Of a DNA stretch of 64,000 nucleotides, positions 1-64,000 are shown piece after piece. The notes beneath the pieces are model-generated. The model had not been told where the DNA came from. It made no database searches and worked only from the letters and a program-made list of their open reading frames with translations. Source of the DNA: Lewinellaceae bacterium. GTDB lineage: Bacteria; Bacteroidota; Bacteroidia; Chitinophagales; Saprospiraceae. The translations under genes and the position numbers were made by a program. The stretch covers positions 1-64,000 of the forward strand of contig JAHELJ010000022.1 in NCBI GenBank assembly GCA_024644235.1, given 5' to 3'. The number at the start of each line of letters is the position of its first letter. The first letter of the stretch is position 1.

Positions 1-545
1 ACGGCCGTTAATGTCGTGATCGTCCAGTAAAGGGAACTGATGTAGTTTGTAGTATCAGACGCCTCAGGATCCATACCAAAAACACTGAGCCATCCACAGG
101 AGAGCCAATGCACTAGCAGCGCAGCCCAGAATACAAAAGAAACGAGGCTCAACAATATCGAAAGACGGACTTCAGCTTGTTGTATGGATCGAATAAATTG
201 TGCGCCCCTAGCAAGTTTTATCAATCTGATAAGCTGAAAAGTTCCCTGACCAAAGAGCACCCCAAAAGGGATAGCAGCAAGGAGATCGACAATAAACCAA
301 CCACCAAAGAAATGGAAAGAAGGTCGTTTGGAGATGGTCTGATCCTTCGTAAATCGATGGTAGCGAACCCCAATGTCAATGATGAAGAGCATATTACACG
401 TCCAGTAGATGAAATCCAACCGCGGCGAAGAGGCAGAGTCAAACTGAAGCTGCAACGGAATATATATGGCCAGGAATGTGGAAGCAACCAAGATGATTAC
501 GTTCCAGATATACCTCCGCTGATGCTCACTGTAGAGAAGAATCAT
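1..545 (-). CDS. Voltage-gated-type K+ channel, N-terminal part (cut by window edge)
   Basis: A minus-strand frame opens at an ATG at 545 and stays open for about 181 codons to the window edge. The protein starts MILLYSEHQRRYIWNV and shows the layout of an EAG/CNG-like six-helix channel: an S1 region, an S2-like segment with FIYWTCNMLFIIDIG, an S3 segment GWFIVDLLAAIPFG, an S4-like helix with regularly spaced basic residues (LIRLIKLARG), an S5 helix ending in HWLSCGW, and a pore helix YWTITTLTAV at the edge. In known channels that pore helix is followed directly by GYG, which lies outside the window. An in-frame stop upstream of the ATG supports this start. The role would be inner-membrane K+ or cation conductance. 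Whether a cyclic-nucleotide-binding domain follows cannot be seen. Confidence 0.85.
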   Translation of the reverse strand, partial: MILLYSEHQRRYIWNVIILVASTFLAIYIPLQLQFDSASSPRLDFIYWTCNMLFIIDIGVRYHRFTKDQTISKRPSFHFFGGWFIVDLLAAIPFGVLFGQGTFQLIRLIKLARGAQFIRSIQQAEVRLSILLSLVSFVFWAALLVHWLSCGWLSVFGMDPEASDTTNYISSLYWTITTLTA

Positions 546-726
546 ACAAAACAGTCTTGGGGTTCTTAAACAGAAAGATAAATACTATAGGCGATGATCA
601 AAAAATGAACACCTTCCTGGGGCACGATATTTTCCTCTTCACCTCCTAAATCGATCTGACTTTGATTTTAATGTTAATTTGAAAAAACGGTGCCGAAGCT
701 ATTTGTCGGTAGATCTGATCTTAAGC

Positions 727-2148
727 ATGAAATTGAGAAAGAAAGTCATCCTGTACAATCCCAAAGCTGTGTTTTTTGACATGCCTCTTGCTTTATTGGC
801 GGTTGGATCGGTATTGGACGAACAACGATACGAAGTCATCATCCTCGACGGGAGATTAGAGGAAAATGTGGAGGACAAGCTCATAGAAAACCTCGATCAA
901 GCCTTATGCTTTGGAGTTACGGTGATCACGGGAGCCCCAATAAAAGACGCGTTACACATTTCCAAGTTCGTAAAAAAACATAGTCAGGATCTGCCCATCA
1001 TTTGGGGAGGTTGGCATACTTCTCTGTTCCCTCTACAGCCCATGCATGACAATGACTGTATCGACATCACCGTCCAAGGGCAAGGAGAATATACTTTCAA
1101 AGAGTTGGTACATTACCTCGATGCTGGTCTTCCTCTTGAGGAGGTGCAGGGAATTTCTTATCGAGGTGAAGCGGGACTGGTCCAAAATGCAGGCAGACCC
1201 TTGCAACCGATCGATGATCTCGAAAAGGTCAACTATGATTTGATCGATGTGGAGCAATACTTCCGCAAAAAGGGTCGTCGTCAATTTGACTACATCTCAT
1301 CTATCGGATGCTACTTTCGTTGCTCCTTTTGTGCCGATCCCTTTGTCTACGACCGAAAGTTTTATGCGATCGATGCAATCAAGATGGTTGAACACTTGGC
1401 TTACTACAAGGAAAGATATCACTTTGATGATGTGAATTTTCAGGATGAGACTTTCTTTACTTATAAGAATCGCATAAGTGATTTCGCTAAAGGCTTGATA
1501 GATCGCAAGCTGGATATCACCTGGGCGGCTACGATGAGAGCGGACCAGGGTGAACGCCTGACCGATCCAGTATGGCAACTCTGCAAGATATCGGGCCTAA
1601 GGCGATTATTGATTGGCGTGGAATCAGGATCTCAGGAGATGTTGGACTGGATGCAAAAGGACATCAAGCTTTCGCAAGTATTCTATTGTGCAGATAAATG
1701 TGAAGCACTCGGAATCGCAGTGATCTTTCCTTTCATCGTGGGATTTCCGGATGAATCGAGAGACAGTGTTGAAGCCACTGTTGCCGTGATCAAAGAGTTG
1801 AATTCGAGAAGTGAACATTTCGACACTCCGATTTTCTATTTCAAACCTTATCCCGGCTCAGCCATCACCAGGCAAGTTCAAGCCAATGGATACCGGCTGC
1901 CTGAAACCACCGACGAATGGGGCGACTTTGACTACATCGGATCTTCAGGTCCGTGGGTCGACGATGAAAAGGAAAGGTTTTTTGAAGCATTCAAATTTTA
2001 TCTCAAGCTCGGATTTGGACGCAGACAAGGGGTCTTGTTTTCACTCTTAAGGAAGCTTGGCCAATGGCGAGTTATGAAGAATCAATTCAAACTTCCGATT
2101 GAGAAATTTCTGGCTGATAGATTGTGGATAAAAAAACAGCTATCCTGA
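727..2148 (+). CDS. B12-binding-domain radical SAM protein
   Basis: About 473 residues. The N-terminal ~150 residues look like a cobalamin-binding fold (VILYNPKAVFFDMPLALLAV start, then GVTVITG and IIWGGWH blocks). The radical SAM core carries a CX3CX2C cluster motif, GCYFRCSFC, at about residues 195-202, followed by the usual DDVNFQDETFF and GVESGSQEMLDWMQKD elements. These bind a 4Fe-4S cluster and SAM. Members of this group methylate or rearrange unactivated carbons, often on lipids or secondary metabolites; the substrate here is unknown. A TTG at 679 would add 16 residues, but the family pattern begins close to the ATG at 727. The 3' end overlaps the convergent cyclase gene by nine bases. 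Confidence 0.85.
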   Translation: MKLRKKVILYNPKAVFFDMPLALLAVGSVLDEQRYEVIILDGRLEENVEDKLIENLDQALCFGVTVITGAPIKDALHISKFVKKHSQDLPIIWGGWHTSLFPLQPMHDNDCIDITVQGQGEYTFKELVHYLDAGLPLEEVQGISYRGEAGLVQNAGRPLQPIDDLEKVNYDLIDVEQYFRKKGRRQFDYISSIGCYFRCSFCADPFVYDRKFYAIDAIKMVEHLAYYKERYHFDDVNFQDETFFTYKNRISDFAKGLIDRKLDITWAATMRADQGERLTDPVWQLCKISGLRRLLIGVESGSQEMLDWMQKDIKLSQVFYCADKCEALGIAVIFPFIVGFPDESRDSVEATVAVIKELNSRSEHFDTPIFYFKPYPGSAITRQVQANGYRLPETTDEWGDFDYIGSSGPWVDDEKERFFEAFKFYLKLGFGRRQGVLFSLLRKLGQWRVMKNQFKLPIEKFLADRLWIKKQLS

Positions 2149-3063
2149 GGATGTAGTCAAAATCTCAAAAAGCTTGTGCTTTCCCTTCTTGCCCTTTACT
2201 TCAACCTCAAAGTCTCTGCCGGTCTGGTAGTGGTCTAAAATTAGTTCGTGGGTAGACTGAGATACCAGAAATTTTGTGTGGAGTTCTTTGTTGGCTGAAT
2301 CGATGCGACTGGCCAGATTCACAGCGTCACCCATTACCGCCAGTTTACTCATCGATTTTGTGCCGATGGTTCCGACAATAACCTTACCGGTATGGATTCC
2401 AATCCGAATTTCGAAGCTCTGCCCCAACCATTCTTTCAGGTATTCATTAAAGTCATCTAGCCGCCTGAACATATCAATGCCGGATTGCACCGCCAGTTTG
2501 GCATGATCAGGTTCTTCATTCATCCCAAAAACGGAGAGAAATCCATCGCCATAGTAGTCAATGATGGTACCCGAATTTTTTTCCACCGCATTACCCATCA
2601 CAAAGTAATAGCGGTTTAGTATATGGACCAGGTCATATGGCTGCGCATTTTCTGTGAAGGCAGTGTACCTGGCAATGTCGGCAAACAAGATCGACAAGGT
2701 CATCTCTTTACCGATACTGGTTATCCTTTGATCTGCAGCACGACTGCTGACGATCTGGATGTCGATTTCGTCTAACACCGGCCGTTTGACCCGCACATTT
2801 CCGTTTACAGTCGTCTGACATGCCAGTCTCACATTATCAGAGAAACCCAATTTCCCGGCAAGTTTTTTTTCCTTTTCATTCCTCGGACATAGATATTCCA
2901 TTCCTTCCAGAATGATTACGCGGCATGATGAGCAGCGGGCATTCCCTCCGCACGCATGCGCATGTTTGACATTAGCTTTGAGGGAAGTCTCCAAAATAGT
3001 TGCAGTAGGATCAATAGGGATCTGTATCGCACCGGGTTCGACAGTCAGTTGAAATTGTTCCAT
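2140..3063 (-). CDS. 2Fe-2S ferredoxin-class III adenylate/guanylate cyclase fusion
   Basis: About 307 residues from the ATG at 3063; a TTG at 3105 would extend it but has no visible support. Residues ~1-95 form a plant-type ferredoxin domain with Cys38, Cys44, Cys47 and Cys82 (CX5CX2C...C) for a 2Fe-2S cluster. Residues ~115-300 are a class III nucleotide cyclase domain: metal-binding Asp in LFADIARYTAFTE, then YYGDGFLSVFG, RIGIHTGKVIVGTIG and GDAVNLASRI. The known activity is making cAMP or cGMP from the NTP; the ferredoxin domain suggests redox or oxygen control, which is inference. It has no membrane segment. It lies tail-to-tail with the radical SAM gene, and a downstream effector is not visible here. 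Confidence 0.87.
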   Translation of the reverse strand: MEQFQLTVEPGAIQIPIDPTATILETSLKANVKHAHACGGNARCSSCRVIILEGMEYLCPRNEKEKKLAGKLGFSDNVRLACQTTVNGNVRVKRPVLDEIDIQIVSSRAADQRITSIGKEMTLSILFADIARYTAFTENAQPYDLVHILNRYYFVMGNAVEKNSGTIIDYYGDGFLSVFGMNEEPDHAKLAVQSGIDMFRRLDDFNEYLKEWLGQSFEIRIGIHTGKVIVGTIGTKSMSKLAVMGDAVNLASRIDSANKELHTKFLVSQSTHELILDHYQTGRDFEVEVKGKKGKHKLFEILTTSSG

Positions 3064-3137
3064 TGGTGAGGTGTTTAGGTTTGCAGATCGATCATATTTC
3101 TTCAAGATACAGAGTTCCCGATGAGTCGTGATCGGTA

Positions 3138-6119
3138 TTAAGGAGCTTTCAGTAGATCTTCGATCCTATAGACAATCCCATCCTTTACCGTCATCACCAC
3201 ATTCATTGCATCCTTTACCTGAGCCAATGGATCGCCGTCAATCACGACAAAATCCGCCAGCTTGCCCGGTTGAATAGACCCAAGATCATTTTCCACACCA
3301 AGCGATTCAGCGGCATTTGTGGTAGCCGTTTGCAAAACCTGAAAGGGTGACAACCCAGCTTGTTCATAAAGTTGTAATTCAACATGAAGACTCAATCCAA
3401 AGGGTACGAAGGGAACATCTGTTCCGGCCGTAATTTTACCACCTGCTTGACTGATCTTGTATACTATTTCCATCAGATTCCGTGAATGGTGCCAAGTGGA
3501 AGGACGAGTCGTGACTATTGCTTTTAAGTGATCCCGGTAGTAGGTTGAATAAAACTTGACATAAGGACTATGCTCGAGGATGTCATTGTGTTCAGCAACG
3601 AAATCAAAAAAAGGACCTTGCAGGCCGATAGTAGGTGTGATAAACATTCCACTTGCCGCCAAGATATCTATCACATCACCGTACATCCGACGGAGATTCG
3701 TCTGCTTTGGTGAATAGCCTCGCCGGCTGGTGCCTGAGGTGTGTTCGGTGGCATCCATATTAAACTTTGCCGCCGGATAAATCTCATGCGACGATGCCGG
3801 AATACCCATCTCGTGAGCTGCTTCGATGATCTGCCGTTGCATTGGATCGGGCAAGCGTACATAGGTCTTGATCAAATCATAGTTGAGCTTTTTAGCTCTG
3901 AGGAGTTCCATCTCCAAATGTTCCTGTGAGACCACACTATTGGCGAGACCATAGAAGATGCGGCTGCCATCGGTAAGACCTCCAGTGAAAAATTCCCGTG
4001 GCCCTTGCCTGCGTCCCGATGTCCATGCCTCCTTTCGTTCCAAGGCATCGTAGGGATCCGTACCAGGTTCTCGAACGGAGGTAATTCCATACCCCAACCA
4101 GATCCTTCCCAATTTCTCCCCTACCGCCGCATGTGAGTGACTGTGACTTTCAAACAGGCCGGGAATCACAGTATATGAAGAAGCATCGATCACCTCTATT
4201 CCGTGAGGCTCCTGATGTGGGGTAATCTTGGTTATCCGGTTGTCGACTATATAGATGTCCTGATCAAACAAGTATTTGTCTGACGTGCCCGTGAATACTC
4301 TGCCGGCATGAACAATATATTCCTTTGCACCTCCCTGACGCCGGTAATTCAAATCTGGTGTGATCGTGATGGCCTCCCCGGTACTTAGATCTAACTTCTT
4401 CAGGTGATCGGTCGCAATGAAGAGAAGATCCTGATCCTGGTTTCCCCAGCTGGGAGATGCAGCCATGTAATCAGTCAACTGTTGAGGTGCACCGTCAGGC
4501 TCTCCCCCAGGACTTACCCCAATTGACCATAAGACTCCATCCTGGATATAGACCATTGAACGTCCGTCCCTGCTCCAGGCCGGACCATTGAAATTTCGCA
4601 TAGCCATTGTCCGATGCGCTTGGGGTGACCATTGTCGACGGGTGTGATCATTCACATCAACCAGAAAGATCTGACTGATCCCCTCGCGGTACCGGCTTGA
4701 GGCAGCATGCAACGCCATAAAAGCGATTTTTTTACCATCGGCTGACCAACCGGGTTTGCCCGGCACAAAATAGCTGCCGGGTATAGGAGTGATCTCCCTC
4801 GTCTCCATATCGATGATATGCAAAATGGCATAACCCCAAACATTTCTTGGGTCTCTCAGGAAGAAAGCAATTCGACTGCCGTCAGGATTCCAGCAAGGAA
4901 AACCAACAGTCTCATCTTCATCGGTTATCTGCTCTGCTGAGCTGCTATCCAAATGCCTGAGCCAAAGGTCCATTTTGCCCTTTCGGTCGCTGACAAAGGC
5001 CAGAGAATTTCCTTCGGGTGACCAATCGGGATCGATATCAATAGCCGGATCATCAGTGAGCTTCGTAGTTCGATTCCCTTCAATTGAATGTATGTAGAGA
5101 TCACCAAGGGCGGTAAAAGCAATAGACCGGCCGTCGGGCGATAGCACTGGTCCGAGGATACCCAATGGAGCGGTAGAACGCGTATCATCAAAGTGATGGT
5201 ATTTACGCTCATAAATAGAGCGATCCAATTGGACGGGTGCTTCAAAAGCAAGATACTTTGTGGCATCATCATTTATGTCATACTCTTTTATTAATCCGTC
5301 AGCTGTATAAAAGAAGTTCTTCTCATCGATCCAGGAAACCCGAAAGGGAAAGATGTCTTCGCTATTTTTCAGCAAACTCAGCCGACCGCTTCCAATGTCA
5401 CACAAATACTGGCTGACCGTATCTCCATCAAACGCACTAAAGACCAGTTTGTCAGAATCTGGAGCAACGGATGGGGCATAGATATTGTCTTCCAGCTCTA
5501 CCAAATTGCCAGTCACTCCGGAAGATACCTCAAGCCAGTGAAGCCCCCTAGCGTCCGGATCGTCCGACACATAGTAGATCCGTTCACCGGCAGGATCGTA
5601 GGTGGGATAATATTCATTTACAGGTGATCTGGTTATTGCAGCCACTTCCCTGTTAACAATATCCATCTCAAATACATCATAATTTCCGTTCTGGTCAGAT
5701 GAGAAAACAATGGATGAACCCAATGGATGGAAGGTCGCTTCCCTGTGATCGAAAGGACCGCTGGTGAGCTGCCGCAAGTCTGAACCGTTCTTATTAATCA
5801 GGCAGATCTGATAGTTGTGATCTATATACGCATGAAAGGCAATCGTTTCGCCATCCGGCGACCAACAAGGTTCATGAGCGTCGAGCAATGGATCGGTGAG
5901 CGGCGTGGCGAGTCCTCCTTCAATGGGGAGCAGCCATAAGGTACCCTGGAGGTCGATTACCATCTCTTGCTGGCCGGGAGAGACAGCAAGCGACATATTT
6001 GTCCCTTGCTTCAGAGTTACCTCCAATTCACCAGATCCCTCCTCACATGCAGTCAGGAAAAGCGACGCGAGAAAATAACATACGAATCGACTGAATTTCA
6101 GAGTGCTCGGCATAGCCAC
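3138..6119 (-). CDS. Secreted lipoprotein: TolB/PD40 beta-propeller fused to an amidohydrolase
   Basis: About 993 residues. A lipoprotein signal ends in LTAC at about residue 25. Residues ~40-600 hold repeated PD40/WD40-like blades (repeats of the type DPxWSPDGxxIAF). The C-terminal ~380 residues are an amidohydrolase (imidazolonepropionase/prolidase-like) with the metal-binding ESHSHSH block, SSHEIYPAA, and TAGTDVPFVPFG containing a likely catalytic Asp. Such proteins hydrolyse dipeptides or cyclic amides at the cell surface. The start is GTG at 6119 or ATG at 6113; the GTG overlaps the stop codon of the upstream peptidase gene by one base, so the two are probably translationally coupled and used together in peptide degradation. 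The first ~80 residues have a paralogous fragment at 11317-11556. Confidence 0.9.
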   Translation of the reverse strand: MAMPSTLKFSRFVCYFLASLFLTACEEGSGELEVTLKQGTNMSLAVSPGQQEMVIDLQGTLWLLPIEGGLATPLTDPLLDAHEPCWSPDGETIAFHAYIDHNYQICLINKNGSDLRQLTSGPFDHREATFHPLGSSIVFSSDQNGNYDVFEMDIVNREVAAITRSPVNEYYPTYDPAGERIYYVSDDPDARGLHWLEVSSGVTGNLVELEDNIYAPSVAPDSDKLVFSAFDGDTVSQYLCDIGSGRLSLLKNSEDIFPFRVSWIDEKNFFYTADGLIKEYDINDDATKYLAFEAPVQLDRSIYERKYHHFDDTRSTAPLGILGPVLSPDGRSIAFTALGDLYIHSIEGNRTTKLTDDPAIDIDPDWSPEGNSLAFVSDRKGKMDLWLRHLDSSSAEQITDEDETVGFPCWNPDGSRIAFFLRDPRNVWGYAILHIIDMETREITPIPGSYFVPGKPGWSADGKKIAFMALHAASSRYREGISQIFLVDVNDHTRRQWSPQAHRTMAMRNFNGPAWSRDGRSMVYIQDGVLWSIGVSPGGEPDGAPQQLTDYMAASPSWGNQDQDLLFIATDHLKKLDLSTGEAITITPDLNYRRQGGAKEYIVHAGRVFTGTSDKYLFDQDIYIVDNRITKITPHQEPHGIEVIDASSYTVIPGLFESHSHSHAAVGEKLGRIWLGYGITSVREPGTDPYDALERKEAWTSGRRQGPREFFTGGLTDGSRIFYGLANSVVSQEHLEMELLRAKKLNYDLIKTYVRLPDPMQRQIIEAAHEMGIPASSHEIYPAAKFNMDATEHTSGTSRRGYSPKQTNLRRMYGDVIDILAASGMFITPTIGLQGPFFDFVAEHNDILEHSPYVKFYSTYYRDHLKAIVTTRPSTWHHSRNLMEIVYKISQAGGKITAGTDVPFVPFGLSLHVELQLYEQAGLSPFQVLQTATTNAAESLGVENDLGSIQPGKLADFVVIDGDPLAQVKDAMNVVMTVKDGIVYRIEDLLKAP

Positions 6120-8251
6120 TATCGGGGCGATGGCTGGTTACCCAGTTTTCTGATCAGGAACTCAGCAGTGGCCTGGTTCACTTTCATCTGATTCTTATGG
6201 GTCATAAAATGATGCGTATCATCGACGATCACCAATGTTTCCAGATCCACACCCTTGGCATTCAATCGCTGCACCAGGTCTGTGCTCTGGCTGAAGGACA
6301 CATTTCGGTCATCATCCGCATGGATAATCAGCACTGGGGAAGTCCAGGTATCAACATCCTTCACCGGGGAAGACTGCCAGGCGATATCCAGAGCTTCTTT
6401 CGCATCGCGTGCCTTTTCGTATGAGTTTGGACGCAGGTAACGGTCCGCCCGATTAACGGTGCGGTCATGCACGCCATGAATATCGACTCCGGCGGCAAAC
6501 AGATCGGAATCACGACCCAGGGCCATGGCCGTGAGGTGCCCACCGTAGGAGCCACCGTAGATTCCAATTCGATTTCCATTGATGAAAGACTGGCTTCTGA
6601 GCCACTCTCCTGCAGCCTTGATATCCTGGTACTCGCTCGCTCCCCGGGTACCTCCGTCTACCGGACGATGGAAGTCATAACCATAGCCGATGCCCAATCG
6701 GAAGTTGACCGAGAGGACGGCAAAGCCTTGACTGGCCAGATACTGGTTGAGAGCATAAGCATTGCTGTAGTACGACGAGTAGTGCCAGCCCAACAGCATC
6801 TGCCGGGGTGGTCCCCCATGCACATAGACGATTGCTGGTTGGGGTTCATCCTGATTGCCTCCGCGAAATAGAGTACTATGAATAGGAGTACCATCCGGAG
6901 ACTGAAAGATGACCTGACTGGGGGTAACCAAGTTATCCACCGGGAATTCATCCGGTATACGATCAGATGCAAGCATCCGGGAAGTGCCGGTCTCCCTATC
7001 CATTATATAGGGCATAGGCGGCTCCTGAGCGCCAGCTCCGATGAATGCAACATATCGTCCTACACCCACTGATTTTGGAGCCCACTCGATTCCAGCCCCA
7101 GGTGTCAACACTTCGTGAGTGACTCCATCCACAGAAACGTTGACAATATGACGACGGTCAATATCCAATGGATCAGGTCCGGTATTCCCGGAAAAATAGA
7201 TTTGTTGACCATTCGCACTAAGGGAAATGTATTCCGCCATATACTCACCGGGAGTCAATAGCTTAGCGTAACCTCCATTCTCCGGAAGGCTGTAGAGGTG
7301 GGGCCATCCATCTTGATATGACAAAAAAATAATATAGCTATCGGCCCAGTGGAGATTAATCCGGCCGTGGGTGGTCGGTGGCGAACCCATGATCGTTTTG
7401 GGTGCTTCCCACAACACTTTTGACTCGTCTTTGCTCAGGTCATAGCGCATGATGCTCCAGGGTTGGTGATGATCCTCCAAGATTGCCTCGGGTTCTCCAC
7501 CGCTGCCCGGTTGCCGGACAAAAACCAGCGCATCACCCTGGGCATTCCACCGGGGAGTATGATCGTGAGAAAATCCAGGATTGACCCACAGAATAGGTTC
7601 ATCATCTCCCTGAAATATCCCTACAAATGAATGATCGTTTCGATCACAGACAAAGGCCAGCATCCCATCTACAGACCACTGTAAATCACCTTTTTGGCCT
7701 CTCACGCTGACAAGTTTCCTCGGGTCACCGAATGAGTCCAGACCAACCTGCCAGATGTGGCCATCCCGGATGAATGCCAATCGTTTTCCATCAGGTGATA
7801 TAGCAGGGCCCTCCCCTTCACCAAATGACGTGGGTTCTCCTCCTTCAAATGAAACTGCCCACAACTCTACTGCAGGTGGATGAGGATGGTGCAGGGGATT
7901 CACCGGCAGAGCATCGTCCCAATTGGAACCAAAGTCACCACCCCGGATATATAGGATCCAACTGCCATCTGACGAGATCGACACGCTACTAAACTCTTGC
8001 CCGTCATCTTCTACATAATTAGTCAGTTTACGAGCGACGAAGTCAGGCCCCTCAGCTACATAAATATTTCTTAATCCATTTTCATTGAAGGCCCAGGCAA
8101 TGCGATCTACCTCTGTCGCTGCAACCAATTCATTAGGAAACGGATTGGATTTGACGTGATCGAGGCTGAATGCACTGGTTTGACCGGGTAGCACCAGGGG
8201 GACCGAGCAAAATGCCAGTAGCGTGAGGCTAGTGCAAAGAAAGCTTTTCAT
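6119..8251 (-). CDS. S9 family prolyl oligopeptidase/dipeptidyl-peptidase-type serine peptidase
   Basis: 710 residues with a Sec signal (hydrophobic stretch then PGQTSAF). Residues ~30-450 form a beta-propeller with PD40-type repeats (ISPDGKRLAFIRDG). Residues ~460-710 are the alpha/beta hydrolase: oxyanion region YVHGGPPRQM, nucleophile Ser near residue 568 in GGSYGG, Asp in HADDDRNV, and His in DDTHHFM, so the triad is complete. Members cleave dipeptides or short peptides, often after Pro or Ala, outside the cytoplasm. It is the first gene of a two-gene unit with the amidohydrolase lipoprotein, whose start overlaps its TAG stop. The order suggests peptidase products feed the amidohydrolase. 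Confidence 0.92.
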   Translation of the reverse strand: MKSFLCTSLTLLAFCSVPLVLPGQTSAFSLDHVKSNPFPNELVAATEVDRIAWAFNENGLRNIYVAEGPDFVARKLTNYVEDDGQEFSSVSISSDGSWILYIRGGDFGSNWDDALPVNPLHHPHPPAVELWAVSFEGGEPTSFGEGEGPAISPDGKRLAFIRDGHIWQVGLDSFGDPRKLVSVRGQKGDLQWSVDGMLAFVCDRNDHSFVGIFQGDDEPILWVNPGFSHDHTPRWNAQGDALVFVRQPGSGGEPEAILEDHHQPWSIMRYDLSKDESKVLWEAPKTIMGSPPTTHGRINLHWADSYIIFLSYQDGWPHLYSLPENGGYAKLLTPGEYMAEYISLSANGQQIYFSGNTGPDPLDIDRRHIVNVSVDGVTHEVLTPGAGIEWAPKSVGVGRYVAFIGAGAQEPPMPYIMDRETGTSRMLASDRIPDEFPVDNLVTPSQVIFQSPDGTPIHSTLFRGGNQDEPQPAIVYVHGGPPRQMLLGWHYSSYYSNAYALNQYLASQGFAVLSVNFRLGIGYGYDFHRPVDGGTRGASEYQDIKAAGEWLRSQSFINGNRIGIYGGSYGGHLTAMALGRDSDLFAAGVDIHGVHDRTVNRADRYLRPNSYEKARDAKEALDIAWQSSPVKDVDTWTSPVLIIHADDDRNVSFSQSTDLVQRLNAKGVDLETLVIVDDTHHFMTHKNQMKVNQATAEFLIRKLGNQPSPR

Positions 8252-8442
8252 GAACGATGATTTGATATCTATAAGTTAAGAATTTGTCCCCAGCATGGTT
8301 GATAACTCTGCACGAATATTCAACTGATACTTCCGCCCTCTGTGGCATCGCGGCCTTGCCAGAGCAAATTCGTTAATGAATATCTCTCAGATGAAAAAAA
8401 GACTCTATTCAGTATCGGACTGGTGTCAAGTCGATAGAGGAA

Positions 8443-10149
8443 CTATTGTCCCCAGCTGACCAAAAGGAGTGATACTGCCTGGCCTTCCATGCTGATGTTC
8501 AACTTTAACTGCCCATCCGAAGCGGTCACTTCAGCGGGAGGTCCCATCATTTTCAGTTTTCCTGCTGCTTCCAATGTCTGGTACTGCTCTGGTGTTACGA
8601 TCTGGGGACTTCCCATTTTTTTCCAAACCTCAAATGAATTGCTGTGCTCCTGATCCACCCGGTAGTGCCTCAGTTGAACCTGCCCGGCTTCAAGGCCCTT
8701 GATGACGAGCCTTACATCGACTGCCGGTTGAATTATGTTGAGATCATGGTAATTCCATAGCATTACAGCAGCCTGATCTATGTCTTTAGTGGCCAACGCG
8801 TTGATATCCGCACGAGAGCCCCTTACACTGGAATCACGCACCAGAAGGAAGTCATAAGCTAGGTCACCAGACACCTCAACCCGATCACCTTCCATCTTCC
8901 CAAACATACGGAAGATATTCAGCACCGGTTTGTCTACCCCGTTGGAGGCCAACTCCCGGTAGCCATGAAACCAGGGCTGATCTTCAAATTCAAAGGCCCA
9001 GGTTACCACCCCATGCAAATTGATACCAAAATGATCGGCCAGGTCGAACTTCCGCGAAAATGCCGCAGCGGTATAACTACTGTACAGGGTACCGTTGCGA
9101 TAATCATTGGCGGGATAGTCGGCAACCGAACAGGCAGCACAACCTTCCGGATCGGATTCGCCAATCACAATAGGCAGGTCCTTCAAATCCGGGTAGGAAG
9201 CTACTACTTCAAATCCTTTCGAGATATCTCTGAGTTGGGTTCCCAAATTCATCAGCACGACAGAATCACCTTGCAATGTGGGTCTCCCCTTGGCATGGAA
9301 AGCGATGAAATCCAGTCGGGAACCAACTTCTCCACTAACGTAATTTCTGCCATTTACTACATGATCCAGAAAGGTACGTAAGAACTCCTCGGCTTTATCC
9401 CAGGAAGGACCCGTGGTATGAGGACCACCGAAAGTTGCAGTTGGCAAAGCCCGGATAACGGCATCAGCCGTGTAATCATATAATTTGAGATATTCTTCAG
9501 TGGTACCCTGCCAATAGCCGATGTTGGGCTCGTTCCACGGTTCCCAATACCAGGTTTCAACTTCCTCCCGACCGTAGCGATCAACGCAGTGTCTAACCCA
9601 TTGGTAGACCAGTTCCCCCCACTTACGGTAATCGGAAGGTGGATAAGCCCACCCGGTATAAATATCTGTATAGTCTGCACCCGGTCGCCATTTGTGCTGA
9701 TAAGGTTGCGGATTGCTGGACAATGCTTCTGGCATAAACCCGATCTCGACCAGGGGCCGCATGCCCCGTTCAATGTAAGTATCGAAAATACTATCGACCA
9801 GGCGCCAGTCATAGACAGGATTGCCATTTGCATCTTCCGTGTATGCATTTGTCGATCCCCATTTTAAAGCTGGAGTACCATCGCCGGTAGTTAAAAGATT
9901 GTGGGCTCTGACATATACTGGTACCGGGCTGAGATCAGCCAGGTGGGAGAGCAGTTTCTTGCCATCCTTCATGTAAGTGTAGTTGGGTTCGTCATATCCA
10001 AACCAGGCCCAGACAGGATTCATAGGACCTTTCATCTTTCCCAGGTCGACCTGAATTACCAGGGTATCATGATTCGATTGAGCTGTGGAATGAGACTCAA
10101 GCAAAAACGAACAGCAGATCAGAATAGTAAGGGTTAGGAATAATCTCAT
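8443..10149 (-). CDS. Glycoside hydrolase family 39-like (beta-xylosidase-type) secreted enzyme
   Basis: 568 residues with an N-terminal signal (LTILICCSFLLESHSTAQ). The catalytic TIM barrel shows the GH39 pattern: the acid/base Glu lies in EPWNEPNIGYW and the nucleophile Glu in IVIGESDPEG. A C-terminal beta domain carries LKLNISMEGQ near the end. GH39 enzymes release xylose or iduronate from glycans by a retaining mechanism; the specific substrate cannot be told from sequence alone. It reads in the same direction as the peptidase pair but is separated from it by 191 bases with no obvious coupling, so it may have its own promoter. Confidence 0.85.
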   Translation of the reverse strand: MRLFLTLTILICCSFLLESHSTAQSNHDTLVIQVDLGKMKGPMNPVWAWFGYDEPNYTYMKDGKKLLSHLADLSPVPVYVRAHNLLTTGDGTPALKWGSTNAYTEDANGNPVYDWRLVDSIFDTYIERGMRPLVEIGFMPEALSSNPQPYQHKWRPGADYTDIYTGWAYPPSDYRKWGELVYQWVRHCVDRYGREEVETWYWEPWNEPNIGYWQGTTEEYLKLYDYTADAVIRALPTATFGGPHTTGPSWDKAEEFLRTFLDHVVNGRNYVSGEVGSRLDFIAFHAKGRPTLQGDSVVLMNLGTQLRDISKGFEVVASYPDLKDLPIVIGESDPEGCAACSVADYPANDYRNGTLYSSYTAAAFSRKFDLADHFGINLHGVVTWAFEFEDQPWFHGYRELASNGVDKPVLNIFRMFGKMEGDRVEVSGDLAYDFLLVRDSSVRGSRADINALATKDIDQAAVMLWNYHDLNIIQPAVDVRLVIKGLEAGQVQLRHYRVDQEHSNSFEVWKKMGSPQIVTPEQYQTLEAAGKLKMMGPPAEVTASDGQLKLNISMEGQAVSLLLVSWGQ

Positions 10150-10192
10150 TTCAACGCGGTTGATGTTATCGAAAGATTTTCTTCAGGAGTAG

Positions 10193-10606
10193 CTATTCTT
10201 CTACAGCTGGCTTTACTGATAATCGAATGTCATTTAATCTGCTGATACGCCTGATTGCCTGGCTGCCCCCGATAGATTGGCGGGTGTATAGATCAGTGTT
10301 AAGAGCCGCTCGTTCAACCACCACATTTTGCCAGTCCACATCCAATTCTTCGGCTACGATCATGGGCATCGAGGTCTTCACGTTCTGCCCTCCCTCCGGA
10401 TTCGGCGCCATGATGGTCACCATACCATTGTCTCCGATTTTCAGAATACCGTTGAACTGGAACCACTCTTCCGGCATGGTCAGTACTACTTCGGTAGCAG
10501 GTTCGCAGGCGGTCAACCAACCAAAGCTGAGCATGAAGCCTCCCCCGACAAGGGAACTGGATTTCAGGAAGGAACGTCGGGATACTGAAGCAAGTACATT
10601 ACTCAT
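10193..10606 (-). pseudogene. Truncated molybdopterin-binding aldehyde/isoquinoline oxidoreductase large subunit
   Basis: About 137 residues from ATG 10606. It starts with a Tat signal (SRRSFLKSSSLVGGG) and continues with the N-terminal region typical of the IorB/xanthine-dehydrogenase-type subunit: MPEEWFQFNGILKIGDNG, PNPEGGQNVKTSMPMIVAEE, then GGSQAIR. Family members are about 700 residues, so roughly 80% is missing. The last ~15 residues do not look like the family at that position, as expected of an internal deletion or a fusion joint. No molybdopterin-binding core remains, so it should be inactive. No partner 2Fe-2S subunit gene lies nearby. It borders the scar zone at 10.8-11.6 kb. Confidence 0.8.
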
Positions 10607-10779
10607 GATGATCAAATATTACAGGTAGGATAAATATCGGCTTATCGCGGGAGGGGCCCAAGGAAAAGCATTATAAAAAGGATTTCACTCAGGTTTTGCA
10701 AATCCCACTGGATGCTAAATTTGTCCAAGTGATTACTTGGATACTGCCAAATGCTCTCATTTATCCATAACTTGAAGCA

Positions 10780-11325
10780 ATGAAAACTGAATTAATGCAT
10801 GCCATGATGATTAATGGCAGGGAGGCGGAACCTGTCGAGATTCCCAAAGCGGTTCCCGGAAATGGCGAGGTAAGAGTCAAAGTAATGGCCTCCGCAGTAA
10901 ATCCAGCCGAAGAGAAAGTGATGGGAGGAGAATTTGCCGGCCGTTTTTTACATGCGAAAAACTCCCACTGGTATTGGGCTGGGACTTTGCCGGGGTAGTT
11001 GATCTTAAAGACGATGATGTTACAGATATAGAACCGGGGACTCCGGTTTGGGGCCATTTGCCGTAGTCCATGTCTACCAAGCAAGGATCCTACTCAGAGT
11101 ACATCACCATCTCACGAAATCAGTTAGCCGTAAAACCGGATAATGTGCCTTTTCACATTTCAGCAGCTTCAGCCACAGTTGCGATGACAGTCGCTCCGGG
11201 ATCTTGGCAGATTGCGTGAGGGAGGCACAGCATTGATCATCGGTGCTGCAGGTGGTATCGGATCTGTATCCGTAGGGATCGCTAAACGTCTGGGTGCAAA
11301 AGTCACCGCAATCTGTAGCATCAAG
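10780..11325 (+). pseudogene. Decayed alcohol dehydrogenase (MDR family) paralogue
   Basis: The sequence is closely similar to the intact dehydrogenase at 14324-15289 over its first ~180 codons, including the GGEFAGRFLHAK and GTALIIGAAGGIGS blocks. It carries a frameshift after HAKNSHW, an in-frame TAG where the intact gene has a Tyr codon (LPY), and a further shift near 11200. It stops abruptly at the Rossmann-fold segment VTAICS, where it joins a reversed fragment of another gene. The C-terminal half is absent. It is a relic of a gene duplication. Confidence 0.88.
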
Positions 11326-11556
11326 TACGGGGTCGGTAATCGGCACAGAAACTCCACCTTCGATAGAAAGCAGCCAAAGCGTGCCTTGCAGATCGATAAC
11401 GATTTCCTGTTGGTTGGGTGATACAGCTAATGCCATGTTTGTACCCTCTGTCAAAACAACTTCCTTTTCATAGGTTGGTTCTTGATAGGACCCAAATAAC
11501 AATTGGAGTAAAAGAAAAATCAAAATCGATACAGATCTTTCCATTGGGGGTCTCAT
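11317..11556 (-). pseudogene. N-terminal fragment of a second beta-propeller/amidohydrolase lipoprotein
   Basis: From an ATG at 11556 (or 11544) the frame encodes a signal-like segment and then LTEGTNMALAVSPNQQE, VIDLQGTLWLLSIEGG and ITDPVLDA. This matches residues ~35-85 of the 993-residue lipoprotein at 3138-6119 (KQGTNMSLAVSPGQQE, VIDLQGTLWLLPIEGG, LTDPLLDA). The match ends at 11317-11325, where the sequence becomes the dehydrogenase relic on the other strand. More than 900 residues are missing. The Cys lipobox of the paralogue is not conserved. Confidence 0.85.
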
Positions 11557-11852
11557 TTTGGAGGTCTGGTTTATGGTAAGCTAATAAAGTGCTCCCATAC
11601 GCACTCAAGATCAACACAATTCTTGCTGCTCTGATTTCTCCGAACCAAGAAAGGGTCTTTGAGAATCGTATCCTCACCCAGGAAAGATTCCGGGCCAACA
11701 CCTGGCACGCTATTGCCAATTTATCGGTGGTATCACCCAATTGATCGACTGGATTCAACTCTATTTCCAACGATCTACGAAAGTCTTCGTTTTTATGCCT
11801 ATTTTGACCCAAGCTCCATTACCTCGGTCTCCTGAACTTAAATTGTTGGAAG

Positions 11853-14255
11853 ATGATAAAGAACTATTGGAGAATATTTCTCCGGGGATTCAAACGGCAA
11901 CCAGCCTATGTTTTACTGAATGTATTGGGCTTGACGATCGGTGTTGCCGCCACATTGTTTATCCTGCTCTACATTTATACAGAGATGCGTTATGATCGAT
12001 TTCATGAAAAGTACGATCGCATTTACCGCATTTCCTCAGACATAACCGAGCCAGACGATGCTTTTCGTTGGGCAGTTACGCAGACCCCTCTCGGGTTGCA
12101 AGTTAAGAGCGACTATCAGGAGGTAGAAGAATATGTTCGGTTTATTCCCAACGGCAGAACCCAGCTGCAGCATGGTGAGCGATTTTTCTTTGAGGAAGAC
12201 ATTTACCTGGTGGACTCGACAGTTAACAATATATTTTCATTTGACTTCCTAAATGGAGATGCGGCCACTGTGATGGATGAGCCGAATTCAATCGCGTTGG
12301 CGCACAGTGTCGCTCAAAGGATTTTTGGAGGCCTGGATCCCATTGGCGAGATCCTGAAGACACCCAGCGGTCGAGAATACCAGGTCACTGGTGTCTACCG
12401 AGATTTTCCTCGTCATGCACACCTCATTCCGGCCGGGATCATATCCAGTCACACCATTGAGAATCTGGCAAATCCCGGACCTGGATCCTGGGGAGGTTTT
12501 GGCATCTACACCTATGTGCTGCTTCGAGAAGGAGCTGATGCTTTGGCTTTTGAGCAAAAATTGACGGATGTAATTGATAACCATGTCGCTACCATTTTTG
12601 ACCAGTTTGACATCAAAATCAAGTACGAACTCATTGCCCTGCCAGATATTCATTTGTCTTCGGACTTTGAGGGCGAACCCGAACCGGTGGGTGAAATGGG
12701 TTTCATTTACATATTCGGTGCTGTCGCCCTGTTTATGTTGCTGATTGCTTGTATTAATTACATGAATCTAGCTACCGCCAGGTCCACAAAACGAGCGATG
12801 GAAGTGGGTATCCGGAAGGTATTAGGATCTGAAAGGCGTCAGTTGATCGGCCAATTTCTATCCGAATCTCTGCTATTTTCATTGTTCGCTCTGGTCTTGA
12901 GCTTTCTCTTAGTTTTTCTCCTTTTGCCGGCTTTCAACAGTGCATTTGATTTACAGCTTGCTCGATCTCTGCTTTTTTCTCCCCAGATTCTCGGAGGGGC
13001 TCTGATCATCCTTCTACTGACAGGGGTGATTGGAGGCAGCTACCCCGCTTTCTACCTGTCTGGATTTCGTCCGTTAGCGGTGCTAAAGGGAAAACTTGCT
13101 AAAGGCACGGGCAACCCTCAACTTCGGAAAGCTTTGGTAAGTGTCCAATTTGCCATCACCCTCTTTATGATCATTGGTACCGGCATCATCTACGATCAAA
13201 TGAATTACTTGCGCCACAAGGAGCTCGGATTTGATAAGGAATTTTTAATGTCTTTCAGCCTTGAAGGGCAAGAAGCAAGGGAGAAATTCCTGACCTTGCG
13301 TGAGGCATTATTGCAGCATTCAAAAATATCAGCCGTTGCCACTGCAACTACCACACCCGGCGATGGATTCGGTAAGCAAGTAATGAGTGTCGAAAATTCG
13401 GAAGGTGTCATCGATCAATATGGAGTGGATAACTACTTTGTCGATTACGATTTCTTCCCGACTCTGGAAATTCCATTTGTGGCAGGGAGAAATTTCAGTC
13501 GCGAATTTGGTACTGACACTACCTTAGCAGCTATCGTCAACGAAGCCATGGTGGAGCGGATGGGCTGGCAGGACCCCCTGGGTAAACGTATTCAGTTTCA
13601 AGGTAATGATACGTTGCCGATGGCCAGGGTGATTGGCGTGGTGAAAGATTTCCATCAGCAATCCTTGTATGAGCCCATTTCTCCGCTTGTTTTTCGTCCA
13701 AGGCAACAAAATGGTGAAGTGCATGTGAGACTGGAGCCAGTGAATACCACAGAACTGTCATCTTTGATTGCCACGGTTGGTGAGACGTGGAAAGAAGTCT
13801 ATCCCAACACTCCCTTCGAGTTTGACTTTGTCGATGCTGCTTTTATGGAATTATATGAAGCCGATCAGGTTCGCGCAAGAATATTCACTTTGTTTAGTGT
13901 AATGATGATTTTGATTGCCGGCCTCGGCCTGCTGGGCTTGGCTTCATTCAGTGCGGAGCAACGTACCAAAGAAATTGGAGTCCGAAAGATCCTCGGTGCG
14001 GAAACTTCAAATATCGTGCTATTGTTAACACGGAATTTTGTTCTCCTGGTTTTGATTGCCAGCATCCCCGCCTTTGTGGCTGCCTGGTATTTCATGAAAA
14101 AGTGGTTGGATACCTTCGCCTATCATGCCGAGCTGAATTACTGGCTTTTTGGACTGGCTCTGTTCATGGTGCTGCTCATTACGATCATGACTACCTCCTA
14201 CCATGCCATCAAGGCAGCTGTACGAAATCCGGTGGATGCCCTGCGGTATGAATAG
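11853..14255 (+). CDS. FtsX-like ABC transporter permease (MacB type)
   Basis: 800 residues with the Bacteroidota-type start MIKNYWRIFLRGFKRQPAY and a first helix GLTIGVAATLFILLYIY. A periplasmic MacB-PCD domain follows (YDRFHEKYDRIYR...). Two FtsX permease modules are present, each ending with a conserved basic loop: ARSTKRAMEVGIRKVLGSER at about residue 310 and EQRTKEIGVRKILGAE at about residue 710. The C-terminus reads NPVDALRYE. These dual-module permeases work with a separate ATPase, often in peptide efflux or cell-envelope mechanotransmission. No ATPase gene is adjacent, as is common for this group. The 296 bases upstream hold no gene that I can support. Confidence 0.93.
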   Translation: MIKNYWRIFLRGFKRQPAYVLLNVLGLTIGVAATLFILLYIYTEMRYDRFHEKYDRIYRISSDITEPDDAFRWAVTQTPLGLQVKSDYQEVEEYVRFIPNGRTQLQHGERFFFEEDIYLVDSTVNNIFSFDFLNGDAATVMDEPNSIALAHSVAQRIFGGLDPIGEILKTPSGREYQVTGVYRDFPRHAHLIPAGIISSHTIENLANPGPGSWGGFGIYTYVLLREGADALAFEQKLTDVIDNHVATIFDQFDIKIKYELIALPDIHLSSDFEGEPEPVGEMGFIYIFGAVALFMLLIACINYMNLATARSTKRAMEVGIRKVLGSERRQLIGQFLSESLLFSLFALVLSFLLVFLLLPAFNSAFDLQLARSLLFSPQILGGALIILLLTGVIGGSYPAFYLSGFRPLAVLKGKLAKGTGNPQLRKALVSVQFAITLFMIIGTGIIYDQMNYLRHKELGFDKEFLMSFSLEGQEAREKFLTLREALLQHSKISAVATATTTPGDGFGKQVMSVENSEGVIDQYGVDNYFVDYDFFPTLEIPFVAGRNFSREFGTDTTLAAIVNEAMVERMGWQDPLGKRIQFQGNDTLPMARVIGVVKDFHQQSLYEPISPLVFRPRQQNGEVHVRLEPVNTTELSSLIATVGETWKEVYPNTPFEFDFVDAAFMELYEADQVRARIFTLFSVMMILIAGLGLLGLASFSAEQRTKEIGVRKILGAETSNIVLLLTRNFVLLVLIASIPAFVAAWYFMKKWLDTFAYHAELNYWLFGLALFMVLLITIMTTSYHAIKAAVRNPVDALRYE

Positions 14256-14323
14256 GGATTGGAGCAGCTGAACTATTATAGGTGTTGATCTGCGCTCAAT
14301 TTTGTACCATTGAAAAAAAAGAT

Positions 14324-15289
14324 ATGGAGCAAATGCGTGCAATGAAAATATCAGGTGGGGCAGCCGGACCTACCGACATACCTAGACCGGTTCCAGGTAA
14401 GGGAGAAGTAAGTGTCAAGGTAATAGCATCTGCGGTAAATGCGGCGGAGGAGAAAATTATGGGAGGCGAATTTGCCGGCCGGTTTCTACATGCAAAATCT
14501 TCACCTTTGGTACTGGGCTGGGACTTTGCTGGAGTTGTGGACCTCGTCGGAAATGGTGTCTCAGATCTCAAACCCGGCACACCAGTGTGGGGCCACTTGC
14601 CATACTCAGGATCTACAAAGCAGGGAACGTATGCAGAGTACATCACTATATTACGAGAACAAGTAGCGATCAAACCAGACAACGTGCCATTTCATGTTGC
14701 AGCTGCTGCCGCTACGGTAGCCATGACCAGCCTGCAGTCCTTGCGTGATATGGGAAGATTGCGAGAGGGAGGCACAGCTTTGATAATCGGTGCTGCTGGT
14801 GGCGTCGGATCGATAGCTGTAGGGATCGCCAGGCGTCTGGGTGCGAAAGTCACCGCAATCTGCAGCACCAAGGATGTGGAGCGAGTGAAGACGTACGGAG
14901 CAGATGAAATCATCGATCGAAAGAAAACGAATCCCTTTGACACGCCCTCCAAGTTTGATGTCATTTTCGACACGCCAGCTGTGCATTCATTTTCACGCTG
15001 GGCGCATAGGTTGGAAAATGGTGGCACCTACGTCACCACCCTGCCCGATCTCGGATTACTCACCGGTATGATACGAGCCTTCTTCTCATCCAAGCGATGC
15101 AAATTTGTGCAGGTCGCCTCAAAGCGCAAGGATCTGGAATTGGTGGGTGAATGGTTGAGCGACGGCATGGTTGTGCCGATCGACTCCCGTTATAAGGTGT
15201 CAGACTTGTCCTCCGCACTAAAACGTCAAACTGATCCGGCGAGGAGTGGACGGGTGGTGGTGGATGTAGAAAATGGATGGGGAGGATAG
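14324..15289 (+). CDS. NAD(P)-dependent alcohol dehydrogenase / quinone oxidoreductase (MDR)
   Basis: About 321 residues from ATG 14324; a GTG at 14282 would add 14 residues of no family character. The N-terminal GroES-like domain has RPVPGKGEVSVKV and GWDFAGVVDLVG; the cofactor-binding Rossmann fold has GTALIIGAAGGVGSIAVGIA. The structural-zinc Cys cluster of classical alcohol dehydrogenases is absent, as in the zinc-independent quinone-oxidoreductase branch. It starts 69 bases after the permease gene and may be co-transcribed. A broken paralogue lies at 10780-11325, so this is the surviving copy. Confidence 0.9.
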   Translation: MEQMRAMKISGGAAGPTDIPRPVPGKGEVSVKVIASAVNAAEEKIMGGEFAGRFLHAKSSPLVLGWDFAGVVDLVGNGVSDLKPGTPVWGHLPYSGSTKQGTYAEYITILREQVAIKPDNVPFHVAAAAATVAMTSLQSLRDMGRLREGGTALIIGAAGGVGSIAVGIARRLGAKVTAICSTKDVERVKTYGADEIIDRKKTNPFDTPSKFDVIFDTPAVHSFSRWAHRLENGGTYVTTLPDLGLLTGMIRAFFSSKRCKFVQVASKRKDLELVGEWLSDGMVVPIDSRYKVSDLSSALKRQTDPARSGRVVVDVENGWGG

Positions 15290-15308
15290 TGCTATAAAAA
15301 GTGCCGCG

Positions 15309-15503
15309 GCCATTGGGTTGTGCTTGTGCGTCCCCGCCAAGCACCTATCTCCTTAGATGAAGTCCTCAATCCGGGGCGAATTCTTTCTCCCCAAACCAGA
15401 GCAGTCGAAAAGAGCAGTGTGGCCGTTTGATTGTGCTTGTGCGTCCCCCGCCAAGCACCTTATGTCTCCCTAGATGAAGTCCCAATCCGGGGCAAATTCT
15501 TTC
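15309..15503. repeat. Imperfect direct repeat, two ~80-bp copies (period ~112)
   Basis: Copies at 15309-15387 and 15421-15503 share long blocks such as TTGTGCTTGTGCGTCCC, GCCAAGCACCT, AGATGAAGTCC and CAATCCGGGGC. The second copy differs by a few small insertions. No intact gene lies in 15290-15844. One plus-strand frame through the first copy reads DEVLNPGRILSP, similar to a dehydrogenase or oxidase C-terminus, so this may be a duplicated gene end. Downstream of the second copy I see nothing recognisable until 15845. Confidence 0.8.
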
Positions 15504-15844
15504 GAGATATCCATGTCATCACTCAACATGCATTTATTTCACCTAATCGATATCAAGCAGTCGGGCAGCTGATGTTAGGATTGGAACCAAACTGGGGATT
15601 TTTCTATTTCTAAGTTGATTTGAACTTGAAACGCTACCATTGCTCAAGGACTCTGAATGACTGGAGCTGAGCAAACCTTAGCAAGAACCTCCTTTTGGAT
15701 CTACTTCAAAAAACTCCTCCATGTGATTCCCTTTCGGATTGTTCCCGACTGCTATAGCATCGAAGGAAAATTTTCTCGGGAGAAAGAATGGAATTGCCCT
15801 TATTGTTGTTGTAGATATCAGAAGGTATGTTATAAGAATAGAAT

Positions 15845-16543
15845 ATGAGCAATATTGACCGAATCATTTCAGAACAGGTTCTTAGCTGGTCAAAGCGTCA
15901 GGCAAAGGCCAGACGCAATCAAAAGACAGAAGGGGAATGGCCCGTCATCACCATTTCCCGGGAGTTTGGCGCAATGGGCAGAACTTTGGCAAAGGAAGTG
16001 GGCAAACGAACTGGCTTCAAGGTCTGGGACAAAGAACTTCTTAGTGCCATTGCGGAAGAGGCAGGAGCTGATGAGCGTTTTCTGGCTTCTCTGGATGAAC
16101 ATCGTCGCAAAGCGATCGACGATGCCTTGTATACTTCTGTTATGGGGTCTAAGCTCGGCAATACACATTATTTTCGTTCTCTCCTGCGGGTCGTCCACAC
16201 CTTGGGAGCACATGGAAAATGCATTATTGTCGGCCGGGGCAGCAATTACATCATCAAATCCCGTTCGGCTTTGCGAGTACGCATTGTTTGCCCACTCAAG
16301 AAACGAATCTCCTACATATCAAAACGCGATGACATTTCTGAAAAAGACGCAGAGAAGTTGATCAATGCTCGTGATGCTGAAAGAAATGATTTTGTCCGGT
16401 ATTATTTCAAGCAGGATGCTTCAAGTTCCCACCAGTATGATCTGGTGCTCAATTCCGGAGTCTTCAACATCGACCAATTAGCAGAACTGATGTTACTTGC
16501 CTACGAGAAAAAGACAGGTAAAGCAGTGCCTCTCGTTGAATAG
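15845..16543 (+). CDS. Cytidylate kinase-like family protein
   Basis: 232 residues. The P-loop region ITISREFGAMGRTLAKEVG (about residue 37) matches the cytidylate-kinase-like family, in which the canonical GxxGxGKS is relaxed. DKELLSAIAEEAG follows, then a LID-like GRGSNYIIKS and KRISYISKRDDIS, and AERNDFVRYYF. The proteins are cytosolic and are predicted to phosphorylate nucleotides, but the substrate of this branch is unproven. It stands alone with no neighbour suggesting a pathway. Confidence 0.87.
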   Translation: MSNIDRIISEQVLSWSKRQAKARRNQKTEGEWPVITISREFGAMGRTLAKEVGKRTGFKVWDKELLSAIAEEAGADERFLASLDEHRRKAIDDALYTSVMGSKLGNTHYFRSLLRVVHTLGAHGKCIIVGRGSNYIIKSRSALRVRIVCPLKKRISYISKRDDISEKDAEKLINARDAERNDFVRYYFKQDASSSHQYDLVLNSGVFNIDQLAELMLLAYEKKTGKAVPLVE

Positions 16544-16646
16544 GAGCTGACTGTTCCTTTGTCCAGTTAATCCTTTGCTGGAAATAACTAGTCAAATCAA
16601 TCCTTTAAGAATAGGATGAGCAAGATCAAGTGGCTTGCGCTAGTCA

Positions 16647-17003
16647 TCATGGCTCATCATGGTCTTTCCAATTTTTCCTGATCGCTTTTTTGTCACCCGG
16701 ATATCCTTGAGCATTGTTTGGAAGTCCATAGATAGGATCTAACACATTTTGATCCGCAGCCGATGCAGGTTTAATATCTACGGCAATCCTGATGTGCTTT
16801 CCACCCAAGTCCGCCACCGGAACCTTTTTAACTTTAAATGTGACCGCTGCTTTCTCGGCATGTCCTCCGCTATTTACAAAAGGAAGCAAAGTGACCCGCC
16901 TGGGTTTAATGCCCGGATCGATCCTCACTACTCGAATGGTCCCGATTCCAAATCCATGGAGTTGATCTCCTCCGTCATCATGAACTTTTCCTTTGTGTGG
17001 CAT
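16647..17003 (-). CDS. Hypothetical protein, 118 residues
   Basis: ATG at 17003 with a clean stop at 16647. The protein is rich in Gly, Lys and Asp, begins MPHKGKVHDDGGDQLHGFG, has a beta-rich middle (RRVTLLPFVNSGG, AAVTFKVKKVPV) and ends with a basic/acidic tail (KNWKDHDEP). There is no signal peptide or membrane segment. I do not recognise the family. The beta-strand pattern could be an immunoglobulin-like domain. It lies just downstream of the short secreted reading frame at 17045-17215 and may share its transcript. Confidence 0.5.
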   Translation of the reverse strand: MPHKGKVHDDGGDQLHGFGIGTIRVVRIDPGIKPRRVTLLPFVNSGGHAEKAAVTFKVKKVPVADLGGKHIRIAVDIKPASAADQNVLDPIYGLPNNAQGYPGDKKAIRKNWKDHDEP

Positions 17004-17044
17004 CTTGTTGTGTGTTTTTTATTTGTTGATTGAATAGATTATAG

Positions 17045-17215
17045 TCAAGTGACTCGAACCACCGCTTGGACACCGTTTCCATCCAATCCACCCGGCAGGT
17101 GAAAAACCTCAGAAGTATATTCACTGGTCAGCGTCAGGCTGTCGAATTGCCCCCAGGCCGCTGATGAGCACAGCAGAATCGAAAGAAAAAGATATACAAC
17201 TCTCAAAGGAAACAT
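17045..17215 (-). CDS. Short secreted protein or truncated gene start, 56 residues
   Basis: ATG at 17215 is preceded by AAGGAG about 12 bases upstream, one of the better ribosome-binding sites in the window. The product has a clear Sec signal (LRVVYLFLSILLCSSAAWGQ) followed by FDSLTLTSEYTSEVFHLPGG and stops at 17045. It is either a small exported protein or the 5' stub of a larger gene lost to deletion. The mature part, about 36 residues, resembles no family that I know. The next gene on this strand starts 42 bases downstream. Confidence 0.45.
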   Translation of the reverse strand: MFPLRVVYLFLSILLCSSAAWGQFDSLTLTSEYTSEVFHLPGGLDGNGVQAVVRVT

Positions 17216-17293
17216 TCGATCAAGGGTTCTCCTTATAAGTTAAGTCAGTTGCTGTGAAAACTCAATGTTTTCTACAAGAGAGGGTCGCAATAC

Positions 17294-17323
17294 TTTGGTC
17301 CAAGCCCATAAATTGTATCTTTT
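17294..17323 (+). promoter_or_regulatory. Possible Bacteroidota-type promoter of the ThuA gene
   Basis: TATCTTTT at 17316-17323 is close to the -7 consensus TAnnTTTG, and TTTGG at 17294-17298 sits 17 bases upstream in the place of the -33 TTTG element. Transcription would begin near 17330. This is a motif match only. Confidence 0.3.
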
Positions 17324-17383
17324 CTTTTTGGAAATGACCTATCTGATTGAAGGATCATGCAACAAGGGAGGTATAACCAGTTG

Positions 17384-18415
17384 ATGTCACATTTTAAAAG
17401 CCCTCTGCTCATTTATGTCATTGCGCTAATTTTCATATCGATCAAAACCGCTGCAGCACAGGATCATCCCGCTCCCCCCGATCCCCGCAATCACAGCGAG
17501 GTCGAAGCGGCACTGGCTAAAGCCCCCGGGATCAACCGCAAGAATCTTCGCGATCTCCACATCGTCCTGCTGGCGAGTGAAAAGGACCATGGTCTGCATG
17601 AGCATGACTACCCTCTCTGGCAGCAGAATTGGGCAATGTTGTTGGGTGGATCTCAAAGCGGCAGCGAAGCGACTCGATTAAATATGTACGGACCGGCTAT
17701 CGAGGTAGACCGTGAGGACATGAAGGCCGGTGCGCCCAACGTCAAGGTCGAAACGGCCTGGGATTGGCCCTCCAAGGAACAGTTCCAAAAAGCTGATCTG
17801 ATTGTCGCCTTTTCGGTGGTGAACTGGAGCGAAGTGCGGAACGCCGAACTAAGGGATTTCTTGTCACGTGGAGGCGGGCTTGTCCTCATCCACATGAGTT
17901 GTGTGGTCGCCGACGGATCTGGTCTTGATGACGAGATAGCCAGCCTAATTGGCTTGAGTTGGAATTGGGACCACACCAGATGGCGCCACGGACCCATGAA
18001 CCTTGAAATTGCCCAACCGGACCACCCCATTTGTCTCGGCCTTCCGCCACAAATGTATTTCCTGGATGAAGCCTATTGGCCTTTGTACGGAGATCGCTCG
18101 AAAGTGACGATCATTGCGACTTCAAAGGAGACAGATCGAAATTTCGCCCTCCGCGATGAGAATGGAAACATTGATTACAGCAATATGGCAGCCATCCAAC
18201 AAAAATGGCCCGAAGAACCCACCAAAGATGAGCCCATGTTCTGGACCTATGCATATGGAAAAGGACGAGTATTCGGATGTATACTGGGACACTACACCTG
18301 GACCTTCGACGATCCCTATTTTCGCATACTATTGTTACGAGGCATGGCCTGGGCTACTGGGGAATCGCCCTATCGATTTGACCCGCTGGTGTTGCGAGGA
18401 GCTACGATTAGATGA
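17384..18415 (+). CDS. ThuA domain-containing secreted protein
   Basis: About 343 residues from ATG 17384, preceded by GGGAGG at 17366-17371 and followed at once by a Sec signal (LLIYVIALIFISIKTAAAQ). An ATG at 17357 is possible but puts nine extra residues before the signal. The mature protein carries a ThuA/trehalose-utilisation fold: LRDLHIVLLASEKDHGLHEH, the strand QKADLIVAFSVVNWS, the nucleophile-elbow-like GGGLVLIHMSCVV, and the closing YGKGRVFGCILGHYTWTF. The family is class I glutamine-amidotransferase-like, seen with sugar-degradation genes; its biochemistry is poorly known. It is convergent with the S74 protein gene. Confidence 0.85.
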   Translation: MSHFKSPLLIYVIALIFISIKTAAAQDHPAPPDPRNHSEVEAALAKAPGINRKNLRDLHIVLLASEKDHGLHEHDYPLWQQNWAMLLGGSQSGSEATRLNMYGPAIEVDREDMKAGAPNVKVETAWDWPSKEQFQKADLIVAFSVVNWSEVRNAELRDFLSRGGGLVLIHMSCVVADGSGLDDEIASLIGLSWNWDHTRWRHGPMNLEIAQPDHPICLGLPPQMYFLDEAYWPLYGDRSKVTIIATSKETDRNFALRDENGNIDYSNMAAIQQKWPEEPTKDEPMFWTYAYGKGRVFGCILGHYTWTFDDPYFRILLLRGMAWATGESPYRFDPLVLRGATIR

Positions 18416-18433
18416 CCGTGAAATCATGAATGG

Positions 18434-18452
18434 CATGCCTATTTCAGGCATG
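18434..18452. terminator. Hairpin between convergent genes
   Basis: CATGCCT (18434-18440) and AGGCATG (18446-18452) form a perfect 7-bp stem with a five-base loop, between the ThuA gene (ending 18415) and the S74 gene (ending 18459). There is no T-tract on either side, so its role as a terminator is uncertain. Confidence 0.35.
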
Positions 18453-18453
18453 A

Positions 18454-18502
18454 ACCGGTCACCGGCCCTTTACCCTTAGCCTTTCACCCTTGACCTCTAG
18501 GC
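18454..18502. repeat. 7-bp tandem repeat tract (STRR-like), partly coding
   Basis: Seven consecutive degenerate heptamers: ACCGGTC, ACCGGCC, CTTTACC, CTTAGCC, TTTCACC, CTTGACC, TCTAGGC. The tract forms the 3' end of the S74 protein gene on the minus strand and encodes its tail LEVKGERLRVKG. An 18-base block, ACCGGCCCTTTACCCTTA, recurs at 23290-23307. Confidence 0.75.
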
Positions 18503-20006
18503 TTCCCTCCTGTTCCTCCCGCAGCATCGAATAGACAAGCTCCTTGAGGTCGGAGATATCCTGTGACTGGGTTTCGATGATCTGTTGCTGTTCTTTGATG
18601 GTTTCGACAAGCAAGGCAGTCATTTTGCCATAATCAAGCGATTTAAATCCTTCTGCATTGGTATGGACGATCTCTGGTACGACCGTTTCTACTTCCTGAG
18701 CGATGAAACCGAGGTCTGGTTTACCTGAGTTCTTCCAGGTAAATGTCCGTCCTTCCAATTGGAGTAAACGTTCCATGGGGTTATTGATCGTCCGGATGTT
18801 TGTCTTATATCTACGGTCGGAGAAAGTATTCCAGGCATTGGCTTCCGCAGTACTACCATCTCCGCTGGCGCCCACTTGGAATTCGACCGCCGGATTATTT
18901 ATTCCGATACCGACATTACCCGAGCGACAGACGATGTTGTTATCATAGGCCACACCATCCTCCACGGTTCCTATCTTGAAAAAATCCTGATCAGGGGTCC
19001 ACAGAAGAAAGGCACGGTCATCTCTCTGCTGCCCGATATTGATTCCACTGAAACCAGTAGGATCACCGATTGTAATCCGGGTGCCGGCCAACTCGCCAAT
19101 ATCGTCTGCTCCCACAGCAAGTAATTCGCCAGGGCTATTTTCTCCAATCCCCACCCGGCCATTTTTCTGCACCACCAGAGCATTGGAGCGATTTATAGGT
19201 GTGGTACCATTGCCAATAATGAATAGTCGAGTGGTATCGGTGATGGAAGTCTGGACGACATCTACGGTATCGTTATGTATTCCTATGACGGTCGAAGCGA
19301 AACCATTAGCTAGTGTACCACGACCTATTGTGGTCGAATAAGTCCCATTTGCCTGCGTACTTGATCCCAGTGCAGTCGAAACAACGCCATTTGCCTGGGT
19401 AGTTGATCCCATTGAGGTAGATCTGAGGCCATGCGCTTGAGTACCAAATCCCATTGCAGTAGAACTACTGCCATTCGCCTGTGTTTGTGATCCCATTGCG
19501 GTAGAACTAGTGCCGTTCGCCTGTGTATCATCTCCCATTGCGGTAGATTCCGATCCCTTGGCTTTCACATCCAGACCAAAAGCCGTTGAGTAAGTTCCAA
19601 TAGAATCTGGTGACCAATTGCGGCCTCCAATCGCACCCCCTCTCCATGCACCTTTACTCTTGTCAAAGAATGTAAAGACACCAAAAACCGACTCTCCATT
19701 TGCTGGTAGTGTAGCCCGGCCAAAGATGAAATCATCTACGTCGTACGATCCATCGGGCCGCACCAGATTGCCTGATCTTTCAAATACGCCTTTAAGCTCT
19801 GCCCAAGTGGACCCATCATGAAACCAAAAGCTATTGGTATTGATATCATAAACCAGCTGTCCGGCCACCGGCGACGAGACCGTGGTGTGATCCAGTCGGG
19901 GCACCACCACACCGTCCGGTTTAATTTCAACTTCCTGAATTTGAGCAAAAAGCAGGTTACAGATCATTAAGCAAATAAGTAGAATAAAAATAGATCGAGT
20001 GTTCAT
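18459..20006 (-). CDS. Tail-fibre-like surface protein: YadA-type head repeats plus S74 chaperone domain
   Basis: 515 residues with a signal (LICLMICNLLFAQ). Residues ~23-75 have the VYDINTNSFWFHDGSTW module common in Bacteroidota adhesin-like proteins. Residues ~140-250 are eight 14-residue repeats of the type STAMGxxTQANGx, resembling YadA left-handed beta-roll head repeats. Residues ~397-500 form a Peptidase S74/intramolecular chaperone domain (SDRRYKTNIRTINNP, PDLGFIAQEVETVVPEIV, then the coiled coil EQQQIIETQSQDISDLKEL). The known role of S74 is to trimerise the fibre and then be released by self-cleavage. The last ~12 residues come from a heptamer DNA repeat and are probably a late addition. 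A second S74 gene faces away at 20366. Confidence 0.87.
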   Translation of the reverse strand: MNTRSIFILLICLMICNLLFAQIQEVEIKPDGVVVPRLDHTTVSSPVAGQLVYDINTNSFWFHDGSTWAELKGVFERSGNLVRPDGSYDVDDFIFGRATLPANGESVFGVFTFFDKSKGAWRGGAIGGRNWSPDSIGTYSTAFGLDVKAKGSESTAMGDDTQANGTSSTAMGSQTQANGSSSTAMGFGTQAHGLRSTSMGSTTQANGVVSTALGSSTQANGTYSTTIGRGTLANGFASTVIGIHNDTVDVVQTSITDTTRLFIIGNGTTPINRSNALVVQKNGRVGIGENSPGELLAVGADDIGELAGTRITIGDPTGFSGINIGQQRDDRAFLLWTPDQDFFKIGTVEDGVAYDNNIVCRSGNVGIGINNPAVEFQVGASGDGSTAEANAWNTFSDRRYKTNIRTINNPMERLLQLEGRTFTWKNSGKPDLGFIAQEVETVVPEIVHTNAEGFKSLDYGKMTALLVETIKEQQQIIETQSQDISDLKELVYSMLREEQEGSLEVKGERLRVKGR

Positions 20007-20135
20007 GGTCTGATCTTTTTGGAATTATAAGCTGACGTTTCTGAAAGTTAGAAAACTTATACTGCAAAATCTAAGCCCTGAAACCCAATAACCTGGAGTG
20101 TTCCGTTGAAAACTATTTCAGGACAAGACTCTACC

Positions 20136-20203
20136 TACCGGTTACCGGTCACCGGTCACCGGCAACCGACCTCTTCCTTTTATCGTTGATCGTTGATCGT
20201 TTG
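20136..20203. repeat. 7-bp tandem repeat tract between divergent S74 genes
   Basis: Heptamers TACCGGT, TACCGGT, CACCGGT, CACCGGC, AACCGAC are followed by a second short run TCGTTGA, TCGTTGA, TCGTTTG. The gap 20007-20365 otherwise holds no gene; promoters of the two divergent genes should lie in it but I see no clear motif. Confidence 0.75.
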
Positions 20204-20365
20204 CCTGGGCTTCAACCTTATTCTGGACTAGACTTTACCTTGATAAGAGCTTAACTTGTTCGAAAAAGGCCATGAAAAACAACATGGTTCCTTTTTCGTC
20301 TTACCAACCAAGGCTGGAAAAAGCACTATATCTCCAATTTATCTAAATACTCATGTCTACCCATT

Positions 20366-21286
20366 ATGATTGCGACGTCTTTGATTGTTCATGCCCAAAG
20401 GCAACTGGATGTGCAAGGGACTCAGAATTCTACTGATACGGTTGTCACTATTAGAGTCAATTTTACCAGTAATGATCCTGATCCGGACGTGATTGGCCTC
20501 GCTGTTTGTTCTGATCATGGATCAGGTCAAGGTGATGGTATCGCTTCCTTTGGCGGACGAACGGGAGTATTCAGAAAGACATCTAGAGGTGTGGGCGTCC
20601 GGGGCCACAGCTCCACTGGTCCGGGCATGTTTGCATCCAGCACCTCCGGGTTTGGGATTGATGCGTCGAGCAGCACTAATTACGCCATCCAAGGTTGGAG
20701 CTTCAATAGTACAGGAGCTCGAATTAGGGGAGGAGGAGGTATTGCCATCGAATTAGGTGGAGCTGATTCAGCCTGGGGATCAGGCAATGATGACAGTGTG
20801 ATCAGGACGGATCCTTCGCACTCTTCGGGTGACATGATTTTGGTAACGAATGATGCCTTAAGCGTTCATCTTGACGATGACAATAATTCAACAAGTTCTT
20901 TGCAAATCTTTAATGGCGTAAATACCCAGATTTTTACATTGACTGAGGCTGGCAATTTGACTCTGACCGGAAGTTGTTCCTGTTCGTCTGACGCCAAGAG
21001 GAAGGAGAATTTTAATGCGATTGATAACCAAGATATTCTGGATAAAATAGCTGCCTTGCCTATCTCTGAATGGCAGTTTATAGGGGAGCATGTGCGACAC
21101 ATAGGACCCATGGCTCAAGATTTCTACGCAGCTTTTCATCTCGGTGATAGTGATACTGCTATTGCAACGGTTGATGCCGATGGGGTTGCTCTGGCGGCAA
21201 TACAGGCACTCAAGAAAGAAAATGATACTTTACGCACATTAGTGGAAGATCTGGCTAAACGTTTGGAAAAACTGGATGGGAGGTAG
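20366..21286 (+). CDS. Tail-fibre domain (S74-like) secreted protein
   Basis: 306 residues as drawn from ATG 20366. The N-terminus MIATSLIVHAQ is a very short signal; the reading frame is open further upstream (KYSCLPIM...) without an ATG, so a non-ATG start or 5' truncation is possible. The middle is Gly/Ser-rich beta-repeat sequence (TGPGMFASSTSGFGIDASS, YAIQGWSFNSTGAR). The C-terminal ~100 residues are S74-like: CSCSSDAKRKENFNAIDNQD, LPISEWQFIGE, HIGPMAQDFYAAF, ending with a coiled coil (LKKENDTLRTLVEDLAKRLE). It is divergent from the other S74 gene and could form a fibre with it or replace it. Confidence 0.8.
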   Translation: MIATSLIVHAQRQLDVQGTQNSTDTVVTIRVNFTSNDPDPDVIGLAVCSDHGSGQGDGIASFGGRTGVFRKTSRGVGVRGHSSTGPGMFASSTSGFGIDASSSTNYAIQGWSFNSTGARIRGGGGIAIELGGADSAWGSGNDDSVIRTDPSHSSGDMILVTNDALSVHLDDDNNSTSSLQIFNGVNTQIFTLTEAGNLTLTGSCSCSSDAKRKENFNAIDNQDILDKIAALPISEWQFIGEHVRHIGPMAQDFYAAFHLGDSDTAIATVDADGVALAAIQALKKENDTLRTLVEDLAKRLEKLDGR

Positions 21287-21357
21287 TTTTTCCTTAGTAC
21301 TGACATTGTAAACCGGTTTAGAAGGTAAATCATCTCGTTTGGGATCCCGAGAACTAC

Positions 21358-21969
21358 TCAAGAATTTTTATCAAACTCATCGATGTCCCCCAGGAATTCA
21401 TATGCCTCTTCCATGTCCTTGTCAGGAAAGAGTTTCAAAATGAAAACTACTAGTACACCCACTACGGCCGCTGCTACAAACTGAATCAATAAGAAAACCG
21501 GACTACCGAAGAGATCGATACCAATAAATGAATGAGCGCAGACAATGACAAAGCATACCCAGAACACGGGAACCATCCAGAGGAGTAGCTTTCGCTCCCT
21601 GCGTTCATGCCTGAGGAAGGATCCTATCTTCTGTTGCAAAACAGCCACCGGAGTATTGAAATCAATGGTGTAAATGGAATGGAGATGCCTCACACTCCAG
21701 AATACATCATAGGCAAATAAGACTGCTAAAATCAAGCCAACGGAGGCAAACTTTAAGCTATATATATTGTCAATAACGTATCTAATGGTAAATACCAGAA
21801 AAACCGTATTGATGATATGTTCCAACCAAGAGGCAAGGGTAAACTCCGAGAGTAAACCTCTCACTTTGTGGACAGTCACTTCCTTAAGTAGATCCTGATG
21901 CGACTGAATCGAGGATTGCGTAACACGATCCGACTGAATCCAGATTTGTTTGATTTCCTGTAAATCCAT
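21358..21969 (-). CDS. Membrane protein, probable partner (anti-sigma-like) of the ECF sigma factor
   Basis: 203 residues: a cytosolic N-terminus of about 45 residues (MDLQEIKQIWIQSDRVTQSS), then about four hydrophobic segments (around residues 50-70, 75-95, 130-150 and 160-180) and an acidic C-tail (MEEAYEFLGDIDEFDKNS). It starts three bases after the stop of the sigma factor gene, so they form one operon. Position and the short cytosolic head suggest it holds the sigma factor at the membrane, but it lacks a recognisable zinc anti-sigma motif. Confidence 0.75.
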   Translation of the reverse strand: MDLQEIKQIWIQSDRVTQSSIQSHQDLLKEVTVHKVRGLLSEFTLASWLEHIINTVFLVFTIRYVIDNIYSLKFASVGLILAVLFAYDVFWSVRHLHSIYTIDFNTPVAVLQQKIGSFLRHERRERKLLLWMVPVFWVCFVIVCAHSFIGIDLFGSPVFLLIQFVAAAVVGVLVVFILKLFPDKDMEEAYEFLGDIDEFDKNS

Positions 21970-21972
21970 TTC

Positions 21973-22467
21973 TTATTTTTTTTGATTGAATCTTTCTTGG
22001 AGGTGTGTTTTTAAGCGCCCGATCTTGGTACCCACATTTGACTTCGAAATACCCAGTATTTCACTGATTTCGGTGTGGCTTTTATCTTCCAGGTAAAGCA
22101 GTAAAAGCGCTCGATCGAGAGGACGCATTTCGTGGATAAAAGCATACAACTGGTCAATCAGTTCCTGGCTCTCCAGCTTGTCCCGGGCAGTGGTATAGAG
22201 TCTTCTTTCCACCTCTTTTTCATCCCTTTTCTTCTGCTTGCGAAGCCTGCTGATGGAGACATTCAGGGCAATACGGTAAATCCACGTCGAATACTTATAG
22301 CTTAGGTCATAGCTGTCAAACGAACGCCACAATTGGATGATGATATCCTGATATAAGTCCTCTCCGTCCTCCTTGGTATAGGCATAGGCCCGACACACTT
22401 TCCGAATCAAAAACTCGTGATCACCTAGTACGCTTATGAATTTGTCAGCTTTAGATGAATCGACCAT
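21973..22467 (-). CDS. ECF-type RNA polymerase sigma factor
   Basis: About 164 residues from ATG 22467; an upstream start would add 36 residues without sigma features. Region 2 includes DGEDLYQDIIIQLWRSFDSY and YSTWIYRIALNVSISRLRK, and region 4 has RPLDRALLLLYLEDKSHTEI followed by GISKSNVGTKIGRLK, a helix-turn-helix that reads the -35 element. It directs polymerase to a small regulon, here likely controlled by the membrane protein encoded next to it. The regulon is not identifiable within this window. Confidence 0.92.
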   Translation of the reverse strand: MVDSSKADKFISVLGDHEFLIRKVCRAYAYTKEDGEDLYQDIIIQLWRSFDSYDLSYKYSTWIYRIALNVSISRLRKQKKRDEKEVERRLYTTARDKLESQELIDQLYAFIHEMRPLDRALLLLYLEDKSHTEISEILGISKSNVGTKIGRLKTHLQERFNQKK

Positions 22468-22701
22468 GTGGAATACTACTTTTACATGATTATTCGCTAC
22501 AAAGTCAAAAAAATCACAAGAGCAAGTGAGAAAATGAATGATTTCTGTCTGTCTAGACAGTGCGTGAATAGGCATTTGGGAGATTATAATTTATCATAAG
22601 ATGCTTCGAATGGTAAAAAAAAGAGTTCGGGAAGAAAATCATGGAGAAGCCTAAGGCAAGTCATTGACGGAATCTGATTTCAGATCTAACCTTAGTCAAA
22701 A

Positions 22702-23157
22702 ATGAAAGTAGTTTCGATCATTTTCGGGTTCGTAATCGGCAGTATGGTACTGTCATCGTGCTCGATCACAGGTTATGCAGTTGGTGGGTTAGTTCATAAA
22801 GGTGTCAAACCTGTCACGGTTCTTTTGAATAACACGGATTCCGTTGATCTAAGAAAAGCTGACAAGATCAAAGTTCATTTTAAACCGGATAAAGCCAAGG
22901 AAAGAAATGAGTTAGTCCTGAAGGGGTACTTCTACGGTCTTGAAAAAACAGAGTGGCAAACTGTGATGCACTTTAAAAGGCAGGGAGCGATTCAGGAAAT
23001 TGATATTGATCATATTGCCACGATTCAGCACGTCAATTCTAAAGGAGAAAGGATTGGTATGCTGGTTGGTGGGTTAGTGGATCTCACCGTGGGGTGGATC
23101 TATGTTCTCCACAATACTCCCATAAATTGGGAAATCCCTAACCGCTCAGGGGGCTAG
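22702..23157 (+). CDS. Hypothetical lipoprotein, 151 residues
   Basis: The signal MKVVSIIFGFVIGSMVLSSC ends in a lipobox with the acceptor Cys at residue 20. The mature part has a pattern seen in many small Bacteroidota lipoproteins (KIKVHFKPDKAKERNELVLKG, then HIATIQHVNSKGERIGMLVGG), where a beta domain precedes a hydrophobic Gly-rich segment. I do not recognise a named family. It is divergent from the sigma factor operon, 234 bases away, and could belong to its regulon. Confidence 0.65.
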   Translation: MKVVSIIFGFVIGSMVLSSCSITGYAVGGLVHKGVKPVTVLLNNTDSVDLRKADKIKVHFKPDKAKERNELVLKGYFYGLEKTEWQTVMHFKRQGAIQEIDIDHIATIQHVNSKGERIGMLVGGLVDLTVGWIYVLHNTPINWEIPNRSGG

Positions 23158-23281
23158 GAAAAGTGTTTTTACTCGACATCTGCTGGTGTGCTTCGACTTG
23201 GATGCACGAGTGAATCACTTGTTAATGGCTACTTTCCTACCCACAAAAATATATTGACCCTGATTACTTAATTTTCTTGTT

Positions 23282-23323
23282 TACCCTCAACCGGCCCTTT
23301 ACCCTTACCTTTTTTACCCAGTC
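23282..23323. repeat. 7-bp tandem repeat tract, third copy
   Basis: Heptamers TACCCTC, AACCGGC, CCTTTAC, CCTTACC, TTTTTTA and CCCAGTC lie between the convergent lipoprotein and methyltransferase genes. An 18-base block is identical to part of the tract at 18454-18502. Confidence 0.65.
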
Positions 23324-23403
23324 CTTTTGTTTTTCTGAGAAGATTGAACTCTCGCACCTGCAGACCTAACCAAGTACCTGACGAGACTAAGTTCCCTTCT
23401 CCC

Positions 23404-24309
23404 CTAGATTTTCTCAAACACCAAACGGTAGTGGTCCATGATTTCCCTTTCGAAGCAGACCCGGTTGGGGCTTACCCTGAACACGGCGACCTGATGTCTA
23501 AATTCTTTGTCTGTGAGAAGTCTGGGAAGAAGAGATAGGTACAACCAATACTTCTTTAGGTTAAACGCTCTGAATTTTTTTCTCCATTGTCCAATAGTTT
23601 CAATATAATCCAGCCGGCCACTACTCTTAGAGATTAACTTAAAAAGAGGTTCGGCATTTCTAATGACCATTTCAGGTCCGTAGGGTAGCCACGAACCCGG
23701 AAATTCTTTAATCATTAAAGCCAGGACATGTGAGGCAGATCCTTTTTCAGCATTGATGTCTATGTCCTCGTAGTCGAGCATGTTCTTACTAAAAACCATC
23801 GTCTGCATATAAAACCTGCCTCCGGTTGGCAATAGATCGTAGACTGTCTTGAAAAAGTCACTGTACACCTTCTCCTGTTTACCTTCTTTCCATTCTTCGA
23901 CGGAGCAGAAATGCTCGAGCCCCCCAATACAGGTGACGGCATCAAACTTTCCGAAGTCTTCCGGCTTCACATAGCGGCAATCTTGAACGATCACATTGTA
24001 CCCGTTCTTCTGACATGCCGCTGCCTGTCCTTCCGACAGGGTGAGCCCGATGGCCTCCGCTTTTCTTTCCTCAGTGATGTACTTGATGAAAGGAGCCCAA
24101 CCACAGGCCATATCAAGCACTTTACTACCTTCCTTAATGTAAAGACTGTCTGCGATAAATTTGTGTTTTGCTCTTTGAGCTTCTTCCAGACTCATCGAAA
24201 AATCACCATCATACTTTGCCCCACTGTAATCTCCCGTTTCCCCGATGCTCAACCGGAAGATTTCGTCTATCGTGGTGTAGGTGAAATCCATATCTTTCTT
24301 TTCTGCCAT
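23404..24309 (-). CDS. SAM-dependent methyltransferase, cyclopropane-fatty-acid-synthase type
   Basis: 301 residues. Residues ~25-45 (GDYSGAKYDGDFSMSLEEAQ) and the SAM-binding motif I KVLDMACGWAPFIKYI, followed by GLTLSEGQAAAC and CIGGLEHF, fit the CFA synthase/mycolic acid cyclopropane group. The C-terminal part (YWLYLSLLPRLL and FRVSPNRVCFEREIMDHYRL) is also family-like. The family adds a methylene or methyl group to acyl chains or related small molecules. The exact substrate cannot be read. It stands alone, convergent with the heptamer repeat tract. Confidence 0.85.
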   Translation of the reverse strand: MAEKKDMDFTYTTIDEIFRLSIGETGDYSGAKYDGDFSMSLEEAQRAKHKFIADSLYIKEGSKVLDMACGWAPFIKYITEERKAEAIGLTLSEGQAAACQKNGYNVIVQDCRYVKPEDFGKFDAVTCIGGLEHFCSVEEWKEGKQEKVYSDFFKTVYDLLPTGGRFYMQTMVFSKNMLDYEDIDINAEKGSASHVLALMIKEFPGSWLPYGPEMVIRNAEPLFKLISKSSGRLDYIETIGQWRKKFRAFNLKKYWLYLSLLPRLLTDKEFRHQVAVFRVSPNRVCFEREIMDHYRLVFEKI

Positions 24310-24471
24310 TTTTCTTTTTGTTTAGGTTTAGTAAAAATGCCATGCCTTATTACTTGCAAGCTAACTTTTATAAGGCGAGATGAGTCCTCTTTACGATCTG
24401 AGGAATACCTGACAGGTGCCAGCAAGATCTAAATTGTTATCGTCACTTCTTTGCTTGACTGCGCATACTAT

Positions 24472-24597
24472 TTAAAATTGAATACGACCTCCTAATGTAA
24501 CCTTCAGAGCCTGATCTGCAAAAATCCTGTCTGTCAAGTGCTCGACAAAGCCTTGATCCACATCGTATATTAGGAATACACTTGGACAAATAACAAG
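24472..24597 (-). pseudogene. Possible C-terminal remnant of an outer-membrane beta-barrel protein
   Basis: A minus-strand frame of about 41 codons, bounded upstream by a stop, ends with FADQALKVTLGGRIQF and a TAA. A final aromatic-ending amphipathic strand of this type is the usual terminus of Bacteroidota outer-membrane barrels. There is no start codon or upstream barrel. The rest of 24310-24651 holds nothing recognisable. Confidence 0.3.
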
Positions 24598-24651
24598 GTA
24601 CTAATACATTCGCTATCCTCGCGTGATGAGGGAGATTCGTGGATGAGGTAA

Positions 24652-25803
24652 TTATTGACGAAAGCTTCTCATCTTTGCCACCAGACGGCTCCCGGGAAGT
24701 CGTTTACCTGAAAATAATGCGGCAAAGACAGTTACCACCAGCCAGGAGTGCAGCCTGGACTTTCGTATCCGTGTTGTTTTCTTTTTTCCAGCGAATCTTG
24801 ATATTATTGACTTGATCGAATCTATGAGCTGGTAATCACTAATAATCGGGTGCGTTTGCAGTCGCTTTCGATAGGTTTCGGGTATACCTTCAACGATTGC
24901 TGTAGCGCAGAGTTTTCCTGAGAGGATCGCCGGCAGGATACCTTCGCCGGTTAACGGTTGTGCCAGGCCGAGAGCATCACCAACCAGGAATACATTGTTT
25001 GACTGGCAGGACTGGAGATGATTCGTTGCGAAACCAACGTATCCGTGGCCTTTCATTTTATCCAGCATCGGACGGGATGTCAATGGTATGGTACCCTTTG
25101 CCCCTTCGCTTTCGAAGAAGGCCCTGGCCTTATTCCAGGCTGGCATCACTTCCCGCGCCACCGCAGTGCCGGTTCCGATATTCAACCACTGTGACTTCGG
25201 CACATTCCAGGAATATCCCCTCATATCATCATGTAGCAATATCTCGGGTTCTCCATCCTCCCCGATGCGACAAGCCGCTATTTCATCAAGATTTCCTTCA
25301 AATTCTTTCTCCTGAGTTCCACACGGTGGTTTCGCCCTTTTTGGAAATAATGCCCTTGCCACTGGACAGTGACTACCTCCCGCGCCTATCAGGTACTTCG
25401 CCCTATATTGTTTATTGATTACCCAGTAACCTTCCCCGTCCTTCTCGATCTCACTGACATTAAATCCCTGAATCGTATCTACCTTGGATCGCCGTAGCAG
25501 GAAATCATCGAACTCGTACCGGCGGATAAAATATCCTCTCGATGCCAGCGTATATTTTTTCCCTCGAAAGTGGCAGTGCACCCTGTTCCACTCCCATAGG
25601 CCCAGAGGATATGCTTTGGGTGAAAGCTCGAGAATGTCCCAGACTTGCGGTGTCACCCAGCCGGCGCAAAGTTTGACACGGGGGAATGTGACTCTATCCA
25701 ACAACAGAGCATGCACTCCATTCTTGACTAAAACAGAAGCACAGGAACTTCCGGCAGGACCACCTCCCACTATGATGGCATCGTATGTTGGTACCACTTC
25801 CAT
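24652..25803 (-). CDS. FAD-dependent oxidoreductase, geranylgeranyl-reductase family
   Basis: About 383 residues from ATG 25803, which has AAGGA at a suitable distance; an ATG at 25809 and a GTG at 25818 are alternatives. The N-terminal FAD-binding fold is YDAIIVGGGPAGSSCASVLV, followed by the family feature PRVKLCAGWVTPQVW. A second FAD motif, VFLVGDALGLAQPLTGEGI, lies at about residue 270. The family reduces isoprenoid double bonds or acts as a halogenase-like flavoprotein; in Bacteroidota such genes are often isolated. No partner gene is visible. The C-terminus is basic (KKKTTRIRKSRLHSW) with a possible membrane-associating helix. Confidence 0.88.
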   Translation of the reverse strand: MEVVPTYDAIIVGGGPAGSSCASVLVKNGVHALLLDRVTFPRVKLCAGWVTPQVWDILELSPKAYPLGLWEWNRVHCHFRGKKYTLASRGYFIRRYEFDDFLLRRSKVDTIQGFNVSEIEKDGEGYWVINKQYRAKYLIGAGGSHCPVARALFPKRAKPPCGTQEKEFEGNLDEIAACRIGEDGEPEILLHDDMRGYSWNVPKSQWLNIGTGTAVAREVMPAWNKARAFFESEGAKGTIPLTSRPMLDKMKGHGYVGFATNHLQSCQSNNVFLVGDALGLAQPLTGEGILPAILSGKLCATAIVEGIPETYRKRLQTHPIISDYQLIDSIKSIISRFAGKKKTTRIRKSRLHSWLVVTVFAALFSGKRLPGSRLVAKMRSFRQ

Positions 25804-25934
25804 TGCCATCCTTGTCACAATCTGAAGTAACTAAATAATTAATCTCGATAATGGTCCATATTTCAAAGGAAAGATAGCCTTTGTTCCATTAGGGGAACTT
25901 AATTTGCTTCGAGACGGACTTTCTTATATAGGCC

Positions 25935-26405
25935 TTAAGCAAATTGTCCTGAAAAATGCAGCACAATCGGTTTGGTCAGTCGATAGAAATCGTCATAGGC
26001 GAGTTGTATTAGTTCCGAATGAGAACCGGCACTAAAGGCTATTTCTTCATCCTCTGCAAGTTTTTCAGCCACATAGACCTGCATACCATAAAGATTACCG
26101 AATGGGGGCATTGCACCGATCTCGCATTCCGGAAACAGATCGCCAAACTCTTCCTCGGTAGCGAGTTCAACTTTGTCGGCAGCGATGAGTTGCTTTAGTT
26201 GGTCAAAGTCCACCTGATATGAAGCAGGTAGCACTGCCATAGCCATCTTACCATCCACCTTAATCATTACTGTCTTCGCTAAGTCATTGCCCGATATGTG
26301 CGCTGAAGCTGCCACTCGCTGGGCGGTAAAGGCAGGTGAATGCTTTATTGTCACATATTTGACCTGCTCGTCATCCAGAAACTTTCTTAGTTTTTCGATC
26401 GGCAT
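25935..26405 (-). CDS. YbaK/EbsC-type aminoacyl-tRNA deacylase
   Basis: 156 residues. The domain spans nearly the whole protein: VKYVTIKHSPAFTAQRVAAS, GNDLAKTVMIKVDGKMAMAV with the conserved Lys near residue 45, and GAMPPFGNLYGMQVYVAEKL. Members hydrolyse mischarged tRNA such as Cys-tRNA(Pro) or Ala-tRNA(Pro) in the cytosol. The length matches free-standing family members. It is downstream of, and co-directional with, nothing obviously related. Confidence 0.9.
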   Translation of the reverse strand: MPIEKLRKFLDDEQVKYVTIKHSPAFTAQRVAASAHISGNDLAKTVMIKVDGKMAMAVLPASYQVDFDQLKQLIAADKVELATEEEFGDLFPECEIGAMPPFGNLYGMQVYVAEKLAEDEEIAFSAGSHSELIQLAYDDFYRLTKPIVLHFSGQFA

Positions 26406-26629
26406 GATAAATGATTTGTTTTCTAATTTGATCTTCCACTCTTATTCAAGATATTCAACAGTATGATCAGTGTCGATGATCTGCATCATCATCCATGATA
26501 ACCAAGAGAATATGAGGAATCGAACTTGCGGGTAGTTCGCATTTTGCCTGGACATCAGAATGAGGGTGAGATATCTATAAATAAGCCCCTTAAAATGGCA
26601 TGTCGATATGCCCGGATAAAGTGATAAAG

Positions 26630-26670
26630 GAGGTGCAAAATCCTGTTATGGCAGAATCACAATGCACCTC
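26630..26670. repeat. Inverted repeat, 8-bp arms
   Basis: GAGGTGCA (26630-26637) and TGCACCTC (26663-26670) are perfect reverse complements with 25 bases between. They lie in the otherwise empty gap 26406-26740 upstream of the glycosidase lipoprotein gene. It could be a leader hairpin or chance. I see nothing else in the gap. Confidence 0.4.
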
Positions 26671-26740
26671 TCACGCGGTGATAAATCTTATCTTCCCATA
26701 GTCTTTAATACATGCTGTAACTTCAGCTTAAATAACAGGT

Positions 26741-27868
26741 ATGAGCAAATCAAACATCTCTTTTCTTCTTGCACTTTTGATCCTTTTATCTTGCCAAACG
26801 CCAGAGGAAGTGCATAAAATTCCTGTTTATGCCTGGATGGGTGGACCAGGAGAGTCAACCGATGAAGAGTTGATAATAAAATTCTCCGATCTGAAGGAAA
26901 AAGGATTGGATGGGTTGATGTACAATGGTGGACAAGATCCAGCAACCTACAAACGTGTCGGAAAACTAGTTAAAGATGCCGGAATGGAATTTCATGCTTG
27001 GATCCCAACAATGGTCCAGAAGAAAACTCCAGAAATCCAGGCAGAATGGTATGGCGTGAATGGAAAAGGTGAAAGTGCTCTCGACAAGCCTGCCTATGTT
27101 GATTACTATACATTTCTCTGTCCGAATCATCAAGGCGTATACGATTTTCTCGCTGGGATGTATACGGCTGTCGCCGAGGTAGAGGAAGTGGATGGCATCC
27201 ATCTGGATTATATTCGATTTCCGGATGTGATTCTGGCAAAAGGTCTTTGGGAGAAGTATGGTCTTGTTATGGATCGAGAATATCCAGAGTATGATTATTG
27301 TTATGGGACAAAATGTGTTGCTGATTTCAAAGCTCTAACGGGGATCGACATCACCACCGTTGATGACCCTTCCCAAGTAGAGTCATGGAAACAATTCAGA
27401 TACGATCTCATCACTCAGATGGTCAATCGGCTCTCTGATCAAATCCATAAGACCGGAAAAACTGTCACTGCGGCTGTTTTTCCCGGCCCTAATTCGATAG
27501 CAAAAAAGATCGTCCGTCAGGAATGGGATAAATGGAACATCGATGCCTTCTACCCCATGCACTACAACGATTTCTATTTAGAAGATCCCGAATGGATAAG
27601 TGAAGTAACAAAAGAGGGTATTGAAGCGACCGAAGGAAGGGTTCCGCTCTACAGTGGACTGTTCATTTGCCCAGAGCCAGAGAAAAGAGAAGTGGAAAAA
27701 GATCCCGAAAATCATGGACTCCTGCCAGAAGAAATGGGCATAGCCATCAGAGCTTCAATGGAAAACGGAGCAAATGGCATTTGTTTGTTTACTCCCGATC
27801 GCATGACCGATAGCCATTGGAAAGCTTTTAAGGAAGCTGTTCATTATGTGTATGAGGTGAGGAAGTGA
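26741..27868 (+). CDS. GHL10-like putative glycoside hydrolase lipoprotein
   Basis: 375 residues. The signal MSKSNISFLLALLILLSCQ ends in a lipobox Cys. The body is a TIM barrel like the GHL10/DUF4015 group: VYAWMGGPGES, FHAWIPTMV, the diagnostic VDGIHLDYIRFPD near residue 150, IDAFYPMHYNDFY, and a C-terminal GANGICLFTPD. Members act on cell-wall or other polysaccharides, with acidic residues of the HLDYIRFPD strand and later strands as candidate catalysts. It stands alone, upstream of the TonB receptor. Confidence 0.83.
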   Translation: MSKSNISFLLALLILLSCQTPEEVHKIPVYAWMGGPGESTDEELIIKFSDLKEKGLDGLMYNGGQDPATYKRVGKLVKDAGMEFHAWIPTMVQKKTPEIQAEWYGVNGKGESALDKPAYVDYYTFLCPNHQGVYDFLAGMYTAVAEVEEVDGIHLDYIRFPDVILAKGLWEKYGLVMDREYPEYDYCYGTKCVADFKALTGIDITTVDDPSQVESWKQFRYDLITQMVNRLSDQIHKTGKTVTAAVFPGPNSIAKKIVRQEWDKWNIDAFYPMHYNDFYLEDPEWISEVTKEGIEATEGRVPLYSGLFICPEPEKREVEKDPENHGLLPEEMGIAIRASMENGANGICLFTPDRMTDSHWKAFKEAVHYVYEVRK

Positions 27869-27988
27869 TTAGGGGGTGGGAGAATTCTATTCCTTTTGTT
27901 TTGATATTCGATCAGGAATAACAAATAAAACGGTCGTTTCGCGTTACAAATTCATATCAGCATCGCTGAAGCCAATCGTTCGATACAA

Positions 27989-27996
27989 TACCTTTG
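27989..27996 (+). promoter_or_regulatory. Possible -7 element upstream of the TonB receptor
   Basis: TACCTTTG matches the Bacteroidota -7 consensus TAnnTTTG exactly. A -33 TTG element at the right distance is not evident. Transcription from here would start near 28001. Confidence 0.35.
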
Positions 27997-28090
27997 TCTG
28001 TAAGCTTCCTTTCCAATGAGAAGTACTCATCAGAGTGGTGCTGTCATTGAGAAGAAGCTATCTTGTGGCTCCGATAATAATACCTTCGTA

Positions 28091-30964
28091 ATGCCTAAAT
28101 TTTTGTGGTTAGTTCGAAATATCGCCCAACTTACCCTGTATCTGTTGGTCTCCTATTCTGTGGATGCCCAACATGACCTGGTTGGCAGAGTTCTGGACAT
28201 TGATGACAAAGCCATCGAAGGAGCCAGGGTGGAGATCATCGAGTTAAATCGATTCGAGGTAACAGACACCTCTGGTCAATTCACTTTTAAGGACCTCCCG
28301 GATAGGAACTATACGCTAAGGTTTTCATCCCTGGGTCGGGAAACAATTATCAGAGAACTGAATATTGGTGGAAGCGATCTTGTTCTGGATCAACCGGTAG
28401 TCTTAAAACTGGATCCACTTGATTTGAGTGGTGTCATCGTAACGGGCAATTTTAATGAAGCATCCAAATTGGAATCTTCTATCGCCGTGAGCTCGCTGTC
28501 AAGCGAGGAGATGAGAAACAGAGCTTCAAAAGGTACTGCCAGCCTCTTGCAAGCTGTGCCTGGCACGTTTGCGGACGCGTCTACCGGAGAGGTATTTACT
28601 CGGGTATTCTCACGCGGAATCTCGATTTCTGCCGAGGACGACCTCGGTTGGTTTTATGTTTCGCTCCAGGAAGATGGACTACCGGTAACTGCCACACAAC
28701 ATACTTTTTACGGGCCTGATTTCTTTCACCGTATAGACCACACGGTCAGGCGGCTGGAAGCTGTCAGGGGTGGATCTGCCGCGGTGTTGAACAATAACTC
28801 ACCAGGTGGAATTTTTAATTTCATCAGCAAAGTGGGAGATCCGCTTGAGACCGAAGGAGAAGTACTATTGTCGACCATTATTTATGGCAAAAGCAGGACG
28901 CAAATGAGGATCGATGGAAATCTCGGAGGCCCTCTTTCAACAAATGGCTGGCAATATAATCTAGGTGGATTTTATCGCCACGACGAGGGGGCAAGAGTTG
29001 TCGACATTAATTGGAATCGGGGTGGACAGGTAAAGTTAAATGTGGTGAAGGCTACCAAGTCAGGTTATCTGAAGTTTTATGGCAAGTATCTGAATGATCA
29101 GGTAAATCGTTGGACAGGGGTAGCAGCGGTCGATTGGGATAGCCCGCGAGCAACATTTGGTCAAGATTTTGGTACGACAGCCCTTATGTTCCCGTCACTA
29201 GCTGGCAGAATTGCTGATGGCAGAAGGGCCGCGGATAATCCGGATGCGAGCTTTGAGTTCAATCCGGATAACGGGATTCGTACCAGGGATTTTGCAATGG
29301 GTGCTGACTTTTCCACCGCAATAGGAAGCGGATGGGTTGTCCGAAATAATCTGAAATTCAGTGCTAAGAAAGCTGATTGGCAGTCATCGATTGGCAATCA
29401 ACCCCTGGGCTTAGAACAAATAATACCTTATGTTTTGAATGGTATTTCAGCCGACTTTAGCGTGCTGCCGATCGGTCAGATTGTCTTTCGTGAGGCCAGA
29501 AATCCCAATCAAATACTGGCCCGGGTCAATAATCAGGGTATTCTTGGTCCATTTTCCGGACAACCACCATCGTTCGAATATTTGGAGGGTAGCCTACCCA
29601 ATGATGCCTTGATGGGAATAGCACCTTGGAAGAAAGAAGATGACGTGACCGAAGTGATGGATCAGTTGACTTTACAAAAGCGGTTTAATAATCACTCCCT
29701 GACTACAGGTATCTATTTTGCCTATTCAGATGTCGAAACGTTTACCTCGGGTAGTTTTGCCTACGCAACCTACGAACCAAATCCGAGAATGCTTAAAGTC
29801 ACTCTCGAGAATCCGGGAGAACCCGTAGTCCATCTCTCCGATGATTACGGATTATCCAATTATGGTGGACTGTTTTACAATCATGGATCCGCCAAGGTTC
29901 GGCAATCTGCAATATTCATCAACGACGTCTGGAAACTAAATGATCAATTCACGGCTGACGCTGGGTTACGCTTTGAGTTTAGCCACCACGAGGGATCAAA
30001 GGATAGATTTGCACCAGTTTCTTCGGATCTGGATAATCGTCCTGAAACTGCATATAATAATTCCACACTTGTAGCTACTGGTGAGGCGGATGATTTTGAT
30101 TTCAACTACGAATATCTGTCCTGGTCTCTTGGCCTAAATTACAGATTGAGCACATCCACCGGTCTATTTGCACGGGTGACCTCTGGTCATAAGGCTCCTG
30201 AATTGAATTATTATTTCAACAATTTTTCCAATCTACCGATACCAGAGGCAGGTAACACCCAAGACATTTTCCAGATCGAATCGGGTTGGAAATTGTACTC
30301 AGAAAATGTTTCTCTATTTGCCACGGCTTTCTGGAGCCGCCTGGACAATGTGAGTTTCTCAGAGTTTGTCTTTGATGAAAATACCGGTACTTTATTTTTC
30401 ACTCCTGCTCAACTGAATCAGACGACAACTTATGGTTTGGAGTTAGAAAGTGTTTTTTTGCCTGTGCGTCACTGGCAGATTCGATTGCAAGCTACTTTGC
30501 AACGTCCGGAGGCAAGCCAATTTACCGTGTATGATGCGAATGGAACAGCGGATAATACAGATGATCAGATTGTAGATTATTCCGGCAATGTTCTGCCTCA
30601 CAATCCAGAAATCTGGTTTGAATTGTCACCTGGATACCAAGCGGAGAAGTTCGATGCTTTTTTCACCTGGCGATTCATGGGTAGCAGGCAAGCGAACATT
30701 AGCAATGCTTTTGTGCTGCCATCCTTTAGTGTGTTTAGCACCGGTTTGGAGATAGATCCGAGCCCTGAGTGGAGTTTATCATTAATCGTCAATAATTTAT
30801 TTGATGGTGAGGGCCTCATGAATTTCTTCGGACCGAATGAATTTGGCAGCAATTCCAATGAGGCGACTCCTGAATATATTGCAGAGAATCCCAATGGCTC
30901 ATTTGTCGTTTTCCCCATCGTCCCCCGAAGTATAAATGTAGGTGTCAAATACCGTTTTTTGTAG
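28091..30964 (+). CDS. TonB-dependent receptor with N-terminal carboxypeptidase-regulatory-like domain
   Basis: About 957 residues from ATG 28091, which opens directly on a signal (LWLVRNIAQLTLYLLVSYSVDAQ); an ATG at 28016 would add 25 residues. Residues ~28-110 form a CarboxypepD_reg-like domain (GRVLDIDDKAIEGARVEII). The plug domain follows (ASLLQAVPGTF, RRLEAVRGGSAAV, NNNSPGGIFNF), then a 22-strand-type barrel ending SINVGVKYRFL with the aromatic C-terminal residue. It imports large ligands such as siderophores or glycans using TonB energy. No SusD-like gene follows, so it is not a standard PUL pair; a siderophore or cofactor ligand is as likely as a glycan. Confidence 0.92.
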   Translation: MPKFLWLVRNIAQLTLYLLVSYSVDAQHDLVGRVLDIDDKAIEGARVEIIELNRFEVTDTSGQFTFKDLPDRNYTLRFSSLGRETIIRELNIGGSDLVLDQPVVLKLDPLDLSGVIVTGNFNEASKLESSIAVSSLSSEEMRNRASKGTASLLQAVPGTFADASTGEVFTRVFSRGISISAEDDLGWFYVSLQEDGLPVTATQHTFYGPDFFHRIDHTVRRLEAVRGGSAAVLNNNSPGGIFNFISKVGDPLETEGEVLLSTIIYGKSRTQMRIDGNLGGPLSTNGWQYNLGGFYRHDEGARVVDINWNRGGQVKLNVVKATKSGYLKFYGKYLNDQVNRWTGVAAVDWDSPRATFGQDFGTTALMFPSLAGRIADGRRAADNPDASFEFNPDNGIRTRDFAMGADFSTAIGSGWVVRNNLKFSAKKADWQSSIGNQPLGLEQIIPYVLNGISADFSVLPIGQIVFREARNPNQILARVNNQGILGPFSGQPPSFEYLEGSLPNDALMGIAPWKKEDDVTEVMDQLTLQKRFNNHSLTTGIYFAYSDVETFTSGSFAYATYEPNPRMLKVTLENPGEPVVHLSDDYGLSNYGGLFYNHGSAKVRQSAIFINDVWKLNDQFTADAGLRFEFSHHEGSKDRFAPVSSDLDNRPETAYNNSTLVATGEADDFDFNYEYLSWSLGLNYRLSTSTGLFARVTSGHKAPELNYYFNNFSNLPIPEAGNTQDIFQIESGWKLYSENVSLFATAFWSRLDNVSFSEFVFDENTGTLFFTPAQLNQTTTYGLELESVFLPVRHWQIRLQATLQRPEASQFTVYDANGTADNTDDQIVDYSGNVLPHNPEIWFELSPGYQAEKFDAFFTWRFMGSRQANISNAFVLPSFSVFSTGLEIDPSPEWSLSLIVNNLFDGEGLMNFFGPNEFGSNSNEATPEYIAENPNGSFVVFPIVPRSINVGVKYRFL

Positions 30965-31089
30965 GTCGTAATAATATTTGTTTGGATCTTTTGCTTCTTA
31001 GAGAATCCCCAATAAATATTTGTCGGGTAATACCTAGGATACATCGAAGTAAAGAACAGAATTGTTCCTAATGGATTATTATACACTAT

Positions 31090-31512
31090 ATGAATACTTC
31101 AAAGTTTATAGCAAGAATTCTAGGTTTAAGTTTTTTAGCTGGAGGTCTCGGATATATGGTCTCTAGTCACCATTATCGAAAGATTTTTGAAGGCTTCTCA
31201 GAACCTTCCGTAAGTACTTTTTTATTTAGCATAGGATTGATTGTTGCTGGTATGGCCATTGTGAAGTATCATAATATATGGCAGGGCAACTGGAGAATAT
31301 GGATAACCTTATACGGCTGGTTATGTTTGGTAAAAGGCACATTATTTTTGATTTTTCCTAATTTTCTTTCCAACTATATTCATCTAATAGAAGAAGTGCC
31401 GGATGATTATTTCTTAGGAGCTGGTATTGTAAACATGCTGATTGGTCTCATGTTTGGATACTTTGGATTTTTCCATGATGGATTAAAGAATACCAAGGAA
31501 GTGGTGATTTAG
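31090..31512 (+). CDS. Small integral membrane protein, 140 residues
   Basis: Four predicted helices: ILGLSFLAGGLGYMV, TFLFSIGLIVAGMAIV, WITLYGWLCLVKGTLFLIF and GAGIVNMLIGLMFGYFGFF. Both ends appear cytosolic, and the C-terminus is short and charged (HDGLKNTKEVVI). I recognise no named family. The gene is more AT-rich than its neighbours. It starts 126 bases after the TonB receptor gene and is probably a separate unit. Confidence 0.65.
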   Translation: MNTSKFIARILGLSFLAGGLGYMVSSHHYRKIFEGFSEPSVSTFLFSIGLIVAGMAIVKYHNIWQGNWRIWITLYGWLCLVKGTLFLIFPNFLSNYIHLIEEVPDDYFLGAGIVNMLIGLMFGYFGFFHDGLKNTKEVVI

Positions 31513-31621
31513 ACGTACCCAAAAAGTAGAAGTCTGATAATACTTTATTTATTAGGATCTGACGAAAACTATATTGGTTAAACAATCCATTGTTTCGGGT
31601 AACACTTCATCATTTTTGCTA

Positions 31622-31639
31622 AACAACCATTCGGTTGTT
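31622..31639. promoter_or_regulatory. Perfect 7-bp palindrome upstream of the RraA-like gene
   Basis: AACAACC ATTC GGTTGTT at 31622-31639 is a perfect inverted repeat about 90 bases before the next start. No T-tract follows, so an operator is as likely as a hairpin. Confidence 0.3.
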
Positions 31640-31727
31640 GGCTCTTGATACAAGACTGGCTGGAATAGACTCATTTTGTTAGAAAGGAGTCATTAGGTAT
31701 CTTGCTTAGTACACATCTTCCAGGTAT

Positions 31728-32438
31728 ATGCCACTATCTTCTGCTGAGTTAGATATTCTGAGACAACACGATACTCCCACGGTGAGTAACGTCATCGAGC
31801 TATTCCAGGTACGGCCCTGGACAGAAGGGTATATGGACAAGCGAATAAAAGCTCGCTTTCCTGAAATGCCTCCGATGGTGGGTTATGCATCGACCGCTAC
31901 TTTCCGGTGCGCCACACCGAAAGGGCCGGATAGCTATGGCAGTCTCGATAAGCATGTGGAAGCCTTTAAGGAATTGCCAGGGCCGGCTGTGGTCGTTTTT
32001 GAAGACCTGGACGAGCCCGTTGTCGGAGCTACATTTGGCGAAATTATGTGTTCTGCCTACAAGGCATTTGGTGCCCAGGGACTCATCACCAGCGGAGCCG
32101 GTCGTGACCTGGATCAGGTGCGTGCACTGAACTTTCCTGTTTTTACAAATGAGATCATATGCTCTCATGGATACAGTCAAATACCTTCCATACATGTCCC
32201 TGTCAACGTAGGCGGATTGACTGTAAAACCTGGTGCTTTGTTGCATGGCGATCTAAATGGAGTGGTACTTATTCCCGACGCTATTGCCAGAGAAGTGGCA
32301 CTTGCCTGTGAATTGTTCGTAAATGCCGAAGCTGTCGTTCTCGATTACCTGAAAGGGGAAGAGATTACCCCGAAAGGTTTGTCTGAAGCGCAAAAGGAGT
32401 GCCGTCGTCTGCTGGATAAAATAGCAGGAAAGAAATAA
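31728..32438 (+). CDS. RraA family protein (class II aldolase/HMG-aldolase-like fold)
   Basis: 236 residues. The family blocks are present: ILRQHDTPTVSNVIELF, PGPAVVVFEDLDEP, FGEIMCSAYKAFGAQGLITS, GAGRDLDQVRALNFPVFTNE, and HGDLNGVVLIP with the metal-binding GDxxGV-type segment. Known members are regulators of RNase E or 4-hydroxy-4-methyl-2-oxoglutarate-type aldolases; outside Proteobacteria the enzyme role is more likely. Nearby genes encode an NTF2-like and a DHDPS-like protein, both compatible with 2-oxoacid/aldol chemistry, which is inference. Confidence 0.88.
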   Translation: MPLSSAELDILRQHDTPTVSNVIELFQVRPWTEGYMDKRIKARFPEMPPMVGYASTATFRCATPKGPDSYGSLDKHVEAFKELPGPAVVVFEDLDEPVVGATFGEIMCSAYKAFGAQGLITSGAGRDLDQVRALNFPVFTNEIICSHGYSQIPSIHVPVNVGGLTVKPGALLHGDLNGVVLIPDAIAREVALACELFVNAEAVVLDYLKGEEITPKGLSEAQKECRRLLDKIAGKK

Positions 32439-32717
32439 GGAAGGATTCGGAAATCACGCAGATAAAAGGTCTCGCACATTAATAAGACTGCATTCTTACT
32501 ATGTCGATTCGAAGCTACAAGAAACGGGTGTTTAATGTAAAGCTGCATTTTGGAAGAAACCCCTCCATCGATAATTGATTGTCTCCGAAAACAAAAGTTT
32601 TGTGAGACTCTCCTACTTCTGTCCCATCGCCATTTGCAAGAATGTATTTAAGAGCTCAAATTATTCAGACGACAATTCGCTATCTTACTGGTATCTGCAA
32701 ATCAAAAAAGAAATACC

Positions 32718-33146
32718 ATGAAACGTTGGATGACAGTAATGTTGCTGTTCTTATTGGGTATGTCTGTCACTACGATTGTTCAGGCAAACGATGAAGACGA
32801 TGTCAAAGCGGCTGTAATGGCTATATATGAAGCACTCAATAACGGCGATGCAGCAGCAGTGAACAAACTAATAGGAGATGAGCTAAGTACATTCGCAGCT
32901 GGTGGTGGCCTACTTACATGGTCTTCGGGACCAATCGAAAACTTACCGAAGTACAGCTTCCAGATCCAGCATCTTGAAGTGAAGGTTTACGGCAGCACTG
33001 CCGTGGCTACCTATTACCGTACAGGAACAGGAGAATCTCTTCCGGGTACATACCGTATTTCAATGGTTCTAAACAAACAAGGGGGCCAATGGAAACAGGT
33101 GCATCGGCATGACTCTCCATTAGGGCTTCCTGGATCGTCTCAGTAG
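32718..33146 (+). CDS. Secreted NTF2-like (SnoaL/DUF4440) protein
   Basis: 142 residues with a Sec signal (VMLLFLLGMSVTTIVQA). The mature part shows a cone-shaped NTF2-like fold: DDVKAAVMAIYEALNNGDAA, LEVKVYGSTAVATYYRTG, and a closing WKQVHRHDSPLG. Such proteins are small binding or isomerase-like domains with varied ligands. It sits between the RraA-like and DHDPS-like genes in the same direction but with ~280-base gaps, so co-transcription is unsure. Confidence 0.82.
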   Translation: MKRWMTVMLLFLLGMSVTTIVQANDEDDVKAAVMAIYEALNNGDAAAVNKLIGDELSTFAAGGGLLTWSSGPIENLPKYSFQIQHLEVKVYGSTAVATYYRTGTGESLPGTYRISMVLNKQGGQWKQVHRHDSPLGLPGSSQ

Positions 33147-33434
33147 AAATCTCGATCATGGTTTTACTTTGCTGTCTTGGACTTTGAACCCTCGACGTGA
33201 TCTTGTCGAACAGAACAGAAGGGTTTTGATGTTACTTTACAACTCAGTCACGAAGATTGGTTTTTGGATCACTTCCACAATTACAGGAGAATGTGATTCT
33301 AATTCCCGGAGCCAAATATAGTATCTACTGTACCAGGTGGAAGATCGAATGTGGATCGTAAAAACCTCCATGAAAAAAAATCTAGCTACTACCGGAATGT
33401 TTACTGCCATTGATCTAAAAATCAATTTGTACTT

Positions 33435-34436
33435 ATGAACCGAAAACAATTTATTCTCTCGATGGGAGCTGGAATATTCACTTTATTGCCAGACCAAGCT
33501 TCTTCAACTAGATCAGCCCAACAGTCAGACCAATCCAAAGGGCAGGTGATCCCCCGAAAAGCTATAATCCCTGCTGCCCTCACCTCGATAGATAAAGACG
33601 GTAATATCGACTTTCTCGATTTCAAACGACACATTAGTTCCTTAGCAGATATTGAGGGCGTATCCGCGATTATGGTAAACGGAGGATCGGGGCATGACAA
33701 AACACTAACCCGGGAGGAACGCCGAAAGTTACTTGGCGAGGCGTTGGCAGCAGTAGATAACAAGGTGCCCATTCTGGCTGCAGTAAGGGAATCCGAATCA
33801 ATTCCGAACCTGGCACCATTGGCTAAAGATGCGCAGTTGGAAGGTGCCCAGGCCATGACGATTATGCCTCCTTCCAATGAGCAAGGCTTTTCGTGGGACT
33901 TTGCCCGCAGGCGGTTCGAAGAGGCGTGTACTGCGAGTAATTTGCCGGTGGTCATTTATCAAAGCCGGTATGAAACGGAAATATTGGTTCAGTTGGTAAG
34001 CTCATTTCCAGTGGTTGGCGTCAAAGAAGGCAGCAGAGACCCCTTGACTTTTGAGAGAAACCTTCGGGCATTGCGGGATCTGAAAAGGAATATTGCAGTC
34101 TGGTCTACCCACAGTAAGTGGCTACTTGCCGATTTGGCTATCGGTGCCGACGGGATTTTGTCCGGCATGGGAAGTGTCGCCGCTGATCTTCACGTGGCCC
34201 TTGCCGAAGCCGTCGACCGCTCAGATTTAGTGGCGGCGAGAAGAATCAGTGATCGGATCTTTCCTTTAGTGGAGGCTTTTTATCGCCCTGGTCAGGATGC
34301 CCATATACGCATGAAATATGCGCTCAAGAAGCTCGGCCGCCAAAAGCATGATTTCGTTCGGCCTCCATTGCGGCCCATTGACGCTGATGAACGTATGAAA
34401 ATAGACCAGGCTTTGGTGGAGAGTGGACTTTTATGA
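33435..34436 (+). CDS. Dihydrodipicolinate synthase (DHDPS)-family lyase, exported
   Basis: 333 residues. A leader MNRKQFILSMGAGIFTLLP resembles a weak Tat/Sec signal, unusual for this cytosolic family. The (beta/alpha)8 fold has KRHISSLADIEGVSAIMVNG, LTREERRKLLGEALAAVDNK, and the Schiff-base Lys197 in VVGVKEGSRD. The usual Tyr lies in VVIYQSRYE near residue 175. Members cleave or form 2-oxo acid aldols; the substrate is unknown. A 5'-truncated second copy lies at 37660-38385. Confidence 0.87.
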   Translation: MNRKQFILSMGAGIFTLLPDQASSTRSAQQSDQSKGQVIPRKAIIPAALTSIDKDGNIDFLDFKRHISSLADIEGVSAIMVNGGSGHDKTLTREERRKLLGEALAAVDNKVPILAAVRESESIPNLAPLAKDAQLEGAQAMTIMPPSNEQGFSWDFARRRFEEACTASNLPVVIYQSRYETEILVQLVSSFPVVGVKEGSRDPLTFERNLRALRDLKRNIAVWSTHSKWLLADLAIGADGILSGMGSVAADLHVALAEAVDRSDLVAARRISDRIFPLVEAFYRPGQDAHIRMKYALKKLGRQKHDFVRPPLRPIDADERMKIDQALVESGLL

Positions 34437-34820
34437 AGACTGCTTGTCTATTTTATTACTGTACAGTAGATAGACGAAGGCCGAGCTCAACAAGGCGATG
34501 GACAGCCCGAAGAAGGGCTCCCTAGTCCGAGGGCGTGAATGGTATTGATCCTCATTTTCGCAGATCAACTGGTGATGAATAGTACTTATTCCAAAGTACA
34601 AATGGGCTTATCATCAATTTATGGCTAACCTCATCTTAATCAATAAATGAGAGAAAGGGACATCAAGTTTATTGGTGAAGAAGTGATTTGCCTATATGCC
34701 GGGGGGAGTCACGAAAGGGATTTGCACCAAACAGATGCATCTCATGTAAGCCATTGAGTAACATCATTGAATCTTGCACGGAAGAGGTGCTTACTTGATG
34801 ATCAATTCTTATACCAAATT
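34437..34820. other. Gap without a supported gene
   Basis: It contains a weak hairpin GCCCGAAGAAGGGC near 34503 and the leader of the next gene; nothing else was recognised. Confidence 0.4.
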
Positions 34821-36386
34821 TTGAAACAGCCAACCGCAATCGTGTCATTATTCCTCTTATTGTTGTTAGTAGTGACGTTGTCCTGCAATCAACAAATCTT
34901 GTTGACGAAAGAGGTATATGAGATTGTCGATCCATTTTCCGAAGATGCAATAGTGCCAGGAAAGTATCTGAAACTTCATCTGCGCAACGGGTATCTGGCA
35001 GTCATTAAGAATTGGGAGATCGATGAGGAAAACCAAAAGATTATCGGAGTTGGTCACTATTTCAACCGTCGACGCGAGCAAATAACACCGAGTAATCAAA
35101 ATATTGAAACAAAATTTGAAGACTGCGTCTTAGTTGAATCCAACCAATATCCCAATCAGAATTTTATTTCTCCAGCTTTGATGGCAGTGACAACTTTCAC
35201 AGGAATTATAACCCTCCCTTGCATTGCCGATCCTAAATCATGCTTCGGATCCTGTCCTACCTTTTATTTGCAGGAAGGCGACACGATTACTCCCCAAGTG
35301 GAAGCATTTTCATCAAGTATCACCAAAGCCTTGGAAGCTACCGATATTGATCGTTTATCAATCACCGAAGGTGACGGAAATGGCGTTTTTCGTATCACTG
35401 TAAAAAACGAGGCACATGAAACTCACTATATCAGAAGTGTTGAACTATTAGCAGTGCCCAAAGTCGAGAACTCTTTCACCCATCATGGGGATGACTTCTT
35501 TTATCGGATCGATAAGATTAATCCTCCAATTTCCGTGGATGGCAAGAAAGACAGTGTATTGCAACTTTTCCAAAATCAGGACCAATGGGAATACTTTTCT
35601 GAAAGTGATCCAAATGATCTTACTGCAAAAGAAAGCAAAGTCATTCACTTTGATTTAAGTGAGGGTAACTCATCAGGAATATTAATCACAAAACGACAAT
35701 CCCTGATGACAACATACCTGTTTTACCAATCATTGGCATATATGGGAAGAAGAGTGGGTAATATCATGGCCGCCTATGAAAGAGCATCACCTTGGGTTCG
35801 CAAAGCGCAATCCACGATTTATGATATTCTCGGTGGCATTGAAGTTGAGGTTCTCATTAATGACCGATGGATCAAAGTTGGTAGCATAAATGAACAGGGG
35901 CCGATCGCAAGCGACACCCATCTTATTCCAATTAATAGGGATGCTTCTTTTTCACAGGTAAAACTCACTATGTCCAAAGGTCTTTGGCGAATTGATCAGG
36001 TGGCTGTTTGTAATATTTCTGAAAGAAAGCTGGAACCACTGGTTCTGGAACCGGTGAGCGTGACCGATCGAGGCACTAAAGATGAAGGTCTTTCTAAAAT
36101 TTTGGTTGATCCGGATAGCTGGTTGGTCACCAACCCTGGGGCTTCACACACATTAGAATTTGAACTGCCTAAGGGGGAGCAGTTTGATCTATTTCTCAGG
36201 AGCAAGGGATACTATACGGAATGGATTCGAAGCGAATGGTTGAAAGAAGAGAACCTGGAAATGACAAAGTTGATACTGACTAATCCGAAGAAATGGCTCC
36301 GTATTATGGCACCGAAGTATAAGCTAGTTGAAGGCGAAATGGAAGATCTTTTTTGGTCAAGTAAATACAACAGACATGAGTACTAA
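34821..36386 (+). CDS. Hypothetical lipoprotein, about 521 residues
   Basis: A TTG start at 34821 gives an ideal lipoprotein signal (MKQPTAIVSLFLLLLLVVTLSC); the earlier TTG at 34767 only adds 18 uncharacteristic residues. The body includes IADPKSCFGSCPTFYLQEGD, with a CX3C pair, and long beta-rich stretches; the C-terminus is MEDLFWSSKYNRHEY. The SCFGSCPTFY segment recurs in unnamed large Bacteroidota lipoproteins as far as I recall. No enzyme motif is visible. The next gene's start overlaps its stop by 11 bases, so both are coupled. Confidence 0.75.
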   Translation: MKQPTAIVSLFLLLLLVVTLSCNQQILLTKEVYEIVDPFSEDAIVPGKYLKLHLRNGYLAVIKNWEIDEENQKIIGVGHYFNRRREQITPSNQNIETKFEDCVLVESNQYPNQNFISPALMAVTTFTGIITLPCIADPKSCFGSCPTFYLQEGDTITPQVEAFSSSITKALEATDIDRLSITEGDGNGVFRITVKNEAHETHYIRSVELLAVPKVENSFTHHGDDFFYRIDKINPPISVDGKKDSVLQLFQNQDQWEYFSESDPNDLTAKESKVIHFDLSEGNSSGILITKRQSLMTTYLFYQSLAYMGRRVGNIMAAYERASPWVRKAQSTIYDILGGIEVEVLINDRWIKVGSINEQGPIASDTHLIPINRDASFSQVKLTMSKGLWRIDQVAVCNISERKLEPLVLEPVSVTDRGTKDEGLSKILVDPDSWLVTNPGASHTLEFELPKGEQFDLFLRSKGYYTEWIRSEWLKEENLEMTKLILTNPKKWLRIMAPKYKLVEGEMEDLFWSSKYNRHEY

Positions 36387-36918
36387 TTGGGCAGGGGTAC
36401 TACTAGTTTTATTCTGGTACATGATGATGGGATGTGCTATAGATGCCTACAAGGCGTCTTTGATCCCGAAATCAAAACATGCTGCTTTAACGAACGTACA
36501 TGGTGCATTTATTGAAATTGAAACTGTCCAAAGTTGGTTGAACGGAGAAATTATTGCTGTTCACCATGATACACTTTTCGTGTTAGGTGAAACAAAACTC
36601 CAAAAGGTCCCATTTGAGGATATTCAAAGATTTGATATCACGCTAACCAGACCGAAAACTGGCACCTATCTGCTCTTGGGAAGTCTTTCCGTTTTGCCGC
36701 CAGTTGTTGGAGTTGTTGCTCATAGTGACTATTCAGCTGAGTTCGGCACTATTGCTGGATTTAATGCAATTCTAAGCACTATCGCAGTGGCAGTGGAATC
36801 TGGAAGGAAATCACATATTGTTTCTTATCCTGAGGATATATCAGATATCTCTTTAGTCACCAAATATGCCAGGTTTCCATTTGGCATACCGCTTGAAATG
36901 GAATTTACCGCTCTATAA
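36376..36918 (+). CDS. Hypothetical lipoprotein, 180 residues
   Basis: ATG 36376 yields a lipoprotein signal (VLLVLFWYMMMGC); the ATG at 36328 lies inside the previous gene and adds 16 residues of no value. The mature part has the pattern LNGEIIAVHHDTLFVLGETK followed by VPFEDIQRFDIT, then a hydrophobic Gly/Pro-rich segment (YLLLGSLSVLPPVVGVVA). This arrangement is common in small Bacteroidota lipoproteins and is like that at 22702. It overlaps the previous gene by 11 bases and is translated with it; a function in the same envelope complex is likely. Confidence 0.72.
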   Translation: MSTNWAGVLLVLFWYMMMGCAIDAYKASLIPKSKHAALTNVHGAFIEIETVQSWLNGEIIAVHHDTLFVLGETKLQKVPFEDIQRFDITLTRPKTGTYLLLGSLSVLPPVVGVVAHSDYSAEFGTIAGFNAILSTIAVAVESGRKSHIVSYPEDISDISLVTKYARFPFGIPLEMEFTAL

Positions 36919-37133
36919 AGCATTGTTTCAATATTTAGGTTTCGAATAGGATACTTTCTAATTAACTGAATATGGCATCCCACTATAACTAAAGTTTACT
37001 AAGGGGATCTGATTTTGACATATTTCAACATAGTGATTTTTCGGAGTTTCCTGAGTGACAAAAGAATCATGCAGGAACTTGAGGCTGGTCATTGACAAAG
37101 GAATTCGCTGATAGCATATTGAAATCAAAAGTC

Positions 37134-37607
37134 ATGCAAACAAAGCTATTGAAAGCCTTGTTAATTGCAGTTTTCGCGCTGATCGGTTGTGCTAAGGATA
37201 GTGAGGTTCAAGTATCTCAAATTAGTGACAATATAGTGGAGTACACTGTGCAATGCCTCAGTGCATCTTGGGAATTGAACAACGATTCAACAGCCATATT
37301 TCCAGGAGAACCATTTGTTGTTTTCGATCTCACTCTTGATGAAGAAGGAAGCTTCAAGCTACTATACAGCGTGGAAGAGCAAGCCACGCAAAGTTCAAGT
37401 GGGAAATACTATCTGGACTGGCGCCAGACGTCATTCACCCCTTTAGGGCCTAAGACCAAGGGCTTGTATGCGATAGATTTTGTCCCTTCGTTAGGAACTG
37501 CTGGCACACCATTTAAAGCACTTCATCCATTTTGTGGCGCTCACTTACATTTTTCGGTCGAGGGACTATTGGATGAACCTGTATGGGTACAACTGCGAAA
37601 GGGATAA
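37134..37607 (+). CDS. Hypothetical lipoprotein, 157 residues
   Basis: Starting at ATG 37134 gives a lipoprotein signal (LLKALLIAVFALIGC). The mature beta-rich domain (VEYTVQCLSASWELNNDSTA, GEPFVVFDLTLDEEG, and a closing VEGLLDEPVWVQLRKG) has no family I can name. An upstream ATG at 37092 is in frame but gives no signal at its N-terminus. It is 215 bases after the lipoprotein pair. Confidence 0.65.
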   Translation: MQTKLLKALLIAVFALIGCAKDSEVQVSQISDNIVEYTVQCLSASWELNNDSTAIFPGEPFVVFDLTLDEEGSFKLLYSVEEQATQSSSGKYYLDWRQTSFTPLGPKTKGLYAIDFVPSLGTAGTPFKALHPFCGAHLHFSVEGLLDEPVWVQLRKG

Positions 37608-37659
37608 TGTAAGAAGCTTTTTTGCAGGCTCATTATCATTTGCTGTGTGATACTAATTG

Positions 37660-38385
37660 ATGTTTCACAGACGAACCTCATTGTCCAGCAAACGACTTCT
37701 TGTGATGGTCTGGAATATTAAGAGTGGTGGCAGCAGGGAATCAAATGCAATTCCAAACCTTGCACCATTGGCTAAAAATGCACTTATGGAAGGCGCCCAG
37801 GCCAAGACGATGATGCCTCCTGCTACTGAGCAGGGCTTCACCTGGGCCTTTGCCCGCAGGCGATTCGAGGAAGCGTGTACTGCTAGTCATTTACCGGTGG
37901 TCATTTATCAAACCCGGTACGAAACGGAAACATTGGTCCAGTTGGCAAGCTCGTTTCCGGTGGTTGGCGTCAAAGAAGGCAGCAAAGACCCTCTGACTTT
38001 TGAGAGAAACCTTCGGGCATTGCGAGATCTGAAAAAGAATATTGCGGTCTGGTCTACGCATAGTAAGTGGTTACTCGCCGATTTGGCTATCGGTGCCGAC
38101 GGGATTTTGTCCGGTATGGGCAGTGTTGCAGCTGATCTTCACGTAGCCCTTGCCAAAGCTGTCGACCGCTCAGACTTAAAGGCGGCTAGAAAAATCAGTG
38201 ATCGTATCTTTCCCTTAGTGGAGGCCTTTTATCGTCCGGGGCAGGATGCCCATATACGCATGAAATATGCGCTCAAGAAGCTGGGTCGTCAAAAGCATGA
38301 TTTTGTGCGGCCTCCTCTTCGGCCCCTTGATGCTGATGATCGTTCAAGAATCGACCAGGCCCTGATACAGAGTGGGCTTTTATAA
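37660..38385 (+). pseudogene. 5'-truncated second copy of the DHDPS-family gene
   Basis: From about 37727 the protein matches residues ~119-333 of the gene at 33435 (NAIPNLAPLAKNALMEGAQA, VVGVKEGSKD with the catalytic Lys, and to the end RIDQALIQSGLL), with mostly silent and conservative differences. The first ~25 codons from 37660 are unrelated. The barrel's first half is missing, so it cannot fold as a family enzyme, though its frame is open and it was under some constraint until recently. It looks like an unequal-recombination product or insertion remnant. Confidence 0.82.
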
Positions 38386-38833
38386 GATCGGAATGGACTG
38401 ATTAAATGAATCTTTTACAGGCTCCGCACTTGGGCAAATTATTGGAAACTAAGATAGGGATTTAAGACAAGCCTCGGAGAGCGATGTGTTATCATCATTG
38501 GCTTTCGTATATTAATTGTTGTACCGTGTCGTGCTCCCAGCGACTGGGAATGCCAGGATACCAAATTTCTTTAGGCCCAAGTCATAATCGGTTCTCATAG
38601 GGGTATTTGATCTTAAACCGCTTTTTCCGCAAGGGCAGTATTCTTCTGGCTGCACGTTCCTGGATAATTAATTTTAAAGCTTGATAATTTTGGTGCTTTT
38701 CAGGAACTTAATGTACCTTATAGTGCTATCCTCTATACTGTTTCTCAGTTTTTTCCGTCACCTTCTGTAACAATGATACAGTCATCTTCTTTAGGTTACG
38801 CTTTGCCAGTTAATCAAATAATATATCAATAGC
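38386..38833. other. 448-base gap without a supported gene
   Basis: AT-rich with no open frame that I recognise. One plus-strand frame reads PSDWECQDTKFL over ~12 codons (near 38540), possibly a gene scrap. Confidence 0.35.
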
Positions 38834-40636
38834 ATGAAAACACTTGAGAACCTATTTGTGACGTCAGTCGTTAAACTCACCTTTTTGACCGTGCTTTTTC
38901 TGGCCTTTTCGTGCAGCCCGGACCTGCTGATGGAGGTTGAAGAAGATCTGGATACAGCAAATGCCATATCGAGCTCTACGAATGAAATAAGAGCATTAAA
39001 TGCTGATTTGAAGGTGTTAGTCAGAGGCGCTGCTCTGAATGCTGCCAATGGTATTGACGTGGGATCCGATGGCCATCTTTACATCGCGAGTGTCAATGGT
39101 CAGGAAATTGTTGTGATGAACAAGAATAACGGTAAAATCATTGACCGTATAACAGAAAAGGTGGAAGGTCCCGATGATCTAGTGTTTAGTCCGGATGGAT
39201 TGTTCCTCTACTGGACGGACATCCTGACTGGATTTGTAAGAAGATTGGATATGAATACTGGGGCCATTAAAGAGCTCTTTGTTGCACCGGGAGTGAATCC
39301 GATTACGTTCTCAGGTGACGGGGAGCGTCTCTTCGTGGCACTTGATTTTCTGGGTGACGGTCTATATGAGCTTGATCCTGAGCTAAATTCTGCACGACCT
39401 ATAGTCGTATGTTCCGATCCAAATAATCCCTTCTGTCTTGGGTTCTTGAATTCATTCAACTACCGTGAGGAGGACGGGCGCTTGTACGGACCGTTGTTTG
39501 CAGCTAATCTGGTGATCAGTGTGAATGTCGATCCGGGTAATTTACCAACGTCAGACCCTTACAATGATGCAGACCTGGACCTAAAAATAGTGGCAGGTCT
39601 CGACGGAGCATTTGAAAATCCTGCTGCTGCCAAATTCGGCCCGGATAGAAAGCTCTATGTACTAGATCAGGCAGGCGAGGTTTGGAAGGTAAATCCAGAC
39701 GGTGTCGATGATAAGACTCTAATCACAACCCTTCAACCCGGGTTGGATAACATGACCTTTGATTCCGATGGCACTCTGTATATGACCAATAACGACGAAG
39801 GCTGGGTGGCTGAGATTCTTTCAAGCGGGCAAGCCCGAATCATCAGCCCCGGGGGAATGATAATGCCTCAGGGCCTGGCTGTATTAGCAGGCCTCAATAA
39901 CCAGGATGTCGTATTTGAAGCAGATCTCTTCAATTTGAGGCAATTCAACGGAACCAGCGGGCAACAGGAAAGTATTTATAAAGGCTTTTTGGTCCCTGAA
40001 GGTCCTGAATCCCTGATCTTGCCGATGAATGTTTCATCAGATGGGGAAGACCTGATCGTTTCTTCATTTTTTAGTTCAGGATTACAGGTCTGGAATCCAC
40101 AAGATGGAGTTAAAGAGGATTATTCCCACCAAGTAGGCGCTCCCATTGATGCCGTTCGCGTCAACTCCGGTGATATTATCGTTTCCGACCTATTCCTGGG
40201 TGGGGTGGTCCGGATGAGTGACAATTCTAATGTAGCACCTCCAGGTTTATATAGTGGTTTGGCTACGGATGGCGAAACGGTATGGGCGGCTGACTGGGCA
40301 AATGGCGATATAGTGCAAATTGATTTTGATGGAGGATCTCCAAGTACAACTGTTTTTAATCTGGATCTGGAAGGACCTGAAGGCTTGGCTGTGGATCAAA
40401 ACGGTACCCTTTTGGTGGTCGAGGTAGGTGCTTCCCGTCTTTCCCGTGTAAACGATCTGGCTACCGGAGACAAAACCATAATAGTGGAAGGACTTGAATT
40501 TTTTGAAGGTGGTCTTTCTATCTTTCCTCCATTTTGGTTCTTCGATGGCGTAGCCGTGGGTCCATCCGGTGATATATATGTTACAGGTGGTGGAGCGAAT
40601 GTCATTTACCGTATACCGAAAAATAAGGTGCGTTAA
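38834..40636 (+). CDS. NHL/SMP-30-type beta-propeller lipoprotein
   Basis: 600 residues. The signal ends FLAFSC with a lipobox Cys near residue 26. Propeller blades repeat: AANGIDVGSDGHLYIASVNG, GPDDLVFSPDGLFLYWTD, FDSDGTLYMTNNDEGWVAEI, GPEGLAVDQNGTLLVVEVGA, and the last blade DGVAVGPSGDIYVTGGGANV. The fold is that of gluconolactonase/NHL proteins; metal-ligand residues of lactonases are not clearly conserved. Location is the envelope. Substrate or ligand is unknown. Confidence 0.83.
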   Translation: MKTLENLFVTSVVKLTFLTVLFLAFSCSPDLLMEVEEDLDTANAISSSTNEIRALNADLKVLVRGAALNAANGIDVGSDGHLYIASVNGQEIVVMNKNNGKIIDRITEKVEGPDDLVFSPDGLFLYWTDILTGFVRRLDMNTGAIKELFVAPGVNPITFSGDGERLFVALDFLGDGLYELDPELNSARPIVVCSDPNNPFCLGFLNSFNYREEDGRLYGPLFAANLVISVNVDPGNLPTSDPYNDADLDLKIVAGLDGAFENPAAAKFGPDRKLYVLDQAGEVWKVNPDGVDDKTLITTLQPGLDNMTFDSDGTLYMTNNDEGWVAEILSSGQARIISPGGMIMPQGLAVLAGLNNQDVVFEADLFNLRQFNGTSGQQESIYKGFLVPEGPESLILPMNVSSDGEDLIVSSFFSSGLQVWNPQDGVKEDYSHQVGAPIDAVRVNSGDIIVSDLFLGGVVRMSDNSNVAPPGLYSGLATDGETVWAADWANGDIVQIDFDGGSPSTTVFNLDLEGPEGLAVDQNGTLLVVEVGASRLSRVNDLATGDKTIIVEGLEFFEGGLSIFPPFWFFDGVAVGPSGDIYVTGGGANVIYRIPKNKVR

Positions 40637-40838
40637 GATCCTTGAAAGAGAAGTGTCTAGCAGAACATTAAAAAGAAGCTAGATTTCAAATTCACAATCG
40701 GGAGGGTATCTGAATCGGGGGTAATCGTCTGCATGATCCAGCAACTCCAACGATTAACATCCCATATTTTTTAAGCCCCCCTCAGAGATTTGTGCATCGG
40801 TCCACTTCCTATATGTTTGCCAACTTTGTTTAAATACT

Positions 40839-41071
40839 GACATCTGTGCCACATTACATACCAATAAGGCATGTAGCTCGTCACAGCAATACCGCCATTT
40901 AATCTTCAATTTACGTGGACTGTCACTTAAAACACAAGTGACTGGCCTATGGTCACTTGACCTCGTGCTGGCATTCGAAACCACATTTGCCCCTTCAAAT
41001 GCTTCGTGCTCGACCAGCCCAGCCTTGGCCTTGACTATCAATGGTAGGCTGCCGTCAACTAAAGGCTGCCT
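40839..41071. repeat. Dispersed repeat B, copy 1
   Basis: About 233 bases similar to 51369-51594. Shared blocks include CACTTGACCTCGTGCT, TTCAAATGCTTC and GGCATGTA-CTCG. In both copies it leads directly into DUF1508 (YegP) sequence, so the repeat and the gene belong to one duplicated unit. Confidence 0.75.
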
Positions 41072-41104
41072 GAACAGGATATAGTCAAGTAGTAGCAGAT
41101 TTTA

Positions 41105-41169
41105 AATATGGAGACGGAATCAAGCCGGTGATAAAGAATGCACAGGCTGGTGTTATCAAGGATTTGAAG
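41105..41169 (+). pseudogene. YegP/DUF1508 gene fragment 1 (3' end)
   Basis: The DNA encodes a GIKPVIKN-type segment and GVIKDLK, matching the C-terminus GIKSVIKN...GVIKDLR of the copy at 51616-51945. All upstream parts of the gene are missing here. Confidence 0.7.
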
Positions 41170-41470
41170 GACCTTAAACACATAGGGACTCTCATATCAA
41201 AATGACTTAAATGGATTGGGAATTATCCGTCCAAGCATCTCTCCTATCCGTATGATGCGAATCTTTGCCTGATGACAGGGAATACTTTATCTCCACATAA
41301 CCTTTTGGATAAAGGGGATGTCGTATAATTCAATAGTTAACTAACCAACTGGAAGGCAAAATAGAATCTCTGCTGTTATGGGCTCATGATCTCACGTTAG
41401 AAGAGGTAAAGCCAGAAACGGAGTTCCCCAGACAGTAGATATTTGGCCCAATTTCTGTTGCTCTAAAGCC

Positions 41471-41705
41471 ATGGGCCTGTACGAGGTCATCGCACTACCA
41501 CGGGACGAGAAAGCAAAGATGGTTTGGAACCAGGGCGTGTACCTGTGCATACGCCCGTATAAGAACGGTTCGGTGAATCTCTATGGAATCGGAGACTTTT
41601 ACGTTGTACTACCATGAAGCCGAGAATTGTATTGAGGAAATCAGGAGTTTTCAAGCTGTGGTCTATTTGGAGCGATATCTAGATCGGATCGAGATCGAGT
41701 TTTAG
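41471..41705 (+). pseudogene. Broken small protein of unknown family (MVWNQGVYL family), copy 1
   Basis: ATG 41471 opens a frame with LPRDEKAKMVWNQGVYLCIR, NGSVNLYGIGDFYV, and stops at 41617. A second frame carries the rest, YYHEAENCIEEIRSFQ and LERYLDRIEIEF to a stop at 41705. Joined, this is a ~78-residue protein of a type widespread in Bacteroidota, with no named family or function that I know. A single shift between the halves makes it a pseudogene. A second, shorter copy lies at 52841-53080. Confidence 0.65.
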
Positions 41706-41713
41706 ATCAGTAG

Positions 41714-41980
41714 ACTGGTGACTCCTCCAGTTTTGCTCAGCTCAGAAGGGAAATTAGACTCACGTCAGATTATTCTCCATCTCTTTCCGTATTTGACAGC
41801 AAAGGCAACGTAAAGCGCTCTAATCCTGAGCTGCGCTGGATGAAGTTCTGTTTCGAATCTTGGCTAACCATTTCTGATAGGTACGGGCTGCACCCGTACG
41901 GTGCCAAGAAGATTTATGGTGATCATCAACCGGCCAAGACAAGGGTTGCGACCTGGGTGCCGCTGAGGAAGCCGACTTGA
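41714..41980 (+). pseudogene. Remnant, weakly like a phage small terminase (P27-type)
   Basis: A frame of 88 codons without a good start holds SKGNVKRSNPELRWMKFC, SWLTISDRYGLHPYGAKKI and ends VPLRKPT. The layout 'NPELR... helix ...GLxPYGxxKI' resembles the C-terminus of P27-type small terminases. This is a resemblance only; no other phage gene is present. Confidence 0.3.
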
Positions 41981-42203
41981 GCAGATCTTAATTGTATGAT
42001 GGTTTATATAAAGATTTATACATCTTTGTTAGCCTTTCCTTTTTTTGTTTCTATTCGTTCTTTCAGAACTTTATTCGGGCGATGGCCAGACCAAAAAGGA
42101 AGCCTAAATTGAATTTAATGATTGTTGCAAGAATCTATTGGTTGGGGATGGATGATAATATCTCCCGTGTTTAATAATTGTTTTCAGATTAAGATGTAAA
42201 AAT

Positions 42204-43277
42204 ATGCAGCATCTGAAGTATGATATGCAGAAAAACAAAGCGTTTCAACTTGCCTTAAAGAAGAACATTAAAGATTATTTCACAAATACTAATCAGCATA
42301 TTAAAGGGAATGGAATGATGACTTTTAAGGTGATCTTTTTTATTGCCTGGATGGTTATTGGCTATTGGCTATTGTTTTCAGCAACGAGTTTTATCCAAAC
42401 ATTATTGGGTTACTTGGTTTCAAGTACAGGTGCACTTTTAACTGTGATCACAGTAGGACACGATGCATCTCATAAGGCACTTTCAGAAAATAAGTATGTC
42501 AATAAATTCTTTAGTTACTCTTGGACCTTGCTGGGATTAAGTGAATATTTATGGGAGGCAAAACATCATCATTCTCATCATAGCTTTACCAATATTATCG
42601 ATTACGATCAGGATATAGCCCAAAGCAAATTAATACGAATGAATCCTCGGGAAACATACTGCTTGTTTCATAAATATCAGAAATATTATGCTCCATTACT
42701 TTATATCATATTTGGATTCTTTGCCATCACCTACCGGGAGTTTAAACTGTACTCGGTAAGGGAATACGGTAATACCTACTCCAAACATAATTTAAGACTA
42801 CTTTTCACTATTTTATTGATGAAAGTATTTTATTTTGGATTGAATCTGGCATTGCCGTTGTTGTTGATACCGATCCCTGCCTGGCAGATTGTATTGTCAT
42901 TTTTACTAACAGTTTCTGTAGCGGGTTTATATATTGTATTGGTCCTGGCAGTACCCCATATCAATCGCAAATCTGTCTTTAAAAACCCTCCTAAAAATGG
43001 TGTGATCCAAACAGACTGGTATTCCCACGCATTAGAAGTCACCGTAGATTCTTCACCCTCCAGCAGGTTTGTGAATTGGTTTACCGGAGGTCTTAACACG
43101 CACATTGTCCATCACTTGTTTCCAAATATTTGTCACATTCATTATCGGAATCTAACACCCATTGTAGCTAAAACAGCCCAAGAATATGGACTTACCTACA
43201 AGGCGGACAGTTTCATAAATCTCATCAAAGATCATTTTTTGATACTGGCGGAGTTTGGAGAAAGTCCTGTTAAATGA
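42204..43277 (+). CDS. Membrane fatty acid desaturase
   Basis: 357 residues. Three His boxes for the di-iron site: VGHDASHKAL (about residue 90), WEAKHHHSHHSF (about 115), and NTHIVHHLFPNI near 300. Four or more membrane segments lie between (VIFFIAWMVIGYWLLFSATS, LGYLVSSTGALLTVI and others). It belongs to the front-end/linoleoyl-CoA-type group but has no fused cytochrome b5. It introduces a double bond into acyl chains, likely for membrane fluidity. The gene is distinctly more AT-rich than the left half of the window, and it is flanked by DUF1508 fragments at 41105 and 43279, suggesting lateral arrival in the mosaic zone. Confidence 0.9.
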   Translation: MQHLKYDMQKNKAFQLALKKNIKDYFTNTNQHIKGNGMMTFKVIFFIAWMVIGYWLLFSATSFIQTLLGYLVSSTGALLTVITVGHDASHKALSENKYVNKFFSYSWTLLGLSEYLWEAKHHHSHHSFTNIIDYDQDIAQSKLIRMNPRETYCLFHKYQKYYAPLLYIIFGFFAITYREFKLYSVREYGNTYSKHNLRLLFTILLMKVFYFGLNLALPLLLIPIPAWQIVLSFLLTVSVAGLYIVLVLAVPHINRKSVFKNPPKNGVIQTDWYSHALEVTVDSSPSSRFVNWFTGGLNTHIVHHLFPNICHIHYRNLTPIVAKTAQEYGLTYKADSFINLIKDHFLILAEFGESPVK

Positions 43278-43278
43278 T

Positions 43279-43316
43279 CATCCTCTCTGGCGAAGCCTAT
43301 GAGCAAAAAGCAAGAA
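43279..43316 (+). pseudogene. YegP/DUF1508 gene fragment 2 (middle)
   Basis: Thirty-eight bases encoding IILSGEAYEQKA, with 33 identities to the corresponding stretch at 51684-51721. It begins directly after the desaturase stop codon. The rest of 43317-43607 holds nothing recognisable. Confidence 0.7.
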
Positions 43317-43607
43317 TCCGATATCGACTCTCTTGTATATCGTACAAGCATGCCTAGTGTAGACTGACAATGCCGCCACTGGAAGGAAATCAGGACTAAG
43401 TATTGACATCGCGACTAAGAAAATCTAACTTGACCCTGGGTTAGACTAAATGTCAACAGGTATCGTCAATTACCGTACAGGCATTCCCGCCAATGATTTG
43501 ATTCTGGTAAACTAGTCTATTCTCACCGACCATAAAAAACTGTAATCTTCGGTCCTACCCCCACCGAGGAGCGAAGCTTATTTGTTAACTCCAAAAAACT
43601 AAATCAA

Positions 43608-44627
43608 ATGCAAAAGTATTTCTTTTGGACAGCAGTGATCGCTTGTCTATTCAGCTGTTCCAAACAAGAAGACCTGAGGTCAAGGCATCAGTCTGCTAAT
43701 GATCCAATCATCCTCAACGAACTCAATCTCTCAAATCATGAGCTGGATATCGAAGTGATCCGGGCTCCTGTCGTACCTGATGGTACCAGTGCTCATGCCC
43801 TGACTGATATTGTGCTTAATTTTCGACATCTGGATCCGGACATTGACGGAATTTCCATCAAGAAAGACGGCTACCTGGAGGTGGTCCTACCTCCTGAGTT
43901 TACTAATATGGGTAATGGTACAAACACGGGAATCGTGCTGCAAGGCTGGCCCCAAAGTCCTCCCGGACCACCCCCTGGAGCTTTCGTGACAACGGTGGTT
44001 CAAAACGCCATTAAAGTCACCATGCTGAAGGACTTCAAGGCAGGATCATACGGACCTGGGCCGAAGCAGGTTCACCTCGCTCTTTTCGGTTTTAAGAATC
44101 CCGGTCCTGGCTTGTATCCTATTTCACTCTGTATAAGACCTGACCCAAATACGTCAGTGATGAAGCATGGAGTCGGAAACGTGCACATTATCCCCAAACC
44201 CCGACCAGCCGTAAGCGCGATTAGTTTATTCAGTGGGGGTGGTCCACCTCCTCCATTCAATAATGCCATCTATCAGGATGTTGGTCTGGGAGAGATGGGT
44301 CACACTGTCGGTCTTTATCTCTGGGAGTCGAGAGGGAAACCATTGGTAGGTGCCGATATTCAGATGGAGAATGATGTACACGGAAGAATCGTAAAATCAA
44401 ATGGGACTACTGCAGGTCATTTGTGGATATCACCACCCCGAGGCGCCGCTGCTTTCAATCTTGCTACTGAAGGACCATCAGAGGAGGGTAAAACTTTCCT
44501 CACCAACGTGGCAGTGGGAATTCTCAAAACAAAATTCACACCTGATCCAAATACGAAAGGTGAGTATCGCCTTTCGTTCAGAATGAACAATGGCAATACT
44601 CAGGATCTTTTTGTGAGGGTTGATTAG
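43608..44627 (+). CDS. Hypothetical lipoprotein, 339 residues
   Basis: The signal MQKYFFWTAVIACLFSC ends in a lipobox Cys. The mature part is beta-rich and Pro/Gly-rich (GWPQSPPGPPPGAF, SGGGPPPPFNNAIYQ), with VGLYLWESRGKPLVGADIQM followed by an extended C-terminus (TKGEYRLSFRMNNGN). The VGADIQMENDVHGRIVKSNG part looks like a carboxypeptidase-regulatory or Ig-like domain. I do not recognise the family. It precedes two Kelch-type proteins. Confidence 0.7.
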   Translation: MQKYFFWTAVIACLFSCSKQEDLRSRHQSANDPIILNELNLSNHELDIEVIRAPVVPDGTSAHALTDIVLNFRHLDPDIDGISIKKDGYLEVVLPPEFTNMGNGTNTGIVLQGWPQSPPGPPPGAFVTTVVQNAIKVTMLKDFKAGSYGPGPKQVHLALFGFKNPGPGLYPISLCIRPDPNTSVMKHGVGNVHIIPKPRPAVSAISLFSGGGPPPPFNNAIYQDVGLGEMGHTVGLYLWESRGKPLVGADIQMENDVHGRIVKSNGTTAGHLWISPPRGAAAFNLATEGPSEEGKTFLTNVAVGILKTKFTPDPNTKGEYRLSFRMNNGNTQDLFVRVD

Positions 44628-44709
44628 GTATTGAACTAGTATAACCCTACTTCTTTCGAGCTAGAAACGTCTTGGCACAACTGATTTAATGATTTTCTGG
44701 GATTAATAG

Positions 44710-46512
44710 ATGCAATTCAATCGTAAATACATCATGGTTAGTTCCCATCTGAAACTATTTACACTCGTAGGATGTCTCTTTATTTTCCTGATTATATCCT
44801 GCGAAAAATGGGACTTTGACAGAACGTCCTTTACTCAAGTTATCACGGTTGGAGCATTGGAAGTAGACTTTAGCTCTGCATTCCTTTTGGGAGATATTGA
44901 GGGGCTGCGAAATGTCGGGATTACGGCGACAGGATTTGTCTTGTCTGCTACTGTGGCAGATGATGAAAACCTGCGCTTGGAACAGTCAAACATTGATGTT
45001 GTTGCATCTCCAAAACAAATAGATAGTACCATTAATGAAGATCGAGCATTTGCTGCTCGGGCCACCGATCTGGCTGCTTCTACAAAATATTTCTTCAGGG
45101 CATACGTCGAGTTGGAAGGAGATGAAAGGGCTTATGGATCGATTGATACCTTTACTACCTCAAGTATTATCATCTCGACACCTGCAATTGACAGTACCTT
45201 TGAAGGTTGTGGAGATGAAATGACCATAACCGTAATTATAGAAGGTGCGAGGTCGTCTCCTGGCACTTCATTTGGGGTAGTATGGTCATCAGATGAGTCC
45301 AATATCTATCCTTCATTTGAATCTGGCAATCGCTTGGAGACGACTGTGCTTGGCCCGACAGGTAATATTCAAGTGCAATTGCTTGTCAACTGTAACACCT
45401 CCTATTTTCTTCGCGGATTCTATAAGACTCAGGTTGCCGAGACCTATGGACCTTTGTACGGCTTCACCACGGTGGTAGGAGGAGTATGGTTACAGAGTAG
45501 GGCATTCCCTGGCGATCCAAGGCAAGGAGCAGTTGCCTTTTCTGTTAAGGAAAAAGGTTATATCGGTTATGGCCAAAACGTTGGTGAAGATAGCTGCCAT
45601 AATGTGATGAACGATTTTTGGGAATTTGATCCTGAGAGAGAACAATGGGACCCGATACCAAACACGCCTGCCAGTCCCAGTGCAAGAGCTTGGGCTTTAG
45701 GTTTTTCCGCTGCCGGAAAAGGGTATCTTGGTTTAGGGTGCGATGAGGGGGAGATATGCCTCAGCGAAGAATTTTTAACACGTAAGCATGATTTTCATCA
45801 ATTTGACGCCGCGACAAAGCAATGGACGACTGCCAGTGATTTTCCTTCTAGTTTTTTTAGGTCTGTTCCTTATCCTGAAGAAGCAGCCGGCGGAGAGGGA
45901 GGTCATACGCCTTATCTAAGAGCATACTCCTACACGATTGGAGAGATAACTTATGTGGGTGGAGGGTGGACTTGTTCCTGGCTTAATCTCAATGAAAATG
46001 GTTCAGTAAGATTCACCTATTTTATCTGTTTTGATGCCCAAAAGAGTCTATGGGATCTTCCAGAAATCGGTGACTTTCATTTAAAATATGAGCCTCGTCC
46101 TGTCTCCTTCACCATCGGCAATAAAGGATATTTTGGCCTGATCAACAATAGAGAAACAGTTTATCGGGATAAATTTTTTGTATTTGATTTTGAAGAAGAG
46201 TTCCCAGAATGGACTGAGCTAAAAGAATCATTTCCAGGAGCTACCAGGAGATTGGCGGCAGCCTTTGCAGTTGGGGACAAGGGATATGTTGGTTTAGGGT
46301 TTTCACTTGAAGGGAATCAAGACTTGCTTGATTTCTATGAGTTTAATCCCCAAACCGTAGATTGGCGCAAGGTCAATGATTTCAGAGGTGATGCAAGATC
46401 GGAAGCGGTTTCCTTCGTAATAGGTAACATGGCCTATGTGGGACTTGGGATTGATGCAAATAGAAATGGTTTGACAGACCTCTGGTTATACGTTCCCGAG
46501 TTACACCTCTGA
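44710..46512 (+). CDS. Kelch-repeat lipoprotein
   Basis: 600 residues with a lipobox (LIFLIISC). Residues ~30-270 are beta-sandwich domains (GITATGFVLSA, AASTKYFFRAYVE) of fibronectin-III-like character. From ~275 on there are six Kelch-like blades with GYIGYGQNVGE, GYLGLGCDEGE, ITYVGGGWTCSW, GYVGLGFSLEG and AYVGLGIDANRNG. Such surface proteins often bind glycans or other proteins. It is followed by a second Kelch protein, and the two could work together. Confidence 0.8.
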   Translation: MQFNRKYIMVSSHLKLFTLVGCLFIFLIISCEKWDFDRTSFTQVITVGALEVDFSSAFLLGDIEGLRNVGITATGFVLSATVADDENLRLEQSNIDVVASPKQIDSTINEDRAFAARATDLAASTKYFFRAYVELEGDERAYGSIDTFTTSSIIISTPAIDSTFEGCGDEMTITVIIEGARSSPGTSFGVVWSSDESNIYPSFESGNRLETTVLGPTGNIQVQLLVNCNTSYFLRGFYKTQVAETYGPLYGFTTVVGGVWLQSRAFPGDPRQGAVAFSVKEKGYIGYGQNVGEDSCHNVMNDFWEFDPEREQWDPIPNTPASPSARAWALGFSAAGKGYLGLGCDEGEICLSEEFLTRKHDFHQFDAATKQWTTASDFPSSFFRSVPYPEEAAGGEGGHTPYLRAYSYTIGEITYVGGGWTCSWLNLNENGSVRFTYFICFDAQKSLWDLPEIGDFHLKYEPRPVSFTIGNKGYFGLINNRETVYRDKFFVFDFEEEFPEWTELKESFPGATRRLAAAFAVGDKGYVGLGFSLEGNQDLLDFYEFNPQTVDWRKVNDFRGDARSEAVSFVIGNMAYVGLGIDANRNGLTDLWLYVPELHL

Positions 46513-46861
46513 TGATACCATTATTCTTTCCTCTGCCCCGATGGATTATAATGTATGCCATGAAATTGGATTTATCGGATGTTGCAGCAATCGAATTGAA
46601 CGAAACAGTAATGGCAAAGATTTTGTCAAAGCTCTAACTGCTTTAGTGGCAAACAGCAACCACCTTGGCATATCGGTGGATTCAGAAGACCAAGGCTTCT
46701 TCAATAGGGATAACATATTCAGAACAGTTAACAATGATGTGCTACAAATCAATCAAAATGTAATAGGTGACCTTTTTTAGGTTTTAGTCACTAAGTATTA
46801 GCTGTATCTGTCACTATACGATAATGCCCCGATCAATAATACGAAACCAAAATGTCCAATT
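46513..46861. other. Gap with a doubtful short reading frame
   Basis: A 79-codon plus-strand frame at 46541-46780 has no recognisable features, and an equally long frame overlaps it on the other strand. Codon 1-25 of a third frame (starting MKLDLSDVAAIELNE, ATG 46559) reads like a gene start that is cut short. Nothing can be supported. Confidence 0.3.
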
Positions 46862-48226
46862 ATGAACCGATCAATGTACCAAAATACTGTTATACTGATT
46901 CTCCTGAGCTTTTCCATAAGTCTTGGCCAAGGGGAGTGGTCAACTTCTGCGCTCAGTGAGGCAAAAGTCCAGATGGGGGCAACATCGCTGGACTCAAAAG
47001 CCTACTTCGGTGGTGGGCTTGGCAACAATTTTTATTCGAATTTGGTGGAGATATACGATGCTTCAACCGGTGAATGGGCGATGGATCAACTATCTGTTGC
47101 AAGGGCATTCCCGGTTGGTGTGAGTGCTGGCAACAAGGTTTTCTTCGCTGGTGGAATCAACTGGCAAACCTTGGAACATTTCAGTACAGTGGACATTTAC
47201 GATACACTTACTCAAGAATGGACAATCGGACATCTTTCCACTGAAAGTTTCTATAATCAGGCAGTTGCTTATGAAAATCAAGTAATGTTTGCAGGAGGAT
47301 TTCAGTTACTATCATTAAATCCACCCAGTTATCATTTTTCTGATGTTGTTGATATCTACGACCTCAGCTCTAGTAGTTGGAGTACCTCCAACCTTTCAGA
47401 AGCACGTAGCGGGATTGCATCGTCTGTCGTCGGTGACGTTGCTCTTTTTGCCGGAGGATTGACTACCAATGCGCAGGTGAGTGACCGGGTAGATTTATAT
47501 AACTTCAGTACTGAGGAGTGGAGTACTACCTCACTCAGTGAACCAAGAGTTTTTTGCACGGCAGTAACAGTAGGAAACCGGGTATTAATTGCAGGAGGAA
47601 CAAATCTCAATAATCAGCAAACTGCTGTAGTAGATATCTACGATCATGATTCAGGTACCTGGTCGCAAGACAGTCTTTCGGCTCCTCGAAGTTTTACTGC
47701 AGGCGCTGTAAGTATTTGTGGATTGGGTATCATTCCAGCAGGTGGCAGCATGGATCTGAATCAATTTGTATTTACTTCCGCTAGTAGTGTTATTGATATC
47801 TATGATCCCGAAACTGAAACATGGACAGTTGAGACACTTGATAGATCCACTGTTAACCATTCTGCAGTAGGTGTAGAAAACCAAATGCTGATCGCCGGAG
47901 GCATTTCATTTGAGTCAATCCTATCGCAAGATAGGGTGGATATCCTCGAATGTGATTTTGTCAGTGCAGCAGATGACAAATCCACATTATCTGAAATAGA
48001 ACTCTTTCCTAATCCCGTGATAGATGAGATCAATATCTATATCGGGAAGGATACGAAGGTATCAGAAGTCCAAGTGCAAATTTTTGATCTTGGCGGTAGA
48101 CTAATAAAGTCAATAAGAGGTTTTGGAGAATTGAAACTCAGCACTTATCACTTGTCAGGTGGTATCTACTTGGCAAATATTTTCAATGACAAATCATCCG
48201 TGACTGTAAAAATTTTGAAGCTTTAA
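46862..48226 (+). CDS. Kelch-repeat protein with T9SS type A C-terminal sorting domain
   Basis: 454 residues. The signal (TVILILLSFSISLGQG) is followed by seven similar Kelch repeats, each of the form AFAGGxxxNxxxxVDIYDxxTxxW (for example EIYDASTGEW, VDIYDTLTQEWT, VDIYDLSSSSW, VDLYNFSTEEW). The C-terminal ~75 residues form a Por secretion tail: LFPNPVIDEINIYIG, VQIFDLGGRLIKSI, and GGIYLANIF, ending VKILKL. That tail directs export by the type IX system and surface anchoring. This gene is the clearest phylum marker in the window. Confidence 0.9.
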   Translation: MNRSMYQNTVILILLSFSISLGQGEWSTSALSEAKVQMGATSLDSKAYFGGGLGNNFYSNLVEIYDASTGEWAMDQLSVARAFPVGVSAGNKVFFAGGINWQTLEHFSTVDIYDTLTQEWTIGHLSTESFYNQAVAYENQVMFAGGFQLLSLNPPSYHFSDVVDIYDLSSSSWSTSNLSEARSGIASSVVGDVALFAGGLTTNAQVSDRVDLYNFSTEEWSTTSLSEPRVFCTAVTVGNRVLIAGGTNLNNQQTAVVDIYDHDSGTWSQDSLSAPRSFTAGAVSICGLGIIPAGGSMDLNQFVFTSASSVIDIYDPETETWTVETLDRSTVNHSAVGVENQMLIAGGISFESILSQDRVDILECDFVSAADDKSTLSEIELFPNPVIDEINIYIGKDTKVSEVQVQIFDLGGRLIKSIRGFGELKLSTYHLSGGIYLANIFNDKSSVTVKILKL

Positions 48227-48452
48227 TTTTAGTAGTTATCAAGGCTGCTCTTTTAATAAGAAGTCTTCAAATCTAAATAATGATAGCACCCCTCGTGTTG
48301 CAGTAGTCATACGGAAAGTCATTAAGAAATTAATGGAGAATCACAAATCTGATTTGTGACTGGATCAACAGGTGCAAATACTGCAACGTCATTGCTGGTA
48401 CAGCTGAAGCCCTTATTAGCTATACCGCGTGTTGCGCAAGTAGCTTTATTGA

Positions 48453-48878
48453 TCAATACTCTAAAACTCCAGTATGCATAGTCATTTTCCATTCGTCTCC
48501 AACTTTTGAATAGACCTTGCATACTCTTCCTTTCCAATGACTTCTATCATTATTTTTATTTGTCCATAATGTATCAATATCCACAACAACAAAGGCTCCA
48601 TCTTTGTCCTCTGATACAACAATTTTTTTTATTTCCCGAATGTTATGTTCCAATTCATAATTATCAAATAAATCCTGCCATACTTTACTCCACTTGTCTT
48701 TATTAAATTTTCCTAACATTAATTCCCAATCCATTGGATCATGGGAAGTAGGTGTTCTTGGCCAAGGCCAAACCATATCAGGATGAAAAATTGAAATCAA
48801 GAGGTTAACATCTTGAGTATCCCACGCTTTTGTTTCTCTATCCACAATTTCTCTTATTTCGATTTCCTCTTTTGTCAT
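48453..48878 (-). CDS. NTF2-like (SnoaL/DUF4440) protein, cytosolic
   Basis: 141 residues, no signal. The start MTKEEIEIREIVDRETKAWD, followed by VNLLISIFHPDMVWPW and DTLWTNKNNDRSHWKGRVC, ending GDEWKMTMHTGVLEY, follows the SnoaL-like pattern of a helical lid and a curved beta sheet. Ligand unknown. The gene is AT-rich and lies in the mosaic zone. The 226 bases downstream are empty. Confidence 0.8.
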   Translation of the reverse strand: MTKEEIEIREIVDRETKAWDTQDVNLLISIFHPDMVWPWPRTPTSHDPMDWELMLGKFNKDKWSKVWQDLFDNYELEHNIREIKKIVVSEDKDGAFVVVDIDTLWTNKNNDRSHWKGRVCKVYSKVGDEWKMTMHTGVLEY

Positions 48879-49036
48879 GGCTTACATCCTTTCAGTAGAT
48901 TCAGAAAATTGTGGAGAATAGTTTAGTGTCAACACTGTTTTGTTGGCGCGGTCTTTTGCTTTAGGTTAATTCTAACATTTAGGACGTGTTTCATTTGCAA
49001 AAGACACGACAATATACCATAGCGTTTGACACAGTG

Positions 49037-49618
49037 TTATGGAGTTTTAACTCTAATTTTTTTTTTATAATTCATCACAAAATCTCTCAAATCGATACAT
49101 TCAGTAAAATCAGAATTGACTTTTACGAGGGTTAATCTATCGATAGTGCACCAAAGATCAAATCCCATATCTTCAAACTCTTTCCTAGCTTGCTTAAACT
49201 TCCTGCCATCCAAAGTCAACTTAGCTGTTGGATTGTTGAAATCGTATGTTTCCATACTGAATAAGCCCAACCCTATATGCGGATAAAATGGAAGATCGTC
49301 GCGAAGATAAGAACTTAGAATTCCCTCATACAGTTTATCGTGGAGTTCAACTACCATTTCTTTTCCTTCTTTTGCTCCTAGATACAACCAATGATCCCAA
49401 GTTTTCTCAAGGGTGCAAAAATGTACTTTGAATGGCTTCCAAGTTTTTAATACCTTTTCAATATGCTTCTCTAAATTTTGCCTCCCTACACTCTCAGGAA
49501 CTGGATAGATAAATGTTACATGTTCTGGAAGCAGTTCTGAATAGGGATCATAAATGTGACGAAAGGATTGAAAGCCCTCATGCGAAATATGTGGATAGTG
49601 TACTAAACCAAAATACAT
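49037..49618 (-). CDS. 2H phosphoesterase (2'-5' RNA ligase-like) protein
   Basis: 193 residues. Both catalytic HxT/S-like motifs are seen: HVTFIYPVPE near residue 34 and HIGLGLFSME near residue 114. Between them lies WKPFKVHFCTLEKTWDHWLYLG. The C-terminus RLTLVKVNSDFTECIDL fits the fold's last strands. In the second motif the expected Thr/Ser is replaced by Gly, so activity is uncertain. Members act on 2'-5' linkages or cyclic phosphates of RNA or nucleotides. Confidence 0.8.
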   Translation of the reverse strand: MYFGLVHYPHISHEGFQSFRHIYDPYSELLPEHVTFIYPVPESVGRQNLEKHIEKVLKTWKPFKVHFCTLEKTWDHWLYLGAKEGKEMVVELHDKLYEGILSSYLRDDLPFYPHIGLGLFSMETYDFNNPTAKLTLDGRKFKQARKEFEDMGFDLWCTIDRLTLVKVNSDFTECIDLRDFVMNYKKKIRVKTP

Positions 49619-49695
49619 TTATAATACAGATTTATTCTCCATCACTGTCTGGCTAAACTGCGTTTCAATGCAGTTTAGGTTTTGTTAGAATCAGT

Positions 49696-51264
49696 TTATT
49701 TCTCAACTCGTTTCAAGTCTAAATCTTGAAAATCAAAACTGAAATCAATATTGGGCGAGATGCCCTTCATCTTAATGCCTATTCCTTTACCTTGCTCATC
49801 TAAATTAAATGTCGCAAAGGCATCGGCATTCATATCAGTATACTCCCATTTAACCGCGAAAGTAGTAGCCTGATAATAGAACATTTGCCCATTCAATTTT
49901 GGCGACCGTTTAGAAGTAAACCATAGTTTCCCATCATTCAAGGCTATCTCTACCTCACCAAACCAATTGTCTTTATAAGTTCCAACGTAGTTGTCTATAT
50001 CTATGATTGATGACTTGCTTTGCTCAACCATATTCCAAACTCTGGTTGTCACTGAGTCGGACTCATTGCTTGTGGATTTTGCTCTATCCGCCGATTCCTT
50101 GATCCAGTCTTTTTCTTCAATCTCTAAAAATGAATCTAGTATGATTTCAGAAATGGAATAAAATGCATATCCTCCAGGCAATGAATTTGTTAAAACCACA
50201 ATTCCGAGACTAAGTTCAGGAACTAAAACTGCACTTGATAGCATGCCGGGCAATCCACCAGTATGGCTAATTATAATTTTTCCTTGTTTATCTGTGATGA
50301 CCCATCCGAGACCGTAGGCTGCAAAATGTTGCCTCGTTCTTGGATTTGGCTTTGTTGTGAATCCTAAATGGGTATGTGGTCTCCACATTTGGCTTTGCTG
50401 CTCTTCAGAAAACAATTCGCGAGATAACTCCTTACCGTATTTTCCATTGTTTAGCTGCATGATCAGCCAGTTACTTAAATCATCAACACTGGAATAAATA
50501 CCTCCGGCAGCTGCAACCAGATCACTATCGAAAGTAGTCAGTTGTTTAATTCCTTCTCCTTCTGAATCATGGGGAAGAGCAAGGTTAGAATTTTTACCTA
50601 ACATCGAACTTGTCGGTACAGAAGTAGTCATTCCTAGCGGATCCAATATCCTTGTCTGAACGAAATCGACCCAGCTCATACCACTAATCCGAGCCACTAC
50701 TTCTCCAGCGACTATATAAAGAAGATTATCGTAATCATATTTAGTTCGGAACGCAGAGACAGGTTTCTGAAATTGAAAACTATGAAGGACATCTATGATC
50801 GTGAAATCGGCCCCATCTGGAAAAAACATTAAATCACCCGCTCCAAGTCCAAGACCACTTCTATGTGTCAGAAGATCTACGATGGTAAAATTGGCAGTAA
50901 CATAATCATTATACATTTTAAACTCAGGGGTATGATCAACTACCTTATCTTCCCATTTAAGTTTTCCCTCATCAACCAGTATTGAAAGAGCGGCAGCTGT
51001 AAACGCCTTTGTATTTGATGCAATAGCAAACAATGTGTGCTCATCTACCTCTTGCTTACTGTCAATGGATTTAATTCCATATCCTTTTGAATGAATTTTT
51101 ATTCCGTCTTTTACAACAGCAACTGCTATTCCTACAGAAGGGGTTGACTCTAACGCTCTCTTAACAAGTGAGTCAATTTTAGATGAATTAATTCCTTGAG
51201 CAAGGATTGAATTAGTTAGTGGGAAAATGATTGCTAAAGACAGAAATAGAATTAATTTTTTCAT
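49696..51264 (-). CDS. Serine hydrolase of the beta-lactamase/class C family with C-terminal DUF3471-like domain
   Basis: About 522 residues from ATG 51264, where a Sec signal (LILFLSLAIIFPLTNSILAQ) begins; longer starts add unrelated sequence. Catalytic Ser83-x-x-Lys86 lies in IASNTKAF, the Tyr in YDYDNLLYIVAG, and the third motif is ISHTGGLPG. The C-terminal ~100 residues (IDNYVGTYKDNWFGEVEIAL ...) are like DUF3471. Such enzymes hydrolyse esters or D-amino peptides; a true beta-lactamase role is unlikely. The gene is AT-rich. The 5' side abuts repeat B copy 2. Confidence 0.9.
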   Translation of the reverse strand: MKKLILFLSLAIIFPLTNSILAQGINSSKIDSLVKRALESTPSVGIAVAVVKDGIKIHSKGYGIKSIDSKQEVDEHTLFAIASNTKAFTAAALSILVDEGKLKWEDKVVDHTPEFKMYNDYVTANFTIVDLLTHRSGLGLGAGDLMFFPDGADFTIIDVLHSFQFQKPVSAFRTKYDYDNLLYIVAGEVVARISGMSWVDFVQTRILDPLGMTTSVPTSSMLGKNSNLALPHDSEGEGIKQLTTFDSDLVAAAGGIYSSVDDLSNWLIMQLNNGKYGKELSRELFSEEQQSQMWRPHTHLGFTTKPNPRTRQHFAAYGLGWVITDKQGKIIISHTGGLPGMLSSAVLVPELSLGIVVLTNSLPGGYAFYSISEIILDSFLEIEEKDWIKESADRAKSTSNESDSVTTRVWNMVEQSKSSIIDIDNYVGTYKDNWFGEVEIALNDGKLWFTSKRSPKLNGQMFYYQATTFAVKWEYTDMNADAFATFNLDEQGKGIGIKMKGISPNIDFSFDFQDLDLKRVEK

Positions 51265-51368
51265 AATTGATTTATTGATTCTGACTATAAAGGATTGTAT
51301 CAGTAATCGATACAAAGCGCTGACCTTAAGATAGTGATCTAGAGACATGAATCCCTTGTTTATACATG

Positions 51369-51594
51369 GACATTTGTCCCGCATTAATACCAATACGGCA
51401 TGTAACTCGCCACAATAGTCTCGATTATAAATCCCTTTCAAACTACTGTATTATAGCTAAGGACACAAGTCACGGACGGCGATCACTTGACCTCGTGCTA
51501 GTATATGACCCAGCATTGGCCCGTTCAAATGCTTCATGCTCAGTCAATCTTTGGCATTGACGTTCAGCAGCAGGCTACCATCAGCTAGAGGCTG
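51369..51594. repeat. Dispersed repeat B, copy 2
   Basis: Similar to 40839-41071 over about 226 bases and followed, as there, by DUF1508 sequence. This copy keeps most of the gene, while copy 1 has lost the middle. Confidence 0.75.
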
Positions 51595-51615
51595 AACAAC
51601 TAATGCCATTGTATC

Positions 51616-51945
51616 ATGCCATTTGAAATTTTTAAAGGCAGAAGTGGTAATTCTACATTCGACTGAAAACCACCAATGGACAGATCATTCTTTCTGGCGA
51701 AGCCTACGAACAAAAAGCCAGTGCTAAAGAAGGGTATCCAGTCAATCATCAAGAACACTAAGGATGGTGATAAAAGATTTGACCGGCGCAAATCCAAGAA
51801 GGGGGACCCGTATTTCGTGCTCCTTGCAAAGAATGGTGAACCATTAGGCCGCAGTGAGATGTACAAGAGGAACGCCAATATGGAGAAAGGAATCAAGTCG
51901 GTGATCAAGAATACCCAGAAAGGTGTTATCAAGGATTTGAGGTGA
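51616..51945 (+). pseudogene. YegP/DUF1508 protein gene with two frameshifts
   Basis: Reading across two one-base shifts (near 51649 and 51730) gives a typical two-domain YegP protein of about 110 residues: MPFEIFKGRSG, FYIRLKTTNGQIILSGEAYE, QKASAKEG, IQSIIKNTKDGD, then PYFVLLAKNGEPLGRSEMY and MEKGIKSVIKNT. The second domain is fully open from 51676 onward. The family is small, cytosolic, of unknown function. Two other pieces of the same gene lie at 41105 and 43279. Confidence 0.85.
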
Positions 51946-52014
51946 TTTTACGTTAGGTTATTCGAGCCATCCAATAGAAACGCGCTTTGCATGATGGGTT
52001 GTTTAGAACCTTAA

Positions 52015-52083
52015 ATGCAAGGAACTTACTAGTGGTAATGCAGGGAACTTACTAGTGAAAATGCAGGGAACTTACTGGGTTCA
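52015..52083. repeat. Three tandem 23-bp repeats, array 1
   Basis: Units at 52015-52037, 52038-52060 and 52061-52083, each starting ATGCAGGGAACTTACTAG or a close variant, exactly in 23-base phase. A second array of three lies at 53040-53108 in the same orientation. Confidence 0.88.
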
Positions 52084-52102
52084 GTTAAATTTTGTCTTCT
52101 CG

Positions 52103-52780
52103 TCAATCAATGGTGTGCTTTATACCAACAATAGGAATCTGATCTCGTACCTCCATCCAATCGCCTTGGCTTCCCATAATTACCAAGTTGTTCATTTTCA
52201 AATTTTTACCCAGTTGGCGTCCTATTATATACCCAAGGGCGAATCCTGCGGGTGGTAATATCAAGTATGAGAAGCTGACAGACCTAGTCTCACATTCCTC
52301 CACTCGAAAAATCGAGTTTTGTGAACGGCCATCTGGATCACAGATGATTTGCCCACCTTTCCTAACCTCTTTTTCTAATCCTCCCATAGCATCAACAGCT
52401 ATCGCAGCTATAGTGCCTATACCTGCACCAATTAATCCACTAGTGACTCCAGATTTATTCATTACTCTTGAATCTACGATTCCCTCTTCTCTACTTTTCC
52501 AATGAATTAAATCTATTTTGTCAATAGAAATCTTGGTTCGCTCTATGGCTGGGAATTTCTTCGAATTAATGTAATCGATATAGTTATCTGCCGTTTCAAG
52601 GATATACCCTTTTCCCACCACTCTCTTACCTCCTTTTGCTTTTAGCTTTTCCAGTATAACAAGAGTTTCATGCTGTACAAGATCGTTGATGTACCTGGTT
52701 TGAGCAGAACCATATCCAAACCCCAATAGCAGAGGGAACCAGATCAATACATAAACGATATGTGAAACCCTAATTGCCAT
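52103..52780 (-). CDS. Hypothetical secreted protein with a glycine-rich membrane segment
   Basis: About 225 residues from ATG 52780, which opens on a signal (IVYVLIWFPLLLGFGYGSAQ). The mature part begins TRYINDLVQHETLVILEKLK and has VVGKGYILETADNYIDYINS, then a Gly/Ala-rich hydrophobic segment SGLIGAGIGTIAAIAVDAMGG and a second one near the C-terminus (PAGFALGYIIGRQLG). This resembles the small Bacteroidota proteins at 22702 and 36376 in layout. It lies between the two 23-bp repeat arrays. No family recognised. Confidence 0.65.
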   Translation of the reverse strand: MAIRVSHIVYVLIWFPLLLGFGYGSAQTRYINDLVQHETLVILEKLKAKGGKRVVGKGYILETADNYIDYINSKKFPAIERTKISIDKIDLIHWKSREEGIVDSRVMNKSGVTSGLIGAGIGTIAAIAVDAMGGLEKEVRKGGQIICDPDGRSQNSIFRVEECETRSVSFSYLILPPAGFALGYIIGRQLGKNLKMNNLVIMGSQGDWMEVRDQIPIVGIKHTID

Positions 52781-52840
52781 AACAGTATATCTTCCTCGGA
52801 AAAGACTTCCCAACCCTACGAGATCCCGTATGGATTGTCA

Positions 52841-53080
52841 ATGAGGCGGATCACGAGACAAAATGACTTTGCAATCTCAAGGGGAAAATTTGTTGATTTA
52901 GCCCTAGCTCATGGATCTGTACATTTCATTGTACTACCACAAGACGAGAAAGCCGCGATGGTCTGGAACCAGGGCGTATACCTGTGCATGCGTCCTTATA
53001 GGAACGGTTATCTATACGGAATCGACGACTTTGCATCTAGGGACACGGAACTTACTGGGAAAATGCAGGGAACTTACTAG
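52841..53080 (+). pseudogene. MVWNQGVYL family protein, copy 2 (partial)
   Basis: An open frame whose second half reads IVLPQDEKAAMVWNQGVYLC and RNGYLYGIDDFA, like the copy at 41471-41705. It has no C-terminal half (the YYHE...EEIRSF part) and instead runs into the 23-bp repeats. The first ~23 codons come from the 59-bp direct repeat. Confidence 0.6.
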
Positions 53081-53108
53081 GAAACGTGCAGGGAACTTAT
53101 TGGGGGAA
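53040..53108. repeat. Three tandem 23-bp repeats, array 2
   Basis: Units at about 53040-53062, 53063-53085 and 53086-53108 with core GGGAACTTACTAGG; the first and last are slightly diverged. Same orientation and phase length as array 1 at 52015-52083. Confidence 0.85.
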
Positions 53109-53238
53109 TGGTCTAATCAGAAGTAAACTCCCATAGAGTACAAAGTTCTTCTATGACTTGTCAATGAGGCAAATCACGAGGCCGAATGATTTTGCAGTCA
53201 CAATGTGAGAATTTGACCACGATTTTCTGGTGTTGTGA

Positions 53239-53436
53239 TCGTCAGGACTTCACAATACTGCTACCAATGAAAAATTACCGATTGCTTTGTCTGGTGCCAT
53301 TGCTGTGATTGGTAGGACGTTTGCACTCTTGGTCTCGGCAGAAAGTCCTAAGAAAGCAAAAGAAATGCTCATGGAAGGGGCATCAATTAATCAGTCTATC
53401 AATATTGGAACCCAACTCACTTTTGCTCTCGATTGA
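53239..53436 (+). pseudogene. C-terminal gene remnant of unknown family
   Basis: A frame without a good start encodes TNEKLPIALSGAIAVIGRTF, LVSAESPKKAKEMLMEGA and SINIGTQLTFALD to a TGA. It reads like a genuine protein end. No family recognised. The remaining 53437-53609 is empty. Confidence 0.35.
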
Positions 53437-53609
53437 CTTTTAGGTGGATCTCAGGATAGAATCAGTTTCAATTATTTCCTTCAAAAAGAAGCGCATAGCA
53501 TATAAAAAAGAAACCTCAACTCAAGAGTTTCTAGTCGAGCAGAATCTCTGGTGAGCACAGACCAGTGTCGTATTTCCGCGAAAAGGGAGTGGATCAGAAA
53601 TGTCATCCT

Positions 53610-54620
53610 TCAAATATTCATCACTTGTTCGTAGATTCTTTTGGCCATCTCCTCCAAAGTCACCTCGGTAACCTGCGGATTAAAATGTGCGTATTCTGCA
53701 ACCCAGTCCATCCGCTTATAGTGACCCATTAGAACACCTCGGAGTTCAATGCTTTCATCTTTATTCATAAACACAGACTGTGACAATTGTACATCGAGCT
53801 GCTCAAGAAAAGGACCATACCAGCTCCTGGCTTTCGTGGTCAGCTCTCTTCTTTTGCGATCATCCAATCGATCCATTTTCAGGAGATACTGGAATAGGTC
53901 CGAGTCTCCATATATCTGGTTAAAAAACATTATAGTGTGCTCATCCAGGGCCATGCCCTCGTAGTATTTGAATTGCAGGCCATAAAGGATACGAAGAACA
54001 GTCAGGATTTGGGGTATATTCAATATTCCATAATCGTGGAGCAATAGAACTGGTAACTGATCTTCGTGTTCGTGATATCTTAAAACCCTTGCCACATTTG
54101 TCAATGTTCGATCCGTTGCTTCATATAACTCGCTTGTATTGACAATTTCTTCGAGTACTTTCCTCACGTCCTCCCGGAAATGACTCAGGTCCAGCAGGAT
54201 TTGATCACCCATGTGCCCATCAACTCGCACAAATCTTGGGTCGGTTGTCTTTACATGTGGACTCTTATAATACGTTTCCAAAACAAAGGAATCCCGGTAT
54301 CCACTTGTCCTAAATAGATGAAAGGCCGGAAAGCCATTTTCCGCCTTTGCCTCCAGAATCAGGTTGTGATCGATTAATCTTAATGCTTTCCTGAGATTCA
54401 TTGGTGTGTTCAAAGCCACTTTGGACCGATAAGTTCTATCGACCATCATAAACTCTTTGGTCAGAGCCTCTTTAAGCATTGCCATGTTTTCCCGAAAGAA
54501 ATGACCCTTGACCTTCATTGTATATACCCAGTGATCGACCTCCCGCAGCTGGTTGATAAGAGGTAGCAAGATCTCACCGAGAGGTTTCCTTCTCTTATGC
54601 GTAGTTGGGAAAATATGCAT
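53610..54620 (-). CDS. Unknown protein D of the AAA+/vWA locus
   Basis: 336 residues, no signal or membrane segment, mostly helical. The N-terminus is basic (MHIFPTTHKRRKPLGEILLP), the middle has FPAFHLFRTSGYRDSFVLET, then VRVDGHMGDQILLDLSHFRE, and the C-terminal half is helical (HDYGILNIPQILTVLRILYG, EEMAKRIYEQVMNI). I recognise no family or catalytic motif. It starts three bases after the vWA gene ends and is the last gene of the operon, so it probably acts with the AAA+/vWA machinery, as substrate adaptor or effector; that is inference. Confidence 0.75.
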   Translation of the reverse strand: MHIFPTTHKRRKPLGEILLPLINQLREVDHWVYTMKVKGHFFRENMAMLKEALTKEFMMVDRTYRSKVALNTPMNLRKALRLIDHNLILEAKAENGFPAFHLFRTSGYRDSFVLETYYKSPHVKTTDPRFVRVDGHMGDQILLDLSHFREDVRKVLEEIVNTSELYEATDRTLTNVARVLRYHEHEDQLPVLLLHDYGILNIPQILTVLRILYGLQFKYYEGMALDEHTIMFFNQIYGDSDLFQYLLKMDRLDDRKRRELTTKARSWYGPFLEQLDVQLSQSVFMNKDESIELRGVLMGHYKRMDWVAEYAHFNPQVTEVTLEEMAKRIYEQVMNI

Positions 54621-54623
54621 GAG

Positions 54624-56549
54624 CTACATCCGTTGAAAATCTTTGATCAAATGAGTGACATATTCTCCCAGCCGTTCAGCCGAAGTATTAATATTATCCT
54701 CGGTAGCCACCCTTGGAAAATGAATCACCTCGTCTACATATTCCTGAAGGCCTGTGGTACCGGATCCTCTGAAGGAAACCAATGTAAAATGAGCGTTGGC
54801 AAACCATTGTTCCCGGCACTGCCGATACACGTCAATCACTTCATCTTGTGCAGAACAAGGGGCATGGGTAGACTTTCCAAAGCCTTCATCAGTGAGATGC
54901 AGGACAAATAATGGTAAATGGTGATGACGCAAAGAAGCATGGTGCAAGATACTGGCCAAACAGAGACTGTCACTCTGTTCACTCATGATTTTACTCCCTG
55001 CGATCCTGGCTATGGTCTCATCGTGATTAGAATTATGCATGTTTCTGTTGGAAAGGTAGTTGACTTTAATATCACTGCCCACATCACCATAGGCAGCGGC
55101 GATAAATTCACAATTTAGTCCCCGTACTACTTCCGTTAGAGAAATCGAAAAGATTTTGGTAATCTCAAGTGCTGATCTCATACTCCCCGAGGCGTCAAGA
55201 ATTAAGATCACTAAGACTCGCGAAACAGTCATCCTTAGCATGATCTTCCTTTTGGAATAGATGATATTAGAGACCGGATATAAGATCATCCGGTTCTTAT
55301 GGAATCCGGAACCACTCTGGGATAGCTTTCTTGTCCCTGAAGGGGTCTGCCTTTTGAATACTAGTTTTTTCATCTTGTCCACTAAAGGTGTGCTACGTCC
55401 TATCAATCGCTCAATTTCGACGAGATCCTGACATATAGGAGTCAGTGATTCATTCACAAATCCCGAATAAATAGTCCCACCAATTGTCATCTTAATCTCC
55501 TGACCTGGGATGACTTCTCCTTCAAACTGAGTGGCCTTGAAAGGATCTACCTTACCCTTTAGAGTGTTTGTCAGATCGTCATACGTTTCAGTTGCCTCCA
55601 TTACGGCCTTGAGCATTTCTTCGACCTGATTCTGATCTAAAATCTGAGTCGCATTTTCATGGGCTTTTTCCTGATTTATACCGATCATAGGCAGATCAAC
55701 TTCCACATCTGAGAAGCTTAAATTTGGATTCAAAGAGTGCTGGACGAGCACTTCTCCTTTACTGGGTGCCAAGCCGCTTGATTCATGTCCATTCCCAGGT
55801 GTGCCCTTACCATCAGCATTTAGATCGGGAATGTCAAAGAATAGGTCTGCTTCGGAACTATCCAGCCATTCGCACATCAGGTTTCTGGTAATATGAATGT
55901 TTTGATCCAGGTCCCCTTCATCTCGATAGCTCTTGATCTTCTGTTTGATTTGTACAGCCAGATCATAAAGGTGTATTTTTTGTCGTGAGTTGAGGACACG
56001 ATCAAAAGGTAAAAGCTCTGAGTAAAAGAATGCTGTCTTGATAACATCCGCTGCTGTTACCTGCTCAAGGGGGCTCACCAAAGAGGCTGAAACGTAACGG
56101 TAATTGATCACATCATTCCTGAGATCATCGGAAGTACACAAATGTTCAGATAGAATCCATTTATCCAGTGGGTCCTCAATCAGTTTCATAAGTGCCACCT
56201 TGTCTGGATCTGTTACCCTCTGCGTGATATCACTCAAGTTTAAGCGTTGCTTGCGGTGTTCGTCGGCTACACAAAAAATCGAAAGACCCAGGTTTCCAGC
56301 GAGTCGGAACGTGTGAGGAATATCCCTTAAATAGGCAAAAACTACCTGAGGCTTCACTCGCAGTTCAGTAAAAGAGGGGTCGACAAAATGAGCAGATGTC
56401 TCCATCTTCACCGTACACAGTTGATAAAAGAGGCGATTGGCATGATCTCTATAGTAAAAGGGAAGCCCTGGTCTGAACGCATCCATAGCAGAAAGTCCTT
56501 TCCAATCCTGCTTTAAAGTCTCTGCATATATGTCGGGATAATTCATCAT
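54624..56549 (-). CDS. vWA-domain protein C of the AAA+/vWA locus
   Basis: 641 residues, cytosolic. Residues ~1-430 are an unassigned helical region. The C-terminal ~200 residues form a von Willebrand A domain with an intact MIDAS: LVILILDASGSMRSALE (DxSxS), a Ser/Thr-containing loop SEQSDSLCLASIL, and the third Asp in FVLHLTDEGFG. This layout (large N-terminal region, C-terminal vWA) is that of CobT/NorD/CbbO-like partners of MoxR-type AAA+ proteins, which remodel a client in a Mg2+-dependent way. Its start overlaps the stop of the AAA+ gene by four bases (ATGA), so the two are coupled. Confidence 0.87.
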   Translation of the reverse strand: MMNYPDIYAETLKQDWKGLSAMDAFRPGLPFYYRDHANRLFYQLCTVKMETSAHFVDPSFTELRVKPQVVFAYLRDIPHTFRLAGNLGLSIFCVADEHRKQRLNLSDITQRVTDPDKVALMKLIEDPLDKWILSEHLCTSDDLRNDVINYRYVSASLVSPLEQVTAADVIKTAFFYSELLPFDRVLNSRQKIHLYDLAVQIKQKIKSYRDEGDLDQNIHITRNLMCEWLDSSEADLFFDIPDLNADGKGTPGNGHESSGLAPSKGEVLVQHSLNPNLSFSDVEVDLPMIGINQEKAHENATQILDQNQVEEMLKAVMEATETYDDLTNTLKGKVDPFKATQFEGEVIPGQEIKMTIGGTIYSGFVNESLTPICQDLVEIERLIGRSTPLVDKMKKLVFKRQTPSGTRKLSQSGSGFHKNRMILYPVSNIIYSKRKIMLRMTVSRVLVILILDASGSMRSALEITKIFSISLTEVVRGLNCEFIAAAYGDVGSDIKVNYLSNRNMHNSNHDETIARIAGSKIMSEQSDSLCLASILHHASLRHHHLPLFVLHLTDEGFGKSTHAPCSAQDEVIDVYRQCREQWFANAHFTLVSFRGSGTTGLQEYVDEVIHFPRVATEDNINTSAERLGEYVTHLIKDFQRM

Positions 56550-57529
56550 GATAGGATTGAATGATTCTGTAGATTGGAGAGTTGCTCAAGGGCTATGGCC
56601 CTTGCTTTTACCTGATCATTTGGTGTACCGGATCCATAAAAGACGATTCGGTAGAGATCTTCTATCTCAAAGATTCCCTTTTCTAATTTGCGTATAAAAC
56701 TCAAATAGCTTCTCATGTTAGGGTAGGGAATGCTGGCAAAATCTCCTTTCTTGATTTTGGTCTTTCGAATTTCATGGCAGAAGGCGAGCATGGAATACAG
56801 GATGGCTTCACGGTCTTCGATCTCATGTGATACTATACACATTAGTATCTCCAATTCGTCCTTGAAAGGCAGGTAGTCCCAATTGAGATTCGCTGTCATT
56901 CGAGCAGATAGGGCGCCGTCGAATTGGGCTAGTCCAACGTAGTCTCCATGTTCACTTGCGCCAAAGTTGCTATCACATACGATCCTTAGGCTACTCCCGT
57001 CCCCGATGTACTTTCCTTGGTCATCAAAAATTCGATTCTGGATCATACCCAATATTCCATGCTGAATCTCAGGCAGACATCTCAATAGTTCACTGAGCCA
57101 CCATATGGCGATGTTGTCCGGATCTTCCTGAAGCCGAAGCGCTTGCTTAAGTGTGGCGAGCGCCGGCTGCATTTCATCGTACGTGTTACCATTGCGAATG
57201 CTCCTACGCCTAAAGAGCTCATCGATACCCTGGACGGCCGATAGGTTTACGTGCAGTAGGTGTGCATTTTTTGGAGCCGAATTAATTCCCAGAATTCTCA
57301 GTACCAGGCGCCAGTTATTGACTATGACATGCAGACCCTCTGTCTTCCCTGTACCGGTATTCCCGTTGATGAATACTCTTGATCCAGGCTCCAGGATGGA
57401 ATGAACAAATTCCTTCAGGCGAACAACCGGCATGTAGTAAAATGGAAGACTTGAACCTTTGTTGGGAAGTGCCACCAGATCGGTGCCTGACGCTTTCCGT
57501 AATTGAGATCGTTTTGCTTCGATGATCAT
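56546..57529 (-). CDS. MoxR/dynein-type AAA+ ATPase B of the locus
   Basis: 327 residues. Walker A is GNTGTGKT at residues 56-63. The Walker B region reads IAIWWLSELLRCLPEIQHGI: the position of the usual Asp of hhhhDE is Ser, while the Glu is kept. The family-type segment that follows, LAQFDGALSARMTANLNWDY, corresponds to the sensor/arginine-finger area of the AAA_5 group. It should be an ATP-driven ring that acts on the vWA partner, but ATP hydrolysis may be slow or absent with this Walker B. Its gene starts 11 bases after the upstream gene and overlaps the vWA gene by four bases. Confidence 0.87.
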   Translation of the reverse strand: MIIEAKRSQLRKASGTDLVALPNKGSSLPFYYMPVVRLKEFVHSILEPGSRVFINGNTGTGKTEGLHVIVNNWRLVLRILGINSAPKNAHLLHVNLSAVQGIDELFRRRSIRNGNTYDEMQPALATLKQALRLQEDPDNIAIWWLSELLRCLPEIQHGILGMIQNRIFDDQGKYIGDGSSLRIVCDSNFGASEHGDYVGLAQFDGALSARMTANLNWDYLPFKDELEILMCIVSHEIEDREAILYSMLAFCHEIRKTKIKKGDFASIPYPNMRSYLSFIRKLEKGIFEIEDLYRIVFYGSGTPNDQVKARAIALEQLSNLQNHSILS

Positions 57530-57540
57530 ATGATGAGTTT

Positions 57541-58686
57541 TTACTGCGTGGTTAACTTAAATAGGAGTTCAAGATTGCTTTTTGCATCAACGCACATCCC
57601 TGTCGAGAGTTTTTCGAGGTTGTATCGGACCAGGGATGTAATGGTTTCCTCACCGGAGTTTCCAAACCTATCGAGGGCAGAGATCATGCATTGGATCAAT
57701 TCGGTTCGCCTTGAAGGCGATATTCCTCCAATCTGCCTTTGCTGGAATTCGACTGCAATCTGCAGTAACCATCTTGTTGGCAGCTCAACAACTCTGTCAA
57801 AATATTTAAGACCCAGGTGTTTTCCAGGAGGAGGTAAGTCCGGACTACGCAACATGATGAATGGTACTCCGGTCACCATAGATAGCTGACCAAAAGCTTT
57901 TAATTGATGATCCTCCTTAGAATAGGGTTCGGGGAGGGCAACGAGGCTTAATTCTGACGTATCGAGCAGCGCATCAGCATCCGAAGGGAACTTTAGTAAA
58001 CCTATACTCTTTTTGAAAACCAGACATTCTGCGGCCAGAGCCCTCAATATGAATCTATGGGTGAGGATACCCCCATGCGACAGAACAACAGGCTGGGCAG
58101 AGCACAAAAAATCGATGATTTCCTTGAGTTGCTCTTTCATAGGGCTCGATTGATAATAGTCGAGCAGGTCTGATTCAAGTGGTCTGACATATTGATACGC
58201 CGCAGTCCCTTGTAAGACCATTTCCTTCTCATACACCCGGACACTCGGTATCTCCTGTTGCAGTTTTGAGGCTACGTGCTGGCACGTCTCCAGATCTCTT
58301 TTCAGATCGTTCAGCAAAGTTCGTTCTTCAGAAAGTTCAAAGACCTTGCGAACCCATAATTCATCATGCGAAGAATCAGTATCTTGTTGATAAGGGATTT
58401 CAAAAGGACCCAATTCGATTAATATGGAAGAGAAGATTTCTAAAGGAAACTTTACCCATTTGGCAGTGCGTAGCAAGAGCAAATCCAAGATCAGCACATC
58501 ACCACTCATTTGTCCTTTTATGGTGAGAATACCAATTCGCGACAAGTAGTCTCTTGATTTGGATTGCAGCTTCTTATCCAGCACGGAGCAAGATAATCCC
58601 AGTTTCTTCTCAACCAGATGTGCCACCAATTGCATATCTATGTAACTCATCTTTATTGCATTGATTACCCTAAAAATAGGTGACAT
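57541..58686 (-). CDS. Unknown protein A of the locus, AAA-like without a P-loop
   Basis: 381 residues (an ATG at 58650 is an alternative start). The N-terminal ~170 residues are helical and unassigned (coiled-coil-like ERTLLNDLKRDLETCQHVAS). Residues ~195-330 look like an AAA+ core that has lost its nucleotide site: PVVLSHGGILTHRFILRALA stands where a P-loop would be, followed by ELSLVALPEPY and GVPFIMLRSPDLPPP, then YFDRVVELPTRWL, which is laid out like the Walker B, sensor and post-sensor strands of sigma-54-activator AAA domains. This is inference from pattern. It is the first gene of the four-gene operon. Confidence 0.72.
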   Translation of the reverse strand: MSPIFRVINAIKMSYIDMQLVAHLVEKKLGLSCSVLDKKLQSKSRDYLSRIGILTIKGQMSGDVLILDLLLLRTAKWVKFPLEIFSSILIELGPFEIPYQQDTDSSHDELWVRKVFELSEERTLLNDLKRDLETCQHVASKLQQEIPSVRVYEKEMVLQGTAAYQYVRPLESDLLDYYQSSPMKEQLKEIIDFLCSAQPVVLSHGGILTHRFILRALAAECLVFKKSIGLLKFPSDADALLDTSELSLVALPEPYSKEDHQLKAFGQLSMVTGVPFIMLRSPDLPPPGKHLGLKYFDRVVELPTRWLLQIAVEFQQRQIGGISPSRRTELIQCMISALDRFGNSGEETITSLVRYNLEKLSTGMCVDAKSNLELLFKLTTQ

Positions 58687-58773
58687 CTTTGCAGATCTCT
58701 AGGACATTAAAAAGTTGGCATCATCTTTAAAATGTCAAGCTTGAAATGGGTATCCACGGGTTGAAAATATTGG

Positions 58774-58802
58774 TGTCAACATGAGAAATGCAGATGTTGA
58801 CA
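58774..58802. promoter_or_regulatory. Perfect 9-bp inverted repeat in the divergent promoter region
   Basis: TGTCAACAT (58774-58782) and ATGTTGACA (58794-58802) with 11 bases between, followed by a third half-site ATGTTGA at 58803-58809. It lies in the 220-base gap between the A-B-C-D operon and gene E, where a regulator of both would bind. TATAAT at 58825-58830 reads toward gene E. Confidence 0.6.
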
Positions 58803-58906
58803 TGTTGATTGATCGTGTCGAATGTATAATGTTCCTTCTTTTCCAAGACACGCCTTTTCGAATGGCAGAGACTTTTTTAACTTATGTTGCACGCTAGTTC
58901 GTACCG

Positions 58907-59944
58907 ATGCAGATAAAACATGAGATATTTGCACATTTACATGAAGCCCTGATCAGCACGTGGAAATGCATTCTCGATGAAATGGGAATTCCACATCCCT
59001 TGGATCCTCCCCATATTTATGGATTTGGTACCGGTGTGGGGGATAAGTACTCACTTTCCGCAATTGTCGAAAAAAGATTGGAGGAACAGGGATATGACCT
59101 GTCAGCATTCCCGGAGACGAAAAGTGGTAATCGCAGATTGCAAGGACAAACTCTAAACCGGGCTCGTCTTGCCTATGAGACAGATAGGGAGATAGATCAG
59201 CTGTCCGAAAAATTTTGGAGGGCATATCTGGCCTTTTTACAGGTACAGAATGAGGAGGAATTACTTTCGGTTTACGCTTTGAAGTCCATTCCTGAAAAAC
59301 TACTGCAACTCAATGACAATCGGGGAAGACGGGCTAACATGGTTGCAAAATCTCAGCCAAAGCACTTCCGATCCCTTTCATCTAACCCATCTGTCCCGAT
59401 TGAAGTCAGAGAAGTCCTGAAAGACTCCAGCTGGTATTTGTATTCTTGGAACGATAAAGATAAGAACATCGTTCGGGCGGTAATTAAGATTGGTGACTTG
59501 AATAAGGATGGACTAGCATCTTTGCATCTTACCAATCCTTCAGGAAAAGGATATAACAATTATGAGGGTTTCCTTTCAACTCATCACATCAAGAACGATG
59601 TCCTGCAGTTTGATCTGCATTCCACCCCCATCAGCACAAAATTCATGACAATCACCAGCCAATATGATTTTGAGCGGGTAGATCCTATTGAACTGTCGTT
59701 AGGCATCATGATCAAAAAGGACGAGTTTAAGCAGTTGGTATCAGCCGATGTGATTCTCGAGATCATCAATCCAGCTCAAAAGAATCCCAAACCTCAAATT
59801 ATTGAGCATAGAAAATCGGATAGTGAGGTGTTTTACGATTTCTTCCACTCAACAGATTATTGTTTGTCACAAGTACCCAGATTTGTTTTTACTAAAGAAG
59901 AGCTGGCAAAGTATATCAAATCGGACAAACATGGTGATTCCTAG
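58907..59944 (+). CDS. Unknown protein E, divergent from the AAA+/vWA operon
   Basis: 345 residues, no signal or membrane segment. The N-terminal ~120 residues are helical (FAHLHEALISTWKCILDEMG, YGFGTGVGDKYSLSAIVEKR). The region ~160-265 is beta-rich: SSWYLYSWNDKDKNIVRAVI, KIGDLNKDGLASLHLTN, YEGFLSTHHIKNDVLQFDLH; it is arranged like a small ligand- or effector-sensing barrel. The C-terminus is helical. I recognise no family. Its position opposite the operon, over a palindrome, suggests a regulator, sensor or target of the system, but no DNA-binding motif is evident. Confidence 0.7.
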   Translation: MQIKHEIFAHLHEALISTWKCILDEMGIPHPLDPPHIYGFGTGVGDKYSLSAIVEKRLEEQGYDLSAFPETKSGNRRLQGQTLNRARLAYETDREIDQLSEKFWRAYLAFLQVQNEEELLSVYALKSIPEKLLQLNDNRGRRANMVAKSQPKHFRSLSSNPSVPIEVREVLKDSSWYLYSWNDKDKNIVRAVIKIGDLNKDGLASLHLTNPSGKGYNNYEGFLSTHHIKNDVLQFDLHSTPISTKFMTITSQYDFERVDPIELSLGIMIKKDEFKQLVSADVILEIINPAQKNPKPQIIEHRKSDSEVFYDFFHSTDYCLSQVPRFVFTKEELAKYIKSDKHGDS

Positions 59945-60166
59945 TCTTGTAAGAGAACATTTGAAAATTCCTTTGGTGAAATGATCTGTTGCTTATGCAA
60001 CCGGAGGAAGGCAGCATCATAAAGTCCATCTTCACGTATTCATCTACTCATCTCTCGTACCAACTGCCAAGCTATGAACTCTTCAATGTATCGAATAGCT
60101 GCTCACTCCGGTTGGCCTTTTTCGTTGTGCAGTTCATCTCATGCGAGCATGGCTGGCCCATGCCCA

Positions 60167-60193
60167 ACAAAAAAGCAGGCTCATCGAGCCTGC
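60167..60193 (-). terminator. Rho-independent-type terminator on the minus strand
   Basis: GCAGGCTC (60175-60182) and GAGCCTGC (60186-60193) form a perfect 8-bp stem with a three-base loop, followed on the minus strand by a run of six T (60169-60174). It would end minus-strand transcription coming from the genes above 60346. The rest of 59945-60345 holds no gene I can support. Confidence 0.7.
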
Positions 60194-60345
60194 CATTCGA
60201 TCCTCTGTGGAGCTACGGGGTTTATCTGTAATGATCCCTTCGACGCCAAGCCTACCCGTCGTGTTCAATAGGTCGCAGCCGGGCCAGTTCGCCGCAGAAA
60301 ATTAGTGAAGACGGAATCAAATCCCGGACCTTCTAGCAGTTTGGC

Positions 60346-61099
60346 CTAAAACTCTACCGTTTCTCCTAATCCAGCAAAAACATAATTATCCCTAAAATGA
60401 TCTTTTAGAATTTTGGATGCTAGATGTCCGCTACAATGAGCTGGGGCTACTTTCTGAACTTCTAATTCATTCTTGAGCCGATGAGATAAATCATCTAAAG
60501 TTCTTCTATCATAAGGCAGCAAATGATATCCGCCGTATACCATTGCAATTTGATTATTGGTAAATATTTTGGTTTCTAAAATTATTTTTTCCACGGTGCT
60601 GTGGGAACATCCCACAATTACAACCTCTCCATTTTCTGTCTCCAAAGAAAGTGAGATTTCCTTTAGACCCAGAAGGTTTGCCTCGTTCGAACTCGGATTT
60701 TCCACCACTTCTTCATTAGTACCAATTCCTATTCTCGGGTATTTGCTGAAATATCCCATATTTGAGGACGAAGTAACTATCAGCTTTATTCCAGGAGCAA
60801 TTTCCAGGTTCTTATCAACGAATTCAACATTAGCGTTACAAAATCGGCCAGTCTGGTTGAATACATATGATTCGTGATGACCACCAAAGTATTGCATTTT
60901 TTTATCCAATGAGTCTACTACCAAAGGATCTTGACCAGAGATATCAAAGGGAGTATTAGCGCCCCAAAAAAGATCTAAGGGAAAATATATCTTAACATTT
61001 GGGTTTTACTTCGAGCAGGTAATCAAATCCATTGATGTGATCAAAATGAGCATGAGAGGCAATAGCAAAAACGTTTGACATTCTGAGAATCTTGATCAT
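60346..61099 (-). pseudogene. Metallo-beta-lactamase-fold hydrolase, 5'-truncated and frameshifted
   Basis: The first frame from ATG 61099 contains the metal-binding HAHFDHINGFDYLLEVKP and then stops; removing one C in a CCC run near 60997 joins it to NVKIYFPLDLFWGA and on to the long frame ending GLGETVEF. The joined protein holds HXHXDH, a later GCSHST and PAHCSGH. It resembles the MBL branch of dihydropterin/phosphate-synthase-like proteins. The usual ~60 residues before HAHFDH are missing, and the start overlaps the end of the next gene. It is either a pseudogene or a gene with a base-call error. Confidence 0.78.
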
Positions 61100-63396
61100 T
61101 CTACCGGAGCCAAGCGTTTGAGCTCCTCAAACCAACCTTTGATCAGCTTCAATCTTGTTGTCGTGGTGGACGTATCCAAAGGGGTATGCAACAAAAAACG
61201 ATCACCATCAGGATGAATGTCATAGGAGTATCCCGGTACATTTAGGTACGGACCACTGAATAGCAATTCCGGAACGCCGCTTTGAAAGTTCGGTTCATAT
61301 TCAATCTTAACAACCCACCAATCATTTCCACTCCGATAATAAAGTTCCCTCCCATCTGGTGCCCATATGGGTTCTTCCCCTCCATCTGCCGAGATGATCT
61401 CCTTATTTCCGTCGGGCGGTACCCTTTGGACATGTACCTCAGATCTGCCGGTTTCATCGGATGTGTAAGCCAAATAGTGGTCGTTGGGAGAAAAAGCAGC
61501 CAGGTACTGATTCCCTATGGTGGGAAGTATTTTTATATCCTCTTCACTCTCCTCAAAGTGTAAAACCAGATCCACACCTTGCTCAGGGTCAGTCTGTATA
61601 TAGGCTAACACCTTCCCATCAGAAGACCAACTGGCGGGAGCTACCCGGTTGCTTCCAACCTCAAATTGAGATTCTGAACCATTACCTGAAGCATCAATGT
61701 GAAAAATCTTGCTGAACTCTTCGGAGTATCTGCTAAAGAATATTCTTTTGCCATTTGATGACCATTTGGACAAAAAACTGTTTCCATCTCTGGTCAATCG
61801 ATTTGTTGTGGTATTTCTAAAATCAAATACAGCAAGATCGTATGGACTAAGGTATGTCATAGCCAGTTTGGTTCCATCTGGCGAAATGGTGCATTCACCA
61901 TAATAATCTGCACTGAGTGAAGGCAAATCCTCCTCTTCACCATTTAGCCTTTTCCATATCAGCTTATTTTTCATAGCCGATACTCCAGGAACATAGATTA
62001 GGGTTCCATTGTCCGAGAGTGTCAATTGCATACTGCCATATTCGTACGTAGATCCTCAATTAGTGAAACGACCTCACCAGTAAATGTTAACTTTTCTGGA
62101 TCAAATGGAGCAGCCATTAGTCTGCCATGCTCCATGAGGGTAAGATGCCCTGATGAAAGGTAAACGGGGGAACTGCCATGATCCAAGAGCTCCCTGCTCG
62201 TACCTTGGTCTACAGCAATGACTCGAATTTGATGGGGTAATGTTGTGGCCACCAGTACAAACCCCTCACCAAGTCGTTGCGGGTAAAGGAATGAGCCAAT
62301 ATTTCCTGACATACCTTCTACCTTGATTTCACTTTTATCCTTGCCATCTGCACGAATTGTGTACAACCGACTTCCTTCGCTGTCACTGAAGATGATTAGA
62401 TAATCCTGCAGCCATTGACCTCCACCGATGCAGTTACTTACTGGACAAATGATGATAGGTTGCCCACCTCTCACCGCGACCTTTTTTAAGTACTGGCCGG
62501 TAAAGAAACCGATCCAATTCACCGTCGGGTGAGAAAAAGGGGAAAAATGCTCCATCTGTCCCTGACATCTTCTCTACATCATACGATTCCATTGATCTGA
62601 GATAGAGGTGGGTGGTTTGATCTACCTGCCCAACATAAACCAGCAGATCTGAGCTTGGAGACAGAGCCAGTGCTTTTTGGCCCACCCCGAAGGTGGCAGA
62701 TCCGATAAGGGCTAAAGGAGTTGCTTCAGGTAGTACAATGTCATGCCTTTCAACTGTTGCAACTTTGATGGATTGGGACTGTGAGAGCGCCCACATCCAT
62801 ATGAGCGACACAAATAATCCTACAGATAAAGCCAGCATCACAGCTTTCTTAAGTGAAATGACCCTTGACGAAGGTCCACTCCTCGTGAGTACACCTGAAT
62901 TGGATACCTGATATAGGCGGGTGGTCCAATCAACATTCTTTAGTTTCCGCTTACCGAGATATTCTATACTTACATCATCTTTATTACGAACAGCTTTATA
63001 AACTGATTCCGATATGCAAATGCCACCTGCAGCGGCCTCCCCTTGTATGCGCGAGGCGATATTGACCCCATCTCCGTAGAGATCTCCATCCCGGTAGGTG
63101 ATGTCTCCAAGATGGATGCCGATCCGAACTTTGAATTCGGTCTGCAAATTCAGGTGTCGTTGAATGGCTATTGCGCAGTTTACTGCATCCAGCGCATTTT
63201 CAAAGCTACAAAGCGCACCATCGCCTAGATCTTTGTGCCAGATGCCCTCATGCATCTGAACTAATGAAATTGCTTTTTCCTTGAAGTGATGCAGCACTTG
63301 AAGAGCGAAGTCCTCTTTCTCTCCCATCATCGCTGTATAACCGACGATATCAGCGAACATAATGGCAGCAAGGCGTCGTTTAGAGTGCACGACCAA
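61096..63396 (-). pseudogene. Adenylate cyclase-TolB propeller membrane protein in three frames
   Basis: Three overlapping frames make one protein of about 765 residues. Frame one (from TTG 63396 or GTG 63390) has a class III cyclase domain (AAIMFADIVGYTAMMGEKED, DLGDGALCSFENA, GDGVNIASRIQG), one membrane helix (AVMLALSVGLFVSLIWMWAL) and the first propeller blades (ALSPSSDLLVY). An extra T near 62518 shifts the frame to NWIGFFTGQYLKKVAVRGG; another shift near 62035 leads to MQLTLSDNGTLIYVPG and PD40 blades, ending RLKLIKGWFEELKRLAPVE. The normal form is a membrane cyclase with a periplasmic propeller sensor. Both breaks are one-base changes, so sequencing error is as likely as decay. Confidence 0.82.
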
Positions 63397-63467
63397 TGAT
63401 AATGATTCATTTTAAAGATAGGGAATCGGTCCATAATCAGTCTAAGGCCTGATCCCCTCAGGCTCAG

Positions 63468-63644
63468 TTACAAAAACGGTCCTACGGCTTTACGATCACA
63501 TTCGGCACACCAAACGTCCTGGGAGGCCACCGAGTCGGGAACATCTTCTGCGATGAAAACCAAGTTGGTTTCTCCTGGATCGACTTTGTAGTTGAACCGT
63601 TTCGGCTCCAGTTCGTGCAACGTGGCCAGGGCTTGGGTTCTTTT
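63468..63644 (-). pseudogene. S74/tail-fibre gene fragment
   Basis: A frame of ~58 codons reads ALATLHELEPKRFNYKVDPG, then NLVFIAEDVPDSVAS, the middle of an S74 chaperone domain. It has no start and its end (ECDRKAVGPFL) is out of character, so it is a fragment. It lies just downstream of another S74 3' end on the same strand. Confidence 0.65.
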
Positions 63645-63683
63645 TCACCACTTTGGCCTTTATGGCCAGTGAATACCAATCCC

Positions 63684-64000
63684 TTAGTCTTTTGCGGTTG
63701 ACCATTGATCACTATCTAAATTGATCAGCATTTGCACCAATCGCCTGAGCTCCAATATATCTCGGGATTGCTTTTCGATGATTGCCTGCTGCTCACTGAC
63801 CGCATTTACCAGGCTGGCGATGATGGGCCGATCTGAAAGGGTAAGATAGCCATCTGCATTTACGTCCACTGCCTCCGGAATTACCTCACGTACATTTTGA
63901 GCACTGAAACCAGCATATAGCGAGGTAGTATCCAATCCGCTTGACTCGTTCCATTGATATAGGACGGGTTCAATTCGAGTGATTGCCTCCAGTCCCCTAA
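63684..64000 (-). CDS. Tail-fibre/S74-domain protein, C-terminal part (cut by window edge)
   Basis: The frame is open to the window end. It reads GLEAITRIEPVLYQWN, YAGFSAQNVREVIPEAVDVN, LSDRPIIASLVNAVSEQQAI and the coiled coil IIEKQSRDILELRRLVQMLI, then stops. This is the typical S74 chaperone C-terminus, like that of the protein at 18459-20006. The fibre part lies beyond the window. Confidence 0.85.
   Translation of the reverse strand, partial: RGLEAITRIEPVLYQWNESSGLDTTSLYAGFSAQNVREVIPEAVDVNADGYLTLSDRPIIASLVNAVSEQQAIIEKQSRDILELRRLVQMLINLDSDQWSTAKD

Follow-up and report, generated by a model that had tools for sequence, protein, structure and literature searches.

Two direct three-box repeat arrays in a Saprospiraceae genome: possible local copies of one decayed multi-site module

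Short direct repeats, several to a site, are a known feature of the ends of some transposable elements. According to two reports, each IS21 end has two or more direct repeats, to which IstA binds (PMC10122671, PMC11208146), and the first of these also attributes several transposase-binding sites to each end of Tn7- and Mu-type elements (PMC10122671). A different kind of repeat is BrickBuilt of Porphyromonas gingivalis, which is described as a 23-nt tandem repeat without spacers within a MITE (PMC4596501). The same report gives 19 occurrences in strain ATCC 33277, of 1 to 22.8 copies and most with a leader and/or tail; the authors' default BLAST matched P. gingivalis only, and copies are also found in P. 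gulae (PMC4596501). Here we compare these systems with a pair of repeat arrays, A and B, from a Lewinellaceae bacterium. The window is the whole stretch of 64,000 nucleotides that was analysed (contig JAHELJ010000022.1, positions 1 to 64,000), and the features that concern us are the following.

52013..52081, plus strand: array A, three units of about 23 bases, with boxes GGAACTTACTAG, GGAACTTACTAG and GGAACTTACTGG
52103..52813, minus strand: 236-aa ORF, start signal-peptide-like as judged by eye, no Pfam family over cut-off
52829..52892, plus strand: 64-base direct repeat, copy 1, 80% identical to 53152-53215
52910..53032, plus strand: small ORF, 5' part, 3'-truncated; homology stops just before array B
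53039..53106, plus strand: array B, three units in steps of 22 and 23, with boxes GGAACTTACTGG, GGAACTTACTAG and GGAACTTATTGG
53152..53215, plus strand: 64-base direct repeat, copy 2, 47 bases past the matched end of array B

The repeats themselves are genuine. The six units of about 23 bases, three in each array, share the core GGAACTTAC, and the sixth box, in array B, is altered within it and reads GGAACTTAT. Cores lie at 52020-52032, 52043-52055 and 52066-52078 in array A (steps of 23 and 23) and at 53046-53058, 53068-53080 and 53091-53103 in array B (steps of 22 and 23). A preliminary description of this DNA had reported two arrays of three repeats in the same orientation and with a strict 23-base period. 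The arrays and their orientation are borne out, with all six cores on the plus strand: allowing up to two mismatches, the 13-base core matches six times in the window against 0.90 expected, and none of 100 shuffles reached six. The strict period holds at three of the four steps and fails at one step of array B, which is 22 bases. Tandem Repeats Finder scored array A at 107 (2.8 copies) and array B at 88 (2.6 copies). They are the top-scoring arrays of period 15-30 in 539,858 bases of the same genome (the window plus 40 stretches, score threshold 40), where four other arrays of period 20-24 scored 52-72 and have other units. In the printed period range of 15-45 the sole higher scorer was a 42-base array of 4.8 copies at 19345-19547 of the window, inside a 515-aa ORF, 42 being a multiple of three. 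The two arrays lie 1,026 bases apart in direct orientation, and 52018-52079 aligns with 53044-53104 at 84% identity over 62 bases. This match runs from box one as far as the TGGG at box three, and stops at the array edges on either side. Three other kinds of repeat were considered and rejected: a coding repeat, 23 not being a multiple of three; CRISPR, since there are no spacers; and an RNA element, as the sequences fold no better than shuffles (z of -0.65 to 0.48 in four strands). No RNA family reached its gathering score in 48000-56000.

Further copies were sought in the same genome, a 97.28%-complete draft of 5,632,336 bases in 249 contigs. Matches to the 12-base core pattern numbered five forward and none in reverse, all of them at boxes of the arrays, whose sixth box escaped through a single change; the pattern read backwards, as control, occurred three times. 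Uniqueness in the genome is not certain, because a draft in 249 contigs may miss multi-copy elements. BLAST of 51940-53260 against the genome (E of at most 0.01) returned itself and one paralogous gene fragment, 41470-41599. A profile made from all six units, one with its first letter altered, scored those units at 27.1-34.8 over the 539,858 bases, and the next match was an isolated one of 16.5 (stretch L170). The reversed-sequence control reached 15.6 at best and gave 28 matches above 9, where the real sequence gave 26 with the six units counted; on the minus strand of 50000-56000 the best score was 4.5. Among relatives, a two-unit pattern with up to three mismatches was absent from 397 other genomes of the family (398 including the present one), and the core pair, sought in 100 genomes of relatives with this one included, was found in this genome alone. 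BLAST of array A against 396 genomes of the order (E of at most 0.1) matched 33 genomes, this one included, with a best foreign E of 5.3e-4 and 34 foreign places listed; of 19 foreign loci printed at 160 bases each (L066-L084; L075 is off-centre relative to its match), 18 contained the match but, by eye, no array. The preliminary description had named confinement of the 23-mer to this place as the outcome contrary to its cassette, iteron and terminal-repeat readings, and such confinement is what we find in this genome and in the relatives searched.

Looser or wider searches met tandem repeats of other kinds. A triple-box pattern matched 88 times in 8 of 395 genomes of the class, the present one included, against 8 matches in 5 genomes for the pattern read backwards. 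Among the matches listed, six genomes had foreign places of period 21, and in G690 the repeats were 7-mer-based. Arrays of 21-base repeats that contain GGAACTT, with differing units, occur in six class genomes (G730, G596, G732, G524, G798 and G575); those of G730 lie at L129 1021-1125 and L130 3469-3825. No transposase was seen by eye in the listed ORFs of two G730 loci and one G596 locus matched by the triple-box pattern. Across genome_contigs (described as covering 84,980 species genomes) the exact two-core pattern was found in two stretches, from a spirochaete (L011) and from Glaciecola (L012), both of them tandem arrays of other units. The spirochaete stretch is rich in tandem repeats and carries, at 2656-3386, an array in which a 23-base unit is repeated 32 times, some copies having GGGAACTTACT cores. 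Viral contigs gave no match to the two-core pattern and nine isolated matches to a single 16-mer; the plasmid search gave one 32-base match and the phage search none. The core string was not found in the papers searched.

No relative of the 236-aa ORF (224 aa used) was found in 149 other genomes of the family or in plasmids. In one other genome two relatives of the small ORF were found, in ORFs of 105 aa and 86 aa (the latter a weak match, E 0.005), and the window itself holds a paralogue at 41471-41614, 11 kb away and without arrays by profile scan. The homology of the small ORF ends at 53032 and array B starts at 53039-53044, that is 7-12 bases on. Judging by sequence comparison, the fragment is ordinary neighbouring DNA and not cassette content, because the paralogue of the small gene exists elsewhere without arrays. 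The arrays had also been said to bracket a gene: the 236-aa ORF and a broken ORF do lie between them, but this describes position only, the truncated ORF having its paralogue at 41471-41614. On a larger scale, 51356-53032 is collinear with 40826-41599 in three pieces (71%, 86% and 78% identity), about 10-11 kb apart, and the latter region holds no array by profile scan. Both arrays stand on the 3' sides of ORFs, array A after the 236-aa ORF and a DUF1508 ORF, and array B at the break in the small gene, a place also 0.5 kb past the 3' end of the following ORF. The DUF1508 ORF (51676-51945) has a 5' part that looks frame-shifted by eye, and its region is matched by two short DNA stretches nearby, 41105-41167 and 43276-43314. 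Beyond the arrays, 53610-58686 holds four consecutive minus-strand ORFs, two of which match AAA and vWA weakly, short of the Pfam cut-offs, and the others have nothing over cut-off; they could include a MoxR/vWA-like pair. Two further local duplications were seen in the window, 33786-34439 with 37735-38387 (87%) and 10794-11325 with 14332-14872 (74%).

Along the DNA the order is array, 64-base block, array, 64-base block. The blocks are 323 bases apart, which differs from the distance of 1,026 between arrays by about 700, and the interval from array to block is 749 bases with the 236-aa gene and 47 without it. When the block is included, a gapped alignment runs on for some 80 bases (score 77, equalled by none of 300 shuffles). 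A longer tandem duplication is unsupported past the block, the part after it alone (52893-53036 against 53216-53420) being not significant, with 179 of 300 shuffles scoring as well. Ahead of the block, the score of 52700-52828 against 53105-53151 was reached by 146 of 300 shuffles. Comparison of 52084-52200 with 53105-53151 gave one 23-base match (0 of 300 shuffles, or 2 of 300 when the first stretch is extended from 52084 to 52828), which falls within the 236-aa ORF and whose offsets are unequal.

We tentatively favour, at somewhat less than even confidence, the explanation that the arrays are local copies of a single ancestral module of three boxes, and that this module was most plausibly one end, with several repeats, of a transposable element since lost. 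On this view a stretch of non-coding DNA undergoing decay would once have held a single three-site array, which was then duplicated nearby in the same orientation. After copying, the two arrays would have diverged to about 80-84% identity, while indels removed or inserted DNA between them. As to the identity of the array before decay, we infer that it was probably a set of protein-binding sites. Local copying is favoured over a mobile element because the core pattern is restricted to two spots in the 5.63-Mb draft genome: the copies are 1 kb apart, direct and found nowhere else, and a mobile element would be expected to leave scattered copies and inverted pairs. It is also preferred because the 64-base block has a second copy that follows the arrays in order and orientation and whose divergence (80%) is like theirs (84%), so that one duplication event may have produced both pairs. 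Other old local duplications in the window, such as 40826-41599 with 51356-53032, would fit this history, as would the cutting of the small gene (52910-53032) at the edge of array B, where a duplication joint might lie. Against it, the spacing of 1,026 bases for the arrays and 323 for the blocks requires an extra indel of about 700 bases, about the size of the 236-aa ORF; no significant similarity continues past the block; and the array-to-block spacers have no clear match. Moreover, exactly three boxes in each copy also suits two insertions of a defined end.

Such insertions are the core of a serious rival, which we consider less probable: A and B would be two separate orphan ends, of three repeats and from the transposase-gene side, left by an extinct element of the IS21, Tn7 or Mu kind, B having landed inside the small gene. 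We compared the arrays with IS21 elements of the same bacterial family. The IstB model (E of at most 1e-40) matched 19 of 150 family genomes, the present one not among them, and 20 stretches around 30 listed places were taken, each oriented by its longest ORF. Arrays of period 21-24 lie beside istA/istB in 17 of the 20, which favours orphan ends. Tandem Repeats Finder gave 2.0-5.0 copies for upstream arrays (11 stretches, at least 2.7 copies in ten of them) and 1.9-2.5 for downstream arrays (11 stretches); it gave no array in L045, L056 and L060, though L045 shows visible repeats. In the family's elements (L045-L064) the istA side thus typically has some three repeats or more, and the istB side about two. 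For 12 of 21 IS21 stretches the highest-scoring inverted ends reached at least 20, a raw score taken without a shuffle control. The likeness lies in the architecture: direct repeats of 21-24 bases, mostly about three upstream of istA, resemble three units in steps of 22-23 bases here. At least two direct repeats of about 20-24 bases are present in each array, a feature shared with IS21 ends but not specific to them. Common edges without common flanks, and the break in a gene that adjoins array B, also suit two landed ends. As to a terminal TG...CA and a target-site duplication, which mark IS21 elements, inspection by eye of the one presumed end per array, amid strong decay, showed a TG near each left edge, TG being a common dinucleotide. 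In contrast, the arrays here are direct and not inverted, no element body accompanies them, and no inverted copy was found in the genome. A first impression by eye of an IS21-like unit was unsupported: against 12 chosen IS21 unit consensuses the unit scored 58 on either strand, the shuffle mean being 60.8, and 651 of 1000 shuffles did as well, whereas 11 of those 12 units match the remaining IS21 units at a level that no more than 1 of 200 shuffles reached (L049, 9 of 200). Transposase genes argue the same way. PF22483 (Mu-transpos_C_2), which we take to be the IstA C-terminal domain, has no match in this genome; the IstB family, PF01695, has two partial matches over cut-off on contig C217 (model positions 95-195 and 72-119 of 238), in our judgement other AAA+ proteins; and six-frame translations of 51940-53610 hold no Pfam family. 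Tn7 and Mu ends can be set beside the arrays by the architecture of several sites per end; for a gene of the TnsB/TniA type, this genome was covered by an rve scan. That scan gave three matches on other contigs, two of them over cut-off and IS3-like by eye. Elsewhere in the same genome, an rve transposase ORF is preceded, some 0.5 kb upstream, by a 37-base tandem array of 4.6 copies (L176 469-633). The earlier proposal of multiple terminal repeats of a decayed element may still hold, as the architecture is that of the family's IS21 ends, but the unit sequence does not match theirs, and body, transposase and inverted partner were not found.

An improbable alternative is a small minisatellite, or one borne by a non-autonomous element as the 23-nt BrickBuilt of P. 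gingivalis is. The GGAACTT-containing arrays of period 21 in six other class genomes and the 32-copy spirochaete array, with its 23-base unit and similar core, lend it some weight, as does BrickBuilt itself, a spacerless unit of 23 bases almost confined to one species. BrickBuilt nevertheless has another unit and 19 dispersed sites of variable copy number against two arrays of three copies here. Many dispersed copies with a shared leader or tail and terminal inverted repeats were not found; similarity ends at the edges of two arrays, and in 540 kb of this genome the other arrays of period 20-24 number just four, all lower in score and different in unit. Working protein-binding sites, whether operators, iterons or another three-site regulatory module, are less probable still. 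The three-box design is retained in both copies and the spacing of 23 bases is near two helical turns, but the arrays stand at the 3' sides of ORFs and not ahead of a gene, and the units have diverged and are retained by no relative searched. The iterons of the preliminary description are disfavoured, since six frames of 51940-53610 contain no Pfam domain at E of at most 0.5 and hence no Rep; none of ten ORFs scanned between 48453 and 59944 has a Rep domain either. As recombination sites bounding a mobile gene cassette, also suggested earlier, the arrays make a very unlikely case. They are direct and flank a complete ORF without found relatives, and the two array-to-block intervals differ by about one gene length. 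However, the DNA between them also holds the small-gene fragment, present 11 kb away without arrays, so that the arrays do not delimit a mobile unit; their orientation opposes the 236-aa gene but agrees with the small gene; similarity stops at their edges; and neither a recombinase in six frames of 51940-53610 nor a further array in the genome was found. Sites of the attC type were rejected for want of a common orientation relative to genes. We give hardly any credence to a last variant, in which the three-box array would be the landing site of an undescribed gene-cassette system and a cassette of about 700 bases would have inserted beside one array; array and block would then be seen in two states, one with a complete ORFan gene in between (749 bases) and one lacking it (47 bases).

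Returning to local duplication of a decayed module, nothing found suggests a present-day role for the array pair, which is most likely fossil DNA. The locus is also a caution, as short direct arrays around a gene mimic a mobile cassette, and here the paralogous region indicates that part of the bracketed DNA is ordinary. A relative with such an array beside a transposase, if found, would enlarge the set of multi-site elements known from the group by one.
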